This document shows, in pieces, positions 1 through 54,354 of a stretch of 54,354 bases of DNA. The position numbers were made by a program, and so were the translations under genes. Source of the stretch: a virus; the IMG/VR virus record IMGVR_UViG_3300045240_000043, positions 1 to 54,354 of that record. One strand, written 5' to 3'. The notes under the pieces were generated by a model, which made no database searches, was not told the origin of the DNA, and saw only the letters and a program-made list of their open reading frames with translations. Position 1 is the first letter of the stretch. Every line of letters starts with the position of its first letter.

Positions 1-127
1 TCTACGCCGCCGTGGCCATGCTGTACAACGCGCACTACCACCACGGGATCATCAACCCGTCGATTATCGTGGCCGCTGTCGGCGCCGTCGCGTCGCTGCT
101 GGCCCGCACCGTGGTCACCCCGACCGC
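1..127. repeat. Terminal overlap repeat (copy of 54228-54354)
   Basis: The first 127 bases are identical to the last 127 bases of the window. The overlap lies inside an open reading frame that is intact only when the ends are joined, so the molecule is circular or circularly permuted, with a unique length of 54227 bp. A length of exactly 127 is a common largest assembler k-mer, so this is most likely an assembly overlap rather than a packaged direct terminal repeat. Confidence 0.93.
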
Positions 128-215
128 TGACCCGAAGAACGGCGCCGGGGTGCCGCTCGTGCCCGCACCCGCGCCCGTGCCGCCGCTTGACCACCCGCCC
201 GCCGGGAACCTCTAG
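1..215 (+). CDS. Small two-helix membrane protein, holin-like (3' part; start at 54167)
   Basis: This is the 3' part of a gene whose GTG start is at 54167; joined across the circle it encodes 91 residues. Two hydrophobic stretches (about residues 15-33 and 44-65 of the joined protein) are separated by a short His/Tyr/Asn-rich turn and followed by a Pro-rich tail, a layout common among small phage holins and membrane proteins. It ends a run of small membrane-protein genes (52631-54158). A strong hairpin terminator follows. The holin role is inferred from topology and position; no specific family was recognised. Confidence 0.6.
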   Translation, partial: YAAVAMLYNAHYHHGIINPSIIVAAVGAVASLLARTVVTPTADPKNGAGVPLVPAPAPVPPLDHPPAGNL

Positions 216-221
216 GCAGCG

Positions 222-270
222 GAGAGCCCCGGCCGTCGTCTTTTCAAAGGAGCGTCGGGCCGGGGCTCTC
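222..270 (+). terminator. Intrinsic-type terminator hairpin
   Basis: A perfect 13-bp inverted repeat (222-234 with 258-270) encloses a 23-base loop that contains TCTTTT. It lies between the end of the membrane-protein cluster (215) and the next rightward gene (327), so it probably ends or attenuates late transcription. Confidence 0.6.
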
Positions 271-326
271 CTGCATGGTAAGGGCTGCGCTGCCAATCTA
301 GCCGACTTCCCCTGAAAGGACCCCGC

Positions 327-632
327 ATGACAGCCACCGCACCGATCGTCAACTCGATCAGCTTCGACCAGGCCGTCTACGCGCCCGGCGCGCTCATCAC
401 CGCGACCGCGAACATCACCCCCGGCGCGCAGACCCCCATCCTCGGCACCCCCCTCACCGTCACCGCCACCGACCCGGTGACCGGCCTCGTGGGGACGCTG
501 ACGGCCATGTTCTCCGTCGCGTCCGGGCCGGCGTCCGACGTGACGGTGCCCGCGGCGAGTGACCCGTCCCCGCGTAAGTGGACGCTGGTGTCGTGGCTGG
601 CGCCGCTCGCCGTGTTCACCGCCACCGCATGA
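327..632 (+). CDS. Ig-like module protein, probable minor structural protein
   Basis: 101 residues, ATG start behind CTGAAAGGA. The protein is one beta-rich, Thr/Val/Ala-rich module: a start resembling actinophage Ig-like domains (SISFDQAVYAPGALITATANI), a central TVTATDPVTGLVGTL stretch and a C-terminal LAVFTATA strand. Its stop overlaps the start of the next gene as ATGA. The central stretch recurs almost unchanged at the start of the next protein, so the pair probably arose by duplication or by splitting of one longer gene. Likely role is surface or tail binding, inferred from module type and linkage. Confidence 0.6.
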   Translation: MTATAPIVNSISFDQAVYAPGALITATANITPGAQTPILGTPLTVTATDPVTGLVGTLTAMFSVASGPASDVTVPAASDPSPRKWTLVSWLAPLAVFTATA

Positions 633-1498
633 GCACCCTGCTGACGGTCACGGCCACCGACCCCGCAACCGGGCTCACCGGCACCCTGTCGGCACCCTTC
701 ACCGTCCAGGCCCCCGCCGCGCCGCAGGCCGTGTTCGGCGCATCCCTCGGCCCCGTCCCCTCGAGCGACCCGTCCGTCGCCGCCTGGACCAAAACCGTCG
801 GCCGCCCCATGGCCGTCCGCCACTACTTCGCCAGCGGCACCCTCTGGCCCACCTACGCCGCCACCCCGTTCAGCAAGGAAGCCGGCGTCCGCAAAATCCT
901 CTGCGACTTCGAGCTCGCCGCCGACGGCACCGACAAGAACGCGTTCGACACGTTCCTCGGCTCCTGCGCGCAGGCCGGGCTTGCCATGGACATCACCATC
1001 TACCACGCCGCCCCCAGCAAAGCCGGATGGACGCAGCCGTCCCAGTACTGGAAGGCGCTCGCGCCCTACGTGCCGCTCGTCACCAAGCACGGGTACCGGC
1101 ACGTCTACGACCTCAACTCCTACCAGGACGTCCACGACGGCTTGCTGGCCGCGTGGTGGCCCGGTGACGCCGTGCACGTCGACGCCATCGGCATCGAGTA
1201 CTACTCGCAGGGGTACATCGCCGGGCAGCGCATGGACGCCTCCGCCGCGTTCGCCGACTCCAAGGGCGTCGCGTTCGGGCTCACCGAGTTCGGCATGAAC
1301 TGCACCGAGGCGCAGGGGCTGGCGATGATCGGCTACATCCGGGGCCTGTACGCGGCCAGGATCGCCGCCGGGAAGCCGTGCTACGACTGCGTGACGTGGA
1401 ACAACGTGGCCGGGAACTTCCAGCAGCCGGTAACGGCGCAGCCCGCGTCGTGGATCACCGGCTACCGGGGGCTAGCGGACCTCCTCGCCACGTCCTAG
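629..1498 (+). CDS. GH26-like TIM-barrel protein, possibly non-catalytic
   Basis: 289 residues; the start is the ATG in the ATGA overlap at 629, not the upstream in-frame ATG. After a short N-terminal copy of the Ig-like TVTATDPATGL segment comes a domain that aligns by eye with the GH26-like domain of the giant tail protein at 44984: an ITIYHAAP strand, a VDAIGIEYY strand and LTEFGMNC, which carries the expected nucleophile Glu. At the position of the acid/base Glu (WHEAD in the giant protein) this protein has YHAAP, so the general acid appears lost. It may bind surface polysaccharide rather than cleave it. Family assignment is by motif only. Confidence 0.55.
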   Translation: MSTLLTVTATDPATGLTGTLSAPFTVQAPAAPQAVFGASLGPVPSSDPSVAAWTKTVGRPMAVRHYFASGTLWPTYAATPFSKEAGVRKILCDFELAADGTDKNAFDTFLGSCAQAGLAMDITIYHAAPSKAGWTQPSQYWKALAPYVPLVTKHGYRHVYDLNSYQDVHDGLLAAWWPGDAVHVDAIGIEYYSQGYIAGQRMDASAAFADSKGVAFGLTEFGMNCTEAQGLAMIGYIRGLYAARIAAGKPCYDCVTWNNVAGNFQQPVTAQPASWITGYRGLADLLATS

Positions 1499-1662
1499 CC
1501 CCCGCTGACCGAATCCCGCCGTCCCCCGATGATCTGCGTCCCAGGCACCCCGGCCTTATACCCGTCCTCGACGAGTGCGCGCAGGTCATCAAGCGTGATG
1601 AACCGCTGCCCCTCGGGGAGCTGGATCTTCAGGATGACGTCATCCGGCCGGGGGTCGTCCAT
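1495..1662 (-). CDS. Small acidic protein of unknown function
   Basis: 55 residues, starting at the ATG at 1662 behind GGGAGGT. Sequence features: an MDDPRPDDVILKIQ start and an ITLDDLRALVEDGYKAGVPG segment, resembling small phage proteins with one alpha-beta unit. Its stop shares CTAG with the stop of the convergent gene ending at 1498. No function recognised. The longer in-frame extension upstream overlaps the tRNA-like gene and was not used. Confidence 0.5.
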   Translation of the reverse strand: MDDPRPDDVILKIQLPEGQRFITLDDLRALVEDGYKAGVPGTQIIGGRRDSVSGG

Positions 1663-1717
1663 TTCCGCACCGTACCTCCCATCAGCTTCCCTGCCACGCG
1701 GGGTGACAGGGAACGAG

Positions 1718-1754
1718 ACCGGCCGCATCAGGGAAACAACCTGGTGCGGCCGGT
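1718..1754. terminator. Strong hairpin between tRNA-like gene and 55-aa gene
   Basis: A 15-bp stem (1718-1732 with 1740-1754, one G-T pair) has a 7-base loop and is followed by TTT on the plus strand. It lies just downstream of the leftward tRNA-like gene and could act in either direction. Confidence 0.6.
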
Positions 1755-1777
1755 TTCCGCATGCACTGAGCGGGGGA

Positions 1778-1873
1778 TGGCCGGACGGGACTCGAACCCG
1801 CCCCACGGCCACGGCCGTGGATCTTACTGGCCCCTGCGGAGCTGTAAGTGCTCTGCCGCTAAGCTACCGGCCA
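1778..1873 (-). tRNA. tRNA-like gene, class II variable arm, enlarged anticodon loop
   Basis: On the minus strand the acceptor stem (1873-1867 with 1784-1778) is 7 perfect bp and could extend to 10. T8 and A9 are followed by a standard D arm (AGCGGCAGAGC) and a canonical T arm (GGTTCGAGTCC, 1801-1785). The anticodon stem CTTAC/GTAAG is 5 perfect bp but closes a 16-base loop (1843-1828) instead of 7. The 21-base variable region (1822-1802) can form a long arm of CCACGG with CCGTGG, as in Leu/Ser-type tRNAs. Total length is 96 nt; no CCA is encoded. Amino acid identity cannot be assigned. It could be a degenerate tRNA, a tRNA with a small insertion, or a functional decoy. Confidence 0.7.
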
Positions 1874-1996
1874 TCCTTCCGGTCAGTATCGCCGCTTCCT
1901 ACCTGGCGCCGTGCATCGGATGCAGGAACCGGAACAACCCCGGCTCGGTGCCCCCGCCGCTGATACTCGCGAGACTTCCACCCTGATTCATCACCA

Positions 1997-2212
1997 TCAC
2001 CCCCTCCCCTTGGTGATCTCGTAACCCCGCAGCGCCGACGTGACCGCAGGCGCGCGAACAGCCGTCACCTGGTGTACCCGGGTGGACGCCACCCGCAGGA
2101 CCGCAGGAGGCGGCTCAGGGACGCGCCGGTTCACGACCCGCACCGTGACCACCGCCGCCAGGACGCTCGCGCCGAGGACGACCCACGCCCACCCGTACAC
2201 GATCCCGATCAC
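1997..2212 (-). CDS. Small single-pass membrane protein
   Basis: 71 residues from a GTG start. Residues 2-25 form one hydrophobic helix followed by a basic, Val/Arg-rich tail, predicting an N-out or N-in bitopic protein with a short cytoplasmic domain. Function is unknown. It lies alone between two hairpins, upstream of the tRNA-like gene in the leftward direction. The compact location and clear helix support it as real, but no family was recognised. Confidence 0.45.
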   Translation of the reverse strand: MIGIVYGWAWVVLGASVLAAVVTVRVVNRRVPEPPPAVLRVASTRVHQVTAVRAPAVTSALRGYEITKGRG

Positions 2213-2303
2213 GGTGCGTCACCACCAGCCGATGTGACAGATTGTGACATGTGACGGAACGTGGTGTCCGTTATGTCCTAGACTGTCCCACGCCAAACGG
2301 CCG

Positions 2304-2348
2304 CAGGGGACCGCCGCGAAGCGGCTCTTTTGGCAGGGCGGTCCCCTG
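2304..2348. terminator. Hairpin terminator after the transfer-like operon
   Basis: A 12-bp perfect stem (2304-2315 with 2337-2348) encloses a 21-base loop containing CTCTTTT. It follows the end of the leftward HNH-type gene (2386), so it is well placed to end the leftward operon. The rest of 2213-2385 shows no gene. Confidence 0.55.
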
Positions 2349-2385
2349 CGTAGCGCGATCGCTGCCAAGATCATCCGTGCGTCAC

Positions 2386-2922
2386 TCAAAGTGACCGCCG
2401 ACCTTGGCTAAGGCCAGTCGTCACGCTCCGTGCACGCCGCAGGAGTGACCCTGCGTAGTCAGCGACACGGCGTGACCAGCGCGGCGAGGACGCCAGCGGC
2501 AGCGGCACGTTCCGCAGCTTGTCATCCCACTGCTGCTTCGGCGTCCCCCAGATCAGGTTGCCCTCGCCGCGGTCGCAGGCGTCCTCGCCGCCAGGAGCCC
2601 ACCTGTTGTCGTCGCTGACGTCGTTCCAGTGCCGCACCTGCGTCCCCGGCGGCTGCGCGTTCTCCGGCTCGTACGCGGCCGTCAGCGCGGGCATCATCAG
2701 CCCGTGGACCTCCCTCGTCCGGGGCGTTCCCTCGTCGTCGACGAGGTTCGTCTGCGGATAGCCGCGAGTAGAGAACCGCAGGGCCAGATCCTTCCCCGGC
2801 TGCCGCCGCCCGTTCGCCAGCCTCCGGTCAACCGAGCGCACCCGGCCACGGCTCGACACCTCGTAAGAGCTGAAGCCGGGGATCCTGGCCCATAGCTCCG
2901 TCTGCACGTCACTGTCAGTCAT
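2386..2922 (-). CDS. NUMOD4/HNH-type endonuclease-like protein
   Basis: 178 residues; the start at 2922 was chosen because its ATG overlaps the stop of the translocase gene (ATGA) and follows AAGGTAAAGG. The N-terminal part (ELWARIPGFSSYEVSSRGRVRS) is a NUMOD4 DNA-binding motif. The centre has RHWNDVSDDNR and NLIWGT, matching the H..D..DN...NL.YGT core of NUMOD4-associated HNH nucleases, with about 15 extra residues between the DN and NL parts. The last 45 residues are basic and unassigned. It is a likely homing endonuclease that has become translationally coupled to the translocase. Confidence 0.7.
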   Translation of the reverse strand: MTDSDVQTELWARIPGFSSYEVSSRGRVRSVDRRLANGRRQPGKDLALRFSTRGYPQTNLVDDEGTPRTREVHGLMMPALTAAYEPENAQPPGTQVRHWNDVSDDNRWAPGGEDACDRGEGNLIWGTPKQQWDDKLRNVPLPLASSPRWSRRVADYAGSLLRRARSVTTGLSQGRRSL

Positions 2923-4685
2923 CGCAGTACCTTTACCTTCCCGTCTTGCCATGCCTTCAGCTCCAGCGCGTCGAACAGCCGCGCCGGGCCATCCCATCCG
3001 ACATGCTCAGGGAACCCGGCCCGCTGGCTCGCCTTGTTCGCCGCCGCCTTGCTCAGCCTGATGATGTCCAGCTCCCTGGCCTTGGCCAGCGTGACCGCCG
3101 TGGGCGGCAACTCAGGCGTCCCTGGGACAACCGGCTGCTCAGGGCCACCCTGGCCGATCTGCGGGCGCACCGGGACACCTGGGACAGCGACAGCGCCCGG
3201 CATCCCCGCCGGGCACGCCGTGAACGTGCCGTTCACCGCGAACTCACGCGCCCACGCCGCCGCCACGGCAGCCACGGCCTCGTCCTTGTCGTCCAGGTGC
3301 AGGTACGGCACCTGCGTCTCACGAGTCCCCGACGCCGTCACAACCTGTATGCGCCCAGGGACCGTCGGGACCGGCGGCATCGGCACGGACGTCATCTTGC
3401 TCCACGACGACGGCGTGTACCGGGCCATGCACGAGATCCCGATATTGCCGCGCACTGAGCTGTCGTTCGCGCCCGTCGCCGCCGCCGTGATCATCTGCCC
3501 GATGAAGAAGATATGCATCAGCACCTGCCGGCCAGCGAACGCGACGTCACCGATGGCGTCCAGCGCCGGGGACCGCTTCGGCAGCGTCTTGTCGATGGCC
3601 CGCATGTCCGCCCAGTAGCGTTTCAGCTGCGGGATCACGAAGTTCAGTTCCTCCGCGAACAGGATCATCCGTGGTCCGACGTCAGCGCGGATCGCGCCCG
3701 AGGGCTGCAGCCCGGCGAGCGCCACGCTGTTGCGGCGCTTCAGCTCAGTCCCGAACCACACCAGCAGGTCATGAACCTCCGGGATCATCCCCGCGTACGC
3801 CACGTTCGGCAGGCCCCGCAGGCACGGGTAGGAGATCAGCTTCGCGTCGATGACGCCCACCACGTCGCCACGGTGCAGGAACTGCAGCGCGCAGAACGAG
3901 CCCAGGTTCGTCTTGCCGCCGCCCGAGCCCATGTTGAACGCGACGTGGGGGCTGTCCGCGGCCAGCGATGCCTTCACCGGGACGCGTCCCTTCCCGAGCC
4001 CGAACACGACCTCATCGGGATCGGCATCGTCAACGATCCGGGCGACGTCATCCCAGACGGCGCCGCCAGGCGGCGGCTTGCTCTTCGTGTACGTGACCTG
4101 CGGCTTTGCGCCCTTGTCATGGTCCAGTGACCATTCCGCATCGGGTGCCTCGATCGCCAGCTTCGCCGTGACCGCCTGCGTGACCGACTGCCGGGCGCCC
4201 GGACTGCCGGTGAACTCGACGGGCAGGCCGACGATGACCTTGCTGCGGTCGGGCGCGATCACGAGCCGGGCGGGCGGGATGCCCATCTCGTAGGTGAGCG
4301 CCCGGTGCAGCGGCCGCACCCAGGTGCGGTGGTGCCGCCAGTCCCGGCCGCGGGCAATTGCCGCGGGCACGTGCAGCGCCGCGAACGCGAGCGTCCCGAC
4401 AGCGAGGACCGCGATGGTCTCCGTCCTGGCCACCAGCAGCCCTAGCGCCGTCAGCGCCACGCCGAGCGTGGCAACGGTGCGGAGCGCGGCCAGGTCCCGC
4501 TGCCGCCAGTGATGCCACCACAGCGCATACCCCGTCGGGTGCAGCACCTTCGTGGCCTTCCGGTTCCACGTCGCGTTCGTGCGGTACTTGCCATCAAGCG
4601 GCCGGCCACCGAACCAGCGGCGCAGCCGTGGCTGGCTGGCGATCACCAGCAGCACGGCGGCGGCGAGCAGGAACCGGAAGGTCAT
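2919..4685 (-). CDS. FtsK/TraB-like DNA translocase
   Basis: 588 residues. Residues 3-18 and two segments near 66-110 are hydrophobic and predict a membrane anchor. The soluble part has a Walker A variant GSGGGKTN (253-260) and a Walker B-like strand ILFAEE (about 341-346), where Ala replaces the usual Asp. The C-terminal tail includes a Pro-rich linker and a final small helical domain. Architecture and length match actinomycete FtsK-type transfer proteins (TraB/TraSA), which move double-stranded plasmid or ICE DNA between hyphae as a hexameric pump. Neighbours (DUF2637 protein, zinc ribbon, GntR regulator) are also typical of AICEs. Transfer function here is inference; a role in DNA segregation is possible. 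Confidence 0.78.
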   Translation of the reverse strand: MTFRFLLAAAVLLVIASQPRLRRWFGGRPLDGKYRTNATWNRKATKVLHPTGYALWWHHWRQRDLAALRTVATLGVALTALGLLVARTETIAVLAVGTLAFAALHVPAAIARGRDWRHHRTWVRPLHRALTYEMGIPPARLVIAPDRSKVIVGLPVEFTGSPGARQSVTQAVTAKLAIEAPDAEWSLDHDKGAKPQVTYTKSKPPPGGAVWDDVARIVDDADPDEVVFGLGKGRVPVKASLAADSPHVAFNMGSGGGKTNLGSFCALQFLHRGDVVGVIDAKLISYPCLRGLPNVAYAGMIPEVHDLLVWFGTELKRRNSVALAGLQPSGAIRADVGPRMILFAEELNFVIPQLKRYWADMRAIDKTLPKRSPALDAIGDVAFAGRQVLMHIFFIGQMITAAATGANDSSVRGNIGISCMARYTPSSWSKMTSVPMPPVPTVPGRIQVVTASGTRETQVPYLHLDDKDEAVAAVAAAWAREFAVNGTFTACPAGMPGAVAVPGVPVRPQIGQGGPEQPVVPGTPELPPTAVTLAKARELDIIRLSKAAANKASQRAGFPEHVGWDGPARLFDALELKAWQDGKVKVLR

Positions 4686-4695
4686 CGACGTCCTC

Positions 4696-4788
4696 TCACT
4701 TCTTCTTCCTTGATAGCTGGCAGTTGCTGTTGGTGCAGATGCCGTATCGCACCGCTGAGCCGCAGTGACTGCAAGTGGTTGTCGCCAT
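4696..4788 (-). CDS. Thirty-residue zinc-ribbon peptide
   Basis: 30 residues encoded between the DUF2637 gene and the translocase gene. GGAGGTGACC lies just before the ATG at 4788. The peptide has C-S-H-C near the N-terminus and C-x4-C later, ending in RKKK, so it is a minimal zinc ribbon with a basic tail. Similar tiny Cys proteins occur next to transfer genes in actinomycete mobile elements. It may be an accessory protein of the translocase; no direct evidence. Confidence 0.55.
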   Translation of the reverse strand: MATTTCSHCGSAVRYGICTNSNCQLSRKKK

Positions 4789-4793
4789 GATGG

Positions 4794-5393
4794 TCACCTC
4801 CCTCCGCTTCCGTTGAGACTGGTCACCCTGGCGACCCGCTTGGCCACCGTGGTCTTCGACACGCCGTACACGGCCGCGATCTCACGCTGAGACAGGTGCC
4901 CGGGCACCCGGCCGGCCGCGTCGGTGACCGCCTCGTCCAGGGTGGCCGGGAAGGTGACCGCGCCGCTGTCAGCCGGGGAGGGAAAGCTAGCGGCGCGGTC
5001 ACGTCTCAGGATGCCCATCAGGATCTCCAGGGCAACCCACATGGTCACCGGGGCCAGCGCGTTGACCAGCGCGGACCCCCGGTGGTCAGGCCACCCCGCC
5101 GCGACGTTCATCACCAGCGTGATCAGGCAGCCCAGCATGAGACCAGCCACCGCCCACCGGGGTCGCGGCACCTTCGCGGTAGCCGCTTCATACAGCGCGA
5201 GCGCGGACAGGTAGATGAGGCCGTCGGGCAGCAGCGGGGGCAGGTACGCCCACCCGCCGCCCGTGCCGGACGCGCGGACCACCTGCAGCGCGTGCCGGTA
5301 GGACATGATCGCGGCGGCGATGCCGATGGCGGCGGTGACGGTGACCGCCCTGCGCCGCACCCGGTCACCCCGGTCCCTGCTGGTCCTCTTCAC
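4794..5393 (-). CDS. DUF2637 membrane protein with C-terminal HTH
   Basis: 199 residues from a GTG at 5393. Four hydrophobic helices fill residues 10-130, with the WAYLPPLLPDGLIYLSALALYEA and LVMNVAAGWPD signatures of the DUF2637 family found in actinomycete plasmids and AICEs. The last 50 residues contain a helix-turn-helix (LSQREIAAVYGVSKTTVAKRVARV) that could bind DNA. It heads the leftward operon DUF2637, zinc ribbon, translocase, HNH. It resembles spread (Spd) proteins in position and topology. No Shine-Dalgarno is visible; a -10-like TATTCT lies just upstream, so the mRNA may be leaderless. Confidence 0.7.
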   Translation of the reverse strand: MKRTSRDRGDRVRRRAVTVTAAIGIAAAIMSYRHALQVVRASGTGGGWAYLPPLLPDGLIYLSALALYEAATAKVPRPRWAVAGLMLGCLITLVMNVAAGWPDHRGSALVNALAPVTMWVALEILMGILRRDRAASFPSPADSGAVTFPATLDEAVTDAAGRVPGHLSQREIAAVYGVSKTTVAKRVARVTSLNGSGGR

Positions 5394-5463
5394 GCCAACA
5401 GAATATGTGGCTTGGCGTGGCGTGGCTAGCACTTGACTATGGTGAGTCGTTACGGTAAGCCCC
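5394..5463. promoter_or_regulatory. Divergent promoter region between DUF2637 and GntR genes
   Basis: A 70-base region separates divergent genes that both start with GTG and lack clear ribosome-binding sites. It holds a TTGGCGTGGCGTGGC direct-repeat tract, a leftward -10-like TATTCT and a rightward TTGACT. The GntR-type product probably binds here, as Kor-type regulators do in actinomycete transfer modules. Exact sites are uncertain. Confidence 0.45.
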
Positions 5464-5694
5464 GTGCCCATCGACCCATCCTCGCCCGAGTGGCCGCGCG
5501 TCCAGGTGGCCAACCGGATCCGCCAGCAGATCCAGGCCGGGCAGCTCGGGCCGAAGCTGCCGTCGCACATGGAGCTGGCGCAGCAGATGGGCGTCGCGCC
5601 GATGACGGTCCAGAAGGCGCTGGCGATCCTGCGCGAAGAGGGACTGGTCTACTCGGTGGCGGGTCGCGGGACTTTCGTCACGCCCGCTGGCTAG
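5464..5694 (+). CDS. Short GntR-family winged-helix regulator
   Basis: 76 residues, GTG start. The whole protein is one GntR-type winged helix: VANRIRQQIQAGQLGPKLPSH, the recognition helix region MGVAPMTVQKALAILREEGLV and the wing SVAGRGTFV. It has no C-terminal effector domain, so it is far shorter than standard GntR repressors. It is divergent from the transfer-like operon and is its best candidate repressor, analogous to KorSA-type control. Confidence 0.85.
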   Translation: MPIDPSSPEWPRVQVANRIRQQIQAGQLGPKLPSHMELAQQMGVAPMTVQKALAILREEGLVYSVAGRGTFVTPAG

Positions 5695-5703
5695 GCTGCG
5701 GTT

Positions 5704-5826
5704 ATGGACTCGAAGATCCCCGACCTGCGCGACGTGCCGCTCGACGAGATCCCGTCGCTTGACGTGCTGCGCACCTGGCTCCAGCTTCGGCCCGTGCCGG
5801 TCGCCGCATTCACGTCCTCGATCTGA
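5704..5826 (+). CDS. Possible FXSXX-COOH RiPP precursor peptide
   Basis: 40 residues, nine bases after the GntR gene. The leader half contains DLRDVPLDEIPSLDVL and the peptide ends VPVAAFTSSI with a free C-terminus. This matches the pattern of FXSXX-COOH cyclophane RiPP precursors of actinobacteria (acidic D-L-x-x-V-x-L-x-E-L leader, then F-x-S-x-x at the end). No radical SAM maturase is present in the window, so modification would need a host enzyme. No strong ribosome-binding site is visible. Assignment is by pattern only. Confidence 0.45.
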   Translation: MDSKIPDLRDVPLDEIPSLDVLRTWLQLRPVPVAAFTSSI

Positions 5827-5848
5827 GCCATGGCCAGGGGCTGGCCGT

Positions 5849-5974
5849 TCACCACTCGACGTGCCAGTGCCGGAACTTCCCCCGCCGCGTTTTCCAGTAC
5901 CAGCAGAGCTTGTGCTGGTGATACCACCAGGTGCCAGTCGCAGGGTTGCGCCCTTGCAGCCGGATCACTGGCAT
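5849..5974 (-). CDS. 41-residue Trp/His/Arg-rich protein coupled to integrase
   Basis: A short gene whose ATG overlaps the integrase stop (TGATG) and is preceded by GGAGGGG. The product is strongly basic and aromatic (motifs TWWYHQHKLCWYW, RHWHVEW), rich in Trp, His, Lys and Arg. It may be a nucleic-acid-binding or excisionase-like partner of the recombinase; this is a position-based guess. An overlapping longer ORF in another frame has no start signal and was set aside. Confidence 0.5.
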   Translation of the reverse strand: MPVIRLQGRNPATGTWWYHQHKLCWYWKTRRGKFRHWHVEW

Positions 5975-6597
5975 CACAGCCCCTCCGGGTGCTGGTCGCC
6001 GTCGTCGCGTCCCCATTTGCTGGCCAGCATCGCGTCGATCGCCGACCGCGGGTTCAGGTGCTGGATGTAACGGTCGGTCGTTCCCACGTTCGAGTGGCCC
6101 AGGAACACGGAGATCATGTGCGTCGGCACACCCTCGTTCGCCGCCTCGTACGCCCGGCTATGGCGGAGGCCGTGGCAGTGGACGCGTTTCTCCAGCTTCG
6201 CCTTGGCGCCGAGGTCGGTCATCATCCACCGCACGTACCGCGACGACAGCGGGCGCCCGGCGAGGGTGCAGAACAGCGGCGCCGACCGGGGCAGCCCCTT
6301 CGCCTCCCGGGCCGCCAGCCACACCTCCAGCACCGCCCACGCGCGGGGCTCGATCCCGACGGTGCGGGCCTTGCGGCCCTTGCCGAACATGACGCGCACG
6401 GACCCGTCGGCGCGGTCCAGGTCGTGGATCCTGAGGTGGAGGGCTTCCTCGCAGCGCAGCGCCCCGCGCCACAGGACGACGATGAGCGCCCGGTTGCGTT
6501 TCCCGGTGGGGGACGTGGGGGAGCAGGCCGCCATCAGCGCCTCGACCTCGCCGGTGGTGAGCGCCTGCGGGTGGAACTTGAGCCCGGCGTTACTCAC
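5974..6597 (-). CDS. Tyrosine recombinase, catalytic-domain only
   Basis: 207 residues using the GTG at 6597, which overlaps the stop of the upstream gene (GTGA); an ATG at 6693 would add 32 residues inside that gene. Catalytic residues are all visible: R48 (GALRCEEAL), K in GKGRKART, H142-x-x-R145 (HGLRHS), H168 (LGHSNVGTT) and Y177 (DRYIQH). The N-terminal core-binding domain of phage integrases is almost missing, leaving a compact catalytic domain. It may act as an accessory recombinase, resolvase or remnant of the mobile-element module. The genome has a second, full-length integrase at 10483. Confidence 0.85.
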   Translation of the reverse strand: MSNAGLKFHPQALTTGEVEALMAACSPTSPTGKRNRALIVVLWRGALRCEEALHLRIHDLDRADGSVRVMFGKGRKARTVGIEPRAWAVLEVWLAAREAKGLPRSAPLFCTLAGRPLSSRYVRWMMTDLGAKAKLEKRVHCHGLRHSRAYEAANEGVPTHMISVFLGHSNVGTTDRYIQHLNPRSAIDAMLASKWGRDDGDQHPEGL

Positions 6598-6947
6598 AGC
6601 AGCGTTCCCTGCGCGGCGGGAACGCGCGGCCCGCGACGCATACCGGCGTCGCTGCGCTTGGTCCGCGGTTCGTAGGTGAGGCACACTGGCCACGGGTTGC
6701 CGTCGCTGAACTCCTCTGCGCAGTGCGGCGGGTAGGGCGAAGCGTCAGGTGACCATTCGGGCATGTCGGCGTTGTACGGGTCGCAGATGGCGCGGGAGAC
6801 CAGCTCGCAGCCGTACCCGCCGCCGTTGCCCTCGCGGCGCTCGCGGGCGCTCTCGTGCCTGCATCCGGCGCACATGGCGTCCAGCCACTCAGACAGGTGC
6901 ACGCCGCCGTCGCTGTTGCCGCCGAACAGGTCCGTAGCGGTGGCCAT
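6594..6947 (-). CDS. Cys-rich small protein, probable zinc binding
   Basis: 117 residues from the ATG at 6947. It contains C-x2-C-x-H (CAGCRH), further cysteines at CEL and ICDPYNADMPEW, and HCAEEFSDGNPWPVC near the C-terminus, suggesting one or two bound metals. It sits between two other Cys-containing small proteins in the leftward early operon. Function unknown. Confidence 0.6.
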   Translation of the reverse strand: MATATDLFGGNSDGGVHLSEWLDAMCAGCRHESARERREGNGGGYGCELVSRAICDPYNADMPEWSPDASPYPPHCAEEFSDGNPWPVCLTYEPRTKRSDAGMRRGPRVPAAQGTLL

Positions 6948-6950
6948 CAC

Positions 6951-7244
6951 TCAGTCCTGCCGCTTCTCACAGTTAGCGGTACTCATAGCGGAAATCTCCC
7001 GTTCCCAGCGCTCATATTCAGCCGGGATCAGGTACTGGTCGGGCTGGGGCGGCAGGTGACAGCCCTCCCCGTCAAAGCCGTGGCAGCGCCACCAGCCATC
7101 TTTACCCAGGCGCATATCACCGTGCTGGATGCAGCCGGGATGGCAACCATGCCCGATGAGCGGATGCCCGGTGATCCCGCAGGGCGGGGGCGCCCCAGGG
7201 CCGTCCCAGTAGGTGACAGTCACGCGCCCGGTGCCTGACCTCAT
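6951..7244 (-). CDS. Small Cys/His protein ending in the repeat-encoded KRQD tail
   Basis: 97 residues, ATG at 7244. The middle has HGCHPGCIQHGD and WWRCHGFDGEGCH, a Cys/His pattern likely to bind zinc. The last 11 codons (MSTANCEKRQD) are encoded by copy 1 of the dispersed junction repeat. Function unknown; early-operon accessory gene. Confidence 0.6.
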   Translation of the reverse strand: MRSGTGRVTVTYWDGPGAPPPCGITGHPLIGHGCHPGCIQHGDMRLGKDGWWRCHGFDGEGCHLPPQPDQYLIPAEYERWEREISAMSTANCEKRQD

Positions 7245-7278
7245 GGCGTCTCCTGCCGCTTCGCAAGGGTAGCGGTAC

Positions 7279-7590
7279 TCACAGGTCGTACCAGTACTTG
7301 AGGTCTCCCTCGCTGGAAGCGGTCAGGCTGTCATAGTCGCTGCTGTGACATAGCCACTCGCCCGGCTTTACCTGGGTGTACCGGGTGCGCGATGGGTGAT
7401 CGTCAGGAACGTCAGTCCAGGCGGCGACCAGTACGGTGCCGGACGGCAGCGGGCATTCGGCCGCCTCGCCCTGATAAGCCATCCCGGCGACCTTCCGCAC
7501 CTCATCCAGTGATTCACCGTGAAGGTACTGGGCGCCAGTCAGCGTGCTCGTATCCTGCCGGGGCTTAGGCCGGTACTTCCTGATCGTCAC
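7279..7590 (-). CDS. Small early protein of unknown function
   Basis: 103 residues, GTG at 7590 behind GGAGGG supplied by repeat copy 3. Acidic and Tyr-rich towards the C-terminus (YTQVKPGEWLCHSSDYDSL, KYWYDL). No family recognised. Ends just before repeat copy 2, with the stop TGA forming the first bases of the repeat. Confidence 0.6.
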   Translation of the reverse strand: MTIRKYRPKPRQDTSTLTGAQYLHGESLDEVRKVAGMAYQGEAAECPLPSGTVLVAAWTDVPDDHPSRTRYTQVKPGEWLCHSSDYDSLTASSEGDLKYWYDL

Positions 7591-7629
7591 GACTCAGCCC
7601 TCCTCTTTCCGTTTCGGGGGTAGCGGTAC

Positions 7630-8157
7630 TCATACCAGCACCCCTTGCGCTCTCTCACTGCCCATGCTGCTGGTGCCAGGGAACAGGTCCACCATCTCGT
7701 CACCATCCTGGTAGCCAAGCCAGTCGAGCACCGCCCGGCAGACCTTCCCCGGCTTGGCGCCAACGAGGCCCTTGCGGAACGTCACCGGCGCCGACACCCA
7801 ATCCTTCGGGGTGATTCCCTCGCCGCCCTTCTCAGGGACCGGCGGATTGGCGTTCCGGCCACCGCGGTAGATGATCGGCTCCCAGGCGTAGGCCGGGCGC
7901 ACGCCCTTCTTGTAGACGCAGAACGTCTTGACCCACGGGGCGACGCGGGTGTCAGGTGGCGTCATAGGCCAGATGTCACGTAGCGACGGCATGCTCAGCG
8001 ACAGCGCCCACCCATCCGGGTACCGGGCCACGAGATGATCCACCAGCTGGCGGTGGGTGGCAAGGTCGTCCCAGCATCCCCACGGCGCATCATGACGATG
8101 GCCATAGTGCTTCCCGCACATACCGAGGTACGGCGGGTCGGCATAGGCGAAGCGCAC
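7630..8157 (-). CDS. DNA methyltransferase, motif order IV then I
   Basis: 175 residues, starting at the GTG at 8157 behind GGAAGG; the longer upstream frame overlaps the preceding gene. The catalytic motif ADPPYLG is at residues 6-12 and the SAM-binding-type motif VDLFPGTSSMG at about 156-166, the circularly permuted (beta) order of N4-cytosine/N6-adenine DNA methylases. It is short for the family, lacking most of a target recognition domain. It may protect phage DNA from restriction or modify it for regulation. A second, larger DNA methylase is at 19455. Confidence 0.75.
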   Translation of the reverse strand: MRFAYADPPYLGMCGKHYGHRHDAPWGCWDDLATHRQLVDHLVARYPDGWALSLSMPSLRDIWPMTPPDTRVAPWVKTFCVYKKGVRPAYAWEPIIYRGGRNANPPVPEKGGEGITPKDWVSAPVTFRKGLVGAKPGKVCRAVLDWLGYQDGDEMVDLFPGTSSMGSERAQGVLV

Positions 8158-8159
8158 GT

Positions 8160-8507
8160 TCAGTCCTTCCGTCTGCCGCTTCGGCTGGTAGCGGTATCCA
8201 GGTGCATCACATGGACGAGGGCGTAGTGCCCCCGGTAGCCATCCATCGTCCAGAACGACCGGCTGCATTCGCAGCGGTGACGGTGCGGCCACACGAACAA
8301 CGGGAGCGGGATCGATGGCACCCACTGCCCGCGTGAGTTCTGCGTCTGAGCGGCGGTGGCGCCGAGCGCGTCACCGCGAAGCATGGTGACCGTTTGCAGG
8401 TATGCCTCCCGGTAGGAGATGCCCAGCCCCTTCGCCAAGCCGTGGGCGTGACCTTCGCGCCACCCGTCATCCCAGAGCGTGGGTGTTCCGGTCTCGATGT
8501 CAGCCAT
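8160..8507 (-). CDS. Small early protein with repeat-encoded GRRKD tail
   Basis: 115 residues, ATG at 8507. N-terminal half is helical (GWREGHAHGLAKGLGISYREAYLQTVTML); the C-terminal half has CECSRSFWTMDGYRGHYALVH, which resembles a C2H2-like zinc motif. The final residues DTATSRSGRRKD come from repeat copy 4. Function unknown. Confidence 0.6.
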   Translation of the reverse strand: MADIETGTPTLWDDGWREGHAHGLAKGLGISYREAYLQTVTMLRGDALGATAAQTQNSRGQWVPSIPLPLFVWPHRHRCECSRSFWTMDGYRGHYALVHVMHLDTATSRSGRRKD

Positions 8508-8508
8508 C

Positions 8509-8784
8509 TCAGTCCTTCCGCTTCGGCAGGGTAGCGGTATTGCGCAGGCGGTCCAGTGCGGCCTCTATGTCCGGGGGCGACTCGTGATTGTGCGCCGCGT
8601 CCAGGCACCACAGCGGCGGCCCGCCAGCGTCACCTGCCAGACGCTCGGCCAGAAACCTGTCAATCTGCAGGTCGCCCTCATGCGGGCAGCCCGGGTGATG
8701 CAGGTACGGCGCCCGGCCATCGGCGCGGTAGCTGCCGCAGCCGGGGCAGGCGTTCACCCGGTGCGGATTCGGGGACTGTGCCAT
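8509..8784 (-). CDS. Small zinc-ribbon-like early protein
   Basis: 91 residues, ATG at 8784 overlapping the stop of the upstream gene (ATGA). Motifs: ACPGCGSYRADG, HPGCPHEGDLQ and CLDAAHNHE, a probable zinc-ribbon layout. C-terminus NTATLPKRKD is encoded by repeat copy 5. Function unknown. Confidence 0.65.
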   Translation of the reverse strand: MAQSPNPHRVNACPGCGSYRADGRAPYLHHPGCPHEGDLQIDRFLAERLAGDAGGPPLWCLDAAHNHESPPDIEAALDRLRNTATLPKRKD

Positions 8785-8963
8785 CAGTCCTTCCCCTGCC
8801 GCTTAGAAAGCGTAGCGGTACTCTCCAGCGACAGCAGGGCACCTTCTACCGCCTCGTCGGTGATGCCGTCCAGCGCCCGGTAGATGTCCTCTAGCGGGAT
8901 GCCAGATTCCATCGCTGGCCAGTCCCGGCCGGCCACGTAGTAGCCGGTACGCCGATCGGGCAT
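8784..8963 (-). CDS. 59-residue early protein with repeat-encoded tail
   Basis: 59 residues, ATG at 8963. Acidic helical body (IPLEDIYRALDGITDEAVEGALLSLE) followed by STATLSKRQGKD from repeat copy 6. It is tightly packed between genes with an ATGA overlap at its stop, which supports it as real. Function unknown. Confidence 0.6.
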   Translation of the reverse strand: MPDRRTGYYVAGRDWPAMESGIPLEDIYRALDGITDEAVEGALLSLESTATLSKRQGKD

Positions 8964-8966
8964 CGG

Positions 8967-9149
8967 TCAGTCCTTCCGCTTAGTTGCGGTAGCGGTATCG
9001 ATTGGGCGCCGGGCGGCCTCGGTCATCGCCCCGAAGGCGCGCCGGTACTTCTCGGCCCAGGCAGCGAGCGGCTCATTCATGGCCTTCATCGCTTCCGCGA
9101 ACTGCACCACCGCCGACAGCTCCGCCTTGTCACTGATGTTGTCGATCAC
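8967..9149 (-). CDS. 60-residue helical early protein
   Basis: 60 residues from a GTG at 9149 that overlaps the stop of the upstream gene (GTGA). Almost wholly helical (ELSAVVQFAEAMKAMNEPLAAWAEKYRRAFGAM is spread over residues 10-45), with the repeat-encoded tail DTATATKRKD. Function unknown. Confidence 0.6.
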   Translation of the reverse strand: MIDNISDKAELSAVVQFAEAMKAMNEPLAAWAEKYRRAFGAMTEAARRPIDTATATKRKD

Positions 9150-9427
9150 TGCTTATCCATCTCATACAGGTGCCAGACCAGGCCGTCGGGGCTGCGCGGA
9201 CAGGTGCCGACCCAGCGGGCGTCATCGGGGAGCGGCTGGCCGGTGCCGAACACCTGAAATGCGCGTTTGACCTCCGGTGCTCCCTTGGTGCTCTCAGCCC
9301 AGAACTCGACGACATGACCAAGATTGCCGCTGACGGTGGCAACGGCAACCGGGCTGTGCGACAACCCGAACTCGTGCGGCTGGTCATCGAGGGGGACAAC
9401 GTAACGAAACATGCGCCGGTCATCCAT
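9146..9427 (-). CDS. DUF7352-like small protein
   Basis: 93 residues; the ATG at 9427 was chosen because AGAAGGAGGA lies just upstream. The pattern FRYVVPLDDQ, VEFWAES, FQVFGTGQPLPDD and a final VWHLYE matches a small family frequent in phages and actinobacteria (I believe DUF7352), predicted to be an all-beta protein. No known function. It is preceded by repeat copy 8. Confidence 0.65.
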   Translation of the reverse strand: MDDRRMFRYVVPLDDQPHEFGLSHSPVAVATVSGNLGHVVEFWAESTKGAPEVKRAFQVFGTGQPLPDDARWVGTCPRSPDGLVWHLYEMDKQ

Positions 9428-9526
9428 CGTTCCTCCTTCTGCCGCTCTTGAACCTAAGCGGTACATACAGGCCACTCTACAGGGGTTCGGAAGGCGTGTC
9501 ACGCAAGAGCGGTACATACAGCGGCT

Positions 9527-9997
9527 TTATTCGGCGTACTCAGCCTGGCCTGGGGGACGCCCATACTCGTCAAGCTCGACATCGGGCGTGAACCACTCAG
9601 GATGCCGCTTACGGATGCTCATGTAGCCAATGCGATCCGCATGGAGGGCGCGCGCTCGTGCCGCCTGCAACCTGGCCAGGTCGCTCTCGTCTGGCGCCCG
9701 CGTGCCTTCAATCCACAACCCGGCGTCGCCGTCGCCTGTGTCCTCAGACCACACCAGGCGAGGATCATCAAGGCGCCCCGCCCTCTGCTTCCACAGTGCC
9801 TGGAACTCTGCGAGGGTGTAGAGGCCGTGCGGGATGTGCGACTGGTGACGTATCCGGCCGCCGTGGATGAAAAAGACTGACGTCTGCGTCTCGGGATCGT
9901 AGAGGCCGCTTTCGCTGTTCAGCCACGCGTAGTCACCGTCGCCCCAGTCCCAGCCGGGAACGTCCCACTGCGGCGGCTTGAACTCTGGTTCGCTCAT
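9527..9997 (-). CDS. First gene of leftward early operon, unknown function
   Basis: 156 residues, ATG at 9997 behind GGGAGG. Acidic, Trp-rich N-terminus (WDVPGWDWGDGDYAWLN) and an Arg-rich helix near the C-terminus (LARLQAARARALHADRIGYMSIRKRHPEW). No family recognised. It is the first gene of the operon running leftward to 5849. Confidence 0.6.
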   Translation of the reverse strand: MSEPEFKPPQWDVPGWDWGDGDYAWLNSESGLYDPETQTSVFFIHGGRIRHQSHIPHGLYTLAEFQALWKQRAGRLDDPRLVWSEDTGDGDAGLWIEGTRAPDESDLARLQAARARALHADRIGYMSIRKRHPEWFTPDVELDEYGRPPGQAEYAE

Positions 9998-10248
9998 GAC
10001 GTCAGCCTCCCACTTTCCGCAACCGGGGCGGCGACGGGAGCCACCGTCACTTTTACCGCAGCCAGCCAGCCCGCTGCGCTAGCTCCCGTCCTTACCCGGC
10101 TGTCCGGGCCGCGCGCTACTTGCTATCCTGCCCGCAGGTTGACAGTCTGGAGTCAGCAGGCCGGTGCGACGTGGCGTCGTCTAACAGAACGATCAATAAA
10201 AAGAGGACGCGGCTACGACTTGAAGCGGGAACGCTTCATGGCCCGTAT
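9998..10248. promoter_or_regulatory. Non-coding region upstream of leftward early operon
   Basis: About 250 bases without a convincing gene, between a terminator and the operon starting at 9997. It should hold the operon promoter. A perfect hairpin GAAGCG-GGAA-CGCTTC lies at 10222-10237, and a TTGACA at 10139-10144 on the plus strand has no good -10 partner. The rightward ORF through this region (10139-10639) runs antisense to the integrase and was not accepted. The region beside the integrase is also a candidate attachment-site location; none can be identified from sequence alone. Confidence 0.35.
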
Positions 10249-10275
10249 GCGGGGTGGAGAATCGGGATTCCCCGC
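10249..10275 (-). terminator. Terminator hairpin after integrase operon
   Basis: GCGGGG pairs with CCCCGC and, after a short left-side bulge, GAATC pairs with GATTC. It lies eight bases past the stop of the leftward gene ending at 10283, so it is well placed to end the repressor/integrase operon. Confidence 0.55.
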
Positions 10276-10282
10276 CGCCACG

Positions 10283-10483
10283 TCACCGCCTGCTGAGCGC
10301 TTCGCGCACTGTGGCGTACATCGCCGGGTGCAGGCGCTTGCGCCGGCTGCGGCCTTCCGCCAGCGCCTTGTTCATGTCCCGCACCGACTGAGCGTAACCG
10401 GGGCTGTTGTGGCTGCGGTAGCCGCCGATACCGTGCTTGCGGCTGCTCAGGTTCCCGCGGCCGGACTGGCTGCTCATGAACAT
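10283..10483 (-). CDS. Small basic protein coupled to integrase
   Basis: 66 residues; its ATG overlaps the integrase stop (TGATG). Strongly basic, with a probable helix SVRDMNKALAEGRSRRKRLHPAMYATVREALSRR split over residues 32-66. Position directly after the integrase suggests a recombination directionality factor or DNA-bending partner; this is not supported by a recognised motif. Confidence 0.5.
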   Translation of the reverse strand: MFMSSQSGRGNLSSRKHGIGGYRSHNSPGYAQSVRDMNKALAEGRSRRKRLHPAMYATVREALSRR

Positions 10484-11403
10484 CAGCCTGCCACGATCCG
10501 CAACCGCTCGGGCACCGGCAGCGCGGCCACCGCGGCGTGCGCCGACGGCCGGTCATACGCCGCGTACCCGGCCGTCACCACCGGCGAGGAGTGCCCGAGC
10601 AGATCCTGCGTCAGCCTAAGATCCCTAGTTCCCCGGTAGATTTGCGTGCCATATCTATGACGCAGGGAATGGAGCGTGGCCTGCACTCCGCATTCGTGCA
10701 AGTGGATATTCGCGTAATGGGATATAAGTCCCGGCGTGCACGGCCCAGGCTGGCCGTCCATGCGACGGAACACGTAGCCGCTAGGCGGCAGTCCAGCGCG
10801 TTGGAGTTCCGCGATTACGAATCCGTTAAGCGGCACGGCTCTCTCCCGCGCATGCCCCTTAGTGGCACCGGCGGCGACGATGAGCACCGGCGGGGACGCG
10901 GTTTCGAGTACGGATTCGCGGCGTAGCAGCGCTATCTCCTTGGCGCGCAGCCCGCACCAGGCAGCAAGGATGAGCCAAGGCCGGATACGTGGCGTGGCGA
11001 GCGCGAGCGCTCGCATGAGATCCGGCTCACCGACGGGCCTGGGGAGTCTCCTGGCGGTGCGCGGCACCGGGATGCCTGCGGCCGGGTTAGCGCTGATCAG
11101 GCCGCTGGCCACGCAGGACTCGTAGAACGCGCGGGCGTGGCCGACGTAGTGGACGATCACCTCGTCGCTGACGGTCAGGGAGGCCCGCCACGCGCCCAGC
11201 GTCGCGGCGTCAGCGTCGAGAAGGGGGACGGGGAGAGCGCGGCCGAGCTGCCGCAGGAACGTTAGGCGACCGTAGATGGTCGCGGCCGAATGCCCGAGCA
11301 GGCGCAAATGCTCTAAATGGTCCTCGATCGCTTCCATGAGGATGCCGGATTCTGTGCGTGCTGCGGGGCACAGTGACGGATCGTAACGCAACGGTATTCG
11401 CAT
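10483..11403 (-). CDS. int: Phage integrase, tyrosine recombinase
   Basis: 306 residues from the ATG at 11403; a GTG at 11448 would overlap the upstream repressor gene by 19 bases. Residues about 25-115 form a SAM-like core-binding domain (AATIYGRLTFLRQLGRALP, VIVHYVGHARAFYESCV). The catalytic domain has R153 (WCGLRAKE), K182 (TKGHARER), H245-x-x-R248 (HSLRH), H271 (LLGHSSPV) and Y280 (TAGYAAY). It would recombine attP with a host attB. It is linked to a repressor gene upstream, forming a standard lysogeny module. Confidence 0.92.
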   Translation of the reverse strand: MRIPLRYDPSLCPAARTESGILMEAIEDHLEHLRLLGHSAATIYGRLTFLRQLGRALPVPLLDADAATLGAWRASLTVSDEVIVHYVGHARAFYESCVASGLISANPAAGIPVPRTARRLPRPVGEPDLMRALALATPRIRPWLILAAWCGLRAKEIALLRRESVLETASPPVLIVAAGATKGHARERAVPLNGFVIAELQRAGLPPSGYVFRRMDGQPGPCTPGLISHYANIHLHECGVQATLHSLRHRYGTQIYRGTRDLRLTQDLLGHSSPVVTAGYAAYDRPSAHAAVAALPVPERLRIVAG

Positions 11404-11429
11404 GGCAAGGGCCTTGCATAAACCGCTGG

Positions 11430-11747
11430 TTACGCGGCTAGAATGCACAGCGAACGACGCTGCGGCAGGGTCTGAATAAGCGCGGACCTGGACTTCACAT
11501 CAGGCAGATTCGGCACGAGAACCGGGCCGTCGAAAAAAACAGTGATCGGCACGTCCAGCAACTCGGCTAGCTTCGCCAGGTCGGACACGTCGAACGGGAC
11601 GCCCCCGGTGAGGCGCCGCGACAGGTAGGGCTCGGTCCAGCCGAGTTCGAGGGCTGCGGATCGCCCGGATCTCTGCCGCCGTGCGAGCCAGGCCCTGACT
11701 TCGCCTGCGACAATCCGTTGCATCATCTCCGCGTGCGGGGTATCCAT
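11430..11747 (-). CDS. XRE-type HTH repressor (leftward)
   Basis: 105 residues from the ATG at 11747. The region EVRAWLARRQ...ALELGWTEPYLSRRLTGGVPFDVSDLAKLAELLDVPI is an XRE-type helix-turn-helix. The last 30 residues are a different, possibly oligomerising tail. It closely resembles the divergent protein at 11827, so the two are paralogues. As the gene cotranscribed with integrase, it is the likelier lysogeny repressor. No Shine-Dalgarno is visible. Confidence 0.8.
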   Translation of the reverse strand: MDTPHAEMMQRIVAGEVRAWLARRQRSGRSAALELGWTEPYLSRRLTGGVPFDVSDLAKLAELLDVPITVFFDGPVLVPNLPDVKSRSALIQTLPQRRSLCILAA

Positions 11748-11826
11748 GCGGTCAGCGTAAGGTTCCGATACCGGACATTGCAAGTATGACTTGCGCGAAA
11801 TTTCGCTCAGCGGTAACCTGCCACGC
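11748..11826. promoter_or_regulatory. Genetic-switch region with two adjacent palindromes
   Basis: The 79-base gap between the divergent HTH genes contains GCAAGT-ATG-ACTTGC (11780-11794), a 15-base inverted repeat, directly abutting GCGAAATTTCGC (11795-11806), a perfect 12-base palindrome. Two distinct adjacent operators between two paralogous regulators fit a bistable immunity switch. Which protein binds which site cannot be told from sequence. Confidence 0.65.
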
Positions 11827-12036
11827 ATGGCCAGAGAAACTATCGCAGGCGAGGTCCGGGCAGAGCTCGGTCGCCAGAACCTCTCGCAGACCTACGTATG
11901 CGCCCGGCTGAAATGGACCCAGCCCTACCTGTCCCGGCGCCTCACCGGCCAGGTCGCGTTCTCCACCGATGACCTGGAGAAGATCGCGGAGTTCCTCGAC
12001 GTGCCCGTCATCCGGTTCCTGGAGCCGGCGGCATGA
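11827..12036 (+). CDS. XRE-type HTH regulator (rightward, Cro-like position)
   Basis: 69 residues from the ATG at 11827; a TTG at 11791 would extend it across the palindromes and was rejected. It is almost entirely an XRE-type HTH domain (EVRAELGRQNLSQTYVCARL, WTQPYLSRRLTGQVAFSTDDLEKIAEFLDVPVIRF). It shares the YLSRRLTG core with the divergent repressor. First gene of the rightward early region, so a Cro-like role is likely. Confidence 0.82.
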   Translation: MARETIAGEVRAELGRQNLSQTYVCARLKWTQPYLSRRLTGQVAFSTDDLEKIAEFLDVPVIRFLEPAA

Positions 12037-12476
12037 TGCCGACCCTGCGCGAGCGGCTGCACGCGCGTCTCGCGCCCTGCGCTGATCCCGGCTGTGACTG
12101 CCTGCTATGGGGCGGCCTCCTGAACAACAAGGGCTACGGCCGGATCTACGCTCACGGCCGGGTTCGCGGCGTCCATGAGGTCGCGTGGGAACTGGAGCAT
12201 GACCCGGTCCCCCGCGGCCTTGAGCTAGATCACGTCAAGGCGCGCGGGTGCATGCACGCGAACTGCGCGAACGTCGCGCACCTGGAACCAGTGACGCACC
12301 GGGAGAACCTGCTGCGCGGCGACACGGTCGCTGCCCGGCATGCGGCGACCACCCATTGCCCGGCTGATCACTTGTACGACATGGCGAACACCAGGATCGA
12401 GCGCAGCGGCAAGCGGCACTGCCGGGCATGTGACCGGGACCGTAAGCGCCGGGAGCGCGCCAAAGCCGCGTACTAG
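12033..12476 (+). CDS. HNH endonuclease
   Basis: 147 residues; the ATG at 12033 overlaps the preceding stop. HEVAWELEHDPVPRGLELDHV, GCMHANCANVAHLEPVTHREN and a second Cys cluster HCRACDRDRKRRERA give a typical HNH fold of the actinophage type, with His as general base in LELDHV and Asn in CANVAHLE. The N-terminal Cys pair (CADPGCDCLLW) is usual for this subgroup. Likely a free-standing homing nuclease or an early phage nuclease. Confidence 0.85.
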   Translation: MMPTLRERLHARLAPCADPGCDCLLWGGLLNNKGYGRIYAHGRVRGVHEVAWELEHDPVPRGLELDHVKARGCMHANCANVAHLEPVTHRENLLRGDTVAARHAATTHCPADHLYDMANTRIERSGKRHCRACDRDRKRRERAKAAY

Positions 12477-12492
12477 CCCCCCGCAAAAACGC

Positions 12493-12520
12493 TGGCCGCC
12501 CCCACGCCAGGGGACGGCCA
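12493..12520 (+). terminator. GC hairpin after HNH gene
   Basis: TGGCCG-CCCC pairs with GGGG-CGGCCA with one internal mismatch. It lies in the 83-base gap between the HNH gene and the next gene and may partly terminate transcription from the HNH gene. Confidence 0.4.
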
Positions 12521-12559
12521 AGCGGACACCGCACTCAATATAACGCAAAGAGGACACCC

Positions 12560-12757
12560 ATGAAAACCGTCAATCCGCCACCCGAATGGCTGACACCCGC
12601 AGAGGTGGCACGCAAGCTCCGCGTCGAACGGAAAACCGTAAGCCTGTGGGCGGAGAACGGGCGCATCCCGGCCGTTCACGTCATCCGCACGCCCGGCGGT
12701 CACCGGCGTTACCGCGCCTCCTACATCGGGCAGCTCACCAAGGGCGGCCGGTCATGA
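12560..12757 (+). CDS. MerR/BldC-type HTH protein
   Basis: 65 residues behind AGAGGA. WLTPAEVARKLRVERKTVSLWAENGRIPAVHVIRTPGGHRRYR is a complete MerR-like winged helix as in BldC and phage excisionases, with a short basic tail. It may be a transcription factor or an excisionase for the integrase; position at the head of the rightward early operon favours regulation. Confidence 0.85.
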   Translation: MKTVNPPPEWLTPAEVARKLRVERKTVSLWAENGRIPAVHVIRTPGGHRRYRASYIGQLTKGGRS

Positions 12758-13080
12758 GCGGCGGCAGCTACGGCCGCCAGCAGGCCGAATACCACAAGAA
12801 CAGCCACCCCGGCGGGGACGTGATCCCCATGCACGAGTGCGGCGAGCCGTCGTGCCTTGAGGCCACCGGCCGCGAGCCGCCGCGCAACATCGCCGGCCGC
12901 GACCAGCCGCGCGAAACCGAGGCCGTCACCCACCATGTGCGCTTCTGGGGCAACCTCAACAGTCCCCGTGACGTGTTCGCCGAGTGTGACGCCTGCCACT
13001 GGTCCGCCGGGCTGGAGGGCGGCCACGACGGGCCTGAGCTGATGCGCCTCGTCAGGCAGCACGCCGGGGTGGTCGCGTGA
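12754..13080 (+). CDS. Small Cys/His early protein
   Basis: 108 residues; ATG at 12754 in an ATGA overlap. Contains HECGEPSCLEA and FAECDACHWSAGLEGGHDGPE, a zinc-ribbon-like layout, between unremarkable polar segments. Function unknown. Confidence 0.6.
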   Translation: MSGGSYGRQQAEYHKNSHPGGDVIPMHECGEPSCLEATGREPPRNIAGRDQPRETEAVTHHVRFWGNLNSPRDVFAECDACHWSAGLEGGHDGPELMRLVRQHAGVVA

Positions 13081-13148
13081 TCGCCGTCGCGCTGTGCGCC
13101 GTCCTCGCCGCCGTCTGCCTGTCCCTTGGAGCCTCCAATGCCTCTTGA
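13077..13148 (+). CDS. Possible 23-residue membrane peptide
   Basis: A GTG overlapping the preceding stop (GTGA) opens a 23-residue peptide, VIAVALCAVLAAVCLSLGASNAS, that is almost one transmembrane helix. It overlaps the start of the next gene. The overlap arrangement is the only support; it may also serve only to couple translation. Confidence 0.3.
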   Translation: MIAVALCAVLAAVCLSLGASNAS

Positions 13149-13512
13149 GATGAATCCGGAGATCCGCGCCCGCTGGGTTGCCGCGCTCCGCTCCGGCGAC
13201 TACGCGCAGACCACCGGGAAGCTCCGCAACAACGAGGGCTTCTGCTGCCTGGGAGTCCTGTGCGACCTGGCTGAGCGAGAAGGGCTCATCACCTCGGCGA
13301 TCGACGACTGCGACGAAGGATGCCGCGACTACGGCGACGAGAGATTCGACCTGCCGGGCGTGGTCATCAGGTGGGCATCCCTCAGGTCAAGCCCCGCCAT
13401 CTTCGCGGACATAGACGATACCGGTCCAAGGGATGTGCCCCTGGCGATCCTTAACGACGATTACGGCTGGGACTTCGCCCGCATCGCCGATGCCATCGAG
13501 GGCACGTCATGA
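13138..13512 (+). CDS. Conserved phage protein with CCLGVLCDLA motif
   Basis: 124 residues; the ATG at 13138 follows TTGGAG. RWVAALRSGDYAQTTGKLRNNEGFCCLGVLCDLAE near the N-terminus is the hallmark of a widespread family of uncharacterised phage proteins. The C-terminal AILNDDYGWDFARIADAIEG is also typical of it. Function unknown; usually found among early genes. Confidence 0.7.
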   Translation: MPLEMNPEIRARWVAALRSGDYAQTTGKLRNNEGFCCLGVLCDLAEREGLITSAIDDCDEGCRDYGDERFDLPGVVIRWASLRSSPAIFADIDDTGPRDVPLAILNDDYGWDFARIADAIEGTS

Positions 13513-13937
13513 GCGTGTTCCGCCGCGGCCGTCACGCGGAAACCGACGCACCAGAATGGACCTCCGAGTACTACGCGGAACTGTCCGCCGACCAGCCCAC
13601 CATCGCCCGCCGCGACGTCGAAGGCGAGCCGCCGTGGGACCTCCTGCCGCCGCCCGTGGACGTCGCCGCCGGCCACAGCGCCACCTGGAACACCACCGGG
13701 CGCGCCCTAGACGTCCCTGGCCCGGCCGGAACGCCAGCACGCTCCGTGACCCCCCCCACCGGGCCAGGGACCCTCCCCCAGCTCGCCACCCCGTTCACCG
13801 AGACCGTCCAGCCGTCGCCCGTGCTCGACCGGGCGCGCCGCGTGCTCACCACCTCGCCCACGTTCCGGTGGGCGCTCCACCACCTGCCGCACGGCGAGCT
13901 AGCGGACCTGTTCGACGAGGAGGCACCCGGTGAGTAA
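13509..13937 (+). CDS. Unknown Pro-rich early protein
   Basis: 142 residues, ATGA overlap. A basic start, a long Pro/Thr-rich, probably disordered centre, and a helical end (VLDRARRVLTTSPTFRWALHHLPHGELADLFDEEAP). No family recognised. Confidence 0.55.
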   Translation: MSVFRRGRHAETDAPEWTSEYYAELSADQPTIARRDVEGEPPWDLLPPPVDVAAGHSATWNTTGRALDVPGPAGTPARSVTPPTGPGTLPQLATPFTETVQPSPVLDRARRVLTTSPTFRWALHHLPHGELADLFDEEAPGE

Positions 13938-14193
13938 CGGCTACAGGTGGCCAGCGGACCGGCTCGCGCCCTGCGGCACCGCTGCGGCGGCCAGGCGTCA
14001 CCAGCGGCGCGGCGAGCCGCTCGACGCGGCGTGCCTGGCCGCCCGGAGACGCGAAAGCGCCATCGACGCATACGCCGCCGCGACCATGTCCGCCGACCAC
14101 CGCGAGCGGCGTAACGGGCTGCCGTTCCGGCCCTACGTCTACCAGGGCACCGGCGCCGACACGCTCACCCCGTGGATGGACGTGGCGTCATGA
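13930..14193 (+). CDS. Small protein with CGTxAAxxRHxRxGEP motif
   Basis: 87 residues from a GTG. CGTAAAARRHQRRGEPLDAACLAARRR is a compact Cys/His/Arg motif that occurs again in the 69-residue protein at 17545; both are paralogues of a small actinophage family, possibly zinc binding. The C-terminal half is unassigned. Confidence 0.6.
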   Translation: MSNGYRWPADRLAPCGTAAAARRHQRRGEPLDAACLAARRRESAIDAYAAATMSADHRERRNGLPFRPYVYQGTGADTLTPWMDVAS

Positions 14194-14402
14194 CGCGGAC
14201 CCGGCTCAAACGGCTCGCCACCAGGCCATGCGCGCCCGCCACGCCACCGCCCGTCCACCTGCCCGGCCTGGACGCCACCGCCCGCGCGTACGCCGCCGCC
14301 ATCACCGAGGCGCCATGGTGCCCCGGCTGCTGGCTCGTGGCGCTGCCCGGCGGTGACGTCATCGTCCCCTGCGGCGAACACGACTGGCTGGAGGACACGT
14401 GA
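14190..14402 (+). CDS. Small Cys-containing early protein
   Basis: 70 residues; ATG at 14190 in an ATGA overlap. Contains APWCPGCWLVALPGGDVIVPCGEHDW, a likely zinc-binding beta hairpin. Function unknown. Confidence 0.55.
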   Translation: MTRTRLKRLATRPCAPATPPPVHLPGLDATARAYAAAITEAPWCPGCWLVALPGGDVIVPCGEHDWLEDT

Positions 14403-14680
14403 GCCACGACGCGCACGACACGATGCCCGGCTACAACCCGGACCAGATCCTCCACGACGCCTGCACCGAATGCGAAGCCCGCGCCGAGCAACCCGACCAC
14501 GGCCTCAGCCGCCTCGACAGCGGGAACTTCACCCGCGCATGGGAACGCGCCGCAGCATGGCAGAAAAACGGCACCCTCGACATCAGCTACGCGGAGATGG
14601 ACATGCTCCGCACCCTCTGGGCCGTGCAGGTGCAGCTGGAGCAGCGCGGCGTCCCGATCGGCCAGGTGCCCGGATGGTGA
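14399..14680 (+). CDS. Small acidic early protein
   Basis: 93 residues, GTG in a GTGA overlap. A DACTECEARAEQP motif followed by a long helix (YAEMDMLRTLWAVQVQLEQRG). Function unknown. Confidence 0.55.
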   Translation: MSHDAHDTMPGYNPDQILHDACTECEARAEQPDHGLSRLDSGNFTRAWERAAAWQKNGTLDISYAEMDMLRTLWAVQVQLEQRGVPIGQVPGW

Positions 14681-14832
14681 CCTGCGCCCGCTGCGGAGCC
14701 GACTACGACGACGCCGACCAGGACGTGACCTGGAGCCACACCTACAACGAATGGACCTGCACATACGTCACCGACTGCGACGATCGCCTGTTCGAGCAGC
14801 GCCAGGGAGAAGGACACCCTGATGGGTTCTGA
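14674..14832 (+). CDS. 52-residue zinc-ribbon-like protein
   Basis: The ATG at 14674 overlaps the preceding gene, and the stop overlaps the start of the ERF gene. The product opens with VTCARCGADYDDADQD and has WTCTYVTDCDDR, giving two Cys pairs typical of a small zinc ribbon. Function unknown. Confidence 0.5.
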   Translation: MVTCARCGADYDDADQDVTWSHTYNEWTCTYVTDCDDRLFEQRQGEGHPDGF

Positions 14833-15730
14833 GTCGCTCGCCACCGCGCTCGCCGCGTTCCAGGCCGACCTGCCAACCGTGGAAAAGAACCGCACAGGCG
14901 AGGTCAGCGGCACCAGCAAGCAAGGCAAGCCGTACAGCTACACGTACAAGTACGCCGACCTAGCCGACGTGAGCAGCGTCGTTCTCAAGGCCATAGGCAA
15001 GCACGGACTCTCGTTCACGTCCAGGCCGACGACGGTCGACGGGAAGTTCGGGCTGGCGTACTCGCTGCTGCACGTCTCCGGGGACCGCGAGGACGGGTTC
15101 TTCGAACTGCGCGACGACCCTGATATTCAGCGGGTGGGTGGCCGTATCACCTACGCGCGCCGCTACTGCCTGTGCGCCGTGACCGGCGTGGCAGCCGAAG
15201 AGGACACAGACGCGCGGCACGACGCGCAGCAGGCCCCCAAGCCGCGCGCTAGCCGCCGCAAGCCCGAGATGCCTGAGGTGGACAAGCATGGTGCAGCCAC
15301 GCTGGCTGAGCAGACGCGCATGGTGCACGGCGCCGTAGACGGCGTGGAACGGCTCGCCACGACGCCACCAGACGACCCATGGCTGTCCGTGGACGAGAAC
15401 GGCGAACGTCGGGCCGCCGGCCAGTTGCCGCGTCCCATCGGTGACCAGCCACCCAAGCCCGGCCACATGCAGGAACGGCTGCCGCACCTGAACGCCATCT
15501 TCGGTCACTTCAACCGGCTCGGCGTTCAGGACAAGGCATACCGGCTATTCGTCACCGCGCTCCTGGCCGGCCTTGAACCGGGCGGCCTCAAGACCAGTAC
15601 TGATCTCACCGAGGAGCAGGCCAAACGGGTGCTTGAGGAGCTATCGCACCTGAAGGACGGCCCGGCGCTGGCCGCGCGCAAGAAGGCCATCGAGGCCGAG
15701 CTGGAATTGGCGGCAGCCGATGCCGTATGA
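14822..15730 (+). CDS. erf: ERF-family single-strand annealing protein
   Basis: 302 residues. Residues 1-130 match the ERF superfamily: SLATALAAFQADLPTVEKN, YKYADLADVSSVVLKAIGKHGLSF, and the IQRVGGRITYARRYCLCAVTGVAAEEDTD core ending. The linker (about 135-215) is charged and the C-terminal 80 residues form a helical domain. ERF proteins anneal homologous single strands in phage recombination and replication restart. Its neighbour at 15849 is a CoiA-like nuclease-fold protein that could supply processing. Confidence 0.9.
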   Translation: MGSESLATALAAFQADLPTVEKNRTGEVSGTSKQGKPYSYTYKYADLADVSSVVLKAIGKHGLSFTSRPTTVDGKFGLAYSLLHVSGDREDGFFELRDDPDIQRVGGRITYARRYCLCAVTGVAAEEDTDARHDAQQAPKPRASRRKPEMPEVDKHGAATLAEQTRMVHGAVDGVERLATTPPDDPWLSVDENGERRAAGQLPRPIGDQPPKPGHMQERLPHLNAIFGHFNRLGVQDKAYRLFVTALLAGLEPGGLKTSTDLTEEQAKRVLEELSHLKDGPALAARKKAIEAELELAAADAV

Positions 15731-15740
15731 CCCATAGACC

Positions 15741-15777
15741 CCCGGCATCCCTCGGCCCGCACCGCAGGGATGCCGGG
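15741..15777 (+). terminator. Perfect 12-bp terminator hairpin after ERF gene
   Basis: CCCGGCATCCCT (15741-15752) pairs perfectly with AGGGATGCCGGG (15766-15777) across a 13-base loop, ten bases after the ERF stop. No U tract follows, as is common in high-GC phages. Confidence 0.6.
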
Positions 15778-15782
15778 CACCA

Positions 15783-15846
15783 TCCGCTGCAGGGCGTGGG
15801 CGCGACGGACCCTCGACGCGCCGCCGGTTCGACTCCGGCCAGCGGA
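15783..15846 (+). ncRNA. tRNA-like structure upstream of CoiA-like gene
   Basis: TCCGCTG (15783-15789) pairs perfectly with CAGCGGA (15840-15846). Just inside the 3' arm is a T-arm-like hairpin GCCGG-TTCGACT-CCGGC. The rest forms one stem, GGCGCG with CGCGCC, with an internal pair CG/CG. So acceptor and T arms are tRNA-like but there is no room for a D arm; length is 64 nt. The GTG start of the next gene is two bases after it. It could be a degenerate tRNA, an att-site relic or a structured 5' leader. Confidence 0.5.
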
Positions 15847-15848
15847 AC

Positions 15849-16931
15849 GTGAGAGATCTTGTGCTCCATGTTCCTACCGGGATCAGGCTTGACCTGAGTG
15901 ATCCCGGATACGGGCATGAATACGGCCAGCGGATCATCGCCGAAGCACACAGGCATTGCCCGCGAGGCGTCCTGGTGTGCGACAAGCACCAAAGTCCCTT
16001 GTACCTTCAAAACAGGTCTGGGCGGTTCACCGGAACGAGACTGTTCGGCATCCACTTCGAGGGCGGCTTCGCGCATCATGAAGTCGCCCGGATGAGTGAT
16101 GAGCACAAACGGCAGACCGAGTACCTGATACGCGGTGCCACCGATGCTGGCTTTCCCGCTAAGGCCGAGGTCACGCTTCCCAGCGGAACACGGCCCGACG
16201 CAGTAATATACGGTCGCCATACAGTTGCGATCGAAGTCCAGCGCTCACCGCTGACCGCGCAATCGGCCGTGACTCGCGTCAAGAAAGCTATGGCCGGCGG
16301 AATGGCCACATCCGTCTGGTTCAGCGACTGGCAGCACCGCAAGCCTAAGTGGCAATTCCGCGTGCCCTCAATCGGCATGAACTCTCCAACCTGGGACGAC
16401 CTCCCTCCACGTCGCTCGGCCACTGTCACCACCGGGTTGCGCCTCATCACTGCCGTCAAGTGCATCCCAGCCAACCTGCAACGATGCCCGCGCGGCAAGC
16501 GCCACTGCGGCAATTTCCATGAGAAGCACGAGCCGTGGATGGGCATGACCGTCGACGACGTGGCCTCGATGGTTCCTGCAGGCGAGATAGTCCCGATGCG
16601 GTTTCGCGGCCGGGACGTACTGCTCGTGTCACCCGAAAGTTTGCGGCTGTACGAAGAACTGGCAGGGCATCCGGCTGAGCTTGTGTTCATTCCGGCGGCG
16701 GAAAACGGCACCCCGCGCGCTGATCGGGTCGCTGACCGCATCGAATGCTCAGCACCGTTCCCTGTCCTGCGCGGGTCACAGCTTGAACTGATCTTCCCAG
16801 GGATCGCCCTGTGCTCCTACTGCCGGACGCAGCCAGCAGGGCCGGGAGGAATCCTGTGCGCTGCTGATAAGGCGCTGCTAACTAACAGGACGCGGCCAGA
16901 CCTATCCGCCTACTCGGGACGGGAAGCATGA
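15849..16931 (+). CDS. CoiA-like PD-(D/E)XK nuclease-fold protein
   Basis: 360 residues from a GTG. RPDAVIYGRHTVAIEVQRSPL gives D117 and E129-x-Q131, the catalytic signature of CoiA-type PD-(D/E)XK nucleases; the region just before it (DEHKRQTEYLIRGATDAGFPAKAEVTL) also fits. A Cys pair (CSYCRTQPAGPGGILC) near the C-terminus may bind zinc. CoiA-like proteins act on DNA during recombination. Next to ERF, a recombination role is plausible; substrate unknown. Confidence 0.6.
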   Translation: MRDLVLHVPTGIRLDLSDPGYGHEYGQRIIAEAHRHCPRGVLVCDKHQSPLYLQNRSGRFTGTRLFGIHFEGGFAHHEVARMSDEHKRQTEYLIRGATDAGFPAKAEVTLPSGTRPDAVIYGRHTVAIEVQRSPLTAQSAVTRVKKAMAGGMATSVWFSDWQHRKPKWQFRVPSIGMNSPTWDDLPPRRSATVTTGLRLITAVKCIPANLQRCPRGKRHCGNFHEKHEPWMGMTVDDVASMVPAGEIVPMRFRGRDVLLVSPESLRLYEELAGHPAELVFIPAAENGTPRADRVADRIECSAPFPVLRGSQLELIFPGIALCSYCRTQPAGPGGILCAADKALLTNRTRPDLSAYSGREA

Positions 16932-17548
16932 GCGTGGGATTCAAGCTCTACCGCGAGGTCCGCGACTTCGCGCCCGGCGACCTCACCTCTGGTGAGCTTG
17001 TCGTGGCCCTCACCATCGCCGACGACGCCCGCGACGAGACGCGACGGTCGTGGATCAGCCTGCCGCTGCTGTGCGCCCGTACGCGCCTCAAGCCGTCCGG
17101 CGTCCGCTCGGCGCTCGGGAAGCTGGCCGCGCGAGGGCTTGAGTTCCGTGTCGCTCACGGCTACGGCGGCGACGGCCGGCCCATGTTCGCGCTCAAGGGG
17201 CACGCCGTCGATTACGTCGTCCCGGACATGCTCAAAGGTGCTGCCACAGCCCCGCCTAAGGCAGCGCCTAAGCCTGTGGATAACTCAGCCAAAGGTGACA
17301 CCACAGCCGCACCTTTGAACGGTTCCGGGCGACTCAAAGGCGCCACTGTGGCACACAAAGGCGACACCACAGCCGCACCTATAGGCGCTCAAAGGTGGGG
17401 CCACAGTGTCACCCCTCCCCTCAAAGAACCTAAACCCTCAAAACAGATCCCCTCAACTGAAGAAGCGTCTGTAGTCACGGCCCCAGGTGGAAACGGGCGC
17501 CCAACGTCAGATCAAAAGCTGTGGATAACTTCCGGAGGCAAGCCATGA
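16928..17548 (+). CDS. Replication initiation protein containing the origin repeats
   Basis: 206 residues, ATG in an ATGA overlap. Residues 1-100 form a winged-helix DNA-binding domain of the phage replication-initiator type (SGELVVALTIADDARD, SWISLPLLCARTRLKPSGVRSALGKLAARGL). Residues 100-165 are low complexity and repeat KGDTTAAP; that repetition is a by-product of iterons in the DNA. This O-protein-like arrangement, with origin inside the gene, suggests it binds the iterons and loads host replication proteins. Confidence 0.75.
   Translation: MSVGFKLYREVRDFAPGDLTSGELVVALTIADDARDETRRSWISLPLLCARTRLKPSGVRSALGKLAARGLEFRVAHGYGGDGRPMFALKGHAVDYVVPDMLKGAATAPPKAAPKPVDNSAKGDTTAAPLNGSGRLKGATVAHKGDTTAAPIGAQRWGHSVTPPLKEPKPSKQIPSTEEASVVTAPGGNGRPTSDQKLWITSGGKP
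17231..17528 (+). other. Probable replication origin: iterons and DnaA boxes
   Basis: Five copies of a motif CAAAGG(T/C)G-n3-CCACAG(C/T) lie at 17231-17251, 17288-17307, 17333-17352 (divergent), 17354-17374 and 17389-17409. Two copies of TGTGGATAA, the exact complement of the DnaA box TTATCCACA, lie at 17275-17283 and 17520-17528. An A-rich tract follows the last iteron (17419-17465). All of this is inside the initiator gene, as in lambda O. The combination strongly suggests a DnaA-assisted theta origin. Confidence 0.75.
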
Positions 17549-17754
17549 CCCGCGTCCTGCAGCCATGCGGCACCCAGGCCGCCTACCAGCGCCACGTCCG
17601 CCACGGCGAACCCGCCGACGAAGCATGCCTCGCCGCCGAACGCCGCCGCGTCCGCCTCGCCCGCATGCACGCCGCCGACCGCACCAGCGTGCTGTTCCGT
17701 GAGCTGATCGGCCTCCTGGCCGCTGCGTGCCGCGACGCCGGGATGCTGCCATGA
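17545..17754 (+). CDS. Small protein with CGTxAAYxRHxRxGEP motif
   Basis: 69 residues, ATG at 17545 behind GGAGG. CGTQAAYQRHVRHGEPADEACLAAERRR is the same motif as in the protein at 13930, followed by a hydrophobic helix (FRELIGLLAAACRDAGML). A small, possibly zinc-binding actinophage family. Function unknown. Confidence 0.6.
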   Translation: MTRVLQPCGTQAAYQRHVRHGEPADEACLAAERRRVRLARMHAADRTSVLFRELIGLLAAACRDAGMLP

Positions 17755-18014
17755 GCGGCACCTTCGGCACCGACCGGCTGGCCGCGGGCATCGACTCCCT
17801 CGGCGCCCTCCCGCCCCGCAAACCACCACCCGACCCCGGCGACGTCACCACCCGCAAGGAACTCGCCGACGCCATCGGGCACATCATGCGCGGCATGTCG
17901 TCGCCGATCGGCGGCCCGTCACGCAAGGACCGCATCGGCCAGATCCTGGCCGCCTGCGACGCGTACGCCGCCGTGCAGATCGCGGCAGCCATCACCCCGA
18001 GCAAGCGGATGTGA
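17751..18014 (+). CDS. Unknown small early protein
   Basis: 87 residues, ATG at 17751 in an ATGA overlap. A Pro-rich N-terminal third and a helical C-terminal part (TTRKELADAIGHIMRG, IGQILAACDAYAAVQIAAAITP). No family recognised. Confidence 0.55.
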   Translation: MSGTFGTDRLAAGIDSLGALPPRKPPPDPGDVTTRKELADAIGHIMRGMSSPIGGPSRKDRIGQILAACDAYAAVQIAAAITPSKRM

Positions 18015-18029
18015 CCGGCCAAATGACGG

Positions 18030-18103
18030 TAGAATGTTCGAATAGGCCCCGGCGACCAGTTGCATGGCCCCGGGGCGTGGCCACACCTGTTGCGAGGTGC
18101 GAC
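18030..18103 (+). promoter_or_regulatory. Structured leader of NUMOD4-HNH gene (copy A)
   Basis: A TAGAAT -10-like box lies at 18030-18035. Then comes hairpin 1, GCCCCGG (18046-18052) with CCGGGGC (18070-18076), and hairpin 2, CACCT (18084-18088) with AGGTG (18095-18099), which contains the ribosome-binding site just before the ATG at 18104. The same order is found before the HNH genes at 44896 and 50848, with different paired sequences. Confidence 0.6.
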
Positions 18104-18583
18104 ATGCCTGATGCTACCCATGAGACCTGGAAGCCAGTCGTCGGCTACGAGGGCCTCTATGAAGTCAGCGACCGTGGACGGGTCCGCACCGTGCCGCGCA
18201 TACTCAAGCCCGGCACCCTCAACCATGGCCATCTGCACGTAAACCTGTGGATCAACCGCAAGGGAAAAACGCGAACCGTCCACCGCCTTGTCGCCGCCGC
18301 GTTCATTGGCCCTTGCCCTGACGGGCAAGAGGTACGGCACCTGGACGGCAATCCCACAAACAACGCCGTCGAGAACCTGAAGTACGGCACGCGCAGCGAG
18401 AATCTGCTTGATCGAGTCCGGCATGGCACCCACAACAACGCCAGCAAGACGCACTGCAAGAACGGTCACGAGTTCACGCCTGAGAACACCATCGACAACC
18501 ACGGCAACCGTGGCTGCCGGGAATGCCACCGTGTCGCTTCCCTGGCCTGGTGGGACCGCCAAAGGAGCAAGGAGATCAAATGA
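18104..18583 (+). CDS. NUMOD4-HNH homing endonuclease
   Basis: 159 residues; the ATG at 18104 follows GAGGTG, and the longer upstream frame is the leader. WKPVVGYEGLYEVSDRGRVRTV is NUMOD4. The HNH core reads RTVHRLVAAAFIGPCPDGQEVRHLDGNPTNNAVENLKYGTRSENLLDRVRHGT over residues 65-110, with the H-x-D...NN...NL pattern. A C-terminal zinc-like motif follows (HCKNGHEFTPENT, CRECHR). It sits just upstream of the endolysin gene, its stop overlapping that gene's start (ATGA). A mobile intergenic insertion. Confidence 0.9.
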   Translation: MPDATHETWKPVVGYEGLYEVSDRGRVRTVPRILKPGTLNHGHLHVNLWINRKGKTRTVHRLVAAAFIGPCPDGQEVRHLDGNPTNNAVENLKYGTRSENLLDRVRHGTHNNASKTHCKNGHEFTPENTIDNHGNRGCRECHRVASLAWWDRQRSKEIK

Positions 18584-19458
18584 CTACCTCATGGCTGGAG
18601 GAAGCGGGCCTGCCGGTTCGCTCAGCGCAAGGCTTGGATGTGTCTGATTTCCAAGGTCATTTCGACTGGTCCGCCACGTCCGGGCTGTCGTTCGGGACGT
18701 TCCGGCTCACCCAGGGACTCGGCGGCGCAGGCACCGCCAGCCCTGACCCTGACGCCGCGTGGAACCACCGGGAGATCGCCAAGGCCCAGCTGCACCGCGG
18801 CGCGTACCACTTCCTCGACCCGAGGCTGCCGGGTGCGCAGCAGGCCGCGTACATGGTCGCCGAGCACGCCAAACTCGGCACCACCAGCCATGACTCGTTC
18901 TGGTGCGACAACGAGACCGGCGCCGGCGTGTCAGCGGCCGCGATCGCCACGTGCGCGAAGGCGTTCATGCGCGAGCTCGACAAGCTGGTGCCGCGCAACC
19001 CGCGGGGCGTGTACACGTTCATCGACTTCGCGGCGTCCGGGTGCTGCGCCGGGCTGGGTGAGTACGCGCTGTGGCTGGCGCATCCTGGCGCGCTGGCACC
19101 AACCCCGCCGCCGCCGTGGCACAGGTGGAAGTTCTGGCAGTTCGGGACGCGGAACGGCGTGGACGCAGACGCGTTCAACGGCACCGCGCCGCAGCTCGAC
19201 GAGTGGGTGAAGTCGTTCGCGCCGGCCGTGAAACCGCCCGCGCCGAAGGTGGTGACGCACGTGACCGCCGGTGACCTGTCACTCGCGGGCCTGGCGGTGC
19301 AGCACCACACGAAGGCGATGCACATCCTGCACCTGACGAGCGACCATTTCGGGGGGTTCCCGCCGGAGGTCGCGGCGTGGGGTAACGCGGTGTGGGCGGG
19401 GATCCTGTCGCCGTCGGCGGCGATGCCGGCCGGGATGCACCTGCGGATCCCCGCATGA
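18580..19458 (+). CDS. Endolysin: GH25 lysozyme with LysM-like C-terminal domain
   Basis: 292 residues, ATG at 18580. Residues 18-205 are a GH25 (Acm-type) muramidase: GLDVSDFQG with D20, RGAYHFLDP, and the FWCDNETG strand with D110 and E112. Residues about 225-292 resemble a LysM cell-wall-binding domain (VTAGDLSLAGLAVQHH ... AGMHLRIP). It cleaves peptidoglycan glycan strands at lysis. No signal peptide is seen, so release needs a holin. The gene is unusual in lying in the early region, about 18 kb on the circle from the membrane-protein cluster. Confidence 0.9.
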   Translation: MTTSWLEEAGLPVRSAQGLDVSDFQGHFDWSATSGLSFGTFRLTQGLGGAGTASPDPDAAWNHREIAKAQLHRGAYHFLDPRLPGAQQAAYMVAEHAKLGTTSHDSFWCDNETGAGVSAAAIATCAKAFMRELDKLVPRNPRGVYTFIDFAASGCCAGLGEYALWLAHPGALAPTPPPPWHRWKFWQFGTRNGVDADAFNGTAPQLDEWVKSFAPAVKPPAPKVVTHVTAGDLSLAGLAVQHHTKAMHILHLTSDHFGGFPPEVAAWGNAVWAGILSPSAAMPAGMHLRIPA

Positions 19459-20297
19459 CCGAGGCGTACTGGCGAGATAGCACCTGCACACTGCTGCTCG
19501 GCGATGCGCTTGACGTGCTTCGCGAGATGCCGTCCCTTTCCGTGGACTGCTGCGTCACATCGCCGCCGTACTTCGGCCTGCGGGACTACGGGACGGACGG
19601 CCAGTACGGGCTGGAGGATTCCCCGGCCGAGTACGTCGAGAACCTGCGCAGCGTATTCGCCGAAGTGCTGCGCGTGCTGGCGCCAGACGGGACGCTCTGG
19701 CTGAACCTGGGCGACTCGTACTACAGCGGCCGCGGCAACCCAGGACCCAACGCAGATGACCGGCGCCAGCCAGCCCGCCGCGGCTGGACGCGTCAGCTTG
19801 ACCAGCCCGGCATGGAATGGGGCACCCGCAAGAGCCTCGTGCTGATTCCCGAGCGCATCATCCTCGCGCTGTTCAGCGACGGATGGGTGGTCCGCAACAA
19901 GGGCGTCTGGCACAAGCCGAACGCGATGCCCAGCAATGCGGGCGACCGCCTTGAAGGCAAGTGGGAGCCGTTCTACCTGCTGACAAGGAGCCGCGATTAC
20001 TGGTTCGGCGATGCCCCGGCACAGGGCGATGTGTGGAGGATTCCAGTAGCACCGCACGCGGGCGCTCACTTCGCAACGTTCCCGCTCACTTTCCCCGTCC
20101 GGTGCATCACTGCTGGATGCAAGCCCGGCGGCGTCGTGCTGGATCCGTTCAGCGGATCCGGGACTACTGGTCAAGCGGCACGTATAACCGGGCATCCCTA
20201 CGTCGGCATTGACCTGAGCGCCGCTTACCACGACATGGCCATCAAGAGGTATGCCCAGGGCGTCCTTGACCTGGAAACGTCGGAGGCCGCGTCATGA
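19455..20297 (+). CDS. N4/N6 DNA methyltransferase (beta order)
   Basis: 280 residues, ATG in an ATGA overlap. Motif IV TSPPYFGLRDYG is at 35-46 and motif I DPFSGSGTTG at about 230-239, with a target-recognition region between. It resembles phage and restriction-system site-specific methylases modifying adenine or cytosine exocyclic amines. No restriction enzyme is adjacent, so it is an orphan enzyme, probably for protection against host restriction. Confidence 0.9.
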   Translation: MTEAYWRDSTCTLLLGDALDVLREMPSLSVDCCVTSPPYFGLRDYGTDGQYGLEDSPAEYVENLRSVFAEVLRVLAPDGTLWLNLGDSYYSGRGNPGPNADDRRQPARRGWTRQLDQPGMEWGTRKSLVLIPERIILALFSDGWVVRNKGVWHKPNAMPSNAGDRLEGKWEPFYLLTRSRDYWFGDAPAQGDVWRIPVAPHAGAHFATFPLTFPVRCITAGCKPGGVVLDPFSGSGTTGQAARITGHPYVGIDLSAAYHDMAIKRYAQGVLDLETSEAAS

Positions 20298-20407
20298 CCG
20301 ACCTGGCTGAGGCGTGCGCGGACATCGGACCCGCCATGGAACTCGCCGCCGCGCTCATACCCGAACCCGACACCGACACCAGCAACGGCACCCGCAGGGC
20401 GCCATGA
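20294..20407 (+). CDS. 37-residue acidic protein
   Basis: Sits between two genes with ATGA overlaps at both ends, which is the main support. Sequence MTDLAEACADIGPAMELAA... is helical and acidic, with a polar tail. Function unknown. Confidence 0.45.
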   Translation: MTDLAEACADIGPAMELAAALIPEPDTDTSNGTRRAP

Positions 20408-20997
20408 CCGGAGACGACCCGCGCGACATCGCCGACCGCGCCGACGAGCTCACCGCGCTCATCCCCGCGCTAGCCGCCGCACTATCCCGCGACAACACCC
20501 CGTCAGACGGCCGCAGCGTCCTGTCAGCAGGCGGCGTCGTCAACGCCGACGTCCTCCACGCCATGATCACCCTCCGCGCCGAGATCCCCGCCGCCTGCTC
20601 GCACGCCTGCGACCTGACCGGCGAGCCATGGAACCCGCGGCCGCTCGACGTCTGCCTGCGCGCCCTCCCGCGCCTGCGTGACCGTCTCGCCGTCCTCGGC
20701 CAGCCAGCCGACGCCAGGCGCGTCGAGGCGGCCGTGGAACGCTGGATGCGCGTCGTGAAACTCGCGCTCGGGCTCCGCGTCCCCGACATGTCGATCGGCT
20801 ACGACTGCCCGCTGCACGAGGAACCCTCCGCGCTGGTCATGATCGGCAGCGAGGGATTCCTGCTCGCCGGCAAGACCATCGCCGTCACGTGGCAGCACGA
20901 CGGCCGGATCTGCTGCCGGTTCTGCGGCGAGCAGTGGAACGTGAGCCAGTGGCCGCTGCTCGGAAGGATGCTCGACGGCGTGTTAGCAGGGTTGTGA
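20404..20997 (+). CDS. Unknown early protein with C-terminal zinc motif
   Basis: 197 residues, ATG at 20404. Mainly helical through residue 140, then YDCPLHEEPSALVMI and a final CCRFCGEQWNVSQW, forming a zinc-ribbon-like module. Resembles actinophage proteins found near DNA methylases; function unknown. Confidence 0.6.
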   Translation: MTGDDPRDIADRADELTALIPALAAALSRDNTPSDGRSVLSAGGVVNADVLHAMITLRAEIPAACSHACDLTGEPWNPRPLDVCLRALPRLRDRLAVLGQPADARRVEAAVERWMRVVKLALGLRVPDMSIGYDCPLHEEPSALVMIGSEGFLLAGKTIAVTWQHDGRICCRFCGEQWNVSQWPLLGRMLDGVLAGL

Positions 20998-21024
20998 TCA
21001 CAGCCTTGCGTCACCATGTGAGGC

Positions 21025-21243
21025 GTGATTCTCGCCGACACGCAGGCCATCGCCGTGCTCACCGGCCGCTCGCCGGCCACGATCCGCTCGTGGGCGCACC
21101 GCGGGCTCATCAGCCGCAAGGGCACCGACCGCAAGGGCCGTGCGCTCTACGACGTTGACGCCGCGCAGGCACTCGCGCGTCACCTTGACAACCAGCGGAA
21201 ACGCGTGCAACATCAAGAACGCATGCGTACCACTGCGCCCTGA
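21025..21243 (+). CDS. MerR-like HTH regulator
   Basis: 72 residues, GTG start. DTQAIAVLTGRSPATIRSWAHRGLISRKGTDRKGRALYDVDAAQALARH is a MerR/excisionase-type winged helix, with a basic tail. Position just ahead of the morphogenesis genes suggests late-gene regulation, though the sequence does not prove it. Confidence 0.75.
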   Translation: MILADTQAIAVLTGRSPATIRSWAHRGLISRKGTDRKGRALYDVDAAQALARHLDNQRKRVQHQERMRTTAP

Positions 21244-21265
21244 ACCAGCCCACTAGGATCTGATC

Positions 21266-21436
21266 ATGGTCCTGTGGTCGCTGGTAGCAGCCGGGAACGC
21301 TGACGGCGACGCGGCTGACGATCTCCGCGATAACGTCACCACCATGCTCGCGGACCCGCGTTACGGCACCGGCATGAACATGCTTCAGGTCGGCTGCCAG
21401 GTATCCCGCATGCCGGAAGGCAAACTGAGCCCATGA
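21266..21436 (+). CDS. 56-residue protein of unknown function
   Basis: ATG at 21266, stop overlapping the next start (ATGA). Contains WSLVAAGNADGDAADDLRDNVTTMLADP, a mixed helical unit. Function unknown. Confidence 0.45.
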   Translation: MVLWSLVAAGNADGDAADDLRDNVTTMLADPRYGTGMNMLQVGCQVSRMPEGKLSP

Positions 21437-21951
21437 CAGACCTCAGCCGCATCGACACCTTCCGCATCGAAGCCCTCCGCGCCGCATCCAGGCGCGGCGA
21501 CATCTACGGAAACAAAGCCGTCGAAGCGGCAGCCAACGCGTTCCTCGCATGGCTCGCCACACCAGCGGCGAAGATCGTCATCGGCGGCGCAGTCGTCGCC
21601 GATCAGTCAAACCCGGCACGTAAGACCCCGATCACCAGGAGCGGACCTTCCATGGTAGCAGTGATGAACGACGGCCAGATCGCCACCTACCCGGCAGCCA
21701 CCGCCGCCGACGCCAAGGGATTCCCCGTATCCGACCCGGTCGTCCTCACCACCGACGACGACGCGAACGCCGCGTTCGTGTCCCGCGTCGACAACCCGGA
21801 CGGTTCCAGCGCGTTCACCGCGAAGGCACCCGGCGTCGTGACGCTCACGTGGACGTCCGGCACCGACACGCTGGTCGACACCCTCAACGTGGTCGCTGGC
21901 GCGGCCGTGCAGATCGAGGTCGGCGCCCCCGTCATCACCGACCAGCCCTGA
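21433..21951 (+). CDS. Ig-like (Big-type) domain protein
   Basis: 172 residues. N-terminal third helical; C-terminal half beta-rich with VLTTDDDANAAFVSRVDNPDGSSAFTAKAPGVVTLTWTSG, typical of bacterial Ig-like folds in phage structural proteins. May be a minor virion protein or an early surface protein. Position upstream of terminase is unusual for a structural gene. Confidence 0.5.
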   Translation: MTDLSRIDTFRIEALRAASRRGDIYGNKAVEAAANAFLAWLATPAAKIVIGGAVVADQSNPARKTPITRSGPSMVAVMNDGQIATYPAATAADAKGFPVSDPVVLTTDDDANAAFVSRVDNPDGSSAFTAKAPGVVTLTWTSGTDTLVDTLNVVAGAAVQIEVGAPVITDQP

Positions 21952-21958
21952 CCCGGCC

Positions 21959-22084
21959 ATGGCACGCTGGCAGGCGTCATACGACGCCCTCAGCCAGCCA
22001 TGCGGATGCGCGTCATGGTGGCAGTGGGCCAGCGGCGAGCGCATCTGGGTGCGCAAGCACTGGACCTGCACACGGCACGCCTGA
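21959..22084 (+). CDS. 41-residue Trp/Cys-rich peptide
   Basis: ATG at 21959, seven bases after the preceding stop. Sequence has PCGCASWWQWASGERIWVRKHW and ends TCTRHA: Cys/His/Trp-rich, similar in style to the 41-residue protein at 5849 but not clearly homologous. Possibly zinc binding. Confidence 0.45.
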   Translation: MARWQASYDALSQPCGCASWWQWASGERIWVRKHWTCTRHA

Positions 22085-22101
22085 CCTGGCATACTGGCAG
22101 C

Positions 22102-22908
22102 ATGGCCAGGACGCGCGGCACGACCAAGCAGCGCGGACTCAGCGGCCCGCATCAGTCCGACAAGAAGCGGCTAAAAGCCGCGCTCCGTCCAGGCGACACC
22201 TGCTGGCGCTGCGGCAAGCCCATGACGCCGGACCAGGAACTCGACCGCGACCACATCGTTGACCGCGCACTCGGCGGCACCAACGGCCCCGCAGTCCTGG
22301 CACACGCACATTGCAACCGCTCGGCAGGCGCAACGCTCGGCAACCAGATGCGCGGTCAGCGGCGGCGCATCGTCAAGGCAGCCACCTCATCACAGCAGCC
22401 GTTCCGTACGTCGCGGCAGTGGTTAGCGTCGACCTGCCGGACCTGTGGCAAGCCAGCCGACGGCCGCGCTGCACGTAACTGCGAGATATGCGGCGCGCAC
22501 TACCATCCCAACAGCGCTGAGCAGCGCACCTGCGGACGTGCATGCGGCGTGACTCTCAGACGCACGGTCACCCTGACGCTGGTGAAGTGCGAGCGCTGGC
22601 CATCCAGCAAGATCTACATCCGGCCATGCGAACACTGCGGAACGCTGTTCACTGGCCGCACGAATGCCCGTCGCTATTGCTCGCTGCGATGCGGGCAGAC
22701 TGCGTATAACCGCAGCCGCGGCAAGCACGAGGAACGTCATTGCGCATGCGGCACGCCGTTGCAGGCAGCACGCAGGAAGTGCGACGCATGCGTGCGCGAG
22801 ACTAAGCGCGAGCACAAGCGCAGGCAAAGACGACAGCCAGCAGCACGGGCAAGCGAGGCAAGACGCAGACGCGCGCAACTAGATGCAAGACGTGCCAGCA
22901 TCGCCTGA
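22102..22908 (+). CDS. HNH endonuclease with zinc fingers, next to terminase
   Basis: 268 residues; ATG at 22102 with a CATACT -10-like box six bases before, suggesting a leaderless mRNA. The HNH core CWRCGKPMTPDQELDRDHIVDRALGGTNGPAVLAHAHCNRSAG lies at about 32-75. Four further Cys-pair modules follow (CRTCGKPA, CEICGAHYHP, CEHCGTLFTG, CACGTPLQAARRKCDAC) and an Arg-rich end. HNH proteins beside terminase genes often help packaging, but the multi-finger layout resembles the free-standing nuclease at 29210. Confidence 0.82.
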   Translation: MARTRGTTKQRGLSGPHQSDKKRLKAALRPGDTCWRCGKPMTPDQELDRDHIVDRALGGTNGPAVLAHAHCNRSAGATLGNQMRGQRRRIVKAATSSQQPFRTSRQWLASTCRTCGKPADGRAARNCEICGAHYHPNSAEQRTCGRACGVTLRRTVTLTLVKCERWPSSKIYIRPCEHCGTLFTGRTNARRYCSLRCGQTAYNRSRGKHEERHCACGTPLQAARRKCDACVRETKREHKRRQRRQPAARASEARRRRAQLDARRASIA

Positions 22909-23060
22909 TCGTCTCTTTTGCGGCCTGCTGAAATACAGGAAAAAGGCCGGGGGCGGGGGCTGTCACGTTCAGTTACCATCCTACGACTCCGCAGTCATCT
23001 GGTTTGTGTGTCCGAATCACATCTAGGCCCTGACCTGCGCAAACACGCGAGGTGTTGATC
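22909..23060. promoter_or_regulatory. Intergenic region ahead of terminase genes
   Basis: 152 bases with no gene. A G-rich tract (GGCCGGGGGCGGGGGC) lies at about 22946-22961, and GAGGTGTTGATC precedes the small terminase start. This is the likely location of a late promoter and possibly the packaging (cos/pac) site; neither is identifiable from sequence alone. Confidence 0.35.
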
Positions 23061-23324
23061 ATGCCGAGTCAGGGCACCGTGGAGCGCGCGGTCAGGTCCG
23101 AGTTCCGGTCACTGGGCGTGAGCGTGCAGGCCGACGGCTGCGCTGCGCTGGCCTTGTCGCTGGCGCGTCATATCGACACGGCGCGCGGCGCGGTGGCCGC
23201 TGCCGCAGCGGCGGCCCAGTTGCGGGGCCTGCTCGCTGACCTGCGGCGCGCTGCGCAGGACCAGCCGGAACGGGACGTGATCGATGACCTCAACGCTCGC
23301 CGCGCCCAGCGTGCTGCTGGGTGA
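23061..23324 (+). CDS. terS: Small terminase subunit-like protein
   Basis: 87 residues, ATG at 23061 behind GAGGTG. Helical throughout (VERAVRSEFRSLG, AALALSLARHIDTARGAVAAAAAAAQLRGLLADLRR), matching short actinophage TerS proteins. It overlaps the large subunit by 41 bases. It would recognise the packaging site and feed DNA to TerL. Assignment rests on position and helical content. Confidence 0.6.
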   Translation: MPSQGTVERAVRSEFRSLGVSVQADGCAALALSLARHIDTARGAVAAAAAAAQLRGLLADLRRAAQDQPERDVIDDLNARRAQRAAG

Positions 23325-24717
23325 TCAGCGCCCGCGGCTGTGGTCGGCTCCCGCGTCTGAGTCGTCGGAGGGGGACCGGGTCGCTGACCTGGCTAAGGCC
23401 GTCGGGCTCGACCTGGACGACTGGGAGCGGTGGGTCCTGGCGGAGGGCCTGGGCCGCGCCCGGGACGGGAAGTGGTCGGCGTTCGAGAAGGCGCTGATCG
23501 TGTCGCGGCAGAACGGGAAGGGCGCGATCCTGGAGGCGCTGGAGCTGGCGGCGCTGTTCCTCGACGATTTCGATGTTGAGCTGATCCTGCACAGCGCGCA
23601 TGAGTTCAAGACGGCGTCGGAGGCGTTCCGGCGGGTTCAGGGGCGGATCGACAGGCATCCGTCGTTCCGGCGGCGGGTGCGGCAGGTGTACCTGCAGCGG
23701 GGCGCGGAGTCGATTGAGCTGCGGAACGGGAAGCGGCTGCGGTTCATCGCGCGGACGTCCGGGTCCGGTAAGGGCTTCTCGGCGGATCTGGTGATCCTGG
23801 ACGAGGCGTTCGACCTGGGCGATCAGGAGATGGCGGCGCTGCTGCCGACGTTGTCGGCGCGGCCGAACCCGCAGGTCTGGTACACGTCGACGGCGGGGCT
23901 GCCGACGTCGGCTCAGCTGGGCCGGGTGCGTGAGCGGGGCCTGCGGTGTGACCCGTCACTGGCGTTTTTCGAGTGGTCGGTTGACCCGGATGCTTATGAT
24001 CCGGCGGATCTGGCGGACTGGGCTCGGGCGAACCCGGGGATGGGGATCCGGATCACGCCGGAGTACATCGCGAAGGAACGCGCGGCGCTGGCACCTGATG
24101 AGTTTGCGCGTGAGCGGCTGGGCGTGGGGTCGTACCCGGTGACGGGCGGCGGCTGGGCGGTGGTCCCGGAGGCGGCGTGGCTGCTGCTGGCGGACGCGGA
24201 GAGCCAGTTGCCGGAGGCCGCCCCGGTGGCATTCGCTGCGGATGCGACGGCGGGCCAGTCGCATGGCGCGATCGCGGCCGCGGGCATCCGGCCTGACGGG
24301 CGGCTGCACGCCGAGGTGATCGAGCACGACAAGGGCACGGCGTGGATCCCTGGGCGGCTGGCTGAGCTGAACGCCGCGTGGGGGCCGTCGGCGGTGGTGA
24401 TCGACCCGAAGCGCGGCGCGTCGTCGCGTATCGCGGCAGCGGAGAGCCTGGGCGTCGAGGTGACGCAGCCGACGGCGCGGGAGATGGCGCAGGCGTGCGG
24501 CGGTTTCTACGTGGCGGCGTGCGACTCGAAGCTGCTGGTGCACCTGGGCCAGGCGCCGCTTGATTTCGCGCTGGCGCGGGCGGTGAAGCGGGAGCTGGCG
24601 GATTCGTGGGCGTGGGACGCGCCGCGCGGGGTGGACATTTCCCCGCTGGTGGCCGTGACCCTGGCCGCGCGGGCTGCCGCCGCGGGCACGGCTCAATTCT
24701 TCGGATCCTGGCGTTAG
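23284..24717 (+). CDS. terL: Terminase large subunit
   Basis: 477 residues. ATPase: Walker A-like SRQNGKG (74-80) and Walker B LVILDEAF (169-176). Nuclease: D320 (AADATAGQSHG), D374 (VVIDPKRG) and a final acidic residue in GVDISPLVAV. The family is the HK97-type Terminase_1 group. It powers packaging and cuts concatemers. Confidence 0.93.
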   Translation: MTSTLAAPSVLLGDQRPRLWSAPASESSEGDRVADLAKAVGLDLDDWERWVLAEGLGRARDGKWSAFEKALIVSRQNGKGAILEALELAALFLDDFDVELILHSAHEFKTASEAFRRVQGRIDRHPSFRRRVRQVYLQRGAESIELRNGKRLRFIARTSGSGKGFSADLVILDEAFDLGDQEMAALLPTLSARPNPQVWYTSTAGLPTSAQLGRVRERGLRCDPSLAFFEWSVDPDAYDPADLADWARANPGMGIRITPEYIAKERAALAPDEFARERLGVGSYPVTGGGWAVVPEAAWLLLADAESQLPEAAPVAFAADATAGQSHGAIAAAGIRPDGRLHAEVIEHDKGTAWIPGRLAELNAAWGPSAVVIDPKRGASSRIAAAESLGVEVTQPTAREMAQACGGFYVAACDSKLLVHLGQAPLDFALARAVKRELADSWAWDAPRGVDISPLVAVTLAARAAAAGTAQFFGSWR

Positions 24718-24726
24718 GAGCACGCG

Positions 24727-24972
24727 ATGGCGGTGACCCTCCCGGGCCGGGTCCCGGTTGACGAGATCACGGCCCGCGCCCGCCAGGCACGCCCCGGCCG
24801 CGCCATCCTGACCGCCATCGCCGCGATCCTGTTCGCGCTCGGCTGGCTGGCCGCGAGGACGCTGACGGGCCTGTGGCTGGCGCTGGCGTGGTCCGGTACC
24901 GCGGTGAAGGTCGGATGGCAGGCCGGGCGCCCTCCCCGCGGAGGGGGCGCGGTGAGCCGTGGGGCTGCTTGA
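24727..24972 (+). CDS. Small membrane protein between terminase and portal
   Basis: 81 residues behind GGAGC. Two hydrophobic helices (about 27-46 and 49-63) within a basic protein. Small membrane proteins at this position occur in several actinophages; role unknown. Overlaps the portal gene by 14 bases. Confidence 0.6.
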   Translation: MAVTLPGRVPVDEITARARQARPGRAILTAIAAILFALGWLAARTLTGLWLALAWSGTAVKVGWQAGRPPRGGGAVSRGAA

Positions 24973-26677
24973 GCGGATCTCCGCGGCCCGCGGCGGCGGC
25001 GAGGAGCGGTCCTCGATAGACCAGTGGATCACCGAGTACCTGCTGCCCGCCGGGTCGGTGAACCAGTTCACGTTCGGCGGCCACGTGTACGGCATGGGCA
25101 ACCCGAACCTGACGTACGGGCAGTCGAAGGCGCGGGAGTTCACCAGCGACCTGCCGGGGCACACGGCGGCGGTGAAGGCGTGCCCGCCGGCGTTCGCCGC
25201 GGAGATGGTGCGGGCACTGGTCCTGAGCCAGGCGCGGTTCACGTTCCGGAACCGGGCATGGTCGAAGACGCCGCGGCGGACGTTCGGCACCCGTGACCTG
25301 GGCGTGCTGGAGCAGCCGTGGCCGAATGGCACCACCGGGGACCTGATCCGCAAGATGGAATGGCACGCGGGCCTCGCGGGGAACGCGTTCGTCACGAACT
25401 GGCAGCAGGCTAACCGGCTGCGGGTGCTGCGCCCCGACTGGACCGCGATCGTGTACGGGTCGCAGGCCGAGCCGGACGACCCGACCGGGGCACTCGACGG
25501 GGTAATCCTCGGCTACGTGTACCAGAACGGCGGGATGGCGCCCGGGAACCAGAACAAGATCGTGACGCTGCCGTTGTCGTCGGTGGCGCACTGGTCGCCG
25601 CTGCCGGATCCGCTGAACGCGGGGCTGGGGATGTCGTGGATCACCCCGGCTATCCGTGACATCCAGGGCGACATGCTCACCAGCCAGCACAAGGTGACGT
25701 ACTTCAGTAACGGGGCGACGCCGAACCTGGTTGTCAAGGGCATCCCGGCCGTCACCAAGGAGCAGTTCGACGGCATCGTCGACATGATCGACGACCGGCA
25801 CACCGGGATCGCGAACGCGTACAAGACCCTGTACCTGACTGCGGGCGCCGACGCGACCGTCGTGGGCTCGAACATGCAGGAACTTGACTTCCGCGGCGTC
25901 CAGGCGGGCGGCGAGACCCGGATCAGCTTCCTGTCGCGGGTCCCGGCGCCGCTGCTGGGCATCGGCGAGGGCCTGGCCGGGTCGTCGCTGAACGCGGGGA
26001 ACTTCGCGGCGTCGCGGCGCATGTTCGGCGACTCGTGGATCTTCCCGACGCTGCAGGATCTGGCGTCGACCCTGGCGCCGCTGGTGAACGTCCCCGTCGA
26101 TGCGGAGCTGTGGTTCGACACCGCGGACATGCCGATCCTGCGGGAGGACGCCCGGGACGCGGCGGACATCCAGCAGGTGAACGCGAACACGATCACGGCA
26201 CTGGTGAAGGACGGGTTCAGCCCGGAGTCGGCGATCGCGGCGGTGACGGCGCAGGACATGACGCAGCTGGTCCACACCGGGCTCGTGTCGGTGCAGCTGC
26301 AGCCGCCGCGGACGGAGTTGCAGAAGGCGCAGACGATCCAGCTGGAGGCCCTCGCGGCGGAGCTGCTGATCCGCGGCGGGTACACGACGGACTCGGCGCG
26401 GGACGCGGTGACGAGCCAGGACCTGACGAAACTTGAGCCGGGTCCGCTCACGTCCCGGTACCTGATCGTGAACCCGCTGGAGGCGGGCGCGGAGCCCGGG
26501 GTGCCGCTGGGGTTCCCGAACGCTGAGGCGCTCGGGCTGCCGGCGCCCGCCGGCTACCCGGGTGGCGAGCCGGCCGCCGTGCCGCCGGGCCAGGAGGCCG
26601 AGCCGCCCGACCCGGGCACTATCGCGGGGTTCTCCGCGGACGCGCAGGCGCAGGACGAACCGGCCGGAGGCATGTGA
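24959..26677 (+). CDS. Portal protein (HK97 type)
   Basis: 572 residues, GTG start. Recognisable portal segments: GTTGDLIRKMEWHAGLAGNAFVT, IVTLPLSSVAHWSPLPDP, GLGMSWITPAIRDIQGDML, YFSNGATPNLV and VPAPLLGIGEGLAGSSLNAGNFAASRRMFGDSWIFP. The last 80 residues are Pro/Gly/Glu-rich. Forms the dodecameric DNA gate. Next to protease and capsid genes as usual. Confidence 0.9.
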   Translation: MGLLERISAARGGGEERSSIDQWITEYLLPAGSVNQFTFGGHVYGMGNPNLTYGQSKAREFTSDLPGHTAAVKACPPAFAAEMVRALVLSQARFTFRNRAWSKTPRRTFGTRDLGVLEQPWPNGTTGDLIRKMEWHAGLAGNAFVTNWQQANRLRVLRPDWTAIVYGSQAEPDDPTGALDGVILGYVYQNGGMAPGNQNKIVTLPLSSVAHWSPLPDPLNAGLGMSWITPAIRDIQGDMLTSQHKVTYFSNGATPNLVVKGIPAVTKEQFDGIVDMIDDRHTGIANAYKTLYLTAGADATVVGSNMQELDFRGVQAGGETRISFLSRVPAPLLGIGEGLAGSSLNAGNFAASRRMFGDSWIFPTLQDLASTLAPLVNVPVDAELWFDTADMPILREDARDAADIQQVNANTITALVKDGFSPESAIAAVTAQDMTQLVHTGLVSVQLQPPRTELQKAQTIQLEALAAELLIRGGYTTDSARDAVTSQDLTKLEPGPLTSRYLIVNPLEAGAEPGVPLGFPNAEALGLPAPAGYPGGEPAAVPPGQEAEPPDPGTIAGFSADAQAQDEPAGGM

Positions 26678-27648
26678 TGGCTGAACCTGAGGGGGTCACC
26701 TGGATGGACGGGTACCTGGCGGGCAGGTACGGCGACTCGCGGGCCGCTAACAAACCCTATGGTTCGGTTGAGTACGCCGATCCCAAGAACGGCAAGTACC
26801 CCATCGACACGAAGGCTCACGCCAAGGCCGCGCTCGCATATATCTCGATGCCGAAAAACGCGGCGAAGTATCCGCTGAACGGCGTCACGCTCTCCTCGGT
26901 GAAAGCCCGGATCAAGGCCGCGTGCAAGAAGTTCGGAGTCGATGTGAGCGAAGGTAACAGCGCCCCGGCCGGCGGCGAGTACCGCACCGTCCCGTTCAGC
27001 GTGGCAAACGTCGAGGCCAACGGCGACGGGCTCACGTTCGAGGGCTACGCCGCGGTGTACGACACCCCCACCCGGATCGCCGGGTGGGACGAGGACTTCG
27101 ACGAGCAGATCGCGATGGGCGCATTCCGTGCCGTCGCAGGCGGTGCCTATCCGGTGCTGATGTTCGAGCACGGCCGGCACCCGCTGATCGGCACGATGCC
27201 GCTGGGGAAGATCACCGATGCCCGCGAGGACGCGACCGGGCTGTGGATCGAGGCCAGGCTGACCGACAACTGGCTGATTCAGCCGGTGCGGGACGCGGTC
27301 GCCGCGCAGGCCCTCGACGGCATGTCGTTCCGGTTCACCGTCGACGGCGACGACGGCGAGGTCTGGATGGACCGCGCCGGTGACGTGCCCCTGCGGACCC
27401 TCACGTCGGTGAGCGTCCCCGAGCTCGGCCCGGTGGTTTTCCCGGCGTACGAGCCGACGACCGCCAGCGTGCGGTCGGTACTAGACAAGCTTCCGGTCAT
27501 CGGGCGGCCCCCGGCAGGTGCCAGGGCGGCGAGCGGCCGGGGAGACGTGACGCCGGGAGACGGCGCCATGTCGCGACCCCTATCCGAGCGGTTCCGCCGC
27601 GACGGCGAGGCCCTGGCCTTGCGCGGCATCGAGAAAGTGAAGATCTGA
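26677..27648 (+). CDS. Prohead protease (S78-like) with N-terminal extension
   Basis: 323 residues, ATG in a TGATG overlap; a GTG at 26674 is possible. Residues 1-90 form a module (YGSVEYADPKNGKYPIDTKAHAKAALAYI) known from cyanophage- and actinophage-type proteins of the DUF6582 kind. The S78-like protease follows: YAAVYDTPTRIAGWDEDFDEQI, MFEHGRHPLIG (catalytic His) and ALDGMSFRFTV (catalytic Ser). It matures the prohead by cutting the capsid N-terminal domain. Confidence 0.85.
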   Translation: MAEPEGVTWMDGYLAGRYGDSRAANKPYGSVEYADPKNGKYPIDTKAHAKAALAYISMPKNAAKYPLNGVTLSSVKARIKAACKKFGVDVSEGNSAPAGGEYRTVPFSVANVEANGDGLTFEGYAAVYDTPTRIAGWDEDFDEQIAMGAFRAVAGGAYPVLMFEHGRHPLIGTMPLGKITDAREDATGLWIEARLTDNWLIQPVRDAVAAQALDGMSFRFTVDGDDGEVWMDRAGDVPLRTLTSVSVPELGPVVFPAYEPTTASVRSVLDKLPVIGRPPAGARAASGRGDVTPGDGAMSRPLSERFRRDGEALALRGIEKVKI

Positions 27649-27649
27649 C

Positions 27650-29173
27650 ATGCCCGATGACACTGGCACCACCGATACCCTGGAGATCCTGCCCGAGCTG
27701 CGCGGCAAGGACGCGGGCGACATCACCGCCGCGGGCGGCTACCCGGAGGAGCTCCGCGGCAAGACCCCCGCCGAGCTGGCCACGTTCGTCGACGTCCTCG
27801 ACGCGCACCTGCGGTCCATCCACCAGGACGACAGCGGCGAGCTCCGCGACAAGACCCCTGCCGAGCAGAAGGCGTTCGCGTACGGGCTGAAGCTCCGCGA
27901 CCTGGCGATCACCCGTATCGAGGAAGACCGCGCCATCAAGGACGTGTTCAAGCGCAGGCCGCAGGCCGTCCAGGTTGCGATCGCGTCGGCCGCGTTCGAC
28001 GCGTCCGATGACCCGTTCGGCGCCGTGCGGCGCATGTCGGTCCCGGAGGCCCGCGACCACGCGCTGCGGGTCCTGGATGACCGGAACACCTCGGCGCACC
28101 TGCGTTCCGACCAGAAGGACGAGATCGAGAAGCAGGTCCGCAAGAGCACTGACATAGCCCGCCGGGTCCTCGTCACTGAGAACGAGGATTACCGCACCGC
28201 GTGGATGAAGATGGTCACCCAGCCGCAGCCGGTCCTGACGGAGCGGGAGAACACCGCCATCCAGGCGTACATGGAATACCGGGCCATGTCGGAAGGCACC
28301 ACGACCGCCGGCGGGTTCGGCATCCCGGTGTTCATCGACCCGTCGATCATCCTCACCGCGCAGGGAACGGACAACCCGTTCCTCGACCTGGCCCGCCAGG
28401 TGGACGTGAACACGAACCAGTGGAAGGGCGTCTCCTCCGCCGGTGTCACGTGGCACTTCAACTACGCTGAAGGTTCCACGGTCAGCGACGACTCGCCGAC
28501 GCTGGCGCAGCCCACCGTGCCCATCAACATGGCCCGCGGTTTCCTGCCCTACAGCATTGAGCTGGGCCAGGACTACCCGGACTTCGCGAACGAGATGGCG
28601 ACCCTTCTGTCCGCCGGGTACGACGAGCTGCTGGTAGACAAGTTCACCCGCGGCGCCGGGCAGAGCAACCTGGAGCCCAACGGCATCCTGACGGCCCTGT
28701 CAGCCAACACGAACGTCCGCGTGGCGCTCACCACGGCCGGGACGGTCGGCGCACCGGACCCGTACAAGGTGTGGCAGGCGCTCCCGCAGCGGTTCCGCCG
28801 CAACGCCTCCTGGCTGATGTCGGTGGCGACCAACGACGCCGTCCGGCAGCTCGGCACCGCGAACGTGTACCACGCGTTCACCGTCAACCTGCCCGAGGCG
28901 TGGGCAGACACCCTGTTCCGGCGCCCGGTGCGCGAGTCGCCGTACATGCCGGACAACACCACGAACACCACGGCCACGATCGGCATCGCAGTCGTAGGCG
29001 ATTTCTCCAACTATCTCATCGCACGTAGAGGGGGTATGTCCGTAGAGCTCGTGCCCATGCTGTTCGACATCACGTCCAACAGGCCAACGGGGCAGCGCGG
29101 CTGGTTTGCGTATTCCCGTATTGGAGGTGGGAGTGTGAACGACCTGGGCTTCAGGCTTCTCACAAATTTGTGA
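27650..29173 (+). CDS. Major capsid protein (HK97 fold) with long delta domain
   Basis: 507 residues. Residues 1-200 are highly charged and helical (scaffold-like delta domain, expected to be removed by the protease). From about 210 on is an HK97 fold: GTTTAGGFGIPVFIDPSIIL, NPFLDLARQV, PINMARGFLPYSIELGQDYPDF, YDELLVDKFTRGAG, and a C-terminal RRPVRESPYMP, GDFSNYLIARRGGMSVELVP. Forms the icosahedral shell. Confidence 0.92.
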   Translation: MPDDTGTTDTLEILPELRGKDAGDITAAGGYPEELRGKTPAELATFVDVLDAHLRSIHQDDSGELRDKTPAEQKAFAYGLKLRDLAITRIEEDRAIKDVFKRRPQAVQVAIASAAFDASDDPFGAVRRMSVPEARDHALRVLDDRNTSAHLRSDQKDEIEKQVRKSTDIARRVLVTENEDYRTAWMKMVTQPQPVLTERENTAIQAYMEYRAMSEGTTTAGGFGIPVFIDPSIILTAQGTDNPFLDLARQVDVNTNQWKGVSSAGVTWHFNYAEGSTVSDDSPTLAQPTVPINMARGFLPYSIELGQDYPDFANEMATLLSAGYDELLVDKFTRGAGQSNLEPNGILTALSANTNVRVALTTAGTVGAPDPYKVWQALPQRFRRNASWLMSVATNDAVRQLGTANVYHAFTVNLPEAWADTLFRRPVRESPYMPDNTTNTTATIGIAVVGDFSNYLIARRGGMSVELVPMLFDITSNRPTGQRGWFAYSRIGGGSVNDLGFRLLTNL

Positions 29174-29209
29174 GACATTCGCTACAAGCTAATCTGCTAG
29201 ACTGTTCGT

Positions 29210-29995
29210 ATGGTCAAGCAGATCTGCCTGACGTGCGGGGTACTCTTCACGCCCCGCACGTCAGGCGGGAAACCCCAGGTCAGATGTTCGGAGAAGTGCC
29301 GCCGCAAGGTGGCCAACGCGAACTTCATCAAGAAGAACGCCCCGGCCAGGGTCACGGAATGCGCGGAATGCGGCGGCCCGGTCGTCCAGGCTGAGCTGGG
29401 GCGCCCGCGCCGGTTCTGCTCGGATAAGTGCAAGGCAAGGACTACGAACCGGGCACAGAACCGCACCACTCTGCCCGCGCCGAAAGCGGCAGCCCGCGCC
29501 TGTGAATATTGCGGGCAGATGTTCCTGCCCAGTCGCCGGGACGTCCGTTATTGCCCTGGTTCCTGGTGTGGCCAGAAGGCGTATAAGGAACGTAAGCGCG
29601 CGGGTGCCCCGGTGCTCATAGGGGAACGCGCCGTCCGCTGCGATGAGTGCGGCAGCGAGTTCACGGCTAAGCACCCAAACGCTCGCTGGTGCTCTCCCCG
29701 GTGCCAGGTGCGGCACAGGAGCCGGGAGTCAAGCAGGCGCCGTGGCAGCGCGGACGGCGCGGTGGCGTATACCGACCGGGAGATTTTCGAGCGCGACGGC
29801 TGGCGCTGCTACCTGTGCGGAAAGCCAGTGGACCGCACGGTTCCCCGCACCGACCCGCTCGGCGCGACCATCGATCACATCGTGCCGCGTTCGCGTGGTG
29901 GCCCCGATGCGCCTGACAACGTGGCGACGGCGCACTGGCGGTGCAACCGCCAGAAACGGGATCGGCCCGCCGATTACCAGCTACGGCTAGGCTAG
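29210..29995 (+). CDS. HNH endonuclease with tandem zinc fingers
   Basis: 261 residues. A TAGACT box lies seven bases before the ATG, implying its own leaderless transcript. Four or five Cys-pair fingers (CLTCGVLFTPR, CAECGGPVV, CEYCGQMFLPSRRDVRYC, CDECGSEFTA) precede the HNH core RCYLCGKPVDRTVPRTDPLGATIDHIVPRSRGG...NVATAHWRCNRQK. Inserted after the capsid gene. Architecture resembles the 22102 nuclease with finger and HNH order reversed. Confidence 0.88.
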   Translation: MVKQICLTCGVLFTPRTSGGKPQVRCSEKCRRKVANANFIKKNAPARVTECAECGGPVVQAELGRPRRFCSDKCKARTTNRAQNRTTLPAPKAAARACEYCGQMFLPSRRDVRYCPGSWCGQKAYKERKRAGAPVLIGERAVRCDECGSEFTAKHPNARWCSPRCQVRHRSRESSRRRGSADGAVAYTDREIFERDGWRCYLCGKPVDRTVPRTDPLGATIDHIVPRSRGGPDAPDNVATAHWRCNRQKRDRPADYQLRLG

Positions 29996-30166
29996 ATCGG
30001 GCTCCTGGCTGTCGTCCCAGCGGCCGAACCGCTCGGCTGGGTAGACGATGAACGCAACGTCGGCAGGTGTCATACCGAGCGTGCGGGCGATGTGCTTGAC
30101 GGGTGACGGGTCGCCGTCTGATAGCAGGCCCCAGACGCGCCAGACGTTGCGCTCGATGCTGGTCAT
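29987..30166 (-). CDS. 59-residue HTH-like protein paired with RHH gene
   Basis: ATG at 30166 overlaps the stop of the upstream RHH gene (ATGA). VWRVWGLLSDGDPSPVKHIARTLGMTPADVAFIVYPAERFGRW is consistent with a helix-turn-helix. It ends in a 9-base tail-to-tail overlap with the HNH gene. May form a regulator pair or toxin-antitoxin-like unit; not established. Confidence 0.55.
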   Translation of the reverse strand: MTSIERNVWRVWGLLSDGDPSPVKHIARTLGMTPADVAFIVYPAERFGRWDDSQEPDLA

Positions 30167-30309
30167 GAGGCGTACCGCCTCAGCCACTCGGTGACTGCAT
30201 CTACGACGATCGAGTTCATGGATGCCCCGCGCTCGCGCTCGAAGGCGGTCTGGCGCAGTTTCTCGTAGATGTCGCGCGGGAGCCGGAAGGTAACTGCCTG
30301 AGTTTCCAT
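30163..30309 (-). CDS. Ribbon-helix-helix (CopG/Arc-type) protein
   Basis: 48 residues, ATG at 30309. METQAVTFRLPRDIYEKLRQTAFERERGASMNSIVVDAVTEWLRRYAS in pieces: the beta strand QAVTFRLP, helix A and helix B of the RHH fold are all visible. It probably binds the inverted repeat at 30312-30329 and represses its own operon. This small leftward operon is a moron-like insertion in the head genes. Confidence 0.8.
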   Translation of the reverse strand: METQAVTFRLPRDIYEKLRQTAFERERGASMNSIVVDAVTEWLRRYAS

Positions 30310-30311
30310 GT

Positions 30312-30329
30312 AACCATGATACCACGGTT
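30312..30329. promoter_or_regulatory. Candidate operator of the RHH gene
   Basis: AACCATG-ATAC-CACGGTT is a 7-bp inverted repeat with one mismatch, lying immediately upstream of the RHH start codon and overlapping a leftward -10-like TATCAT. Confidence 0.5.
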
Positions 30330-30360
30330 GCACTCCCGCACCGCATGAGAGGGATACCTG

Positions 30361-30627
30361 ATGGCTGACGACGTTAAGAAGTCCGAGAGGTCCGTGGAGG
30401 CCGCGTCCGCCGCGCCCGGCGAGAAGCGCTCGGCCGGCCGGCCGCTGGCGAAGGCGTCCGAGGCGGGTGACCCGGCGGTGCAGAAACTGCTGGCCGACAA
30501 GTGGACCGCGCAGCAGTGGGCGGCGCAGCACAAGGACACGGCGGACAGGTCGGCCGCGGAGCGGAAGGGCCATGAGGATCAGGTCGCCGCGCTGGACGCG
30601 GAGCTGGCGGAGCTGGGGTTCGAGTGA
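30361..30627 (+). CDS. Charged head-region protein of unknown function
   Basis: 88 residues behind GAGAGGGA. Ala/Glu/Lys-rich, largely helical with a long C-terminal helix (KGHEDQVAALDAELAELGFE). Position after the capsid gene fits a small head-assembly protein; no family recognised. Confidence 0.55.
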   Translation: MADDVKKSERSVEAASAAPGEKRSAGRPLAKASEAGDPAVQKLLADKWTAQQWAAQHKDTADRSAAERKGHEDQVAALDAELAELGFE

Positions 30628-30899
30628 TGGACCTGGATCACGTGTTCGCGAAGGCGACGACGACCGCGAATGAGCTGGGGTCGCCGGTGATGGTGCAGGG
30701 GGGTTCGCACTGGCTGGCGGATGACCCGCTGGTGCTGGCCCGGCCGGACTTGTTCACGGCGGATTGCCGGTACGGGCTGGCGTGGTCGGGTGAGCCGCCG
30801 GGGTGCCTGCTGATCCCGCCAGGGCAGGAGGATCCGGTGATGACGGCGAGGGTGCGGTCCCGGTCGCAGGCTGAGCGCGCCCGCGCGGGGCGCATGTGA
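30627..30899 (+). CDS. Small head-region protein
   Basis: 90 residues, ATG in a TGATG overlap. Motifs GGSHWLADDPLVLARPDLFTADCRYGLAWSGEPPG resemble short actinophage proteins near the capsid gene. Basic C-terminus. Function unknown. Confidence 0.5.
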   Translation: MDLDHVFAKATTTANELGSPVMVQGGSHWLADDPLVLARPDLFTADCRYGLAWSGEPPGCLLIPPGQEDPVMTARVRSRSQAERARAGRM

Positions 30900-31819
30900 C
30901 CCAGCCGCAGGATTCCCCGCCCGCCGGCGACGCGGTGACTGTCGCCTACGTGCACTCTGATCAGGTCGCGTACTCGTGGCATCACTCGATGGTGGAGATG
31001 ATCGGCTACGACATGGCGCGGGAGGGCCGGATCATCCGCGGCGGCTACATCGCGATGCGGTGCGGCGCGACCGGGCTGGTGCAGGCCCGCAACGACACGG
31101 TGACCGAGTTCCTGTCGTCGCGTGACGCGGACTGGCTGCTGTGGATCGACACGGACATGGGTTTCCCCGCGGACATGTGCGAGCGGCTGCTGGACGCCGC
31201 GGACCCGGCGGAGCGTCCCATCGTCGGCGCGCTGTGCTTCTCGCAGCGGGAGACCGAGGCGGACGGCATGGGCGGCTGGCGCTGCCGGGCGGTCCCGACC
31301 GTGTTCGACTGGGCGCGGCTGGACGACGGCCAGGAAGGGTTCGCGGTCAGGTGGGATTACCCGCATGACGCGGTGACCCGCTGCGCCGGAACCGGGTCGG
31401 CGGCGATCCTGATCCACCGCAGCGCGTTCGCGCGGATCGCGGCGAAGTACGGGGCGTCCTGGTATGAGATGACGCCTAACCCGTCGACGGGCCAGCTGAT
31501 CGGCGAGGACCTGTCGTTCTGCGCCCGCGCCGGGGCGCTCGGCATCCCGGTGCACGTGCACACGGGCGTGGCGTGCTCGCACATGAAGCGGCTGTGGCTG
31601 GGCGAGGATGACTATCACCGGGAGCGGCTGACGGACCCGCCGGGCCTGCTGCGCGGCGGCACGTCGTCGGTGCTGTTCGGGAAGCCGATCGAGCTGAAGG
31701 CGTCGTGGCCGGACGGGCCGCCGGACGGGATGAGCGCGGAGGACCTGGCGGCGGCGGCGGACGGCATGGACGCGGAGCGCGGCCGTATCCCGGCGGAACG
31801 GGTGAGCGAGCCCGCATGA
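30896..31819 (+). CDS. GT-A-fold glycosyltransferase
   Basis: 307 residues, GTG start. ADWLLWIDTDMGFP gives a D-x-D motif at residues 85-87 in a nucleotide-sugar-binding fold; GALCFSQRETE and GEDLSFCARAGALGIPVHVHTGVACSH (acceptor and metal region) support it. It would add sugar to virion proteins or another acceptor. Followed by a methyltransferase gene. Position inside the head operon suggests capsid decoration, as reported for some mycobacteriophages; target unknown. Confidence 0.75.
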   Translation: MTQPQDSPPAGDAVTVAYVHSDQVAYSWHHSMVEMIGYDMAREGRIIRGGYIAMRCGATGLVQARNDTVTEFLSSRDADWLLWIDTDMGFPADMCERLLDAADPAERPIVGALCFSQRETEADGMGGWRCRAVPTVFDWARLDDGQEGFAVRWDYPHDAVTRCAGTGSAAILIHRSAFARIAAKYGASWYEMTPNPSTGQLIGEDLSFCARAGALGIPVHVHTGVACSHMKRLWLGEDDYHRERLTDPPGLLRGGTSSVLFGKPIELKASWPDGPPDGMSAEDLAAAADGMDAERGRIPAERVSEPA

Positions 31820-32388
31820 CCGGGCTGCGGCTCAACCTCGGCTGCGGCCGGGACATCCGCGAAGGCTGGGTCAACATCGACTGCGCCCCGCTGCCCGGCG
31901 TTGATCACGTCTGCGACTTCGACGCGAAGCCGGTGCTGCCGTTCGATGACGACGCCGTGGCGCTGTCGGAGGGCTCACACGTCATCGAGCACCTGTCCGA
32001 TCCGCTGTCGTTCATGCAGGAGCTGTGGCGCGTCACCGCGCCCGGCGGCACGGTGACGTTCCGCTGCCCGTACGGGTCCACTGACGACGCTGATGAGGAC
32101 CCGACGCACGTGCGCCGAATGCTCGCCGGGTCGTGGGGCTACTTCGGCCAGCCGCACTACTGGCGCGCTGACTACGGCTACCGGGGCGACTGGCAGCCGG
32201 CGAAGATCACGCTGGCGGTTTTCCCGGAACTCGCCGCATGCACCGACCGGGAGCTGGAGTCGATGATCCGGTTCCAGCGGAACGTGGTCGCCGAGATGAC
32301 AGCGGAACTGCGGTGCGTTAAGCCCCGCCGGGAACCGCGCCGGGAACTGCAGGAACCGTACGAGCTGACACTGCTGAGGATGGCCTGA
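31816..32388 (+). CDS. SAM-dependent methyltransferase (class I)
   Basis: 190 residues, ATG in an ATGA overlap. LNLGCGRDIREGWVNIDC at residues 4-21 is the SAM-binding glycine loop and acidic strand; EGSHVIEHLSDPLSFMQELWRVTAPGGTVTFRCPY is typical of small-molecule or sugar methyltransferases. Coupled to the glycosyltransferase, it could methylate the transferred sugar. Confidence 0.8.
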   Translation: MTGLRLNLGCGRDIREGWVNIDCAPLPGVDHVCDFDAKPVLPFDDDAVALSEGSHVIEHLSDPLSFMQELWRVTAPGGTVTFRCPYGSTDDADEDPTHVRRMLAGSWGYFGQPHYWRADYGYRGDWQPAKITLAVFPELAACTDRELESMIRFQRNVVAEMTAELRCVKPRREPRRELQEPYELTLLRMA

Positions 32389-32727
32389 ATGGCGACTACC
32401 GCGCCCGGCTCGAAGCTCTGGGACACCTACGCGCCGCTGACGGTGGCGGCCTCGCCGCTGGTGACGGACTGGCTGGACACGGACGGTTTCACGAACATCG
32501 TCCTGGCCTACGTGTTCACCAACTCCACGGGGACGACGGTGATGACCATCGAGGGCAGCGCCGACGCGGAGACCATGGACGTGACGCATGCGTACGCGGC
32601 GCTGGCCGCGTCGCCGCAGACGGCGCTGGTGGTCCCGGTGATGCACGATTTCGTCCGGTTCCGGCTCGTGCAGGCGACCGCGGACGCGACGGTGACGTCG
32701 GTGTTCGCGCAGGCGTCAAGATCCTGA
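32389..32727 (+). CDS. Small beta-rich structural protein
   Basis: 112 residues. Alternating hydrophobic strands (TNIVLAYVFTNSTGTTVMTIEGS, VVPVMHDFVRFRLVQATADATVTSVFAQAS), a typical jelly-roll or decoration protein pattern. Probable minor capsid or decoration protein by position. Confidence 0.5.
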   Translation: MATTAPGSKLWDTYAPLTVAASPLVTDWLDTDGFTNIVLAYVFTNSTGTTVMTIEGSADAETMDVTHAYAALAASPQTALVVPVMHDFVRFRLVQATADATVTSVFAQASRS

Positions 32728-32752
32728 CCTGGCTGGCCGACTCGCAGGTAAG

Positions 32753-32817
32753 GGCAGGTAGCCGGTAGCAACCCGGCTCGATGGGTTTGGACGCGGACGC
32801 GGGTGGTCCCGCCTGCC
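32753..32817 (+). ncRNA. Possible structured leader with three helices
   Basis: GGCAGG (32753-32758) pairs with CCTGCC (32812-32817). Inside it are GCCGG with CCGGC (32761-32765 with 32773-32777; 7-base loop) and CGGG with CCCG (32800-32803 with 32808-32811). The start of the 64-residue gene follows 23 bases later. High GC makes such pairing fairly likely by chance, so confidence is low. Confidence 0.25.
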
Positions 32818-32840
32818 GCCAGCAATCAGGAGGAGCCGGG

Positions 32841-33035
32841 ATGCACCTGCTGCGGCTAGACGCGCCCCCGGAGCCCGCGTGGGAGCCGGATCACGGCTGG
32901 CGGGTGCTGGACGCGGACGGCCACGTGGTGAACGCGGGCGGCCGGACGATTATTCACGTGACGCTGGATCTCGGGCAGCTGCTCGGGGTCGACGAGGATC
33001 AGGTGCCGTTGCTTGACGGCAGCAGGGAGCAGTAG
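32841..33035 (+). CDS. Small unknown structural-region protein
   Basis: 64 residues; the ATG at 32841 follows AGGAGG. Sequence has WRVLDADGHVVNAGGRTIIHVTLDLGQLLGVDEDQ, a beta-rich unit. Function unknown. Confidence 0.6.
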   Translation: MHLLRLDAPPEPAWEPDHGWRVLDADGHVVNAGGRTIIHVTLDLGQLLGVDEDQVPLLDGSREQ

Positions 33036-33502
33036 TGGCAGCCATCGACCAGGCGCTCGTGTCCATCTTGCTGAACGGGCTGCTGCCGACCGGCGCGGCG
33101 GGCATCCCGGGGACGGCGATCGGCACCCCGGTGGGCACGACGGCGATGCGGATCCGGCTGAACTCGACGGCAAGTACGGCGGCGGCGGCAGGAACGGAGA
33201 TCCCGACGCAGACGTCTGGGTACACCACGGCCGTGAACGGCGGGTGGACCCCGCTGGGGGCGTCGACCGTGTCGGCGTCCGGGACGGCGGTGGGGGTGCC
33301 GCTGACGACGCAGTCGCTGGTGTCGATCGGCGGGGTCGTGGGGTCGCCGGGGATCGTGTCGCTGGACATTGTCGGCAACACCGGGCAGCGGGGGTTCTGG
33401 GGGAACTTCAACGGCCAGCCCATCGCCGTGGCCAGCGGGAACACGTTCCAGGTGACGGGCGGCTCCGGCGCGGCGGCTGGCATCCAGGTTTCGCTGACAT
33501 GA
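33035..33502 (+). CDS. Ala/Gly/Thr-rich structural protein
   Basis: 155 residues, GTG overlapping the preceding stop. Low-complexity beta-type sequence (GIPGTAIGTPVGTTAMRIRLNSTAS, SLVSIGGVVGSPGIVSLDIVGNTGQ). It belongs with its neighbours as a virion surface or decoration protein. Inference from composition and position. Confidence 0.5.
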   Translation: MAAIDQALVSILLNGLLPTGAAGIPGTAIGTPVGTTAMRIRLNSTASTAAAAGTEIPTQTSGYTTAVNGGWTPLGASTVSASGTAVGVPLTTQSLVSIGGVVGSPGIVSLDIVGNTGQRGFWGNFNGQPIAVASGNTFQVTGGSGAAAGIQVSLT

Positions 33503-33511
33503 GGCGCTGAC

Positions 33512-34099
33512 ATGTCGTTCTACACCGGCACCCAGCCAGAGGTCCTGTACTCGCTGCCCGCGCCGATCACGAACACGGCGTTCACCACGCAGCGGGTCGT
33601 GTCCGCGCCGACGGCGACGGCGCCGGTCGCGACCATCCCCGGCGGGTTTTTCGGGTCGGTGCCGAACGGCGTCGGCCGGGGGCTGCTGATCCGGGGTTTC
33701 GGGACGCTGGCGAATCAGGCGACGGCGGCCACCCTCGCGCCGGTGCTGGCGCTGGACGCGGCCGCGGGGACGCTGCTGTCCGCCGGGACGATTTTCACGC
33801 TGCCGGCGATCACGCCGACCGCGTCGACGGTGGTGCCGTTCGAGTTCGAGATCTACATCACGGCCAACGTTGTCGGCGCCACGGGCGGCACGACGCTGCA
33901 GTGCAACGGCAACTGGCAGCATTCGGTCGCGGCCACGCAGACGATCCCGGTGGCGACGAACCTGTCCACATACATCTCGACAAGCCTGACGACCCTGTCC
34001 GCCGGGGCGGCGCTGTTCCCGGAGCTGTGGTGTACCTGCTCGGCGTCGGGCACTACCGCGATCGTCTTGCAGCAGTTCTTCGTGTTGGGGCTGAACTGA
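33512..34099 (+). CDS. Beta-rich structural protein
   Basis: 195 residues. Repeated hydrophobic/Thr strands (ISTSLTTLSAGAALFPELWCTCSASGTTAIVLQQFFVLG). Resembles actinophage decoration or minor head proteins; no family recognised. Confidence 0.5.
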   Translation: MSFYTGTQPEVLYSLPAPITNTAFTTQRVVSAPTATAPVATIPGGFFGSVPNGVGRGLLIRGFGTLANQATAATLAPVLALDAAAGTLLSAGTIFTLPAITPTASTVVPFEFEIYITANVVGATGGTTLQCNGNWQHSVAATQTIPVATNLSTYISTSLTTLSAGAALFPELWCTCSASGTTAIVLQQFFVLGLN

Positions 34100-34100
34100 C

Positions 34101-34409
34101 ATGGCGATCGGGAACCAGCCGAATGTGGCGCAGATCAATAGCCAGGCGGCGCAGATCGCGCTGGCGTTCCGCGCGAATGCGCAGGCGGCGCTGGCGTTCC
34201 AGGCGTATGTGGTGGGGCTCGGGCAGGCGGGGCTCGTGGCGCTCGGGTTCGCGTCCGCGGACGCGACGGCGCTGCTGACGGCGGCGAACAACATGGCGAC
34301 GTGCGCGCAGGTGTTCCAGGGCACTGTCCAGCAGGGCGGCACGGGCGGCACCGGGGCGTCCCTGTTCAACTTCCAGAATGCGCTGGTCGCGCTGACCGGC
34401 CCGAGCTGA
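34101..34409 (+). CDS. Helical Ala-rich structural-region protein
   Basis: 102 residues starting one base after the preceding stop. Ala/Gln-rich helices (NSQAAQIALAFRANAQAALAFQAYVVGLGQAGL). Gly-rich near the end. Possibly a minor head protein. Function unknown. Confidence 0.45.
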   Translation: MAIGNQPNVAQINSQAAQIALAFRANAQAALAFQAYVVGLGQAGLVALGFASADATALLTAANNMATCAQVFQGTVQQGGTGGTGASLFNFQNALVALTGPS

Positions 34410-34442
34410 GGTCCGCCGCCTGACTGACCGGGAAGGGCGCCC

Positions 34443-36494
34443 GTGACCTACCAGTCGGTCTGCCTGGCTGACAGCCCGGCGCTGTTCTGGGCGCTGAACG
34501 AGACGTCCGGGACGACGGCGGTCGACGCTTCCGGCAGCGGTCACGCGGGCACGTACAACGGCGCGTTCACCCTCGGCGTGACGGGTCCGCCGGGCGCGGG
34601 CATGGGCGGCTCCCTCGCGGTCAGCCTCACCGGCAACACCGTGTCGGCGACCGGCGGCCATGTCACGTCCGGGGCGCTCACCAACTTCCAGAACGTCTCC
34701 GCGGAGATCTGGTTCAACTCGTCCACGGCGGCGGGCGGCGCGATCGTCCAGGCGCAGGACGTCAACTTCATCGTCTACCTGGCGAACAACGGCACGATCA
34801 CGTTCGGCGTGTTCGACGGCGCGGTGAACTCATGCACGACCGCCGGGGCGTGGAACGACGGCAACTGGCATTACCTGGTCGCCACGTACAACGCCACGAC
34901 CCACGCGCAGATCCTGTACATCGACGCGACGTCGGTGGCGACGGCGTCGACGGCGACGAGCATCGCGGGCGGCAGCGGCCTGTGGTATGCGGGCTTCGGC
35001 GGGAACTTCGTCGGGAACTGGCCGGGGACGGTCACCAACAATGACCCGACGGCGACGGTCGCGGATCTCGCGGTTTACCCGGCGGTCCTGACCCCGACGC
35101 AGATCAGTACCCATTACGCCGCCGCGACGGCCGCCGCCGCGGTCCCGGTTCCGGTGCCGCAGGCGCGGCCGGGCAGGACGTGGCGGCGCCGGTTCCGTCA
35201 CCGGCAGCAGCCACAGGGCGCCGCGGGCGCGGTCACTATCATCGCCACGGCGAACCTCGCCGCCGCCGGTGCCGTCTCCGCGCTCGCCACGCAGGACGCG
35301 GGCACCACCACCACCCTGGCTGCCGCAGGCAGCGTCACCGCGGCTGTCACCGAAATCGCGCCGGCAACAGCAGCCGGCGCCGCCGCGATCACTGCGAAAA
35401 CCACCCAGCCGGGTGCCGCTGCCCTCGCTGGCGCTGGCGCGGTCACCGACGTAGTCACGCAGGCCGTTATCGCAGCCCCGGCTGGCGCGGGCTCCATCAC
35501 CACGGTGGCAACTGAGGCTGTCACGGCCGCACCCGCTGGCGGTGGTGCGGTTGCCACGGTGGTCACGGAGATCGCCGGGGTCACGGTCGCCGGTGCCGGT
35601 GCCGTCACCGGCGTAGTCACGCAGGCGTGCACGGCGACCCTCGCAGGCGCGGGCAGTGTCACGGCGAATGCCAGTGTCATCGCCGCGGGGAACACCGCGA
35701 ACCTCGCCGCCGCCGGTGCCGTCTCCGCGCTCGCCACCGTCATCGTCCCGGCCACCGTGGCTGGCGCGGGCACCGTGGCCGCGGTGGTCACGCAGATTGC
35801 CCCGGCCACGGCGGCGGGTGCGGGCAGCGTCACCGCGGTCGTCACCGAGGCTGTCACGGGGGCGCCGGCCGGAGCCGGGGCACTCGGGCCGGTCCCGGTC
35901 ACCCAGGCCGCGACTGCGGCTCCGGCAGGCGCCGGCGCTGTCGCGGACGTAGTCACCCAGGCTGTCACCGCCAGCCTGGCAGGCGCCGGGGCGGTCACGG
36001 CGGTAGCCAGCTCGGGCGGCCCGAGTACCGCGAGCCTCGCCGGCGCGGGAACGGTCACGGCTAAGGCCACGGTCGCCGCCACGGCCATCGCAGCCGGTGC
36101 CGGGGCAGTGACGGCCACCGCCGCCCAGGCGGCCACGGCGGCGCTCTCAGGCGCGGGTGCCGTGTCCGCGAACGGCGCCATCACCGGCACCGCGAACCTT
36201 GCCGGAGCCGGGGCCGTAACGGCGAAAGCCGTCCAGACCGTCGCCGCGACGACGGCCGGAGCCGGGGCGCTGACCGCGCTCGCCGTCCAGCAGGCCACTG
36301 CGCAGCTCGCCGGCGCCGGTGCGGTCACCGCCACCGGGAGCATCCGGGTCGCGTTCACCATCGGCGCCCTGACAGCCACCAGCGCCGCGGGCAGCGTCCT
36401 TACCGCAGCCACCGCCGGGAACGCGCTCACGGCCAGCACCGCGCCGCGCAGCACCCTTACGGCGGCAACGACCAGGACGGGAGGGCCAGGTTAG
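34443..36494 (+). CDS. LamG-like domain plus 18-residue-repeat surface protein
   Basis: 683 residues, GTG start. Residues 1-225 form a concanavalin A/LamG-type domain (ALFWALNETSGTTAVDASGSGHAGTYNGAF, WNDGNWHYLVATYN). A short basic linker (RPGRTWRRRFRHRQQ) follows. From about residue 260 to 640 there are about 20 near-perfect 18-residue repeats with consensus AGAGAVTAVVTQAVTAAP. Such repeats suggest a long fibrous or solenoid element, for example a head or neck fibre that binds carbohydrate. The family is not recognised. Confidence 0.6.
   Translation: MTYQSVCLADSPALFWALNETSGTTAVDASGSGHAGTYNGAFTLGVTGPPGAGMGGSLAVSLTGNTVSATGGHVTSGALTNFQNVSAEIWFNSSTAAGGAIVQAQDVNFIVYLANNGTITFGVFDGAVNSCTTAGAWNDGNWHYLVATYNATTHAQILYIDATSVATASTATSIAGGSGLWYAGFGGNFVGNWPGTVTNNDPTATVADLAVYPAVLTPTQISTHYAAATAAAAVPVPVPQARPGRTWRRRFRHRQQPQGAAGAVTIIATANLAAAGAVSALATQDAGTTTTLAAAGSVTAAVTEIAPATAAGAAAITAKTTQPGAAALAGAGAVTDVVTQAVIAAPAGAGSITTVATEAVTAAPAGGGAVATVVTEIAGVTVAGAGAVTGVVTQACTATLAGAGSVTANASVIAAGNTANLAAAGAVSALATVIVPATVAGAGTVAAVVTQIAPATAAGAGSVTAVVTEAVTGAPAGAGALGPVPVTQAATAAPAGAGAVADVVTQAVTASLAGAGAVTAVASSGGPSTASLAGAGTVTAKATVAATAIAAGAGAVTATAAQAATAALSGAGAVSANGAITGTANLAGAGAVTAKAVQTVAATTAGAGALTALAVQQATAQLAGAGAVTATGSIRVAFTIGALTATSAAGSVLTAATAGNALTASTAPRSTLTAATTRTGGPG
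35226..36360 (+). repeat. Tandem 54-bp coding repeats
   Basis: About 20 imperfect tandem units of 54 bases encode the 18-residue repeat. Most are exactly 18 residues long; a few are 19-21. The units keep the same reading frame, so copy number can change by recombination or slippage without disrupting the gene. Confidence 0.75.
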
Positions 36495-37429
36495 TGGCGA
36501 GATATCCTGCCGGCCAGCCGGTCACTATCCCGGTCACCGTGAAGCAGCGCAACGTTGACGGCACCTACAGCCTCGTGGATGCCGGGTCCCTGACAATCAC
36601 CGTCAAGCTCGCCGCCGGCGACGGCACCTTCACGACGACCGGCACGTACGCCACCCCCGTGCATGACTCGACGGGCACTTACCACCAGGACGTCCCCGTC
36701 ACCGACCTGGCCGCGCTCGGCCACTACCAGTACGCGGCGGTCAGCACCGGCACCGGCGCAGGCGTCCAGACCGGCGACTTCGACGTGTTCGACCCGTTCG
36801 AGCTCACCGCCGCCGACACGAACTACTGCACCCCCGAGGAACTCAAGGCGCGGCTGCAGATCACCGGCAGTGCCGACGACGACCAGATCGACCTCGCGTG
36901 CGCCGCCGCCAGCCGGGCGATCGACGGCTACTGCGAACGGTATTTCTACCACGCCACCGCGACCCGCACCTACGTCCCCGCGGACCTGTACCGCACCAAG
37001 GTCAACGACCTCGTGTCCGTCACCACCCTCGCCACCGACCCCGCCGGGACCACCGCCCAGGGCGGCACATTCCCCATCACGTGGCCCACGGGTTCCTTCC
37101 AGCTGCTGCCGTACAACCCGGGGCAGCTCGGCGAGCCGTGGCCGTACACGTCGATCCGCGCGGTCGGCGGCCTGACGTTCCCGTGGGTGATCCCGCTGCT
37201 GCTGATGCGCATGGACCGCGTCCAGGTGACGGGCGTGTTCGGCTGGCCCGCGGTCCCGGCCGTGATCCGCACGATGACGCAGACCGTCGCCGCCGAGATC
37301 TTCCGCACCCGGGACGTCCCGGGCGGCAGCGCCGTCCCCGGCGAGTTCGCGACCGCGGTCATCGAGTCCAGCCCCCTGATCCGGGCCGCGCTGGAGACGT
37401 ACCACCGGAACCCATTCCTGGCCGCGTGA
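36494..37429 (+). CDS. Head-tail connector with N-terminal Ig-like domain
   Basis: 311 residues, GTG sharing a base with the preceding stop. Residues 1-105 form a beta domain (PVTIPVTVKQRNVDGTYSLVDAGSLTITVKL). From residue 113 (CTPEELKARLQITGSADDDQIDLACAAASRAIDGYCERYFY) it matches the gp6-like head-tail connector family. Links portal to neck. The fused Ig-like domain is unusual for this family. Confidence 0.75.
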   Translation: MARYPAGQPVTIPVTVKQRNVDGTYSLVDAGSLTITVKLAAGDGTFTTTGTYATPVHDSTGTYHQDVPVTDLAALGHYQYAAVSTGTGAGVQTGDFDVFDPFELTAADTNYCTPEELKARLQITGSADDDQIDLACAAASRAIDGYCERYFYHATATRTYVPADLYRTKVNDLVSVTTLATDPAGTTAQGGTFPITWPTGSFQLLPYNPGQLGEPWPYTSIRAVGGLTFPWVIPLLLMRMDRVQVTGVFGWPAVPAVIRTMTQTVAAEIFRTRDVPGGSAVPGEFATAVIESSPLIRAALETYHRNPFLAA

Positions 37430-38091
37430 AGAAGCCACCGCGCCCCGCGAAGGCGAAGAAACCAACGCCGCCCGCGCGGCCACCCGGCCTGGCCTGGGTC
37501 CGGCCGGCCGTGAAGGCCCCCGCCGGGAAGCCCCCGGCGAAGGTGTCGGCGCACACCCGGCAGCTGCGCCACAAGGCCGCGGTGAAAGCGGCGCACACGA
37601 GGGCGCGGAACGCGAAGCGGGCGAAGAAGCACGGGCTCGCGGGTCCCGGCTCCGGCGGCTGGTGGATCCTCGGCGGCAACGACACGGCGGACAACTGCGC
37701 GGCCGTCGCCGTGGCCAACTCGCTGCTACTCAGTAGCGGGCTACGTGTTAGCGACGCGGAGCTGCTGCGGCTGCATGACCGCGCCGGGCCGCTGTCCATC
37801 CCGGAAGCCATCGCCGCGCTCGCTGTGCCAGGTTTTCCCGTGTGCTCCCCGTGGCCAGCGGATCAGCGTAGTGACGGCGGAGGCTTCGGCGAGTTTGCGA
37901 CGCGCGCCATACGCGGCGTTGTCCCGGCACCTGGCGACCTCACCGGCAGGCTACCGCTAGTCATCGGCGTGGCCACGCCGCATGGCCCGCACGCCGCCCT
38001 CCTCCTCGGCGATGGCCTGGTCACCTGGGGCGGCCTGATCCCGTGGCCGGATGACTGGCTCCTAGACGAGGCATGGGCGGTGACCTGGTGA
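37426..38091 (+). CDS. Putative Cys-His peptidase-like protein with basic N-terminus
   Basis: 221 residues, GTG in a GTGA overlap. Residues 1-70 are Lys/Arg/Pro-rich. The rest has NCAAVAVANSLLLSSG (candidate catalytic Cys), then PEAIAALAVPGFPV and PHGPHAALLLGDGLVTWG (candidate His). This resembles the fold of papain/C39-like peptidases. Found between connector and tail genes; it may process a virion protein or act in the virion. Assignment is tentative. Confidence 0.45.
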   Translation: MKKPPRPAKAKKPTPPARPPGLAWVRPAVKAPAGKPPAKVSAHTRQLRHKAAVKAAHTRARNAKRAKKHGLAGPGSGGWWILGGNDTADNCAAVAVANSLLLSSGLRVSDAELLRLHDRAGPLSIPEAIAALAVPGFPVCSPWPADQRSDGGGFGEFATRAIRGVVPAPGDLTGRLPLVIGVATPHGPHAALLLGDGLVTWGGLIPWPDDWLLDEAWAVTW

Positions 38092-38588
38092 CCACCTCGC
38101 GTGTCCCGGCGGCCATTGACTACCTCGTGGCGCTGTTCACCGCCGCGCCGACCCTCGGCCAGGCCGTGCCACCCGTCAACGTCATCGACGGGCCGAAAGT
38201 CACCGCCGACCCGGGACCCCTCGCCCTGTGGGTCGGCGTCGACGACATCACCAACCCGTCACCCGCCGCCGCCACCTCCGTCCAGGCATGGCAGCCCGGC
38301 CTCGGCCGCAACGTCCGGCAGGAGGCCCTGGCGGTGCACTGCGTCGCGCAGGCATGGTCCGGCGACGACGACGTGCGCTCGATGCGGATCGCCGCCGACG
38401 GCATCGTCGGCGCCGCCGAGGATCTGATCCGCGCCGACCCGACGCTAGGCGGGACGCTGCCCGGCTCGAAGGACGCGGGCGTAACCACCGCCGACCTGCA
38501 GCAGGGACCGGCGCTGGCAGGCGGCCGCGGGATGGCCGTCCGCGTGCTGTTCACCATCGAGGCGACGGCCATCACGGCCACGCACTGA
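38088..38588 (+). CDS. Neck / tail terminator-like protein
   Basis: 166 residues, GTG at 38088 overlapping the preceding stop (GTGA); an ATG at 38073 is possible. TSRVPAAIDYLVALFTAAPTLG, DPGPLALWVGVDD, VRQEALAVHCVAQAWSGDDDVRSMRIAADGIVGAAEDLIRADPTLGG and the RVLFTIEATAIT end match the alpha-beta layout of siphophage tail terminator proteins. Position before the tail tube gene agrees. Confidence 0.6.
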   Translation: MTTSRVPAAIDYLVALFTAAPTLGQAVPPVNVIDGPKVTADPGPLALWVGVDDITNPSPAAATSVQAWQPGLGRNVRQEALAVHCVAQAWSGDDDVRSMRIAADGIVGAAEDLIRADPTLGGTLPGSKDAGVTTADLQQGPALAGGRGMAVRVLFTIEATAITATH

Positions 38589-38621
38589 CCGCATCGTCCA
38601 CTCTGACCGGAAGGCACCCAC

Positions 38622-38948
38622 GTGGCCACCTATACGATCCAGAACCCGCCGCACGCCGGCGCGGCCATCGCCTACGTGTCACCCCCGGCCACCAACGACA
38701 TCGCGCCCTGCGGCTCCGGCATCAGCCTGATCGTTGTCAACCCGACGGCGAACGGGACGGTGACCGTGTCGCTGCCGTGCCTCACCGATGACGGGCTGAC
38801 CGTCGGCCCGCGGGTCGTGTCATGCGCGTCGCCGTCCACGACGCTGATCCCGCTGGTCAGCTCCGTGTACGGCACGTCGGTGGTCCTCACCTACACCGGC
38901 ACCCTGACGACCGTCCAGGTCGCCGTCATCACCTCACCCGGCACCTAG
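38622..38948 (+). CDS. Small beta protein, tandem paralogue 1
   Basis: 108 residues, GTG start. Shares a layout with the next gene: YTIQNPPHAGAAIAYVSPPATNDIAPCGSG start, then a TVTVSLPCLTDDGLTVG unit and a TVQVAVITSPGT end. The tandem pair lies just before the tail tube gene; role probably structural or decorating. Confidence 0.55.
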   Translation: MATYTIQNPPHAGAAIAYVSPPATNDIAPCGSGISLIVVNPTANGTVTVSLPCLTDDGLTVGPRVVSCASPSTTLIPLVSSVYGTSVVLTYTGTLTTVQVAVITSPGT

Positions 38949-38969
38949 AAACGACAGCAAGGGAAGCCC

Positions 38970-39320
38970 ATGGCCGCTCAGACGTATTCGATCCAGTCGC
39001 CGTCGCATGCCCCCGCGGCGGCTATCACCGTGCAGGCACCCGGCGGCACCACCGGGGACCTCGCCCCGACCGGTTCCGGGGTCGCCCTGTTCGTGTCCAA
39101 CGGCGCCACCCCGACGACCGTCACCCTCGTCCCGCAGCCGTTCGACGGCCTCGTCGTCGGCACCAGGACGATCACGATCGCGGCGGCGTCGCAGTACCTG
39201 ATCCCGCTGCCTGCGTCGGTGTACGGCGCGGGCCTCGTCGCGGTCGGCTACGGGAACATCACGACCCTGACCGGGGCCACCGGCTTCGGTGTCGCCGTCG
39301 TCACCATCCCGGGCTCATGA
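38970..39320 (+). CDS. Small beta protein, tandem paralogue 2
   Basis: 116 residues, ATG. YSIQSPSHAPAAAITVQAPGGTTGDLAPTGSG, TTVTLVPQPFDGLVVGTRTI and VAVVTIPGS align with the preceding gene, so a local duplication. Function unknown; probable virion protein. Confidence 0.55.
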   Translation: MAAQTYSIQSPSHAPAAAITVQAPGGTTGDLAPTGSGVALFVSNGATPTTVTLVPQPFDGLVVGTRTITIAAASQYLIPLPASVYGAGLVAVGYGNITTLTGATGFGVAVVTIPGS

Positions 39321-39514
39321 GCGTCCTGGCGTACCACCCGGAGACCGGGCACCAGGTGGTCGTGGACGAGGGCGCGCTGGTGCACCTGCGCATGTCCGGG
39401 TGGATGACGCAGGCCGAGCATGACGCGAACCAGGCCGCCGCGGCAGAAGCGGCGGAGCAGGCGGCGGCGCAGGACAAGGCCGCCAGCGTGAAGACCGCAC
39501 CGAAGGAGAAGTAA
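39317..39514 (+). CDS. Small helical tail-region protein
   Basis: 65 residues, ATG in an ATGA overlap. LAYHPETGHQVVVDEGALVHLRMSGWMTQAEHDANQ is followed by a long Ala/Glu helix. This short motif is common in actinophage proteins upstream of the tail tube gene. Function unknown. Confidence 0.55.
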   Translation: MSVLAYHPETGHQVVVDEGALVHLRMSGWMTQAEHDANQAAAAEAAEQAAAQDKAASVKTAPKEK

Positions 39515-39517
39515 GCC

Positions 39518-39994
39518 ATGGCGGCCCCAGCTCTCACCCCTCGCGTGGGTTATTTCCCTCCGGGGACAAGGAAGTTCTACTGGGTGGCGGCCATCGCCAA
39601 CAAGAACGCGCCAACCCGCGCCGAGCTCAACGCCGGGGTGGACCTCTCAGCCGAGATCGCGGCGGCGTCCGGGTGGGCACTCGTCGCGAACATGGTCGAC
39701 ATGCCCGACCTCGGGTCGCGTTTCACCAGCCAGGTCGGCGGCCGGCTGACCTCCGGCCCGAACGACCTGACGATGTACCTGTCGGCGAACGGCGTCGACG
39801 CGCGGTCGCTGCTGCCCCGCGGCACCACCGGGTTCATCGTGACCCTCCTCGAAGGCGACAACACCGGCGGGAAGATGAACGTGTTCCCGGTGGTCGTCAC
39901 CTCCCAGGCGCCGGACATGTCGGAGAACGCCGGGCAGGCCACATGGTCGTTCGCGGTGTCCTCGCTTCCCGTGGAGAATTTGACCATCCCGTGA
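39518..39994 (+). CDS. Major tail (tube) protein
   Basis: 158 residues. RVGYFPPGTRKFYWVAAIANKNAPTRAELNAGVDLSAEIA, MPDLGSRFTSQVGGR, and PRGTTGFIVTLLEGDNTGGKMNVFPVVVTSQAPDMSENAGQATWSFAVS are strongly typical of siphophage tail tube proteins. Forms the hollow tail tube. The next gene leftward is inserted with adjacent stop codons (39994/39995). Confidence 0.8.
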   Translation: MAAPALTPRVGYFPPGTRKFYWVAAIANKNAPTRAELNAGVDLSAEIAAASGWALVANMVDMPDLGSRFTSQVGGRLTSGPNDLTMYLSANGVDARSLLPRGTTGFIVTLLEGDNTGGKMNVFPVVVTSQAPDMSENAGQATWSFAVSSLPVENLTIP

Positions 39995-40711
39995 TCACCG
40001 GCTGATTTCATCGTCTGCGAAAAGGGGGATCTGAGCTTCTGCCGCCTTCCGGCGTTCGACTGCCAGTTGCGCAGCTTCGAGGGCGTCGGCCATGCGCCGC
40101 AGACGGGCCGGATCATCGGCTGCGTTGCCGATCGCCGTATTGCAGTGCTGGCAAGCGAGACCACGGCGGCAAATCCTGCATGACCGGTGACGCGGGCAGC
40201 AAGTATGATCATGATCAACCTGGATCTCGCGTGGCGCCAGTGCCTCCAGCGTCATACCGCATAGATAGCACAAACCAGATTGCGCATCCCATATCGCCGC
40301 CCAGTCCTCCGGCCGCAATCCGTGACGGTAGGCCGTCCCGTTTATGCGGATCCTTTCGGGATTGCTCAGTGAGTATGCGCGGCTCTTAGCGATCAGCGCT
40401 TCGCGATTGCGTTCACGATACGCACGGGTTTTAGCGCGGTGTTCCTCCGGGTCGCGCTGCGCGTAACGCTGCCGGGAGCGCTCCATGACCGCTTCGCGGT
40501 TTTCCTGGTAGTACGCGACCCTCAGCGCCTTCAGCCTCTCGCGGTTACGCTGCTTGTAAGCGCGCTGATACTCAGCCGTCGCTGCTCGCTGCTCAGGTGT
40601 TGGCTGCTTCCGCTTCCGCGTCTTGCCTGAAGCGCGCTGCTGTTCTCTAATCTTCTCGCGGTTGCGCTGGTAGTACTCGCGCTGATAGGCGCGTCGCGCC
40701 TCGCTGTTCAC
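39995..40711 (-). CDS. Recombination endonuclease VII-like HNH protein
   Basis: 238 residues. The first 125 residues are Arg/Glu-rich repeats of YxRNREx (for example YYQRNREKIRE, AYKQRNRERLKA, AYRERNREALI), a long helical DNA-binding arm. The core CYLCGMTLEALAPREIQVDHDHTCCPRHRSCRICRRGLACQHCNTAIGNAADDPARLRRMADAL is endonuclease VII-like. This family resolves branched DNA in T4; free-standing versions often behave as mobile nucleases. Last gene of the leftward cassette with the Imm-like and RHH genes. Confidence 0.85.
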   Translation of the reverse strand: MNSEARRAYQREYYQRNREKIREQQRASGKTRKRKQPTPEQRAATAEYQRAYKQRNRERLKALRVAYYQENREAVMERSRQRYAQRDPEEHRAKTRAYRERNREALIAKSRAYSLSNPERIRINGTAYRHGLRPEDWAAIWDAQSGLCYLCGMTLEALAPREIQVDHDHTCCPRHRSCRICRRGLACQHCNTAIGNAADDPARLRRMADALEAAQLAVERRKAAEAQIPLFADDEISR

Positions 40712-40869
40712 CGGCCGATCTCCTGCGGATCCTCATGGTCGGCGCGGAACCTGGCGAGGGCTTCGGCGAGGATCGCGTTGACGGCGCGGCCGGTGCGCTG
40801 CGCGTAGGCCAGTAGCCATAGCCGGTCAGGCTCGGGCGGCCGGAACCCGATGGGGTTGTACTTCTGCAC
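40708..40869 (-). CDS. Ribbon-helix-helix-like protein
   Basis: 53 residues from the GTG at 40869, just after the Imm-like gene's stop. KYNPIGFRPPEPDRLWLLAYAQRTGRAVNAILAEALARFRADHED fits an RHH/CopG layout (strand, then two helices). It is a candidate autoregulator binding the palindromes at 41140-41174. Its ATGA overlap ties it to the endonuclease VII gene. Confidence 0.65.
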   Translation of the reverse strand: MQKYNPIGFRPPEPDRLWLLAYAQRTGRAVNAILAEALARFRADHEDPQEIGR

Positions 40870-40870
40870 G

Positions 40871-41122
40871 TTAGGCAACGGGGTGCTCCCGTGCCGGGAT
40901 GTCCGCAGAGCGGCACGCCATCGCGAGCGCGACGATCCAGCCAATGACCGTCCAGCCGAGCAGGCCATTGATGACGGCAACGGAACCGATATTGCGGACG
41001 CGGCGCATTCTCGCAATGAGCAGCGGAGTCCAATACGCGGCGATGACGATGAGCCACAGGATGATTCCTCCGATGGTGTCGCCGGCGCCGTTGCCGGCGG
41101 TTGCGATCAGGTGCTGGTGCAT
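40871..41122 (-). CDS. T4 Imm-like superinfection immunity membrane protein
   Basis: 83 residues behind AAAAGGAA. Two transmembrane helices (IGGIILWLIVIAAYWTPLLIARM and VAVINGLLGWTVIGWIVALAMA) separated by a basic loop match the Imm_superinfect family, in which T4 Imm blocks DNA entry of related phages. First gene of the leftward cassette. If expressed in the lysogen, it could exclude other phages. Confidence 0.78.
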   Translation of the reverse strand: MHQHLIATAGNGAGDTIGGIILWLIVIAAYWTPLLIARMRRVRNIGSVAVINGLLGWTVIGWIVALAMACRSADIPAREHPVA

Positions 41123-41139
41123 GGGATTCCTTTTCTCTC

Positions 41140-41174
41140 GGTTGTGCTACAACCGTACGGGTTGTAGCACAACC
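41140..41174. promoter_or_regulatory. Nested palindrome operator upstream of Imm-like gene
   Basis: GGTTGTGCTACAACC (41140-41154) and GGTTGTAGCACAACC (41160-41174) are reverse complements separated by GTACG, and each is itself a GGTTGT-n3-ACAACC inverted repeat. It begins 17 bases upstream of the Imm-like start and 22 bases before the rightward gene at 41196. It probably binds the RHH protein twice; it could also act as a hairpin terminator. Confidence 0.7.
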
Positions 41175-41195
41175 TTGTCAACCGGGGAGATACCG

Positions 41196-41681
41196 ATGCC
41201 TGCACCGTCACGCCGCGCCAAGAGCACCATCCTGCCCTTCAATGGCCCGTGGACAGGTCCCGCGCTGTCTGATGCGGCGCTGCTGATCGCCCGCGTCGCG
41301 AAGGCAAGCTCGGCGCGGTGGTCCCGTCGTGTCCCGCTGTCCGTGCGCGTCAGTTCCAGCGTCACCACCGGCACGGCGAAGAGGGTCACCATCACCGCCG
41401 GGGGCCGTGCAGCACCTCAGGCATATGTCATGGAAGGACGCAACTCCGGCGCCCCGATCGCTCACCCGGTGTTCGGCCACGGCGAGCGGCTCCGCGGCAC
41501 GGCCGTCGGCAAAAAGAAAAACGGCAAGCTGCGCTACGAGCCTCCCGGCTGGACCTGGGCGCGCCAGATTCCCGTGCGCCCGTTCATGGCGCAGGCCGCC
41601 GAAGCGGCGGCAGGCAGCGCCGCCGACGAGTTCGCCAACCGCATGATCACCGAGTGGGCCAGGGCCAGCGGCTTCAGATAG
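41196..41681 (+). CDS. Minor tail/head-tail component
   Basis: 161 residues, ATG at 41196. RVSSSVTTGTAKRVTITAGGRAAPQAYVMEGRNSGAPIAHPVFGHGERLRGTAVG and RPFMAQAAEAAAGSAADEFANRMITEWARASGF resemble small tail or head-tail joining proteins found between tail tube and chaperone genes. The first tail gene after the leftward cassette. Confidence 0.5.
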   Translation: MPAPSRRAKSTILPFNGPWTGPALSDAALLIARVAKASSARWSRRVPLSVRVSSSVTTGTAKRVTITAGGRAAPQAYVMEGRNSGAPIAHPVFGHGERLRGTAVGKKKNGKLRYEPPGWTWARQIPVRPFMAQAAEAAAGSAADEFANRMITEWARASGFR

Positions 41682-41697
41682 TTAAGGAAACCCCGCA

Positions 41698-42057
41698 ATG
41701 AAAATCACTTACGAGGGCGCCGTCTATGACCTTGACCTGGACGAGATCACCGTCCGGCAGGGCCAGGCGATCGAGAAGCACACCGGCGGGACGCTCGGCG
41801 ACTGGGAAGAGGGCCTGGGGAAGGCGTCCGCTGACTGCCTGCAGGCCCTCGGGTGGCTGATCTTCACCGGCGGCGACCTGAAGCAGCCGATCGGGGAGAC
41901 GGACTTCAAGCTGCTGAAGCTCGCTAAGGCGCTCGGCGAGGCGCAGGAGGCGGAGAGCCCGGACCCTACCGGGGCGGCCTCGCCGCCGGGCGCGCCGAGT
42001 ACCTCGGCGCATTCGCCGAGGTCTTCGGCTTCACCCCGGCCGAACAGGGCGAGCTGA
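41698..42057 (+). CDS. Tail assembly chaperone (G-like)
   Basis: 119 residues behind AAGGAAA. The body ITYEGAVYDLDLDEITVRQGQAIEKHTGGTLGDWEEGLGKASADCLQALGWLIF is typical of the tail assembly chaperone. The C-terminal 30 residues are Ser/Pro low complexity, as expected when the unshifted frame is only read through. A programmed shift to the -1 frame would extend it (see next feature). It guides tape measure folding. Confidence 0.7.
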   Translation: MKITYEGAVYDLDLDEITVRQGQAIEKHTGGTLGDWEEGLGKASADCLQALGWLIFTGGDLKQPIGETDFKLLKLAKALGEAQEAESPDPTGAASPPGAPSTSAHSPRSSASPRPNRAS

Positions 42058-42110
42058 CCGTCGCCGAGTTTGACCACCTTATCCGCTACCTGATGGCCAG
42101 GAAGGGATAG
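41698..42110 (+). CDS. Frameshifted tail assembly chaperone (GT-like), -1 shift near 41971
   Basis: The -1 frame is open to a TAG at 42108-42110 and encodes AEYLGAFAEVFGFTPAEQGELTVAEFDHLIRYLM, the typical second part of a siphophage GT chaperone. A likely slip zone is around CCTACCGGGGCGGCC (41965-41979), where the frame-0 product turns low complexity. The fusion would be about 137 residues. No perfect X-XXY-YYZ heptamer is visible, so the exact shift position is not fixed. The next start (42114) follows directly. Confidence 0.65.
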
Positions 42111-42113
42111 CCC

Positions 42114-44165
42114 GTGTCGCTCGTTAAGACCGTGTCTGTCCAGGTCAACGGGATCGTCGCTGACGCCACCGCGAAGATCGGCTCCGTCACCGCGCAGGTG
42201 CAAGGGCTGCTGGACCGCTCGCCGGTCGAGGTGAAGGTCGACGCCAAAACGGAGGATGCGCAGCGGAAGCTGGCTGCGCTTGACGTGAACGCGGAGCGGC
42301 TGAAGAAGGCGTTCCCCGAGTTCGCGGTGAAACTCGACACCGGCCTGGCGACGGCGAAGCTGACGGCGCTGCGCGCGGAGATCCGCAAGACCGCGGAGAC
42401 GGGCGGCGGCGCGGGCGCGGCCGGGGGGGCTAGCGGCGGCTTCCTCGGCCTGCTCGGCCCGCTGGGAGCGCTCTTCTCGGGCGGCTCGGGGATCGCGATC
42501 GGCATCGCCGCACTGACCCCGGTCATCGCAGCGCTCGGCACTGTCTCGCTGGCCGCCGGCGCGGGCATCGCCGGGTTCGGGGCGCTCGCCCTGCCGACGT
42601 TCCTGAAGATCTCCACGGCCCTGTCCAAGATCAGCAAGGATCAGCAGGCGGTGACGCAGGCGACGACCCACGGGGCAAAGACGGCCGCGCTCGCAACGCT
42701 GAAAGCCGACTACGCCAGCCTGCCGGCGCCTATCGCCACGGCGGTGAAGGCCGTCCAGGGCCTTGAGACGGCGTTCGGGAAGCTCGCGAAGGCGTTCCAG
42801 CCGGAGGCGCTGAAGATGCTGGGCATCGGCCTGAAGATCGCCGGGGACGCGATGGGGCCGCTGGCGGTGATCGCGAAGACCGCGGCGCCGTTCGTCGACG
42901 CGATCGCGAAGAGCATCGGCGTCACGCTGGTGAAGTCGCTGAAGCTGCTGGAGCCGCAGATCAAGCCCGCGATGGGCGCGTTCGTGCCGCTACTCGGGTC
43001 CATCTCGAAACTGTTCCTGGTGCTGCTGGCGTCCCTGCTGAAGAACATCCCGACCTGGGTGAAGCTCACGAACGCGATCATTGCCCTGATCAACGCGACG
43101 ACGCCGCTGATCCCCTACCTGGTCGATTTCATCGCCGAGATGGGCCGCGTCGAGGTCGTCGTCATCAGGGCCGTCGCGTGGTTCCTTACCCGGCTGCCGA
43201 ACGCGATCAAGGCCACCATCCACTGGATAGCGAACGCCATCGACAAGTTCCGCGAGGTCGTCGTCCAGATCGGGCAGGCGGTCAACGCGATCGGCGCCAG
43301 CATCACCCAGATGGTCCTCGACGTGGGATCCGGCATCGGGAAGGTCGTCTCGTTCTTCACCCACCTGCCGGGCCGGATCGCATCCGCGCTGTCCGGGCTC
43401 GGCACGCTGCTGTACAACATCGGCAAGCACGCCGTCCAGATGATCATTAACGGGATGCTGTCGCTGTGGCACAAGCTGACGGGCCTGTTTGACCGCATCA
43501 AGGGCTTCCTCGGGTTCGGCGGCGGCGGCGGGGGCGTGCCGGGCGGGAAGCTGCCGAACGTCAACGTGGGGCTCGGTTCCGGTTCCGCGAACGCCAGCCT
43601 CGCCCGGCAGATGATGCCGTCGTGGGGCACGGGCGCGAACTGGGCCGCGTGGAACTACGTCGGGCAGCGCGAGTCCGGGTGGAACTCCACCATCCAGAAC
43701 GCGGCGTCCGGCGCGCTGGGCATCGCCCAGGCCCTCGGCCACGGCGTGGCGGGCGGCGGCGGCTCGCTCGGCAACGAGTACGGCGGCTACGGGCTGTCGA
43801 CGGCCGGCGACCGGCTGGCCAACTCCGGCGTCCCGCAACCGCAGATCTCGTGGATGGTCAACTACATCCGCAGCAAGTACGGCGGCCCGCAGCAGGCCGC
43901 CGCGCATGAGCGGGCGTTCAACTGGTACGACCGCGGCGGCTTCATCCCCACGGGCGCGTCGGTGGCCATCAACAACACCGGCGCCCCAGAGCGGGTGCTG
44001 TCCGGTTCGCAGGAGATGGCCATCGTGTCGCTGCTGCGTGACATCCGGGACATCCTGCGGCAGTCCCCGTCAGCGACGGGCACGGCGATGGCCCGCGGAC
44101 TGCAGGGCACCGCCCGCCGCGCCGGTGCACGCGGCATGTACTCGGCACGCGGGCCGTGGGCCTGA
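42114..44165 (+). CDS. Tape measure protein with lytic-transglycosylase-like domain
   Basis: 683 residues, GTG. N-terminal chaperone-binding and helical region, several hydrophobic helices (about 105-165 and 290-360), then at about 500-600 an SLT-like domain (AWNYVGQRESGWNSTIQNAASGALGIAQALGHG; RESGW has the catalytic Glu; WMVNYIRSKYGGPQQA ends it). The tail ends GGFIPTGASVAINNTGAPERVLSG, typical of actinophage tape measures. At 683 residues it is short, predicting a tail near 100 nm. The antisense HNH gene overlaps its 3' end. Confidence 0.9.
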   Translation: MSLVKTVSVQVNGIVADATAKIGSVTAQVQGLLDRSPVEVKVDAKTEDAQRKLAALDVNAERLKKAFPEFAVKLDTGLATAKLTALRAEIRKTAETGGGAGAAGGASGGFLGLLGPLGALFSGGSGIAIGIAALTPVIAALGTVSLAAGAGIAGFGALALPTFLKISTALSKISKDQQAVTQATTHGAKTAALATLKADYASLPAPIATAVKAVQGLETAFGKLAKAFQPEALKMLGIGLKIAGDAMGPLAVIAKTAAPFVDAIAKSIGVTLVKSLKLLEPQIKPAMGAFVPLLGSISKLFLVLLASLLKNIPTWVKLTNAIIALINATTPLIPYLVDFIAEMGRVEVVVIRAVAWFLTRLPNAIKATIHWIANAIDKFREVVVQIGQAVNAIGASITQMVLDVGSGIGKVVSFFTHLPGRIASALSGLGTLLYNIGKHAVQMIINGMLSLWHKLTGLFDRIKGFLGFGGGGGGVPGGKLPNVNVGLGSGSANASLARQMMPSWGTGANWAAWNYVGQRESGWNSTIQNAASGALGIAQALGHGVAGGGGSLGNEYGGYGLSTAGDRLANSGVPQPQISWMVNYIRSKYGGPQQAAAHERAFNWYDRGGFIPTGASVAINNTGAPERVLSGSQEMAIVSLLRDIRDILRQSPSATGTAMARGLQGTARRAGARGMYSARGPWA

Positions 44166-44896
44166 TGGCGTCCGACAGCGGGAGGGTCGCGCCAGATCTC
44201 GCGTCGCACGATCTTCGATACGACTGGCTGACTGATGCCGAACTCACGCGCAAGCGGTCGCTGCTGTTCGCCAGCCGCCGCACGACGCCGGATCTCGCCG
44301 ACGTCTGCCCAGGTGACCTTCGCGGCCCAGTGCCGTTCACCGGCCACCCAGGTACGCGGGCGCACTTCCGTGCCATCTGCGAGATGAGCCCACTTCTTCC
44401 CGTTGACGGCTTCGCAGATCGCAGACTGCGTTACGCCGTATTCGCGTGCGAGCGCGGTCTGAGTCTCGCCATCTGCGTACCGCCGCTTGCAATCCGCGAC
44501 GATCTCGGCTGTCAGCTTCGCCGACCCGCATCGCTCACCACGAGGGGCAGTACCGTCCCGCACCATGTCGGCCATGTTCTGCAGCCGCGTGCCGTAACTC
44601 AGGTTGACGAGCCGGTTATCCATTGCCCGGCCAGGTCCGTGCAAAGACTCCATGCCCGGCGGACACGGACCAACGAAAGCCTCCAGCACGAGCTGATGCA
44701 CGAGACGGCTCTTGGCTTTCCGCTCCCGGTAAAGAGCAACGGTCAGGTGCCCGGCGCTCAGGCCAGGAGCCAGTACGCCGCCTCGTTTGCCGCTCCCGCG
44801 ACCAGCGTGGAAACTGCGCACGCGGCCGAGATCACTGACCTCGTACAAGCCTTCATAGCCCGCGATAGGAAGCCATCGCTCAGTAGGGTCATCCAT
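43862..44896 (-). CDS. NUMOD4-HNH endonuclease with antisense C-terminal extension
   Basis: 344 residues as an ORF, ATG at 44896. Residues 7-30 are NUMOD4 (RWLPIAGYEGLYEVSDLGRVRSF); HNH-like core at 60-100 (LVHQLVLEAFVGPCPPGMESLHGPGRAMDNRLVNLSYGT). Two HTH repeats follow (LTAEIVADCKRRYADGETQTALAREYGVTQSAICEAVNG and VTWADVGEIRRRAAAGEQQRPLAREFGISQPVVSKIVRREIW). The natural end should be near 44170, as in the HNH at 50309, but no stop occurs and the frame runs 300 bases antisense into the tape measure gene. Inserted directly after it. Confidence 0.75.
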   Translation of the reverse strand: MDDPTERWLPIAGYEGLYEVSDLGRVRSFHAGRGSGKRGGVLAPGLSAGHLTVALYRERKAKSRLVHQLVLEAFVGPCPPGMESLHGPGRAMDNRLVNLSYGTRLQNMADMVRDGTAPRGERCGSAKLTAEIVADCKRRYADGETQTALAREYGVTQSAICEAVNGKKWAHLADGTEVRPRTWVAGERHWAAKVTWADVGEIRRRAAAGEQQRPLAREFGISQPVVSKIVRREIWRDPPAVGRHQAHGPRAEYMPRAPARRAVPCSPRAIAVPVADGDCRRMSRMSRSSDTMAISCEPDSTRSGAPVLLMATDAPVGMKPPRSYQLNARSCAAACCGPPYLLRM

Positions 44897-44966
44897 AGCC
44901 ACACCTCCAATGTGGTCAGGCCCGGCTGTTGCGTTGACGCGCATAGCCGGGCCGCTTTCCATTTTA
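44897..44966 (-). promoter_or_regulatory. Structured leader of NUMOD4-HNH gene (copy B)
   Basis: Reading leftward: TAAAAT -10-like box (44966-44961); hairpin 1 GGCCCGGCT with AGCCGGGCC (44953-44945 with 44927-44919); hairpin 2 CCACA with TGTGG (44915-44911 with 44903-44899), with GGAGG in its loop; then ATG at 44896. The loop of hairpin 1 contains GCGTCAAC, shared with copy C. Confidence 0.6.
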
Positions 44967-44983
44967 CCGGGGGGTCGCGCTAA

Positions 44984-47900
44984 ATGTCGGCGGACTCTTT
45001 GGTGGTGGCAGGACAAATCGAGCTGCTGGGCGGTCCCGGCGGCGTCCAGAACACGAACCCGCTGTGCGTCAACGCCGCCGGTGTCGGCGCGATCTTCCGG
45101 CTGCAGCCCGGCTACGACCTGGGCGCGGCGCAGCCCACCACCGACTTCATCGGCTCCCTCGCGCTGGACGGGGAGCGGCCGTTCGGGCGCCGCGCATCCG
45201 ACCGCACCATCACGCTGCCGATCCAGATCGTGGCCCCGGATTTCACGACGCAGGCGGGGGCGCTGGAGCTGCTGTCGCAGGCGATCGATCAGCAGACGTG
45301 GACGCTGACGTGGACGCGTGACCCGTCGCAGGCGTCCGCGGGCGGCCTGGGCGTCGCGCTGCCGCTGGTGCTGGACTGCTTCCGCGCGCAGGCGTCGGCG
45401 CTCACGTACGGCGGCGTCGACCAGACCCTCGGGCTTCCCATCGGCGCGATCACGATCACGTTCCAGGCCCTCCCCTACGGGCATTCCGATCAGCCGGTGT
45501 CGATCGCGGTCGCGTCCCCTCTGCCGGGCGGCGTGACACCCCCGGCACCTATCGTCCTCGACACCTTCTCGTCGGTGTCGGGGACGAATTTCTCGCAGGA
45601 CACGCAGCACATCGTCGGTCCGCATTCGGCGAAGTGGTCGCAGTCGGGGCCGACGAACGCGCCGAACTACCAGGCGAGTTTCGCGGCGACGGACCTGTCG
45701 GCCATGAGCGTGCTGTCGGTGTGGGTCGGGGTGGGGGCGAATTTCCCGGCGACGTTCATGAATCCGTGCACGGTGCAGTTCATCCTGGGTGACAACGCGG
45801 GGAAGCTGCTGTCGTTCTCCGTGTCGCGGCACCTGACCCCGAGCGGGAACGCGTCGGTGCCGAACTGGCAGCTCATCAGCGCGGCGATCCCGCAGGGCCG
45901 CGCCTTCAGCTACACGCACGTCATCAGCTACTTCGTCTCGGTGTTCAACACGCCGAACGACGGCTTCGGGTACAACACGTGGTACGACCACGTGGCCGCG
46001 AACCCGCCGTCGGTGCAGACGGCGACCACCCGCGGTGCGGTGTACAACATCCTGGGCGTCGCGGGGACCGCGCGGGCGCCGCTGTCGCTGCAGGCACAGC
46101 AGCCGGGGATCACCAAGACGGTCACGCTCAACACGCCGGGGCCGTTCCAGTGGACCGCGCCGGCCGGGCTGACGGGCGGCACGGCGTCGGTGACCGCGGT
46201 CGGCGGCGGCGGCGCGGGCGCTTCGCTGGTGCTGGCCGGGGAGGGCGGCGGCGGGTCCGGCGCCGAGGTCGCGCAGGAGCCGCTGCTGGGCCTCACGCCG
46301 GGCACCGTGTACAGCGGTGTCATCGGCGCCGGGGGGACCCCGCAGACGGGGATCTCGACGCTGGCGATCACGACGACGGGGCTGCCGACGGCGACCGTGT
46401 CCAGCGTGTACTCGGCGACGCTGACGGCCACCGGCGGCACCCCGGCCTACACGTGGTCGCACACGACGGGCGTCATCCCGACCGGGCTGTCGCTGAGCTC
46501 GGGCGGCGTTATCTCCGGGACGCCCAGCGGGTCGGCGGTGTCGCCGTCGCTGGGGTTCACCGTCACCGACAGCCTGGGCGCGACCGCGACCGTCGTGCTG
46601 GTGCTGCGCGTGGTGGTCGCGGCGACGTTCGCGATCACGACCACCACGGCGCCGGCCGGGAATGTCGGCGGCCGGTACTCCCTGACGATGACCACGAACG
46701 GCGTCGGCACCGCGCCGCTCACCTGGTCGATCTCGGCCGGGACGCTGCCGCCGGGGCTGACGCTCGGCACCAGCTCCGGGATCATCTCCGGGATCCCCAC
46801 GGCGGCGGGCAACTCGACGTTCACGGTCATGGTCGCCGACTCGTCCGGCACCGTCAAGACCGACACCCAGGCCCTGACCATCGTCATCACGGCCGTGTCC
46901 ACGTCGACGCTGCCGATCTTCGGGATCAACTCCGGGGCCGCGTGGCCGCCCGCATCGTACGACGACGTGTACACGGCGATGCAGATCGGCGGCCAGGCTG
47001 TCTGCTTCCGGTTCCAGGGCGGTAAGGGCTCCGGCCCGGGCGGGTTCCCGAACAAGTGGAACGACCCGGGCTCGCGGGGCGCGAAGATCCCGGCGAACGC
47101 CACGGTGGTGCTGGGTGACTGGGAGCAGTTCGACATCCCGGGGCTGCTGGCGGGGAACTACGACGCCGGGATCAAGACGTTCGCGCTGTCCTGCCAGGCG
47201 CAGTGGAACAAGAACCCCGGGTCGATCATCATCTCGATGTGGCATGAGGCCGATCACCTATCCGCCGGGAACCCGACCCCGGCGCAGGTCCGCGGGCTGC
47301 ACGCCTACTTCTACCCGCGGTTCAAGCAGTGGGCGCCGTCGGTGCCGTACGGGCAGACGTTCTCCCGGGACGCGGTGGTCGCGAACCCGTCCGGGTGGGT
47401 GTCGTGCAAGAAGACGATCGCCGGCGGGTCGGACCTTGACTATTACGGCGTCGACGGCTATGCGCACGGGCGGACGGCGGCGGCGGTGTTCAACCCGGCG
47501 TTCGCGGCGATCCGCTCCCAGGTCCCGAACGCGGTACTCGCCATCCCGGAGCTGAACTGCGAGGTGCAGGGCGCGACGCGGGTGCAGTGGTTCAACGACG
47601 CGTGGGCGATCGCGATCGGCGCCCAGTACGGGCCGCTGCTGCTGTTCCAGCCGTTCTGGATGGGCGAGTCGAACGGGCAGGTGATCTGCTGGCTGCCCGG
47701 CGACACGAACACGATTAACGCGCTGCGGTCGATCGTGAACCAGGCGGCGCCGGCGGGGTCGGTGCAGATCGGCGGCGACCCTCCCGCCGTCAACGGCGGC
47801 ACCACCAGCTTCACCGGCGACTCGGTGACCGTCACCGCCGCCGGGGGCCTGTCGGCGACGTCGATCACCGGCGCCGCGACGAACGCGGTGTCGACGAACA

Positions 47901-50308
47901 GTGTCCACTTCACCGGCGGCGCGGGCGCGACGGGCGCGACGGGCGCGGGCGGTTCCCCCGGCACCCCGTACACGATCGCGACGTTCGCCGGTAACGGGGT
48001 CCTGGCCGCGGGCGGCGTCGTGTCCGTCGCGGTGGCCACGTCCACGACCGCCGGGGACGCGATCGCGGTGATCGCGGGCAGCAACAAGGGCGACATCTCC
48101 GGGGTCACCGACAGCCAGGGGAACCTGTACCACCCCGCGGTGGACGCCAACAACGCCGCGGCGCTCACCGGCGTGATCTGGGTCGCGGTCACCGCGGCGA
48201 ACGGCACGAGCCCGACGGTGAAGCTGACGTCCGGCTCCGATCACGTGACCGTCACCTACGCGTCCGCGCTCGCGTCCCAGGCGATCGTCATCCGGGGCTG
48301 CTCTGGCGTGTCCACAACGGTCCCGTTCGACGTCTCCCTCGGCAACTCGGGCGCGTCCGCCGCGCCGTCATCCGGCAGTACCGGCGTCCTGAACCAGCCG
48401 TCGGAATGGGCGATCGCCGCGCTGGTCAGCAGCCAGCCCGGCGGGTCGCCCACCACGTGGACCGGCGGCTACACGGCGATCACCACGCAGCGCGCCGGCG
48501 CCGCAGGCGGTCCCGTGGTCCGCGCCGGATCGGCGTCGTTCAACTCCGGGTCCGCCGGGTCACCAACGACGCTGACCGGGATCGTGGTCCCCTCGGGTGC
48601 GGTGGCCGGGGACTGGATCGTCATCTGGGCGGCGTGGCCGCACGCCGGGTTCACCATGACGCCGCCGTCCGGGTTCACCTCCCAGACGGTCACCGTCGGC
48701 AGCTCCGGGAACCAGCAGCTTTTCACCCGCGTCATGGACGGCACCGAGGGATGGACGCCGGGCACGACCACGCTGACGCTGACCTGCTCGTCCGGGAACC
48801 CGATCGCCGCGTCGATCGTCGCCGTCGGGAACACGTCCGGTCCTGACCCGCAGCTCGCCGGATCCGGGAACATCCAGACCAGCGCGACGATCACCGTCAA
48901 CGGGATCACGCCGCTGAACGACGGCGACCTGATCCTGTGGTGCGCCCAGTCCCTCGGCGCGCTCACCGCCGGCACCGCGGCGGGCACCATCACCAAGCCC
49001 GCGTCGGTGACGGTGCGCGCCACCCAGTCCAGCACCACGAACGCCACCTCGGCCACGAACGTCGGCACCCTCATCGGCAGCTTCGTCCAGACCGGCCATG
49101 CGGCGACCGGGAACGTGAACGGCACCGACTCGTCGTCGTTCCTCAACGGCGGCGTCATGCTCGCGTTCGCCCCGGCGCAGTACCTGACCGTCGCCGAGGA
49201 CGTCGTGGCCGCCACCACGGCGCTGACCGCCGGGGCCACCATCACGTCCTCCGGGTGGGTGATGGCGGTCGCCACCCTCCAGTTCCAGGGCACCGGGTCG
49301 GCGTTCGGCGGCGGCGGCGGCTCCTCAGCCGGGACCACCGGCGCGGGCGCGGCCGGGGTACTGGCCGTCGGCGGCACCGCGCCGGACATCGGCGGCGACG
49401 GCGGCACCGGGTCCACGATGGTCGGAGCGGCGCCCGTCGCCGGGCAGGCCCCCGGCGGCGCAGGCGGCGGCGCCGCGTCGGGCGGCGCGGCCGTGCAGGG
49501 CGCCCCCGGCGCGAACGGCGCCGTCATCATCTCCCGCACCACCGGGCAGGAGAACTTCTCCACCCTCATCGTCCACGTGCCCTCCCCGGACGCCCCGGCG
49601 AACCTGTCGCCCCTCGTCACGTTCGGCGCCACCCCCGTCGCCGCCGACGGCAACGTCGAGTACCCCGTCCCGGCGCTGGTGTCCGGCGTCAACGCGGGCT
49701 TCCAGGGCACCTACACGATCGTCGCCGTCGCCGGGACCACCGCCGCGAACCCGTGGAACCAGCCCGGCGTCCCCCGCACCCTCACCGTCTCCGTCCGGCA
49801 GTACGAGTACCCCGGCGGCCCGCACGCCACCGCGAACGTGTCCCGCACCTTCACCCCCGGCGACGACGACCCGTCCGGGCAGGGCATCCTGCCCGTCGGC
49901 GAAGTCACGCTGCCCATCAGGGACATCGACCCGGGGAACACGTCCGCCTACTACACGATCATGATCTTCGAGAACGCGTCCGGGGTCACGCCGCCGTCGG
50001 ACCTGTACCTCGACGTGCTCTTCCTGGATACCCAGGGCCAGACGGTCATCGTCTCCGACGTGGTGGACAACGCCTACCAGACCTATTACATCGACGCCCC
50101 CGCATCGAACCGGGACCTCGGCCGGATCATGGGCACCAACCTGGACCGCACCCAGGCCGTATCCGTCATGGACCAGTGCGTCGCGATCTCCGGCGGCCCG
50201 CTCACGTTGTACCCGGGCGACAATGTGATCATGGTTTACGCCTGTGAAGGATGTCCGCAGATCGGGGTCACGTACTATCCTTCATGGTATCTCGAACGTA
50301 TTAGCTAA
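44984..50308 (+). CDS. Giant tail protein: Dit-like N-terminus, Ig-like repeats, GH26-like domain
   Basis: 1774 residues, ATG. Residues 1-190: distal tail (Dit/siphophage tail) domain. About 190-350: jelly-roll carbohydrate-binding-like domain. About 380-445: Gly-rich (GGGGAGAS). About 450-640: two He_PIG-type Ig repeats (PAYTWSHTTGVIPTGLSLSSGGVISGTPSG and LTWSISAGTLPPGLTLGTSSGIISGIPT). About 645-920: GH26-like glycosidase with acid/base Glu (SMWHEADH) and nucleophile Glu (AIPELNCEV). The remaining 850 residues are beta-rich, Gly-rich modules and a terminal domain (LSPLVTFGATPVAADGNVEYPVPA). Probable baseplate hub extension that degrades host surface polysaccharide. The longest gene here. Confidence 0.8.
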   Translation: MSADSLVVAGQIELLGGPGGVQNTNPLCVNAAGVGAIFRLQPGYDLGAAQPTTDFIGSLALDGERPFGRRASDRTITLPIQIVAPDFTTQAGALELLSQAIDQQTWTLTWTRDPSQASAGGLGVALPLVLDCFRAQASALTYGGVDQTLGLPIGAITITFQALPYGHSDQPVSIAVASPLPGGVTPPAPIVLDTFSSVSGTNFSQDTQHIVGPHSAKWSQSGPTNAPNYQASFAATDLSAMSVLSVWVGVGANFPATFMNPCTVQFILGDNAGKLLSFSVSRHLTPSGNASVPNWQLISAAIPQGRAFSYTHVISYFVSVFNTPNDGFGYNTWYDHVAANPPSVQTATTRGAVYNILGVAGTARAPLSLQAQQPGITKTVTLNTPGPFQWTAPAGLTGGTASVTAVGGGGAGASLVLAGEGGGGSGAEVAQEPLLGLTPGTVYSGVIGAGGTPQTGISTLAITTTGLPTATVSSVYSATLTATGGTPAYTWSHTTGVIPTGLSLSSGGVISGTPSGSAVSPSLGFTVTDSLGATATVVLVLRVVVAATFAITTTTAPAGNVGGRYSLTMTTNGVGTAPLTWSISAGTLPPGLTLGTSSGIISGIPTAAGNSTFTVMVADSSGTVKTDTQALTIVITAVSTSTLPIFGINSGAAWPPASYDDVYTAMQIGGQAVCFRFQGGKGSGPGGFPNKWNDPGSRGAKIPANATVVLGDWEQFDIPGLLAGNYDAGIKTFALSCQAQWNKNPGSIIISMWHEADHLSAGNPTPAQVRGLHAYFYPRFKQWAPSVPYGQTFSRDAVVANPSGWVSCKKTIAGGSDLDYYGVDGYAHGRTAAAVFNPAFAAIRSQVPNAVLAIPELNCEVQGATRVQWFNDAWAIAIGAQYGPLLLFQPFWMGESNGQVICWLPGDTNTINALRSIVNQAAPAGSVQIGGDPPAVNGGTTSFTGDSVTVTAAGGLSATSITGAATNAVSTNSVHFTGGAGATGATGAGGSPGTPYTIATFAGNGVLAAGGVVSVAVATSTTAGDAIAVIAGSNKGDISGVTDSQGNLYHPAVDANNAAALTGVIWVAVTAANGTSPTVKLTSGSDHVTVTYASALASQAIVIRGCSGVSTTVPFDVSLGNSGASAAPSSGSTGVLNQPSEWAIAALVSSQPGGSPTTWTGGYTAITTQRAGAAGGPVVRAGSASFNSGSAGSPTTLTGIVVPSGAVAGDWIVIWAAWPHAGFTMTPPSGFTSQTVTVGSSGNQQLFTRVMDGTEGWTPGTTTLTLTCSSGNPIAASIVAVGNTSGPDPQLAGSGNIQTSATITVNGITPLNDGDLILWCAQSLGALTAGTAAGTITKPASVTVRATQSSTTNATSATNVGTLIGSFVQTGHAATGNVNGTDSSSFLNGGVMLAFAPAQYLTVAEDVVAATTALTAGATITSSGWVMAVATLQFQGTGSAFGGGGGSSAGTTGAGAAGVLAVGGTAPDIGGDGGTGSTMVGAAPVAGQAPGGAGGGAASGGAAVQGAPGANGAVIISRTTGQENFSTLIVHVPSPDAPANLSPLVTFGATPVAADGNVEYPVPALVSGVNAGFQGTYTIVAVAGTTAANPWNQPGVPRTLTVSVRQYEYPGGPHATANVSRTFTPGDDDPSGQGILPVGEVTLPIRDIDPGNTSAYYTIMIFENASGVTPPSDLYLDVLFLDTQGQTVIVSDVVDNAYQTYYIDAPASNRDLGRIMGTNLDRTQAVSVMDQCVAISGGPLTLYPGDNVIMVYACEGCPQIGVTYYPSWYLERIS

Positions 50309-50848
50309 TTAAATGTGTGACCAGGCCTTACGGTTGACTATCAAGCTGACGTTCTGGAAGCTCACGCCGTGTCGCCGCGCTATGGCTTCCAGCCGTTCGC
50401 CGTCGGCTCGCCTGCGGCGAATATCCAGAACGCCATCGGCTGTCAACTTGGCCAGCCCATGGCGTTCGCCCCGGTTACTGCTGCCGTCGCGGATCTTGTC
50501 GGCCATGTTCTCGCGGCGCGTGCCGTAGCAAAGCTGGCTCGCGCGGTTGTCCAGCTTGCCATTGGGACCGTGGCGACCTTCCTGGCCTTCGGGGCACGCT
50601 CCCGTAAACGCCGCAAGGACGAGGCGGTGAACAAGATGAGGCTCCTGGCTGCCGCGCCGCGAGAGGTAGACGACTGCATAGCCGCTCGCGTTAATCCACG
50701 GTTTAAGGATCTTGCCCTGGAAGGTCTTGACCTTGCCATCGGATCGGGTGATGGTCCGCAGCACGGAGCGCACGCGCCCTATGTCGCTGACTTCATAGAG
50801 GCCGACGTAGCCGGTGATGGGTAGCCAGCGCTCAGTAGGGTCATCCAT
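50309..50848 (-). CDS. NUMOD4-HNH homing endonuclease
   Basis: 179 residues, ATG at 50848. RWLPITGYVGLYEVSDIGRVRSVL is NUMOD4; HNH core PHLVHRLVLAAFTGACPEGQEGRHGPNGKLDNRASQLCYGTRRENMADKIRDGS (note RHGPNGKLDN in place of HLDG...NN). One C-terminal HTH (LTADGVLDIRRRRADGERLEAIARRHGVSFQNVSLIVNRKAW). Its stop abuts that of the giant tail gene. Same leader type and close similarity to the HNH at 44896 (MDDPTERWLPI start). Confidence 0.85.
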   Translation of the reverse strand: MDDPTERWLPITGYVGLYEVSDIGRVRSVLRTITRSDGKVKTFQGKILKPWINASGYAVVYLSRRGSQEPHLVHRLVLAAFTGACPEGQEGRHGPNGKLDNRASQLCYGTRRENMADKIRDGSSNRGERHGLAKLTADGVLDIRRRRADGERLEAIARRHGVSFQNVSLIVNRKAWSHI

Positions 50849-50932
50849 AGCCGCCTCCTGGTTTGGCGGTCAGGGTCCGGCAGCGGTGTTGACGCACCAA
50901 TCCGGACCCGCTTCATGTACCCCTTGATTCTA
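50849..50932 (-). promoter_or_regulatory. Structured leader of NUMOD4-HNH gene (copy C)
   Basis: Reading leftward: TAGAAT -10-like box (50932-50927); hairpin 1 GGGTCCGG with CCGGACCC (50909-50902 with 50880-50873), loop containing GCGTCAAC; hairpin 2 CCGCC with GGCGG (50869-50865 with 50855-50851) with AGGAGG partly inside; ATG at 50848. Confidence 0.6.
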
Positions 50933-50954
50933 TCGCGCGGGAGGATGGTGGGTG

Positions 50955-51377
50955 ATGGCCAGCGAGAAGGCGTACGCCGCCATCCAGGCCATCCAGGCGA
51001 TGCAGCCCGGGCCGTGGACGGCGTTCAACCCCCTGGCCACCGGATGGTCGGTGCTGCCGCCGTTCACCGGCGCGTGGGCCAGGTTCGAGCCGCTCACCAA
51101 CATGGTGCGGATCTCCGCCAGCATGGCCAGCAACGGCGCGCACGCATCAGACGCCTACCAGATAGCGGTGCTGCCCGGCGCCGACGCGAACGGGAACGGG
51201 CTCCTGCCGCAGCAGGTCATGATCGTGGACTGCACCACTGACGTGCTCCAGACGGGCGCGACGCCCCGTTCCCCGGCGCTGCACATTCAGGCGAGCGGCG
51301 CGATCCTGATCTACGGTGTCGCGGCGGCGTCCACCCGGCTGGACTGCTGCGGCTCATTTTCGCTGGACCAGATGTAG
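50955..51377 (+). CDS. Minor tail protein
   Basis: 140 residues, ATG at 50955. EKAYAAIQAIQAMQPGPWTAFNPLATGWSVLPPFTGAWARFEPLTNMVRISAS is a beta-sandwich-like tail domain. Between the giant tail gene and the next tail gene. Family not named. Confidence 0.55.
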   Translation: MASEKAYAAIQAIQAMQPGPWTAFNPLATGWSVLPPFTGAWARFEPLTNMVRISASMASNGAHASDAYQIAVLPGADANGNGLLPQQVMIVDCTTDVLQTGATPRSPALHIQASGAILIYGVAAASTRLDCCGSFSLDQM

Positions 51378-51383
51378 GTCCCG

Positions 51384-52547
51384 GTGCCGACCCGCAGCGT
51401 CAGCCAGGTCATGACCTGCAACCTCGACGGCTCCCAGCCGATCTGGCTCGGCACCCTCGGCATGATGTCCGGGCTCGTCTACAGTTTCGCGTGCCCCGGC
51501 GGCTGCGACCAGATGTCCGCGACCCTGTCCGTGCCCGCGTCGTTCAAGTCCGCCGCGATCCAGGCCGGACGGCTCGCGTTCGTGTACCGCGGCGGCCAGG
51601 TCGCCTGGAACGGGCAGCTCCTCGAACCCGAGCCGACACCGGGCGGCTGGTCGCTGACCGCGGTCGGGTCGGGGAACTTCGGCACCAACTACGCCGCGAT
51701 CTATCAGACGTGGAACAACAACCCCGACGAGTCCGTGAACAACGCGATCAACCGGGGCCTGCCGTGGACCAACCCGGGCATCGGGTCGCCGTCCGGCATG
51801 TGGCTGGGGCAGCGCGTGGACCCGGGCGCGCAGACGATCACTGATTTGCTGAACCTGGTCTGCACCCGCGGCGGCCTGGTGTGGCTGGTGTCGCGGCGCA
51901 ACGAGCTGACCGTCGTCCCGCTGCCCACGACGGTCAACCGGCTGCTGGTCTCCAACACGCCGGTGGCCAGGACGCTGGGGGGCTATGTCAACACGATCTG
52001 GATCCGGTACCAGGCGCTCACCCCGCAGGGATTCGGGAACCCGGTCAAGAACAACACCGAGTTCCTGACCACGTCCGTCGTCAACCAGGCCAGCATCGAC
52101 ACCCACGGCCCCCTGGAAACGTTCCTCGACCTGTCCTCCGCCGGGATCCCGCTGCTGCCAGCGGCCGTGTTCGGGAACATCTCGGTGCTGACCGAGGCGC
52201 AGGCGCAGGCTGTCGGGAACTTCGTGCTGGAGCGGTACCAGGGCGCGTCGTTCGCGGGGCCGTTCACCTTCGGGCCGGGGCAGCTGATGACGACCGGGGG
52301 CACGCCGGTGGACCTGGGCATGCAGCGCGCCGGGCTCGTGTCGCAGCTGATCCTGACCGACTACGGGTACGGCGGCGAGGTCAACAACACGCCCGTCACG
52401 TTCCTCTGGGGTGCCTACCAGTACGACGATGACGCGCAGGTGGGGACGGCGACGCCGTTCGCCAACCTGTTCTCCGACATCACGTCGCTGCTGGCGGTCG
52501 CGGCCGGGCAGCGGGGGCGCGGGATCGGCGACTGGCAGCGCCGGTGA
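51384..52547 (+). CDS. Minor tail/baseplate hub protein
   Basis: 387 residues, GTG. VMTCNLDGSQPIWLGTLGMMSGLVYSFACPGGCDQMSATLSVPASF opens it; the middle (GSPSGMWLGQRVDPGAQTITDLLNLVCTRGGLVWLVSRRNELTVVPLPT) resembles tail hub or Tal-like minor tail proteins of actinophages. Central domain is beta-rich. Likely part of the tail tip with the Dit-like protein. Confidence 0.65.
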   Translation: MPTRSVSQVMTCNLDGSQPIWLGTLGMMSGLVYSFACPGGCDQMSATLSVPASFKSAAIQAGRLAFVYRGGQVAWNGQLLEPEPTPGGWSLTAVGSGNFGTNYAAIYQTWNNNPDESVNNAINRGLPWTNPGIGSPSGMWLGQRVDPGAQTITDLLNLVCTRGGLVWLVSRRNELTVVPLPTTVNRLLVSNTPVARTLGGYVNTIWIRYQALTPQGFGNPVKNNTEFLTTSVVNQASIDTHGPLETFLDLSSAGIPLLPAAVFGNISVLTEAQAQAVGNFVLERYQGASFAGPFTFGPGQLMTTGGTPVDLGMQRAGLVSQLILTDYGYGGEVNNTPVTFLWGAYQYDDDAQVGTATPFANLFSDITSLLAVAAGQRGRGIGDWQRR

Positions 52548-52618
52548 TCAGCCGCGAGTGTGACACCGGGGACCATTACGGCTGCGCCGGGTGCACCTGC
52601 ACATGCCACAAGCGGTAA
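52544..52618 (+). CDS. 24-residue Cys-rich peptide
   Basis: GTG overlapping the preceding stop (GTGA). The peptide ends GCAGCTCTCHKR, with five Cys and two His in 24 residues, which is a metal-binding pattern. Very small but well placed; function unknown. Confidence 0.4.
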   Translation: MISRECDTGDHYGCAGCTCTCHKR

Positions 52619-52630
52619 GGGGGTGCGGCC

Positions 52631-53500
52631 GTGAACGGCGACGACGAATCACAGACCGCAGCGGCGAACGCCGCGTCCCGCCAGTACGACTGGCGCCCTA
52701 GGCCCGACCCGACCGTCCTCACCACCGCCGCGCTCCGCGAGACCGAGGCCGCGCTGCTGGGCCGGTTCCGCGACGGTGACGCGTCGCTCCGGGAACTGCT
52801 CGAGGAACGGCTGCGCGGCATGGACACCGCGACGAAGCTCCTCGCCGAGCGGGTAGACCGTATCCCGGTCGACGCCGACGCGGCCCGCGAGCACCTCCGT
52901 CAGGACATCGCCGCGCAGGTTCTCGCGCTCCGCGAGCTCGTCACCGGCCGCATTGATGGCATCGACCGGGCGACGAAGCTGCTGGCCGAGAACGTGGACA
53001 AGCTCCCGTCCGACATCGACCGTTCCAGCGCCGCGCTCCGCGAGGTCGTCGAGGGCCTGATCACGAACGTCCGTGACGTGACGCTGGAGAAGTTCGACGC
53101 CGTGAACACCCGGTTCCTCGAGCGTGACACCCGCACCGAGCAGGCCGCGCAGGAGTCCCGCATCTCCCTGGACGCGGCGCTGGCAGCCGCCAAGGAAGCC
53201 GTCAGCGAGCAGAACAAGGCCAACGCGCAGGCCATCCAGAAATCGGAGATCGCGACCCAGAAGCAGATCGACGCGAACGCCGCGAACACGGCCACGTCGA
53301 TCAAGGCGATCGCGGAACGGCTCGATGACGTGAAGGCCCGGCTGGACAAGGGCGAGGGCGGCATCGCCGGGTCGGCGGACCAGCGCACGGAGACCCGGCT
53401 GGACCGCGGCAGCATGACCGGCAGCGTCCAGGCCATCATCATGGGCATCGCGATCATGGTCTCGCTGATCTCGGTGATCGCGTTCGTGCTGAAGAAGTGA
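52631..53500 (+). CDS. Coiled-coil protein with C-terminal transmembrane helix
   Basis: 289 residues, GTG behind AAGGGGG. Residues 30-240 are a long, repetitive heptad-rich coil (RGMDTATKLLAERVDRIP repeated as IDRATKLLAENVDKLP). Residues about 265-287 are a membrane helix ending LKK. No signal peptide. It resembles membrane-anchored coiled-coil phage proteins near lysis genes; possible holin, spanin-like or tail-tip-linked role is unproved. Confidence 0.6.
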   Translation: MNGDDESQTAAANAASRQYDWRPRPDPTVLTTAALRETEAALLGRFRDGDASLRELLEERLRGMDTATKLLAERVDRIPVDADAAREHLRQDIAAQVLALRELVTGRIDGIDRATKLLAENVDKLPSDIDRSSAALREVVEGLITNVRDVTLEKFDAVNTRFLERDTRTEQAAQESRISLDAALAAAKEAVSEQNKANAQAIQKSEIATQKQIDANAANTATSIKAIAERLDDVKARLDKGEGGIAGSADQRTETRLDRGSMTGSVQAIIMGIAIMVSLISVIAFVLKK

Positions 53501-53757
53501 CTGTCTACGACTGGCTGTTCCGCTCAGATCTCGCGAACATCCTCCAGGTAATCGGCAGCCTCAGCCTCATCGCCGCCATCGTCGCGTTCTTCCGCAAGCT
53601 CCGCTGCGCCCAGCCGGGCTGCTACCGCGCGGGGCTGCACCGGGTCACCGGGACCACGTACCGGACCTGCGTCCGGCATACCACGCTGGATGTCCACGAC
53701 GCGCTGTACGACCGGCACGCCCGCGAGCGCCCCGCCCAGCACGAACTACTCAACTAG
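53497..53757 (+). CDS. Membrane protein with Cys/His module
   Basis: 86 residues, GTG in a GTGA overlap. One transmembrane helix (ILQVIGSLSLIAAIVAFF) is followed by RCAQPGCYRAGLHRVTGTTYRTCVRHTT, a zinc-binding-type Cys/His pattern. Also seen in small actinophage lysis-region proteins. Function unknown. Confidence 0.55.
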   Translation: MTVYDWLFRSDLANILQVIGSLSLIAAIVAFFRKLRCAQPGCYRAGLHRVTGTTYRTCVRHTTLDVHDALYDRHARERPAQHELLN

Positions 53758-53766
53758 GGAGAACCC

Positions 53767-53928
53767 ATGTTCGGCGTCGCTGCTGTCATCGCGTTCGTGA
53801 TCGCGATCCTCATGCACCTGTTCGGCTGGGGGTCGGGGAAGGCCGACGTTGAGCTGTTCACGCTGATCGGGCTGGCGTGCCTCGCCGGCCATGTCACGTT
53901 CGGGTGGCTGCCAAAACGCGGCTCGTGA
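53767..53928 (+). CDS. 53-residue two-helix membrane protein, holin-like
   Basis: ATG at 53767 behind AGGGAGA. Two hydrophobic helices (about 3-20 and 29-47) separated by WGSGKADVE and ending LPKRGS. Size and topology fit a small holin. Together with the 91-residue protein it makes a two-holin-like cluster; assignment by topology. Confidence 0.5.
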   Translation: MFGVAAVIAFVIAILMHLFGWGSGKADVELFTLIGLACLAGHVTFGWLPKRGS

Positions 53929-54158
53929 TGGCCGTCTGCGAGTGCGCGGCGTGCGGGCACAAGTTCAGCGGGCTGAAAGCCTTCGATCGGCACCAGGACG
54001 TCAACTACCTCCGCTGTCCCGCCGTCGTCTGCCTTGACCCCGCTGCTGCCGGGCTGGTGGCCGTCCGCGGCCGGTGGGGGATTCCCCTGGATGCCGCTTC
54101 CCGCGAGCGGCTCTCAACGCTGCGGGCCAAACAGGCCCCGGCCCATACCCAGACCTAG
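53928..54158 (+). CDS. FDXHR-like zinc-binding protein
   Basis: 76 residues, ATG in a TGATG overlap. CECAACGHKFSGLKAFDRHQD is the signature of a small actinobacterial and phage zinc-binding family (FDXHR type), a C2H2-like layout. The C-terminal half includes LRCPAVVCLDPAAAGLVAV. Function unknown. Confidence 0.7.
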   Translation: MAVCECAACGHKFSGLKAFDRHQDVNYLRCPAVVCLDPAAAGLVAVRGRWGIPLDAASRERLSTLRAKQAPAHTQT

Positions 54159-54166
54159 GAGACCCC

Positions 54167-54354
54167 GTGAAGAGAGCCCTGTCGCCATCGCTGAACGCGC
54201 CCGGTTTCATGGCAGCCGCCGGTGCCGTCTACGCCGCCGTGGCCATGCTGTACAACGCGCACTACCACCACGGGATCATCAACCCGTCGATTATCGTGGC
54301 CGCTGTCGGCGCCGTCGCGTCGCTGCTGGCCCGCACCGTGGTCACCCCGACCGC
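54167..54354 (+). CDS. Small two-helix membrane protein, holin-like (5' part)
   Basis: GTG start at 54167 behind TAGGAG; runs to the window end and continues at base 1, stopping at 215 (91 residues). Sequence begins VKRALSPSLNAPGFMAAAG and enters the first hydrophobic helix. See the entry at 1-215 for topology and role. Confidence 0.6.
   Translation, partial: MKRALSPSLNAPGFMAAAGAVYAAVAMLYNAHYHHGIINPSIIVAAVGAVASLLARTVVTPT
54228..54354. repeat. Terminal overlap repeat (copy of 1-127)
   Basis: Exact copy of bases 1-127, showing the contig closes into a circle of 54227 bp. Confidence 0.93.

Follow-up and report, generated by a model that had tools for sequence, protein, structure and literature searches.

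Gene-junction repeats kept in order, each with its own spacer, in two phages with unrelated early genes

A set of short repeats, each placed at a gene junction of an early operon, is found in two phages in the same order and with spacers specific to each position, and the genes between the repeats are unrelated in the two. It appears that the junctions were retained while the genes were replaced. The preferred reading, held tentatively at a probability of about 0.45, is that the repeats are junction modules able to survive full replacement of the genes between them, through recombination between phages at the modules. The basis of the comparison is two metagenomic genomes, with one operon from each.

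The window, the whole stretch of DNA analysed, is an IMG/VR virus record of 54,354 bases, to which all positions refer unless the second genome is named. It is 68.8% GC and apparently belongs to a temperate phage, the host of which is probably actinobacterial, judging from the GC content and the nearest relatives. The second carrier, found by a pattern scan of IMG/VR, is IMGVR_UViG_3300037117_000082 (G001), of 115,040 bases and 68–69% GC. Phage genes of the window outside the repeat array are:

at 23284: TerL
at 24959: portal
14822-15730: ERF protein
11430-11828: HTH_3 repressor candidate
10483-11448: integrase
5974-6603: tyrosine recombinase, catalytic domain only, last gene of the operon that carries the repeats

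The element, of about 32 bp, consists of TACCGCT, a spacer of 8–10 nt, AGCGG and a purine-rich Shine-Dalgarno sequence, and a start codon follows. The minus strand of the window has eight full copies, each at one gene junction of the early operon, and a half copy. Seven are exact to the pattern TACCGCT-N9/10-AGCGGMAG, for which a reversed-pattern control gave 0 matches; the eighth (7605-7628) is diverged, with AAACGG and a shorter spacer. The half copy (9508-9520), which lies upstream at 51 bp from the first full copy, repeats the 13 bases at 9457-9469, before and into copy 1. The first-pass annotation had reported nine copies at successive junctions of a leftward early operon; the repeat and its placement hold, and the count becomes seven strict copies, one diverged copy and the half copy. 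The features of the array, all on the minus strand and in the order of transcription, are:

9508..9520: half copy TGTATGTACCGCT (sequence repeat)
9474..9502: sigma-70-like promoter candidate GTGACA-17-TAGAGT, between the half copy and copy 1 (consensus match only, 9/12)
9439..9463: element copy 1, non-coding, spacer TAGGTTCAAG (strict pattern; 21/21-base core common to G001 copy 1)
9146..9427: DUF7352 protein gene, 93 aa, first after copy 1 (PF24043, E 5e-19)
8967..9149: 60-aa ORF, tail TATATKRKD from the element (translation; no Pfam or PHROG family)
8973..8997: element copy 2, spacer ACCGCAACTA (strict pattern; 22/22 bases common to G001 copy 2)
8784..8963: 59-aa ORF, tail STATLSKRQGKD from the element (translation)
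8796..8820: element copy 3, spacer ACGCTTTCTA (strict pattern; G001 partner spacer TTGCTTTCTA)
8509..8784: 91-aa ORF, tail NTATLPKRKD from the element (translation; no INPHARED relative)
8515..8539: element copy 4, spacer ACCCTGCCGA (strict pattern; 31/32 bases identical to G001 copy 4)
8160..8507: 115-aa ORF, frame-shifted tail TATSRSGRRKD (translation; no INPHARED relative)
8173..8196: element copy 5, spacer ACCAGCCGA, one base shorter (strict pattern; not in G001)
7630..8157: 175-aa DPPY-containing, methyltransferase-like ORF, stop directly before copy 6
7605..7628: element copy 6, diverged (AAACGG, shorter spacer; not in G001)
7279..7590: 103-aa ORF, stop directly before copy 7 (translation)
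7253..7277: element copy 7, spacer ACCCTTGCGA (strict pattern; not in G001)
6951..7244: 97-aa ORF, tail STANCEKRQD from the element (translation; no INPHARED relative)
6957..6981: element copy 8, spacer AACTGTGAGA (strict pattern; partner is the last G001 copy, TCCTGTGAAG-AACGG)
6594..6950: 118-aa ORF, starts after copy 8 (weak match to phrog_6074)

When up to 3 mismatches are allowed, the window contains 14 matches to the pattern where 3.2 would be expected. None of 100 shuffles reaches 14, a count that includes six of the copies themselves and six opposite-strand readings of the same copies. The strict pattern does not occur in the rest of the window, and no element sites lie outside the arrays in either genome, the window array running from 6957 to 9520 and that of G001 from 47664 to 49491. 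The last G of AGCGG precedes the next start codon by 10–18 nt in 12 of the 13 copies of the two phages, with the purine-rich Shine-Dalgarno sequence between. By position and sequence, therefore, the module provides the predicted ribosome-binding site of the next gene, which is what the first-pass annotation had proposed.

There are five copies in G001, all on one strand and at gene junctions. Taken in order, their spacers pair with those of window copies 1, 2, 3, 4 and 8, copies 5, 6 and 7 being absent; the spacer of copy 3 differs from its partner at 2 positions and that of copy 8 at about 4. Of 6,720 possible spacer assignments this collinear one alone has the highest score (43, mean 20). 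Over the five pairs the mean identity of the arms is 97% (left) and 96% (right) and that of the spacers 86%; spacers that are not partners are 32% identical. The left flanks are 27–29% identical, against 28% for random 20-mers. After MAG, identity is 60% over the 7 nt of the Shine-Dalgarno sequence and 23–24% beyond. The similarity at each junction is an island about 32 bp long. G001 also has a half copy, GAGTACCGCTC, 50 bp upstream of its copy 1, and an alignment of the two phages over the 65 nt that precede copy 1 scores 43, better than random (random pairs 24 +/- 6.7; 1 in 1000 as high).

In a blastn comparison of the whole window with a 15-kb stretch of G001 the top 7 matches are all element copies. 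No convincing similarity was found there between the genes that lie between copies (best tblastn E 0.003, at an unrelated place). In the window these are the DUF7352 protein, the methyltransferase-like protein and ORFans, and in G001 a MazG-like protein, which like the 91-, 115- and 97-aa proteins has no relatives in INPHARED, and ORFans. Searches for homologues of the tailed proteins, by which their natural C-terminus could have been located, gave none. The methyltransferase-like protein has distant relatives (29–37% identity) in Arthrobacter, Microbacterium and Curtobacterium phages, one of them annotated as a DNA methyltransferase. Genome-wide, the two phages have in common only moderately similar genes, such as those for ERF and an HNH endonuclease; in both, the ERF gene is no more than about 10 kb from the array.

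One 22/22-nt match between the two genomes lies outside the array (window 381-402), apparently in coding sequences that are unrelated, and is probably a chance match. Because such a match exists, lone 22-nt matches carry little weight and the case rests on the five collinear pairs.

G001 is the one further phage in which copies were found. Four pattern or leader scans of IMG/VR, with follow-up of the matches, gave only G001 and chance matches. The eight copies compared with 50,697 phage (INPHARED) and 72,556 plasmid (PLSDB) records gave chance matches only. No array was present near relatives of the DUF7352 protein (loci L020-L026), and of 80 ERF loci none had one except that of G001 itself. 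FtsK-like and methyltransferase-like proteins used as queries against IMG/VR and genomes led to no useful relatives. The idea that the spacers act as guides to other genome sites was rejected, since 9-mer matches elsewhere in either genome are only scattered and chance-like.

Each module, of about 32 bp, comprises a 7-bp inverted repeat round a spacer that identifies the junction, followed by the Shine-Dalgarno sequence and often a stop codon. Short-homology recombination between phages carrying the same module set, perhaps with the help of the ERF-type annealing protein encoded by both, would exchange the genes between two modules and retain the modules themselves, so that a small early operon could be shuffled in register. 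That the modules are places of gene exchange is suggested by the end of similarity at both module edges in all five pairs, unlike random breakpoints, and by the presence of an ERF annealing protein in both phages. In these two carrier genomes no recombination event was seen, and no third phage was found with a swap at one junction and its neighbours retained. The 86% spacer identity may, if the spacers are not under selection, reflect a short divergence time. If they are under selection, a regulatory role would explain them without exchange. A length of 22–32 bp is short for homologous recombination, although boundary repeats of 29–50 bp have been published (PMC3029335).

Boundary sequences have been proposed as a source of phage mosaicism, with Island3 gene 67/68 and a 29-bp LRRHood repeat as cases; these repeats of 29–50 bp lie at gene ends, and one gives two genes a common C-terminus (PMC3029335). 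This is the closest known system in logic. Here too there are short repeats at gene ends, some giving a common C-terminus to proteins that are unrelated or adjacent, and the genes at these places differ between phages: each of the five islands is a conserved junction sequence with non-homologous sequence on both sides, the flanks being at random identity. The published cases are single or paired junctions, whereas the window has eight addressed junctions in one operon, five of which are in order in G001. It has long been asked whether short boundary sequences guide phage mosaicism or whether it is the product of random illegitimate recombination with later selection. Ordered, distinct junction sequences that persist in two phages in which all intervening genes differ would, if confirmed in more genomes, be an unusually clean case. 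A stronger form of the proposal, which is rather doubtful, is that the copies are addressed exchange sockets, the spacer of each junction keeping recombination during co-infection in register so that single early genes are swapped. Operon order, ribosome-binding sites and coupling would then be undisturbed by swaps, and in the array phage early operons would have a modular scheme of assembly that arose by natural evolution.

In placement, the closest known system is the start-associated sequence (SAS) of cluster K mycobacteriophages with its associated ESAS, which occur in multiple copies and one orientation at early-gene starts and include a Shine-Dalgarno sequence (Pope et al. 2011, PMC3203893). 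All of these are also features of the window element. SAS is the 13-bp GGGATAGGAGCCC, 3–8 bp before start codons, and SAS and ESAS, like the window element, accompany different genes in different phages (PMC3203893). ESAS has inverted repeats round a variable spacer, the changes in which do not support RNA pairing (PMC3203893), and the window element is alike in both respects. ESAS repeats are imperfect and of 17 bp, with a spacer usually of 4–13 bp, are tied to SAS and contain promoter-like hexamers (PMC3203893, PMC11373665). The likeness drawn in the first-pass annotation, in placement and not in sequence, is borne out: SAS is absent from the window at up to 2 mismatches (0 copies), the same script finding 18 sites in Pixie, 16 in Anaya and 10 in TM4. 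With arms of 7 bp and no SAS the window element does not belong to ESAS. It differs further in that it usually overlaps the 3' end of the upstream gene, in contrast to the wide gaps and promoter hexamers of ESAS, and in having position-specific spacers.

The stoperators of cluster A phages (L5, Bxb1) are asymmetric 13-bp sites spread genome-wide and bound by the immunity repressor (PMC3029335). The element resembles them in its many short copies, which lie close to gene junctions and point in the direction of transcription, but it is a dyad with a spacer, and its sites are confined to one operon in each phage. Position-specific spacers conserved in order are not known from the accounts of SAS/ESAS, stoperators or boundary sequences (PMC3203893, PMC11373665, PMC3029335).

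An array of regulatory sites of the ESAS or stoperator kind is a possible alternative. Early expression would be controlled by a protein of the phage or of the host, or by an RNA, bound to the inverted repeats at the gene starts, and purifying selection would retain the sites while the genes turn over. The near-palindromic 7-bp arms with nearly constant spacing, the single orientation and the fixed place before the Shine-Dalgarno sequence and start are consistent with this, as is the position of the half copy and copy 1 on either side of the promoter-like sequence in the window. The only other promoter-like match near the window array is inside the gene at 7630-8157, and against a regulatory role no such sequence was found at the matching place upstream of G001 copy 1. 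Neither genome has sites elsewhere, the HTH_3 repressor candidate has no detectable homologue in G001, and no repressor common to the two phages was found. A factor that reads each module, together with selection, would explain the arms well and the spacers poorly, as these differ among copies yet are conserved by position. If the sites are regulatory they would be a new start-associated element outside cluster K.

Spacers specific to a position are what a tyrosine recombinase would require. Core sites of these enzymes have inverted binding arms round a fixed overlap of 6–8 bp. The element has this geometry of arms and central spacer, and a recombinase consisting of the catalytic domain only closes the operon in the window. 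The modules could then be sites with an 8–10-bp overlap that must match, like an orthogonal lox-type set, the overlap being the address of the junction. This is very unlikely, as the arms are short, the spacer varies in length by up to 2 nt (8–10 bp) and the carriers have no orthologous recombinase in common: the best pair is 29% identical (E 1e-4), and the nearest recombinase of G001 is 14 kb from its array. A transposing mini-element, which the first-pass annotation had also considered, is likewise unlikely; the copies keep their order and their own spacers in the two phages instead of being scattered.

In many copies the element is read through by the upstream gene. Five ORFs in the window and three in G001 enter it, all eight in the frame ACC-GCT. 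Four of the five in the window have the TA..KR tail; the fifth (8160-8507) has the same tail start and is then frame-shifted, because the spacer of copy 5 is one base shorter. The same tail had been noted earlier in five unrelated proteins, which stands for four of them and for the single frame of entry. The stop/start layouts of the read-through genes are TGAccgATG, TGATG, TGAgATG, TGAacGTG, TGAgtgATG, ATGA and ATGA, and except at the last G001 copy the stop is near or overlaps the next start, which is the arrangement expected for translational coupling. In other copies the upstream gene ends before the element, directly before it at window copies 6 and 7 and about 11 nt before it at G001 copy 4.

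A peptide tag or degron on the early proteins is scarcely credible. It would be favoured by the single reading frame of the eight translated copies and by the similar copy 8 tails in the two phages (STANCEKRQD in the window, STASCEERKDCP in G001). However, the element lies outside coding sequence at window copies 1, 6 and 7, and copy 4, which is translated in the window, is non-coding in G001 with 31/32 bases identical, so that selection or inheritance acts on the nucleotides, as DNA or RNA, and not on the peptide. In addition, the tail is frame-shifted at copy 5 and its ends vary (KRKD, KRPTEEL, KRQETP). The shared tail is therefore seen mostly as a by-product of how the junctions are built.

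Hairpin potential had also been suggested. A minority of the 13 copies are predicted to have the arms paired in the minimum-energy fold, and with folding z-scores of +0.6 to -1.9 shuffled sequences fold almost as well. The left arm is constant and a right arm of AACGG breaks a pair in two copies (window copy 6 and G001 copy 8), with no compensatory change among 11 alignable copies. No Rfam family matches the element. An RNA hairpin as a selected feature thus appears poorly supported. These results also bear on a purely translational module, in which a strong Shine-Dalgarno sequence acts with stop/start coupling, the arms form a short mRNA hairpin that opens the start region and the spacers are inherited leftovers. 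The distance to a start in 12 of 13 copies and the stops placed near the next start by coding copies agree with such a module, but it is unlikely in view of the weak folding and the uncompensated broken pairs, and it would leave the spacer identity and a conserved unpaired A unexplained.

For the junction modules, a way in which the window array grew is suggested by the three copies that G001 lacks. The spacers of copies 5–7 resemble that of copy 4 (score 7 for copy 5; 8 of 10 positions alike for copy 7), and the array may therefore have grown by the copying of a junction with each added gene.

Window copy 7 (7253-7277 region) is flanked on its right by AAGCGGCAGGAGACGCCATGA, and an identical right flank follows copy 3 in the second carrier phage, G001 (locus L017, 6053-6089). 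The spacers of these two copies differ despite this identity. The common flank is possibly the trace of an exchange inside the right arm, or it may have arisen by chance.

The phage of locus L020 encodes a protein related to the DUF7352 protein of the window but lacks the window's junction element. It carries a repeat of its own:

L020 9254-9283 and 9321-9350, two copies of a 30-base repeat

These copies are 93% identical, lie 67 bp apart and contain a GGGAC...GTCCC inverted repeat.

Other features of the window are as follows:

5974-6603, minus strand, second tyrosine recombinase (209 aa; PF00589, 118 bits)
2919-5570, minus strand, FtsK-like ORF and adjoining DUF2637 protein gene
1774-1874, minus strand, tRNA-Cys (gca), 101 nt, called by ARAGORN
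2386-2997, 12033-12476, 18011-18583, 22000-22908 and 29210-29995, five HNH or NUMOD4 endonuclease-type genes

The recombinase gene lies a short way downstream of the array. The protein has the catalytic domain alone, and the usual N-terminal DNA-binding domain is apparently missing. The FtsK-like ORF was recognized by inspection, Pfam giving no match for it. FtsK-like and DUF2637 genes side by side are a layout known from actinobacterial conjugative elements, here present in a phage genome. The called tRNA is longer than is usual for tRNA-Cys, possibly reflecting an intron or a false call. All five endonuclease-type genes are carried by a phage of 54 kb.

Follow-up and report, generated by a model that had tools for sequence, protein, structure and literature searches.

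A candidate replication origin with iterons and two predicted DnaA boxes inside the putative initiator gene of a probable actinobacteriophage

Introduction

In bacteriophage lambda, the N-terminal DNA-binding domain of the O initiator is encoded upstream of the origin DNA; the iterons are four in number and regular, O also has a C-terminal domain, the loader gene P is adjacent, and ori is not known to contain DnaA boxes. Iterons, a low-GC tract and DnaA boxes make up the part list of the P1 oriR and F oriS origins. The iterons of lambda ori, recognised by O, are located inside gene O and are followed by the low-GC tract (PMC7466680). In the case of RK2, DnaA first localises DnaB at the DnaA boxes, after which the helicase is transferred to the unwinding element (PMC4980987). 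For the mycobacteriophage Miko, the authors suggested a lambda-like origin situated just upstream of or within repA (PMC7157519).

The locus presented here comes from a 54,354-base virus record of IMG/VR, analysed at its full length and referred to as the window. It resembles lambda ori and its lambdoid relatives in having predicted iterons for its own product within the initiator gene and a low-GC tract after them (PMC7466680), and from its sequence it appears to be a lambda-O-style intragenic origin, which is not rare as a kind. It differs from lambda in its irregular units, one inverted site, a protein that ends at the origin, the lack of a recognised loader and the presence of two DnaA boxes; of two further traits of the lambda-O type, a C-terminal initiator domain past the origin is missing and an adjacent loader gene was not recognised among the scanned proteins. 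The joint occurrence of iterons, an unwinding element and DnaA boxes is shared with P1 oriR, F oriS and RK2, but no plasmid Rep-family initiator or partition genes were recognised here, integrases are present and the origin is embedded in a gene that codes for an O-like phage protein. Miko and Alma, mycobacteriophages with extrachromosomal prophages, also provide actinophage replication loci, with RepA- or RNA-based origins; in these phages parABS replaces the integrase and no repeats were identified (PMC7157519), whereas integrases, iterons and DnaA boxes are found in the window.

Genome context of the locus

The genes for terminase, portal, protease and tape-measure proteins identified the record as a tailed phage with a GC content of ~68%, the ends of which share a 127-bp direct overlap. 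Relatives of the terminase in the phage collection were mostly actinophages (best identity ~40%), which makes an actinobacterium the most likely host. The following genes are connected with lysogeny:

5974-6693, minus strand: tyrosine integrase
10483-11448, minus strand: second, different tyrosine integrase
11430-11828, minus strand: repressor
11827-12036: Cro-like gene, divergent from the repressor

Together, the two integrases, the repressor and the divergent Cro-like gene make up a lysogeny module. A 588-aa protein encoded at 2919-4685 (minus strand) contains the Walker A motif GSGGGKT and is TraB/FtsK-like by eye, with no Pfam, PHROG or PDB match. It is adjoined by a DUF2637 protein (both within 2919-5570, minus strand) beside an integrase gene, and the combination of translocase, DUF2637 protein and integrase is reminiscent of actinobacterial integrative conjugative elements, here within a phage genome.

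Several other repeated sequences were noticed. The dyad TACCGCT-N10-AGCGG was observed at six places on the minus strand (6960-6981, 7256-7277, 8518-8539, 8799-8820, 8976-8997 and 9442-9463), with 0.37 matches expected. Each copy is located shortly before a minus-strand ATG and most are then followed by an AGGA-type ribosome-binding stretch. In Cluster K mycobacteriophages, similar elements are described as start-associated and extended start-associated sequences (PMC3203893); the sequence here differs, and the dyads may represent a shared operator or translation signal of the leftward genes. Diverged copies (~75-80% identical) of NUMOD4/HNH-endonuclease-type DNA were detected in three places (18121-18198, 50757-50834 and 44816-44900), one of them just downstream of the origin gene. 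In the structural region, many imperfect ~54 bp repeats were noticed at 34443-36494 within a gene whose product is repetitive and rich in alanine, threonine and valine.

The putative initiator gene and its neighborhood

The candidate origin is placed in an early gene block containing the following genes:

14822..15730, plus strand: ERF-family ssDNA-annealing protein gene (PF04404, E=1.4e-15; PHROG Erf-like)
15849..16931, plus strand: CoiA-nuclease-like gene upstream of the initiator (PF06054, E=0.0064, below cut-off)
16928..17548, plus strand: initiator gene, 206 aa, with the N-terminal ~100 residues predicted to be winged-helix/HTH_36-like
17545..17754, plus strand: small gene overlapping the initiator stop codon (weak WhiB-like match, PHROG E=2.9e-05)

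The end of the CoiA-like gene, homologues of which in L008 and L009 are 43-48% identical, overlaps the initiator start via ATGA, and the two genes are probably translationally coupled through this overlap. The small gene at 17545..17754 had no Pfam match and is not a recognised helicase loader.

The N-terminus of the initiator matched PF13730 (HTH_36) with E=0.0059, below the curated cut-off, and the PHROG 'replication initiation O-like' family weakly and below threshold (E=0.037). A profile search of the PDB with an alignment of the winged-helix domain returned generic winged-helix regulators only, and the AlphaFold model obtained without an alignment was unusable (pLDDT 43). Residues 101-206 are of low complexity and are encoded by the origin DNA, with no C-terminal domain beyond them. 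No relatives of the initiator were found by tblastn among phages and plasmids or by pattern scans of IMG/VR and GTDB contigs; the single GTDB match to the initiator pattern (L003) was discarded as lying antisense to a Crp-like ORF. None of the relatives of the ERF, CoiA-like and terminase proteins was accompanied by the initiator in the records searched, and no close relative with this origin was found in the collections searched.

The two halves of the gene were characterized by different codon usage. Codon adaptation per 10 codons ranged over 0.41-0.92 in residues 1-100, as against 0.22-0.39 in residues 101-200, while GC3 fell from ~0.9 to 0.5 at residue 101, where the iteron array starts, and stayed low thereafter. 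An overlapping gene was rejected as the cause of this drop, no other frame being open across the region. The first half behaves like an ordinary gene; in the second, a constraint other than codon usage is at work. Because codon adaptation collapses exactly at the start of the array, DNA function seems to dominate the 3' half.

The iteron array

The sequence CAAAGG(T/C)G occurs five times in the forward orientation, with starts at 17233, 17290, 17335, 17356 and 17390, all inside ORF 16928-17548. The earlier note had reported five CAAAGG-type iterons and two perfect DnaA boxes within this one coding region. These counts were confirmed, and an inverted sixth CAAAGGYG, at 17310-17317, had been missed. 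The array consists of the following units:

17233..17260, plus strand: iteron unit 1, CAAAGGTG-N12-CGCCTAAG
17290..17317, plus strand: iteron unit 2, CAAAGGTG-N12-CACCTTTG, a perfect 8-bp dyad in which the inverted sixth iteron forms the right arm
17335..17351, plus strand: iteron unit 3, CAAAGGCGCCACTGTGG
17356..17383, plus strand: iteron unit 4, CAAAGGCG-N12-CACCTATA
17390..17417, plus strand: iteron unit 5, CAAAGGTG-N12-CACCCCTC, in a reading phase different from that of units 1-4

The iteron pattern can be described as CAAAGGYG-N3-CCACAG with partial dyad symmetry. Units 1, 2, 4 and 5 were alignable over 25 bp (72-100%), and in four of the five units CACCTTTG, perfect or degraded, follows 12 bp past CAAAGGYG, forming a 28-bp partial dyad. 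The spacing is irregular (57, 45, 21 and 34 bp). Across the 54 kb window no CAAAGGYG was found outside 17233-17397, and the only two other CAAAGG sequences, at 245 and 18560, are both CAAAGGAG.

An unbiased scan for repeated 8-mers of any sequence with one degenerate position, run over 1354 overlapping 200-bp windows, gave the iteron cluster a shared top score of 6, equalled solely by a stretch of CGG-rich, low-complexity sequence at 49.3 kb. An exact 8-mer present four times was reached in 4 of 300 synonymous or codon shuffles of the gene. The looser 17-mer clustering test was weaker, the observed value being attained in 15 of 150 synonymous shuffles and in 4 of 150 when codons were shuffled. 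On repetition alone, the array is significant without being overwhelming. A search of IMG/VR with the iteron sequence retrieved 86 stretches, among them no further origin-like cluster; the three iteron sites of L020, a contig of 46% GC, were rejected as belonging to a tandem repeat of 24 nt.

The repeats could alternatively reflect a repeated protein motif (KGDTTAAP-like) or an autoregulatory operator array rather than an origin. Four of the six sites do share one phase, encoding a repeated KG(D/A)TTAAP-like peptide, and synonymous shuffles alone sometimes attained the looser repeat scores. Nevertheless, the CAAAGGYG sites occupy three reading phases, one forward and one inverted copy lying in phases other than the common one, and all iteron lysines are encoded by AAA, whereas the genes sampled use AAG for 88% of lysines. 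For operators, copies near other promoters might be expected and none were present. Such an explanation of the array was regarded as very improbable.

The DnaA boxes and the low-GC tract

The window contains the sequence TGTGGATAA exactly twice, at 17275-17283 and at 17520-17528, and both copies fall within ORF 16928-17548. These predicted boxes and the neighboring tract are located as follows:

17275..17283, minus strand: DnaA box 1, TTATCCACA on the minus strand, within the 12-mer CTGTGGATAACT at 17274-17285
17416..17475, plus strand: tract rich in A and C with 47% GC against ~68% for the genome (A21 C20 G8 T11), a candidate DNA unwinding element
17520..17528, minus strand: DnaA box 2, TTATCCACA on the minus strand, within the 12-mer CTGTGGATAACT at 17519-17530, close to the gene's 3' end

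From 5' to 3', the order is iteron 1, DnaA box 1, iterons 2-5, the low-GC tract, DnaA box 2 and the stop codon. Among the separate 60-bp GC minima of the window, the tract ranks fifth-lowest. The occurrence of these elements alongside the repeats also argues against a protein-repeat or operator function of the array.

The distribution of the predicted boxes is non-random, with two perfect TTATCCACA at the origin and none elsewhere in the window. The expected number of TGTGGATAA boxes was 0.02-0.05 for the whole window and the expectation for two in the initiator gene ~2e-8 to 2e-7. The 12-mer CTGTGGATAACT is read in two different frames, PVDN in one copy versus LWIT in the other, and the two boxes bracket iteron units 2-5 and the low-GC tract. 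An alternative explanation assumes an origin of lambda type with vestigial or regulatory boxes (DnaA acting, for example, as a transcription regulator) and with helicase loading by an unrecognised phage loader. It was assessed as unlikely, though of appreciable probability; identical 12-mers in different frames, bracketing the iterons and the tract, are hard to explain without selection.

TTATCCACA is the high-affinity DnaA sequence of E. coli and B. subtilis, whereas DnaA of M. tuberculosis and S. coelicolor prefers TTGTCCACA (PMC4285127), which is absent from the window. The boxes differ by one base from this actinobacterial optimum (PMC4285127) but are compatible with the degenerate Streptomyces oriC consensus (PMC3583192), so that an actinobacterial DnaA could plausibly, though not certainly, use them.

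Comparison with other actinophages

A similar arrangement was found in the Margaery group, Edmundo and Tonitrus, in which an early winged-helix gene contains intragenic 22-24-bp units and an A/C-rich tract. This comparison supports the initiator assignment more strongly than do the weak family matches. The helix-turn-helix gene of Margaery (Microbacterium), which matched a PHROG replication initiation family with 5e-16, has three to four internal 22-bp units followed by GAACTAACTACAGAAGAACTAACCCC, and an ERF gene is located upstream, as in the window. In the relatives of Margaery a low-GC tract occupies the matching place, with repeats weaker or none. Edmundo (Arthrobacter) gp87 carries five 24-bp tandem units around GGGGTACCCC and then A/C-rich DNA (L107, 1772-1909); this gene, annotated only as hypothetical, very likely contains an intragenic replication origin. 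The winged-helix gene of Tonitrus (Rhodococcus) has four 22-24-bp units and then AACCAACCCTTTAACCAACC. The iteron sequence was different in each actinophage, as would be expected if each initiator had its own specificity. The recurrence of the layout with a 22-bp spacing, which is not a multiple of codons, also speaks against repeats selected at the protein level. The earlier note had considered such an origin signature rarely so clear in actinophages, which does not agree with the iterons and A/C-rich tracts of these phages, in places more regular than those described here.

The feature with no counterpart in the comparators examined is the DnaA boxes. No TTATNCACA or TTGTNCACA box was found within 400 bp of the nine comparator initiator genes, and an origin of this class accordingly needs no DnaA boxes, in line with a vestigial or regulatory role of those in the window. 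Most of the comparator genes showed a mid-gene dip in GC3, then a recovery and a C-terminal domain. Such a domain after the origin distinguishes the Margaery group and Edmundo, with Tonitrus perhaps excepted, from the initiator studied here. In DelaGarza, an annotated helicase loader is encoded directly downstream of the winged-helix gene, and Edmundo gp88, in the equivalent position, is similar by eye. These genes also fit the view that a phage protein loads the helicase, as do the many early genes of the window with no family match; on the other hand, no homologue of the comparators' loaders was found in the window.

Plasmid maintenance or lytic replication

The earlier note had taken circularity and a transfer module, together with the origin parts, as hints of extrachromosomal replication as a phage-plasmid. 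According to such an explanation, a plasmid-type iteron origin similar to those of P1, F or RK2 would maintain the prophage outside the chromosome. The iterons, low-GC tract and DnaA boxes do match the parts of P1 oriR and F oriS, the contig closes circularly, and the TraB/FtsK-like translocase with its Walker A motif and the DUF2637 protein are encoded at 2919-5570. The transfer module exists at least in part, but the translocase does not by itself indicate a plasmid. From any circular or concatemeric template an assembler would produce such a terminal overlap of 127 bp, a length apparently typical of assembler k-mers, and the circular closure does not point to a phage-plasmid.

Two integrases and a repressor argue against this mode of maintenance, and no family match to ParA, ParB or plasmid Rep (RepA-type) was found among the scanned proteins. 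The four related IMG/VR contigs L096, L097, L098 and L099 all start abruptly, at or close to the equivalent of base 22994 and ~290 bp ahead of the terminase gene; in L098 an insertion follows this point. This common start suggests a fixed end of packaged linear DNA at 22994. The cumulative GC-skew minimum was located at 22682, adjoining 22994, and an inflection at the origin, which the earlier note had proposed as a check, was not seen, as the skew makes no turn at 17.3 kb. Maintenance as a phage-plasmid was judged highly unlikely.

Discussion

The multi-frame DNA repeats, the DnaA boxes, the low-GC tract, the collapse of codon usage and the layout common to other actinophages support well the origin signature noticed earlier, and because of them the 3' half of ORF 16928-17548 is very probably a phage theta-type replication origin, nested in its own initiator gene. 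The locus is probably a real and functional origin of a known general kind, a variant by virtue of its DnaA component and short initiator.

In the proposed mechanism, the initiator would bind the predicted iterons, probably as dimers, wrap the DNA and open the A/C-rich tract at 17416-17475. Host DnaA at both boxes would aid the opening and recruit host DnaB, a step that would replace the C-terminal domain and the helicase loader seemingly missing from the phage. Precedent for DnaA-assisted delivery of DnaB is given by RK2 (PMC4980987). Such replication would serve lytic growth following induction of the integrated prophage, not plasmid maintenance. The joint reading, an origin with DnaA-assisted helicase loading, is somewhat favoured. 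Points against it are the sub-threshold family matches of the initiator, the irregular iteron spacing, the E. coli type of the boxes, the missing skew turn at the site and the failure to find a close relative with this origin in the collections searched.

In the scanned subset of the window's proteins, neither a helicase nor a helicase loader, a primase or an SSB was recognised, and a loader may be too diverged for recognition among the many unannotated early genes. A tentative further possibility is a minimal hybrid, in which a lambda-O-like initiator lacking the C-terminal domain and a phage loader has handed helicase loading to host DnaA via two boxes in its coding sequence. If true, the locus would stand between phage origins of the lambda type and plasmid origins that depend on DnaA, and lytic replication would be tied to host DnaA.

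Helicase loading by actinobacterial phages has been little studied and, to our knowledge, their hosts have no DnaC. A compact origin in which DnaA boxes accompany an O-like initiator, and for which no loader is recognisable, would allow a direct test of whether DnaA drives helicase loading in a phage, and the origin fragment might double as a small vector origin. The comparison also suggests that many actinophage genes annotated only as 'helix-turn-helix' or 'hypothetical' are origin-bearing genes of replication initiators and open to re-annotation.

What the first reader, a model, noticed from the sequence alone, without database searches (positions are those of the whole stretch)
18030..18103. 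Covarying two-hairpin leader before NUMOD4-HNH gene, copy A
A -10 box, a GC hairpin and a second hairpin holding the ribosome-binding site precede this HNH gene. The same architecture stands before the HNH genes at 44896 and 50848 with different stems (CACCT/AGGTG, CCACA/TGTGG, CCGCC/GGCGG), so pairing, not sequence, is kept. T4 homing endonucleases are known to be translationally silenced by hairpins over the ribosome-binding site; this may be an actinophage version.
Basis: partly seen in the sequence, partly recalled or inferred. Interest (0 to 1): 0.75.

Follow-up and report, generated by a model that had tools for sequence, protein, structure and literature searches.

The report
Antisense RNA guarding mobile-gene starts
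The two hairpins in front of this phage DNA-cutting gene look like the footprint of a small RNA made from the opposite strand, predicted to block the gene's translation start, and the same RNA cassette precedes many unrelated mobile genes in actinobacteria and their phages without appearing in the RNA family database.

Summary
The two hairpins at 18030-18103, and their counterparts before the HNH genes at 44896 and 50848, are real, and pairing rather than sequence is conserved. But the selected structure lies on the opposite strand. Read antisense, the element is a ~70-nt RNA of two near-perfect hairpins. In 22 copy-A-like elements the paired cells are 382 Watson-Crick, 59 G-U and 4 A-C; in 42 held-out ones 748, 120 and 3. 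Antisense folding is better in 69 of 73 non-redundant elements. For copy A the sense z-score is -1.05 and the antisense -3.72.

An antisense -10 box (TANNNT) sits exactly at +4/+7 inside the coding start in 51 of 84 loci, against 2 of 327 control starts. The model never saw it, yet it recurs in 38 of 43 held-out loci. A sense -10 precedes the leader in 33 of 37 phage copies.

The cassette precedes NUMOD4-HNH, endonuclease VII-like, other HNH and GIY-YIG genes. In 77 of 394 Actinomycetes genomes (2 of 363 Gammaproteobacteria) it precedes other genes, including one beside RepSA and an integrase. No Rfam match. Best reading: a portable cis-antisense RNA that silences translation initiation of mobile genes. 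No expression data exist here.

The parts
18030..18035 (+). Copy A: sense -10 box TAGAAT of the HNH gene promoter
   Evidence: Sequence; sense TANNNT 10-26 nt before hairpin 1 in 33 of 37 phage copies versus 2 of 37 in a control stretch
18033..18106 (-). Copy A: predicted ~70-nt antisense RNA (5' end near 18104-18106, 3' end in the tail at 18045-18033)
   Evidence: Antisense model R3, E 9.6e-15 (copy A was in the training set); antisense z -3.72, 0 of 200 shuffles
18080..18103 (-). Copy A: antisense hairpin H2' (9 bp, 6-nt loop), complementary to the Shine-Dalgarno region
   Evidence: Fold; helix 1 of A11: 8 of 9 pairs change on both sides, 93.8% of cells paired
18046..18076 (-). Copy A: antisense hairpin H1' (12 bp with one bulge, 6-nt loop), terminator-like
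   Evidence: Fold; helix 2 of A11: 98.9% of cells paired, 7 of 12 pairs change on both sides; T-enriched tail across the family
18111..18116 (-). Copy A: antisense -10 box TAGCAT inside codons 3-5 of the HNH gene
   Evidence: at +4/+7 in 51 of 84 loci versus 2 of 327 control gene starts
18104..18583 (+). Copy A: NUMOD4 + HNH_3 endonuclease gene, 159 aa
   Evidence: Pfam HNH_3 2.8e-15, NUMOD4 2.5e-12
44894..44965 (+). Copy B: predicted antisense RNA; H2' 44898-44916, H1' 44919-44953, T-rich tail GCTTTCCATTTT
   Evidence: Antisense z -5.15 versus sense -4.04; only weakly seen by the copy-A-type model R3 (E 0.29)
44884..44889 (+). Copy B: antisense -10 box TAGGGT inside the gene start
44961..44966 (-). 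Copy B: sense -10 box TAAAAT
43862..44896 (-). Copy B: NUMOD4-HNH_3 gene, reverse to the late genes
   Evidence: Pfam NUMOD4 6.5e-11, HNH_3 5.6e-8; 344 codons to the stop
50846..50921 (+). Copy C: predicted antisense RNA; H2' 50850-50870, H1' 50873-50909, tail GCTTCATGTACC
   Evidence: Antisense z -3.60, sense -3.49
50836..50841 (+). Copy C: antisense -10 box TAGGGT inside the gene start
50927..50932 (-). Copy C: sense -10 box TAGAAT
50309..50848 (-). Copy C: NUMOD4-HNH_3 gene, 179 aa, reverse to the late genes
   Evidence: Pfam NUMOD4 1.4e-13, HNH_3 8e-7

Best explanation
Each leader is a compact control cassette with two promoters facing each other about 90 bp apart. The outer one starts the endonuclease mRNA just before hairpin 1. 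The inner one, whose -10 box lies at codons 2-5 of the gene, fires backwards and makes an antisense RNA of about 70 nt that begins at the start codon, folds into two near-perfect hairpins (H2', then H1') and ends at H1' with its T-rich tail. This RNA is fully complementary to the mRNA leader, Shine-Dalgarno site and start codon, so it would pair with the mRNA and stop translation of the endonuclease, or expose the mRNA to RNase III. Shown by sequence comparison: the antisense structure, its covariation, its strand, and the fixed antisense -10. Inferred: that it is transcribed, that H1' terminates it, and that it represses the gene in cis. A freshly entering copy would be expressed briefly until its antisense RNA builds up, a sensible dose control for a homing endonuclease or an integrative element.
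For: Strand: A11 has 382 WC, 59 G-U, 4 A-C cells in antisense reading, covariation 0.594 versus 0.194 shuffled and at most 0.098 slid, 15 of 21 pairs changed on both sides. Held-out A12 (fitted to the model, so leaning to it): 99.1% paired, 17 of 21 pairs changed on both sides, 120 G-U versus 3 A-C. Antisense MFE lower in 69 of 73, mean 6.4 kcal/mol, z -4.45 versus -2.99. Copy A z -1.05 sense, -3.72 antisense. Promoter: antisense TANNNT at +4/+7 in 51 of 84 loci, 2 of 327 controls, Fisher 5e-40; 38 of 43 held-out loci, 29 at exactly +7. The genes are unrelated (Endonuclease_7, HNH, HNH_5, HNH_3, GIY-YIG, MUG113, resolvase), so protein conservation cannot explain it. T-rich tail after H1'. Sense -10 in 33 of 37 phage copies. 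Lineage-specific: 77 of 394 Actinomycetes versus 2 of 363 Gammaproteobacteria genomes.
Against: No transcript evidence of any kind. No conserved -35 for the antisense promoter. A consensus terminator scan found none at copy B, and the U-tract is short. Copy C folds about equally well on both strands. The sense hairpins also hide part of the Shine-Dalgarno site (mean probability unpaired 0.40), so a direct leader effect is not excluded. About a quarter of loci lack a clear antisense TANNNT.
Confidence: 0.76

Rival explanations
1. The sense mRNA leader itself is the regulator: hairpin 2 hides the ribosome-binding site and hairpin 1 stabilises the 5' end, a T4-like silencing device.
For: The Shine-Dalgarno site is partly paired in sense (mean P unpaired 0.40); sense leaders fold better than shuffles on average (z -2.99); T4 precedent (PMC2988022).
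Against: Departures from Watson-Crick are A-C in sense and G-U in antisense; copy A is not unusually stable in sense; it does not explain the fixed antisense -10 box inside the gene; no promoter inside the hairpin to let transcripts escape.
Confidence: 0.12
2. The antisense transcript is a trans-acting small RNA (for example one using its C-rich, anti-Shine-Dalgarno-like segment on many mRNAs), and the overlapping gene start is secondary.
For: Structure conserved more than sequence; several copies per genome (up to 11); segment complementary to Shine-Dalgarno partly unpaired (P 0.49); some overlapping ORFs are very short.
Against: The 5' end coincides with a real gene start over and over, including full-length endonuclease genes of unrelated families; Shine-Dalgarno-like sequence present in 49 of 52 loci.
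Confidence: 0.1
3. A DNA-level element: an inverted repeat bound by a protein, a cruciform, or a transcription terminator between convergent promoters, with no RNA-RNA pairing.
For: Inverted repeats lie next to promoters on both sides; T-rich tail on the antisense side.
Against: A DNA palindrome would show A-C and G-U departures equally; observed 59:4 and 120:3 on one strand; stem sequences differ between copies, so no common binding sequence.
Confidence: 0.02

Closest known systems
Cis-encoded countertranscript RNAs of mobile elements: RNA-OUT of IS10, CopA of plasmid R1, SymR/SymE (from my own knowledge; not searched by sequence except through Rfam)
   Same: Short structured antisense RNA from an inner convergent promoter, complementary to the start region of a mobile-element or selfish gene.
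   Different: No Rfam family reaches threshold; the nearest contact is a sub-threshold symR match at L265 (28.4 bits versus 61 required). Here one structural family is shared by unrelated genes and many genomes, with the antisense promoter inside the first codons.
T4 homing-endonuclease RBS hairpins (I-TevI, mobE, segB; PMC2988022)
   Same: RNA structure at the ribosome-binding site of a phage homing endonuclease.
   Different: There the sense mRNA folds on itself and a late promoter inside the hairpin frees the site. Here the sense promoter lies upstream of both hairpins and the selected strand is antisense.
SAS/ESAS of cluster K mycobacteriophages (PMC3203893, PMC11373665)
   Same: Inverted repeat plus promoter just before a Shine-Dalgarno-containing start region in several genes of one phage.
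   Different: SAS is a conserved 13-bp sequence and ESAS repeats contain the promoter hexamers. SAS is not enriched in the window (19 matches with up to 3 mismatches, 20 expected, none at the leaders), and our hairpins lie downstream of the sense -10.

Membership tests
Cis-antisense (countertranscript) RNA | Antisense promoter converging on the target gene start | tested here: met
   TANNNT at +4/+7 in 51 of 84 loci versus 2 of 327 controls; 38 of 43 held-out loci; no -35 consensus
Cis-antisense (countertranscript) RNA | Structure selected on the antisense strand | tested here: met
   G-U versus A-C 59:4 and 120:3; antisense MFE lower in 69 of 73
Cis-antisense (countertranscript) RNA | Own terminator | tested here: inconclusive
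   H1' followed by a T-enriched stretch (about 0.4-0.67 in the first positions versus about 0.2 further on), but consensus scan negative at copy B
Cis-antisense (countertranscript) RNA | RNA is made and represses its target | not testable with these tools
   Needs RNA-seq and reporter assays
T4-type RBS-hairpin silencing | Ribosome-binding site sequestered by a stable sense mRNA hairpin | tested here: inconclusive
   Mean P unpaired of the site 0.40; copy A sense z -1.05
T4-type RBS-hairpin silencing | Promoter within or after the hairpin 5' arm so that late transcripts escape | tested here: not met
   Sense -10 lies 10-26 nt before hairpin 1 in 33 of 37 phage copies
SAS/ESAS of cluster K phages | 13-bp sequence GGGATAGGAGCCC before the start codon | tested here: not met
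   No enrichment in the window, no match at the three leaders
Any Rfam 15 family | Score at or above the gathering threshold | tested here: not met
   No match in the window; only an unrelated tRNA in 18 further loci; best sub-threshold match symR, E 0.11

The most novel reading that the evidence does not exclude
An undescribed family of ~70-nt antisense RNAs, widespread in Actinomycetota and also present in another group of NUMOD4-HNH phage genes, travels as a portable promoter-antisense-promoter cassette. It has been picked up by several unrelated homing-endonuclease types, by an integrative element and by multi-copy small-protein genes, and gives each an individually coded translational off-switch whose specificity changes by covariation.
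Probability: 0.65. Interest if true: 0.82.

Novelty: new variant of a known kind. Interest (0 to 1): 0.74.

Why it matters
How phage homing endonucleases outside the T4 group are kept from harming their host phage is little known. A single antisense-RNA cassette shared by unrelated endonucleases would be a general answer, and would show that a regulatory RNA can be a mobile module in its own right. It adds a candidate large RNA family to actinobacterial biology, with several copies in many genomes, and makes a cheap prediction: strand-specific RNA-seq of almost any infected or lysogenic actinobacterium should show short antisense transcripts exactly at these starts.

Tried and rejected
1) NUMOD4-HNH-specific leader: rejected, because whole-contig and genome searches found the element before Endonuclease_7, HNH, HNH_5, GIY-YIG, MUG113, resolvase and other genes. 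2) Sense-strand RBS hairpin as the selected structure: rejected by the G-U/A-C asymmetry and strand-wise folding. 3) ESAS/SAS: not met. 4) Known Rfam family: none. 5) Chance or GC artefact: the Gammaproteobacteria control gave 3 of 363 genomes with model R2 (E up to 0.05) and 2 of 363 with R3 (E up to 0.01), against 50 and 77 of 394 Actinomycetes. 6) A simple two-hairpin descriptor on sense strands separated leaders only weakly from shuffles; replaced by covariance models. 7) A -35 consensus for the antisense promoter: looked for, not found. 8) Literature: nothing describing this in the held library; a phage-wide structured-RNA survey (Fremin and colleagues, from memory) could not be read, so an unnamed cluster there is possible. 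9) Plasmid search for named Streptomyces examples gave one partial match.

Full report
Observation. The window is an IMG/VR virus record of 54,354 bases. Before each lie a TANNNT -10 box, a GC-rich hairpin, a short linker and a second hairpin round the Shine-Dalgarno site. No Rfam family matches.

Relatives. Protein searches of IMG/VR and GTDB genomes brought about 400 loci. Many NUMOD4-HNH genes in unrelated contigs had the same leader order with different stems. A covariance model (R1), run over whole loci, hit almost only the stretch immediately before the NUMOD4-HNH start. Covariation on 34 leaders was strong.

Beyond NUMOD4. The second model (R2), run on whole phage contigs, found further copies in the same phages. 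These precede Endonuclease_7, HNH, HNH_5, GIY-YIG, MUG113 and other endonuclease genes. In 394 Actinomycetes genomes 50 had hits. The genes there include Frankia-40-domain proteins, a resolvase and HNH genes, and one Frankia-40 gene lies between a RepSA replication initiator and a phage integrase, the layout of an actinomycete integrative element. Gammaproteobacteria gave 3 of 363.

Which strand. Counting departures from Watson-Crick pairing showed A-C in the mRNA reading and almost no G-U. On the reverse complement these become G-U. Antisense folding is better for 69 of 73 non-redundant elements (mean 6.4 kcal/mol; mean z -4.45 versus -2.99), while control coding 65-mers show no such bias. 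For copy A the sense fold is unremarkable (z -1.05) and the antisense fold is two clean hairpins (z -3.72, 0 of 200 shuffles). In 22 copy-A-like elements aligned in antisense, 96.7% of cells pair and 15 of 21 pairs show double changes, with 59 G-U and 4 A-C cells. In 42 held-out elements 99.1% pair and 17 of 21 show double changes, with 120 G-U and 3 A-C; that alignment was fitted to the model and leans to it.

Antisense promoter. In the sense strand the pattern ANNNTA (antisense TANNNT) stands at +4 or +7 after the start codon (counting its first base as 0) in 51 of 84 non-redundant loci and in 2 of 327 control gene starts (Fisher 5e-40). It is usually preceded by G or GG, with no visible -35. 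In 43 loci found by the antisense model R3, which does not include this region, 38 have it and 29 have it at exactly +7. Because the proteins are unrelated, amino-acid conservation cannot produce this. Copies A, B and C have TAGCAT, TAGGGT and TAGGGT there. A promoter at that place would start RNA at about the start codon and run through H2' and H1'. The stretch after H1' is T-enriched, as for an intrinsic terminator, but a consensus scan did not call one at copy B.

Sense promoter. TANNNT lies 10-26 nt before hairpin 1 in 33 of 37 phage elements (2 of 37 in a control stretch) and 18 of 47 bacterial ones. Phage copies therefore carry face-to-face promoters around a ~70-bp structured overlap.

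Spread. The antisense model scores copy A at E 9.6e-15 (training member) and finds 77 of 394 Actinomycetes genomes, some with 8-11 copies, against 2 of 363 Gammaproteobacteria genomes. Many copies precede short unnamed proteins with an RVRPY-like motif, others HATPase_c_2, DUF6415, Bro-N-like, HNH and GIY-YIG genes. Rfam does not contain it. A separate group of NUMOD4-HNH phage genes that the actinobacterial models score weakly or miss (L107, L146, L168 and others) shows the same antisense architecture, antisense more stable in 12 of 13 and an antisense -10 in 9 of 13. Named phages carry it: in Mycobacterium phage Chevrolet it lies before gp31, an HNH gene between lysin A and lysin B.

Mechanism. 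The most economical reading is a cis-antisense RNA that pairs with the mRNA leader, Shine-Dalgarno site and start codon, silencing translation initiation, as RNA-OUT does for IS10 transposase (own knowledge). Shown: structure, strand, covariation, fixed -10 boxes on both sides. Inferred: transcription, termination, repression. The sense hairpins may add a direct effect, since the Shine-Dalgarno site is only 40% unpaired in sense on average.

Verdict. The kind, cis-antisense RNA of a mobile gene, is known; the family, its spread over unrelated genes, and its promoter inside the coding start are, as far as these tools show, not described.

Noticed in passing
L523:1185-1784 (Mycobacterium phage Chevrolet 27455-28054): The annotated start of HNH gene gp31 lies upstream of the leader, overlapping lysin A; the leader (27486-27558) points to a start codon about 100 nt further on. 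In ArcusAngelus and Inventum the match list shows no HNH gene annotated there.
   Followed up: partly
L573-L592, L533-L553: In Streptomyces-like genomes the RNA occurs up to 11 times per genome, before short unnamed proteins that often share an RVRPY-like motif (for example MSILPSRRSRRIRPYISVLEHRR). Their function is unknown.
   Followed up: partly
L518:8028-8321: A Frankia-40-domain protein gene with this leader lies between a pSAM2-type RepSA gene and a phage integrase gene, so the protein may be an unrecognised integrative-element gene.
   Followed up: partly
L172, L258, L308, L321 leaders: The apical 7-nt loop of hairpin 1 occurs as CTACCAA in some copies and as its reverse complement TTGGTAG in others, as if the loop had been inverted by template switching between the arms.
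   Followed up: no
L107, L137, L145, L146, L163, L168 leaders: A second group of phages, host unknown, has the same antisense architecture before NUMOD4-HNH genes, scored only weakly or missed by the actinobacterial models.
   Followed up: partly
L523:1185-1784: In Chevrolet the HNH gene sits between lysin A and lysin B; lysis genes may be a favoured homing site for this endonuclease type.
   Followed up: no
window:41430-41501 (-): A weak match (18.2 bits, E 0.014) to the antisense model inside a coding stretch of the + strand, probably chance.
   Followed up: partly

Follow-up and report, generated by a model that had tools for sequence, protein, structure and literature searches.

Arc and Mnt of phage P22 are RHH repressors of their own accessory operon, which lies beside the superinfection-exclusion gene sieA, and the cargo regulated by them is the antirepressor ant. 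In acr-aca operons a small variable cargo gene comes first and the gene of the autorepressor Aca last, together with one or two inverted repeats of which one lies in the core promoter (PMC9410906). All of the regulators Aca1-10 are HTH proteins (PMC9410906). The P22 gene order sieA-orf59a-mnt is named elsewhere (PMC10883804). Superinfection immunity proteins of the family PF14373 comprise T4 Imm and representatives in many Mycobacterium and Gordonia phages. In two annotated regions, those of Gordonia phage Nebulosus and Mycobacterium phage Bxb1, the Imm genes are located among early or middle genes without the regulator described here. The locus described here carries an Imm-like gene whose product has the size and membrane plan of this family but which, unlike the genes of Nebulosus and Bxb1, lies antisense in a tail operon.

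The window, that is the whole stretch of 54,354 nucleotides analysed, is the virus record IMGVR_UViG_3300045240_000043 of a soil phage. Terminase, portal and tail genes as well as an ERF protein and a tyrosine integrase are encoded, and for this reason the phage is probably temperate. The tail-tube gene and the tail gene that follows it are separated by three tightly coupled leftward open reading frames (ORFs), which are antisense to both and come in the order Imm-like gene, RHH gene and endonuclease VII-type gene (Table 1); the coordinates of the ORFs agree with the original prediction. The RHH start overlaps the Imm stop by 8 nt, the GTG start of the endonuclease gene overlaps the TGA stop of the RHH gene, and the endonuclease stop abuts the stop of the tail-tube gene. 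The gene on the right equals the gp10-like genes of related phages in place and size, with marginal sequence similarity. An assembly error is unlikely because a second contig, L004, contains the complete cassette at 99.98% identity (5,231/5,232 bases). Further upstream in the tail region, the genes 38622-38948 and 38970-39320 are tandem duplicates with about 44% identity.

Table 1 Features of the cassette in the window and cargo genes of the related loci
Feature	Coordinates	Strand	Basis
Tail tube protein, left flank	39518..39994	+	PF25595
Endonuclease VII-type protein, 238 aa, charged N-terminal repeats	39995..40711	-	PF02945; PHROG endonuclease VII
Small RHH regulator, 56 aa from TTG 40878 (alternative start GTG 40869)	40708..40878	-	fold matches; relatives at operator loci
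Cargo, Imm-like superinfection immunity protein, 83 aa, two membrane segments	40871..41122	-	PF14373, PHROG, hydropathy
Operator 2 (predicted), GGTTGTGCTACAACC on + strand	41140..41154		exact palindrome; centre 20 bp from operator 1
-10 element TACGGT (TANNNT), 18 bp from -35	41152..41157	-	sequence; TANNNT recurrence in double-site matches
Operator 1 (predicted), GGTTGTAGCACAACC on + strand, in -35/-10 spacer	41160..41174		exact palindrome
-35 element TTGACA	41176..41181	-	sequence; position relative to palindromes matches seven other loci
Next tail gene, right flank, gp10/neck-like by position	41196..41681	+	weak PHROG matches
Cargo G302, zinc-ribbon, resembles Lar restriction alleviation			Pfam E 1.6e-4, below cut-off; PHROG 0.0093
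Cargo G001 57 aa, G303 136 aa, G306 66 aa, L087 ~155 aa			no clear family
Cargo second G306 locus and L090			related CECGQ proteins

Read leftward, the control region consists of TTGACA, an 18-bp spacer which holds operator 1, the hexamer TACGGT overlapping operator 2, a ribosome binding site (RBS) and the ATG of the Imm-like gene. The two GGTTGT-N3-ACAACC palindromes described before are indeed exact and reverse complements of each other. They overlap the promoter itself, which corrects the earlier description: operator 1, with the TKGT-N3-ACMA core common to the other loci, separates the two hexamers, and operator 2 covers the -10 element and the likely transcription start. A sigma-70 scan missed this promoter because TACGGT fits TATAAT at only three of six positions. 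Apart from this pair, the 54 kb of the window contain no perfect inverted repeat that has arms of 15 bp and a spacer of at most 10, and when up to two mismatches are permitted, a single further palindrome is found, at 9352. A lone TKGTNNNACMA site (TGGTGATACCA, 5916-5926) is situated between the integrase gene and the adjoining gene of a 76-aa mini-GntR protein (5464-5694, plus strand), which lacks an effector domain and is a candidate phage regulator.

The product of the first gene was identified as an Imm-like membrane protein, and this holds: it matches Pfam PF14373 (Imm_superinfect, cut-off 27.9 bits) with 44.7 bits and E 1.2e-11, the PHROG assignment is immunity to superinfection, and hydrophobic segments are present at about residues 17-38 and 45-70. 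As PF14373 is broad, it is family membership that points to exclusion, and the protein is a predicted superinfection-exclusion protein. Its closest other relative (54%) is encoded on contig L006 (4950-5240), on the same strand as a gene related to the endonuclease VII gene of the window (44%; 7434-8051) and about 2.2 kb away from it.

For the RHH gene, TTG 40878 is the most likely start in place of GTG 40869: it is preceded by an RBS (GGGAG) 7 nt upstream, the protein then aligns better with the relatives, and the 8-nt overlap with the Imm stop results, as in G306. The protein has no match in Pfam or PHROG. The strand-helix-helix fold of the RHH class can be recognised in the predicted model, an AlphaFold monomer of moderate confidence in which two helices of the right length follow a low-confidence N-terminus and the N-terminal strand is unresolved. 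Nearly all of the 50 fold matches listed from the PDB are RHH proteins with Arc in first place, at weak E-values (best 0.45), in agreement with the class proposed before. A PDB sequence search gave nothing convincing, that is, no detectable similarity to solved RHH proteins. Among catalogued phages and plasmids no relatives were found except one weak match on a Sphingopyxis plasmid, and about 790 actinobacterial genomes yielded two weak matches, one of which (L172) looks like a mazEF-type antitoxin locus. The sole match of a genome-contig scan appears spurious, as it lies inside an apparent purine nucleoside phosphorylase gene.

Seven contigs, from about four lineages, possess a related tail-tube gene (~50% identity) without the cassette. 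Their tail-tube gene and the following gp10-like gene, paired with the window gene by position and size, are separated by a few bases, compared with 1,201 bp in the window. The GC content of the cassette is 63% against 70% in the flanks, which places it among the lowest 0.5% of the 1.2-kb stretches of the window. Comparison with the relatives, the antisense orientation and the GC content thus support the view that the locus is a moron-like accessory cassette. The proposal of a defence-type moron stands in this part; the nuclease as a member of a defence unit does not, as in no other RHH module was one seen within the operon. PADLOC gave no convincing defence-system match. A second antisense insert occurs in the same tail region, namely a NUMOD4/HNH-like homing endonuclease frame (44206-44896, minus strand, by sequence pattern) between the tape-measure gene, which ends at 44165, and a gene starting at 44984; a double operator is lacking there.

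The order of operators, one small variable cargo gene and an RHH gene was found at eight loci in seven phage records, which are the window and six uncultured phages (G001, G302, G303, G306 with two loci, L087 and L090). The RHH protein led to three of them, namely those in the window and in G001 and the first one in G306. The remaining five were reached by the DNA pattern alone, and at all of them an RHH-type gene is the second of the operon; inspection of L087 and L090 gave the same order as elsewhere. At the second G306 locus and in L090 this second protein matches the profile weakly (E 0.009 and 0.06, respectively) and is called RHH by sequence pattern. Of the seven loci outside the window, a rough gene call shows six, all but G001, to be opposite in orientation to one or more adjacent genes; some of them lie beside a terminase gene.

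The scans of IMG/VR covered TTGAC followed by two TGGT-N3-ACCA or two TTGT-N3-ACAA palindromes, with no -10 element imposed, and returned 33 distinct matches. TANNNT is present at 16-18 bp in 12 of them, compared with a background of 4.4% (tail 9e-9, an approximate value since the background figure ignores the bases fixed by the pattern). An RBS and a start within 45 nt follow in 11 of these 12, to which the window and G001 belong; contigs of phages that are not related share this promoter class. When a single GTTGT-N3-ACAAC site was used as control, with TANNNT imposed, 53 stretches were obtained, almost none of them promoter-like except the window cassette; the pair of sites is therefore informative. 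Operator 1 is located between -35 and -10 at all eight loci, in one case with a mismatch, its centre 6-8 bp after the -35 element; the -10 element stands at 17 or 18 bp, and the centre of operator 2 is 20-25 bp from that of operator 1. At three loci the three-base cores mirror each other, at three they are identical in direct orientation and at two they differ. Mirror-image nesting, as noted before, is therefore one of several arrangements and was rejected as a functional feature, and a long RNA stem is not the common function of these elements.

That the RHH protein belongs to the operator is suggested by a single-sequence search of 17 records: matches were found in the operator records G001, G302, G303 and G306 and in none of six controls, whereas six short or AT-rich operator records remained unmatched. 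The matches are located just downstream of the operators and within their operon. The relative in G001 is 63% identical to the window protein over the matched part, and its promoter, TTGACG TGTGGTCCTACCACGCGG TAGTGT GGTAGGACCAC, is of the same kind as that of the window with another half-site. The first G306 RHH gene has an operator pair of its own, one site with a mismatch, in addition to the pair that the scan had returned. When the RHH profile was run against 15,407 translated segments from the collected loci, no strong match beyond the known ones was obtained; the profile consists of six sequences, which match by construction.

Several other observations were made in the collected records. 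In the G303 module the C-terminal tail of the RHH protein (L168, 1261-1515) resembles by eye the end of an HNH endonuclease (HKDGDPRNNNPANLE). The AT-rich L096 (1892-2165) has a double-operator promoter directly before an RHH-type gene, and a Bro-N/antirepressor-like gene comes next (by eye). Double-site promoters are also present in the AT-rich L099 (reverse strand 4545), where scaffold- and capsid-like genes follow (by eye), and L102 (reverse strand 959). The contigs L081 and L093, AT-rich as well, are too short for a decision on an RHH gene.

We consider it rather probable that the RHH protein binds the palindrome pair and represses its own cargo operon within the moron-like cassette, the cargo being the Imm-like exclusion protein. 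The promoter with its two TKGTNNNACMA palindromes would drive the cargo gene, then the repressor gene and then the endonuclease VII-type gene. RHH dimers would occupy the palindrome in the -35/-10 spacer and the one over -10/+1, which are separated by about two helical turns, and would thereby exclude RNA polymerase. The cargo could thus be made in a burst while the repressor is absent, for example upon entry into a new cell, or it could be held at a low set level in the lysogen; Imm, located in the membrane, would then hinder a second phage from bringing in its DNA. The anatomy, the family assignments, the recurrent order behind the operators and the lack of the cassette in relatives of the tail locus are observed; binding, suggested by the co-occurrence of protein and operator, is inferred, as are repression, timing and exclusion. 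Some findings speak against such repression: the RHH proteins that are 59-63% identical to the window protein face the half-site GTGGT instead of GGTTGT, the profile match of the RHH protein is weak at two of the eight loci, the AT-rich L099 and L102 combine a promoter of this type with first genes among which there is no RHH gene, and the operator core fits another class of regulators as well.

This class is formed by the FadR-type GntR proteins, of the host or in the form of the mini-GntR of the phage, which might bind the palindromes while the RHH protein does something else. Among the alternatives for binding it is the main one because TKGT-N3-ACMA is the published consensus of the FadR subfamily (PMC4494728), and the mini-GntR matches PF00392 (E 2.3e-16). 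However, co-occurrence in these records does not clearly point to a GntR binder. It is the RHH gene that follows the operator; GntR genes were found in G000, G303 and G306 but also in the controls G004 and G313, and were not found in G001 and G302; all records are fragments in which absence weighs little, and a GntR protein of the host might take this role. Furthermore, the stretch immediately before the mini-GntR gene contains no TKGTNNNACMA site, and a two-site TGGT pattern, somewhat stricter than that of the scans, occurs in 0/296 genomes of one actinobacterial class, by which a host origin of the promoter class was rejected too. Binding by a GntR protein is unlikely. RHH antitoxins also autorepress via palindromes in their own promoters, and the first two genes form a pair with overlapping ends, as in a toxin-antitoxin operon with the Imm-like protein as toxin and the RHH protein as autoregulating antitoxin. 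The family of the partner gene differs from locus to locus, however, none matches a toxin family, and an RHH protein of only 56 aa with a short tail has no room for a long toxin-binding segment, so that we regard this as quite improbable. Even less credible is a role of the long inverted repeat as an RNA hairpin which sets the expression of gene 41196 in the rightward tail message. The rightward RNA of the palindrome region does fold with -33.7 kcal/mol (z -5.7) into a 15-bp stem just upstream of the 41196 start, but a U-tract is missing and no terminator is predicted there; at other loci the element stands before the cargo gene, and the three direct-repeat cores give no perfect long stem.

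A further alternative concerns the third gene, whose endonuclease VII-type assignment proved sound: PF02945 is matched with 56.3 bits against a cut-off of 23.6, and the zinc cysteines CxxC, DHDH and the distal CxxCN (Asn) line up with T4 endonuclease VII. The cassette might be a homing element whose endonuclease cleaves the DNA of phages without the cassette where tail-tube and gp10 genes are joined, with Imm and RHH as passengers, a reading compatible with the regulation by RHH preferred above. The motifs are intact, the insert lies between conserved genes, and relatives without it exist. In addition, F-CphI is a known homing enzyme with an Endo VII motif (PMC6083498); in both cases the catalytic motif resides in a free-standing phage gene, the window gene differing by the lack of an intron and by long charged N-terminal repeats. 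On the other hand, the empty site is known only in distant relatives (~50% identity), so the exact insertion point cannot be drawn, RHH modules at other loci move without an endonuclease gene, and the enzyme may equally be a junction resolvase. Homing is therefore doubtful. Since an endonuclease gene directly after the RHH gene was seen in none of the other RHH modules, it is probably a co-transcribed addition and not part of the conserved module; perhaps it is what brought or keeps the cassette here.

With acr-aca operons the eight loci share an operon in which a conserved regulator gene stands after a small gene that varies and, with one mismatch at one locus, the inverted repeat inside the core promoter. 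In contrast to Aca1-10, the regulator is predicted to have the RHH fold, and the window cargo is Imm-like. The cassette is not filed as acr-aca because the predicted fold of the regulator is not HTH and no CRISPR inhibition is known. By analogy, the Arc/Mnt region of P22 beside sieA is the nearest RHH counterpart, and Arc is the top fold match of the window protein; the operator differs in that two odd-length palindromes lie 20 bp apart. No description of an RHH-type cassette of such kind was found in the open-access literature.

Taken by its recurring order, operator-cargo-RHH appears to represent a family of exchangeable accessory cassettes that is as yet uncharacterised, and the hosts of the phages concerned are probably actinobacterial, judging from GC content and relatives. 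It is possible, though we hold it with reserve, that the RHH family and the double TKGTNNNACMA promoter mark dispersed conflict-gene cassettes in actinobacterial phages, with cargo for anti-defence or superinfection functions. Two of seven cargo types lean to phage-host conflict, Imm_superinfect clearly and the Lar-like protein below the cut-off. If this is true, operator and RHH gene would be usable as bait for new genes with such functions, as Aca is for anti-CRISPRs, and the RHH fold would join the protein kinds used for acr-aca-like autorepression. A short DNA pattern together with a 50-aa protein profile would then flag mostly unannotated accessory genes in uncultured, probably actinobacterial phages.
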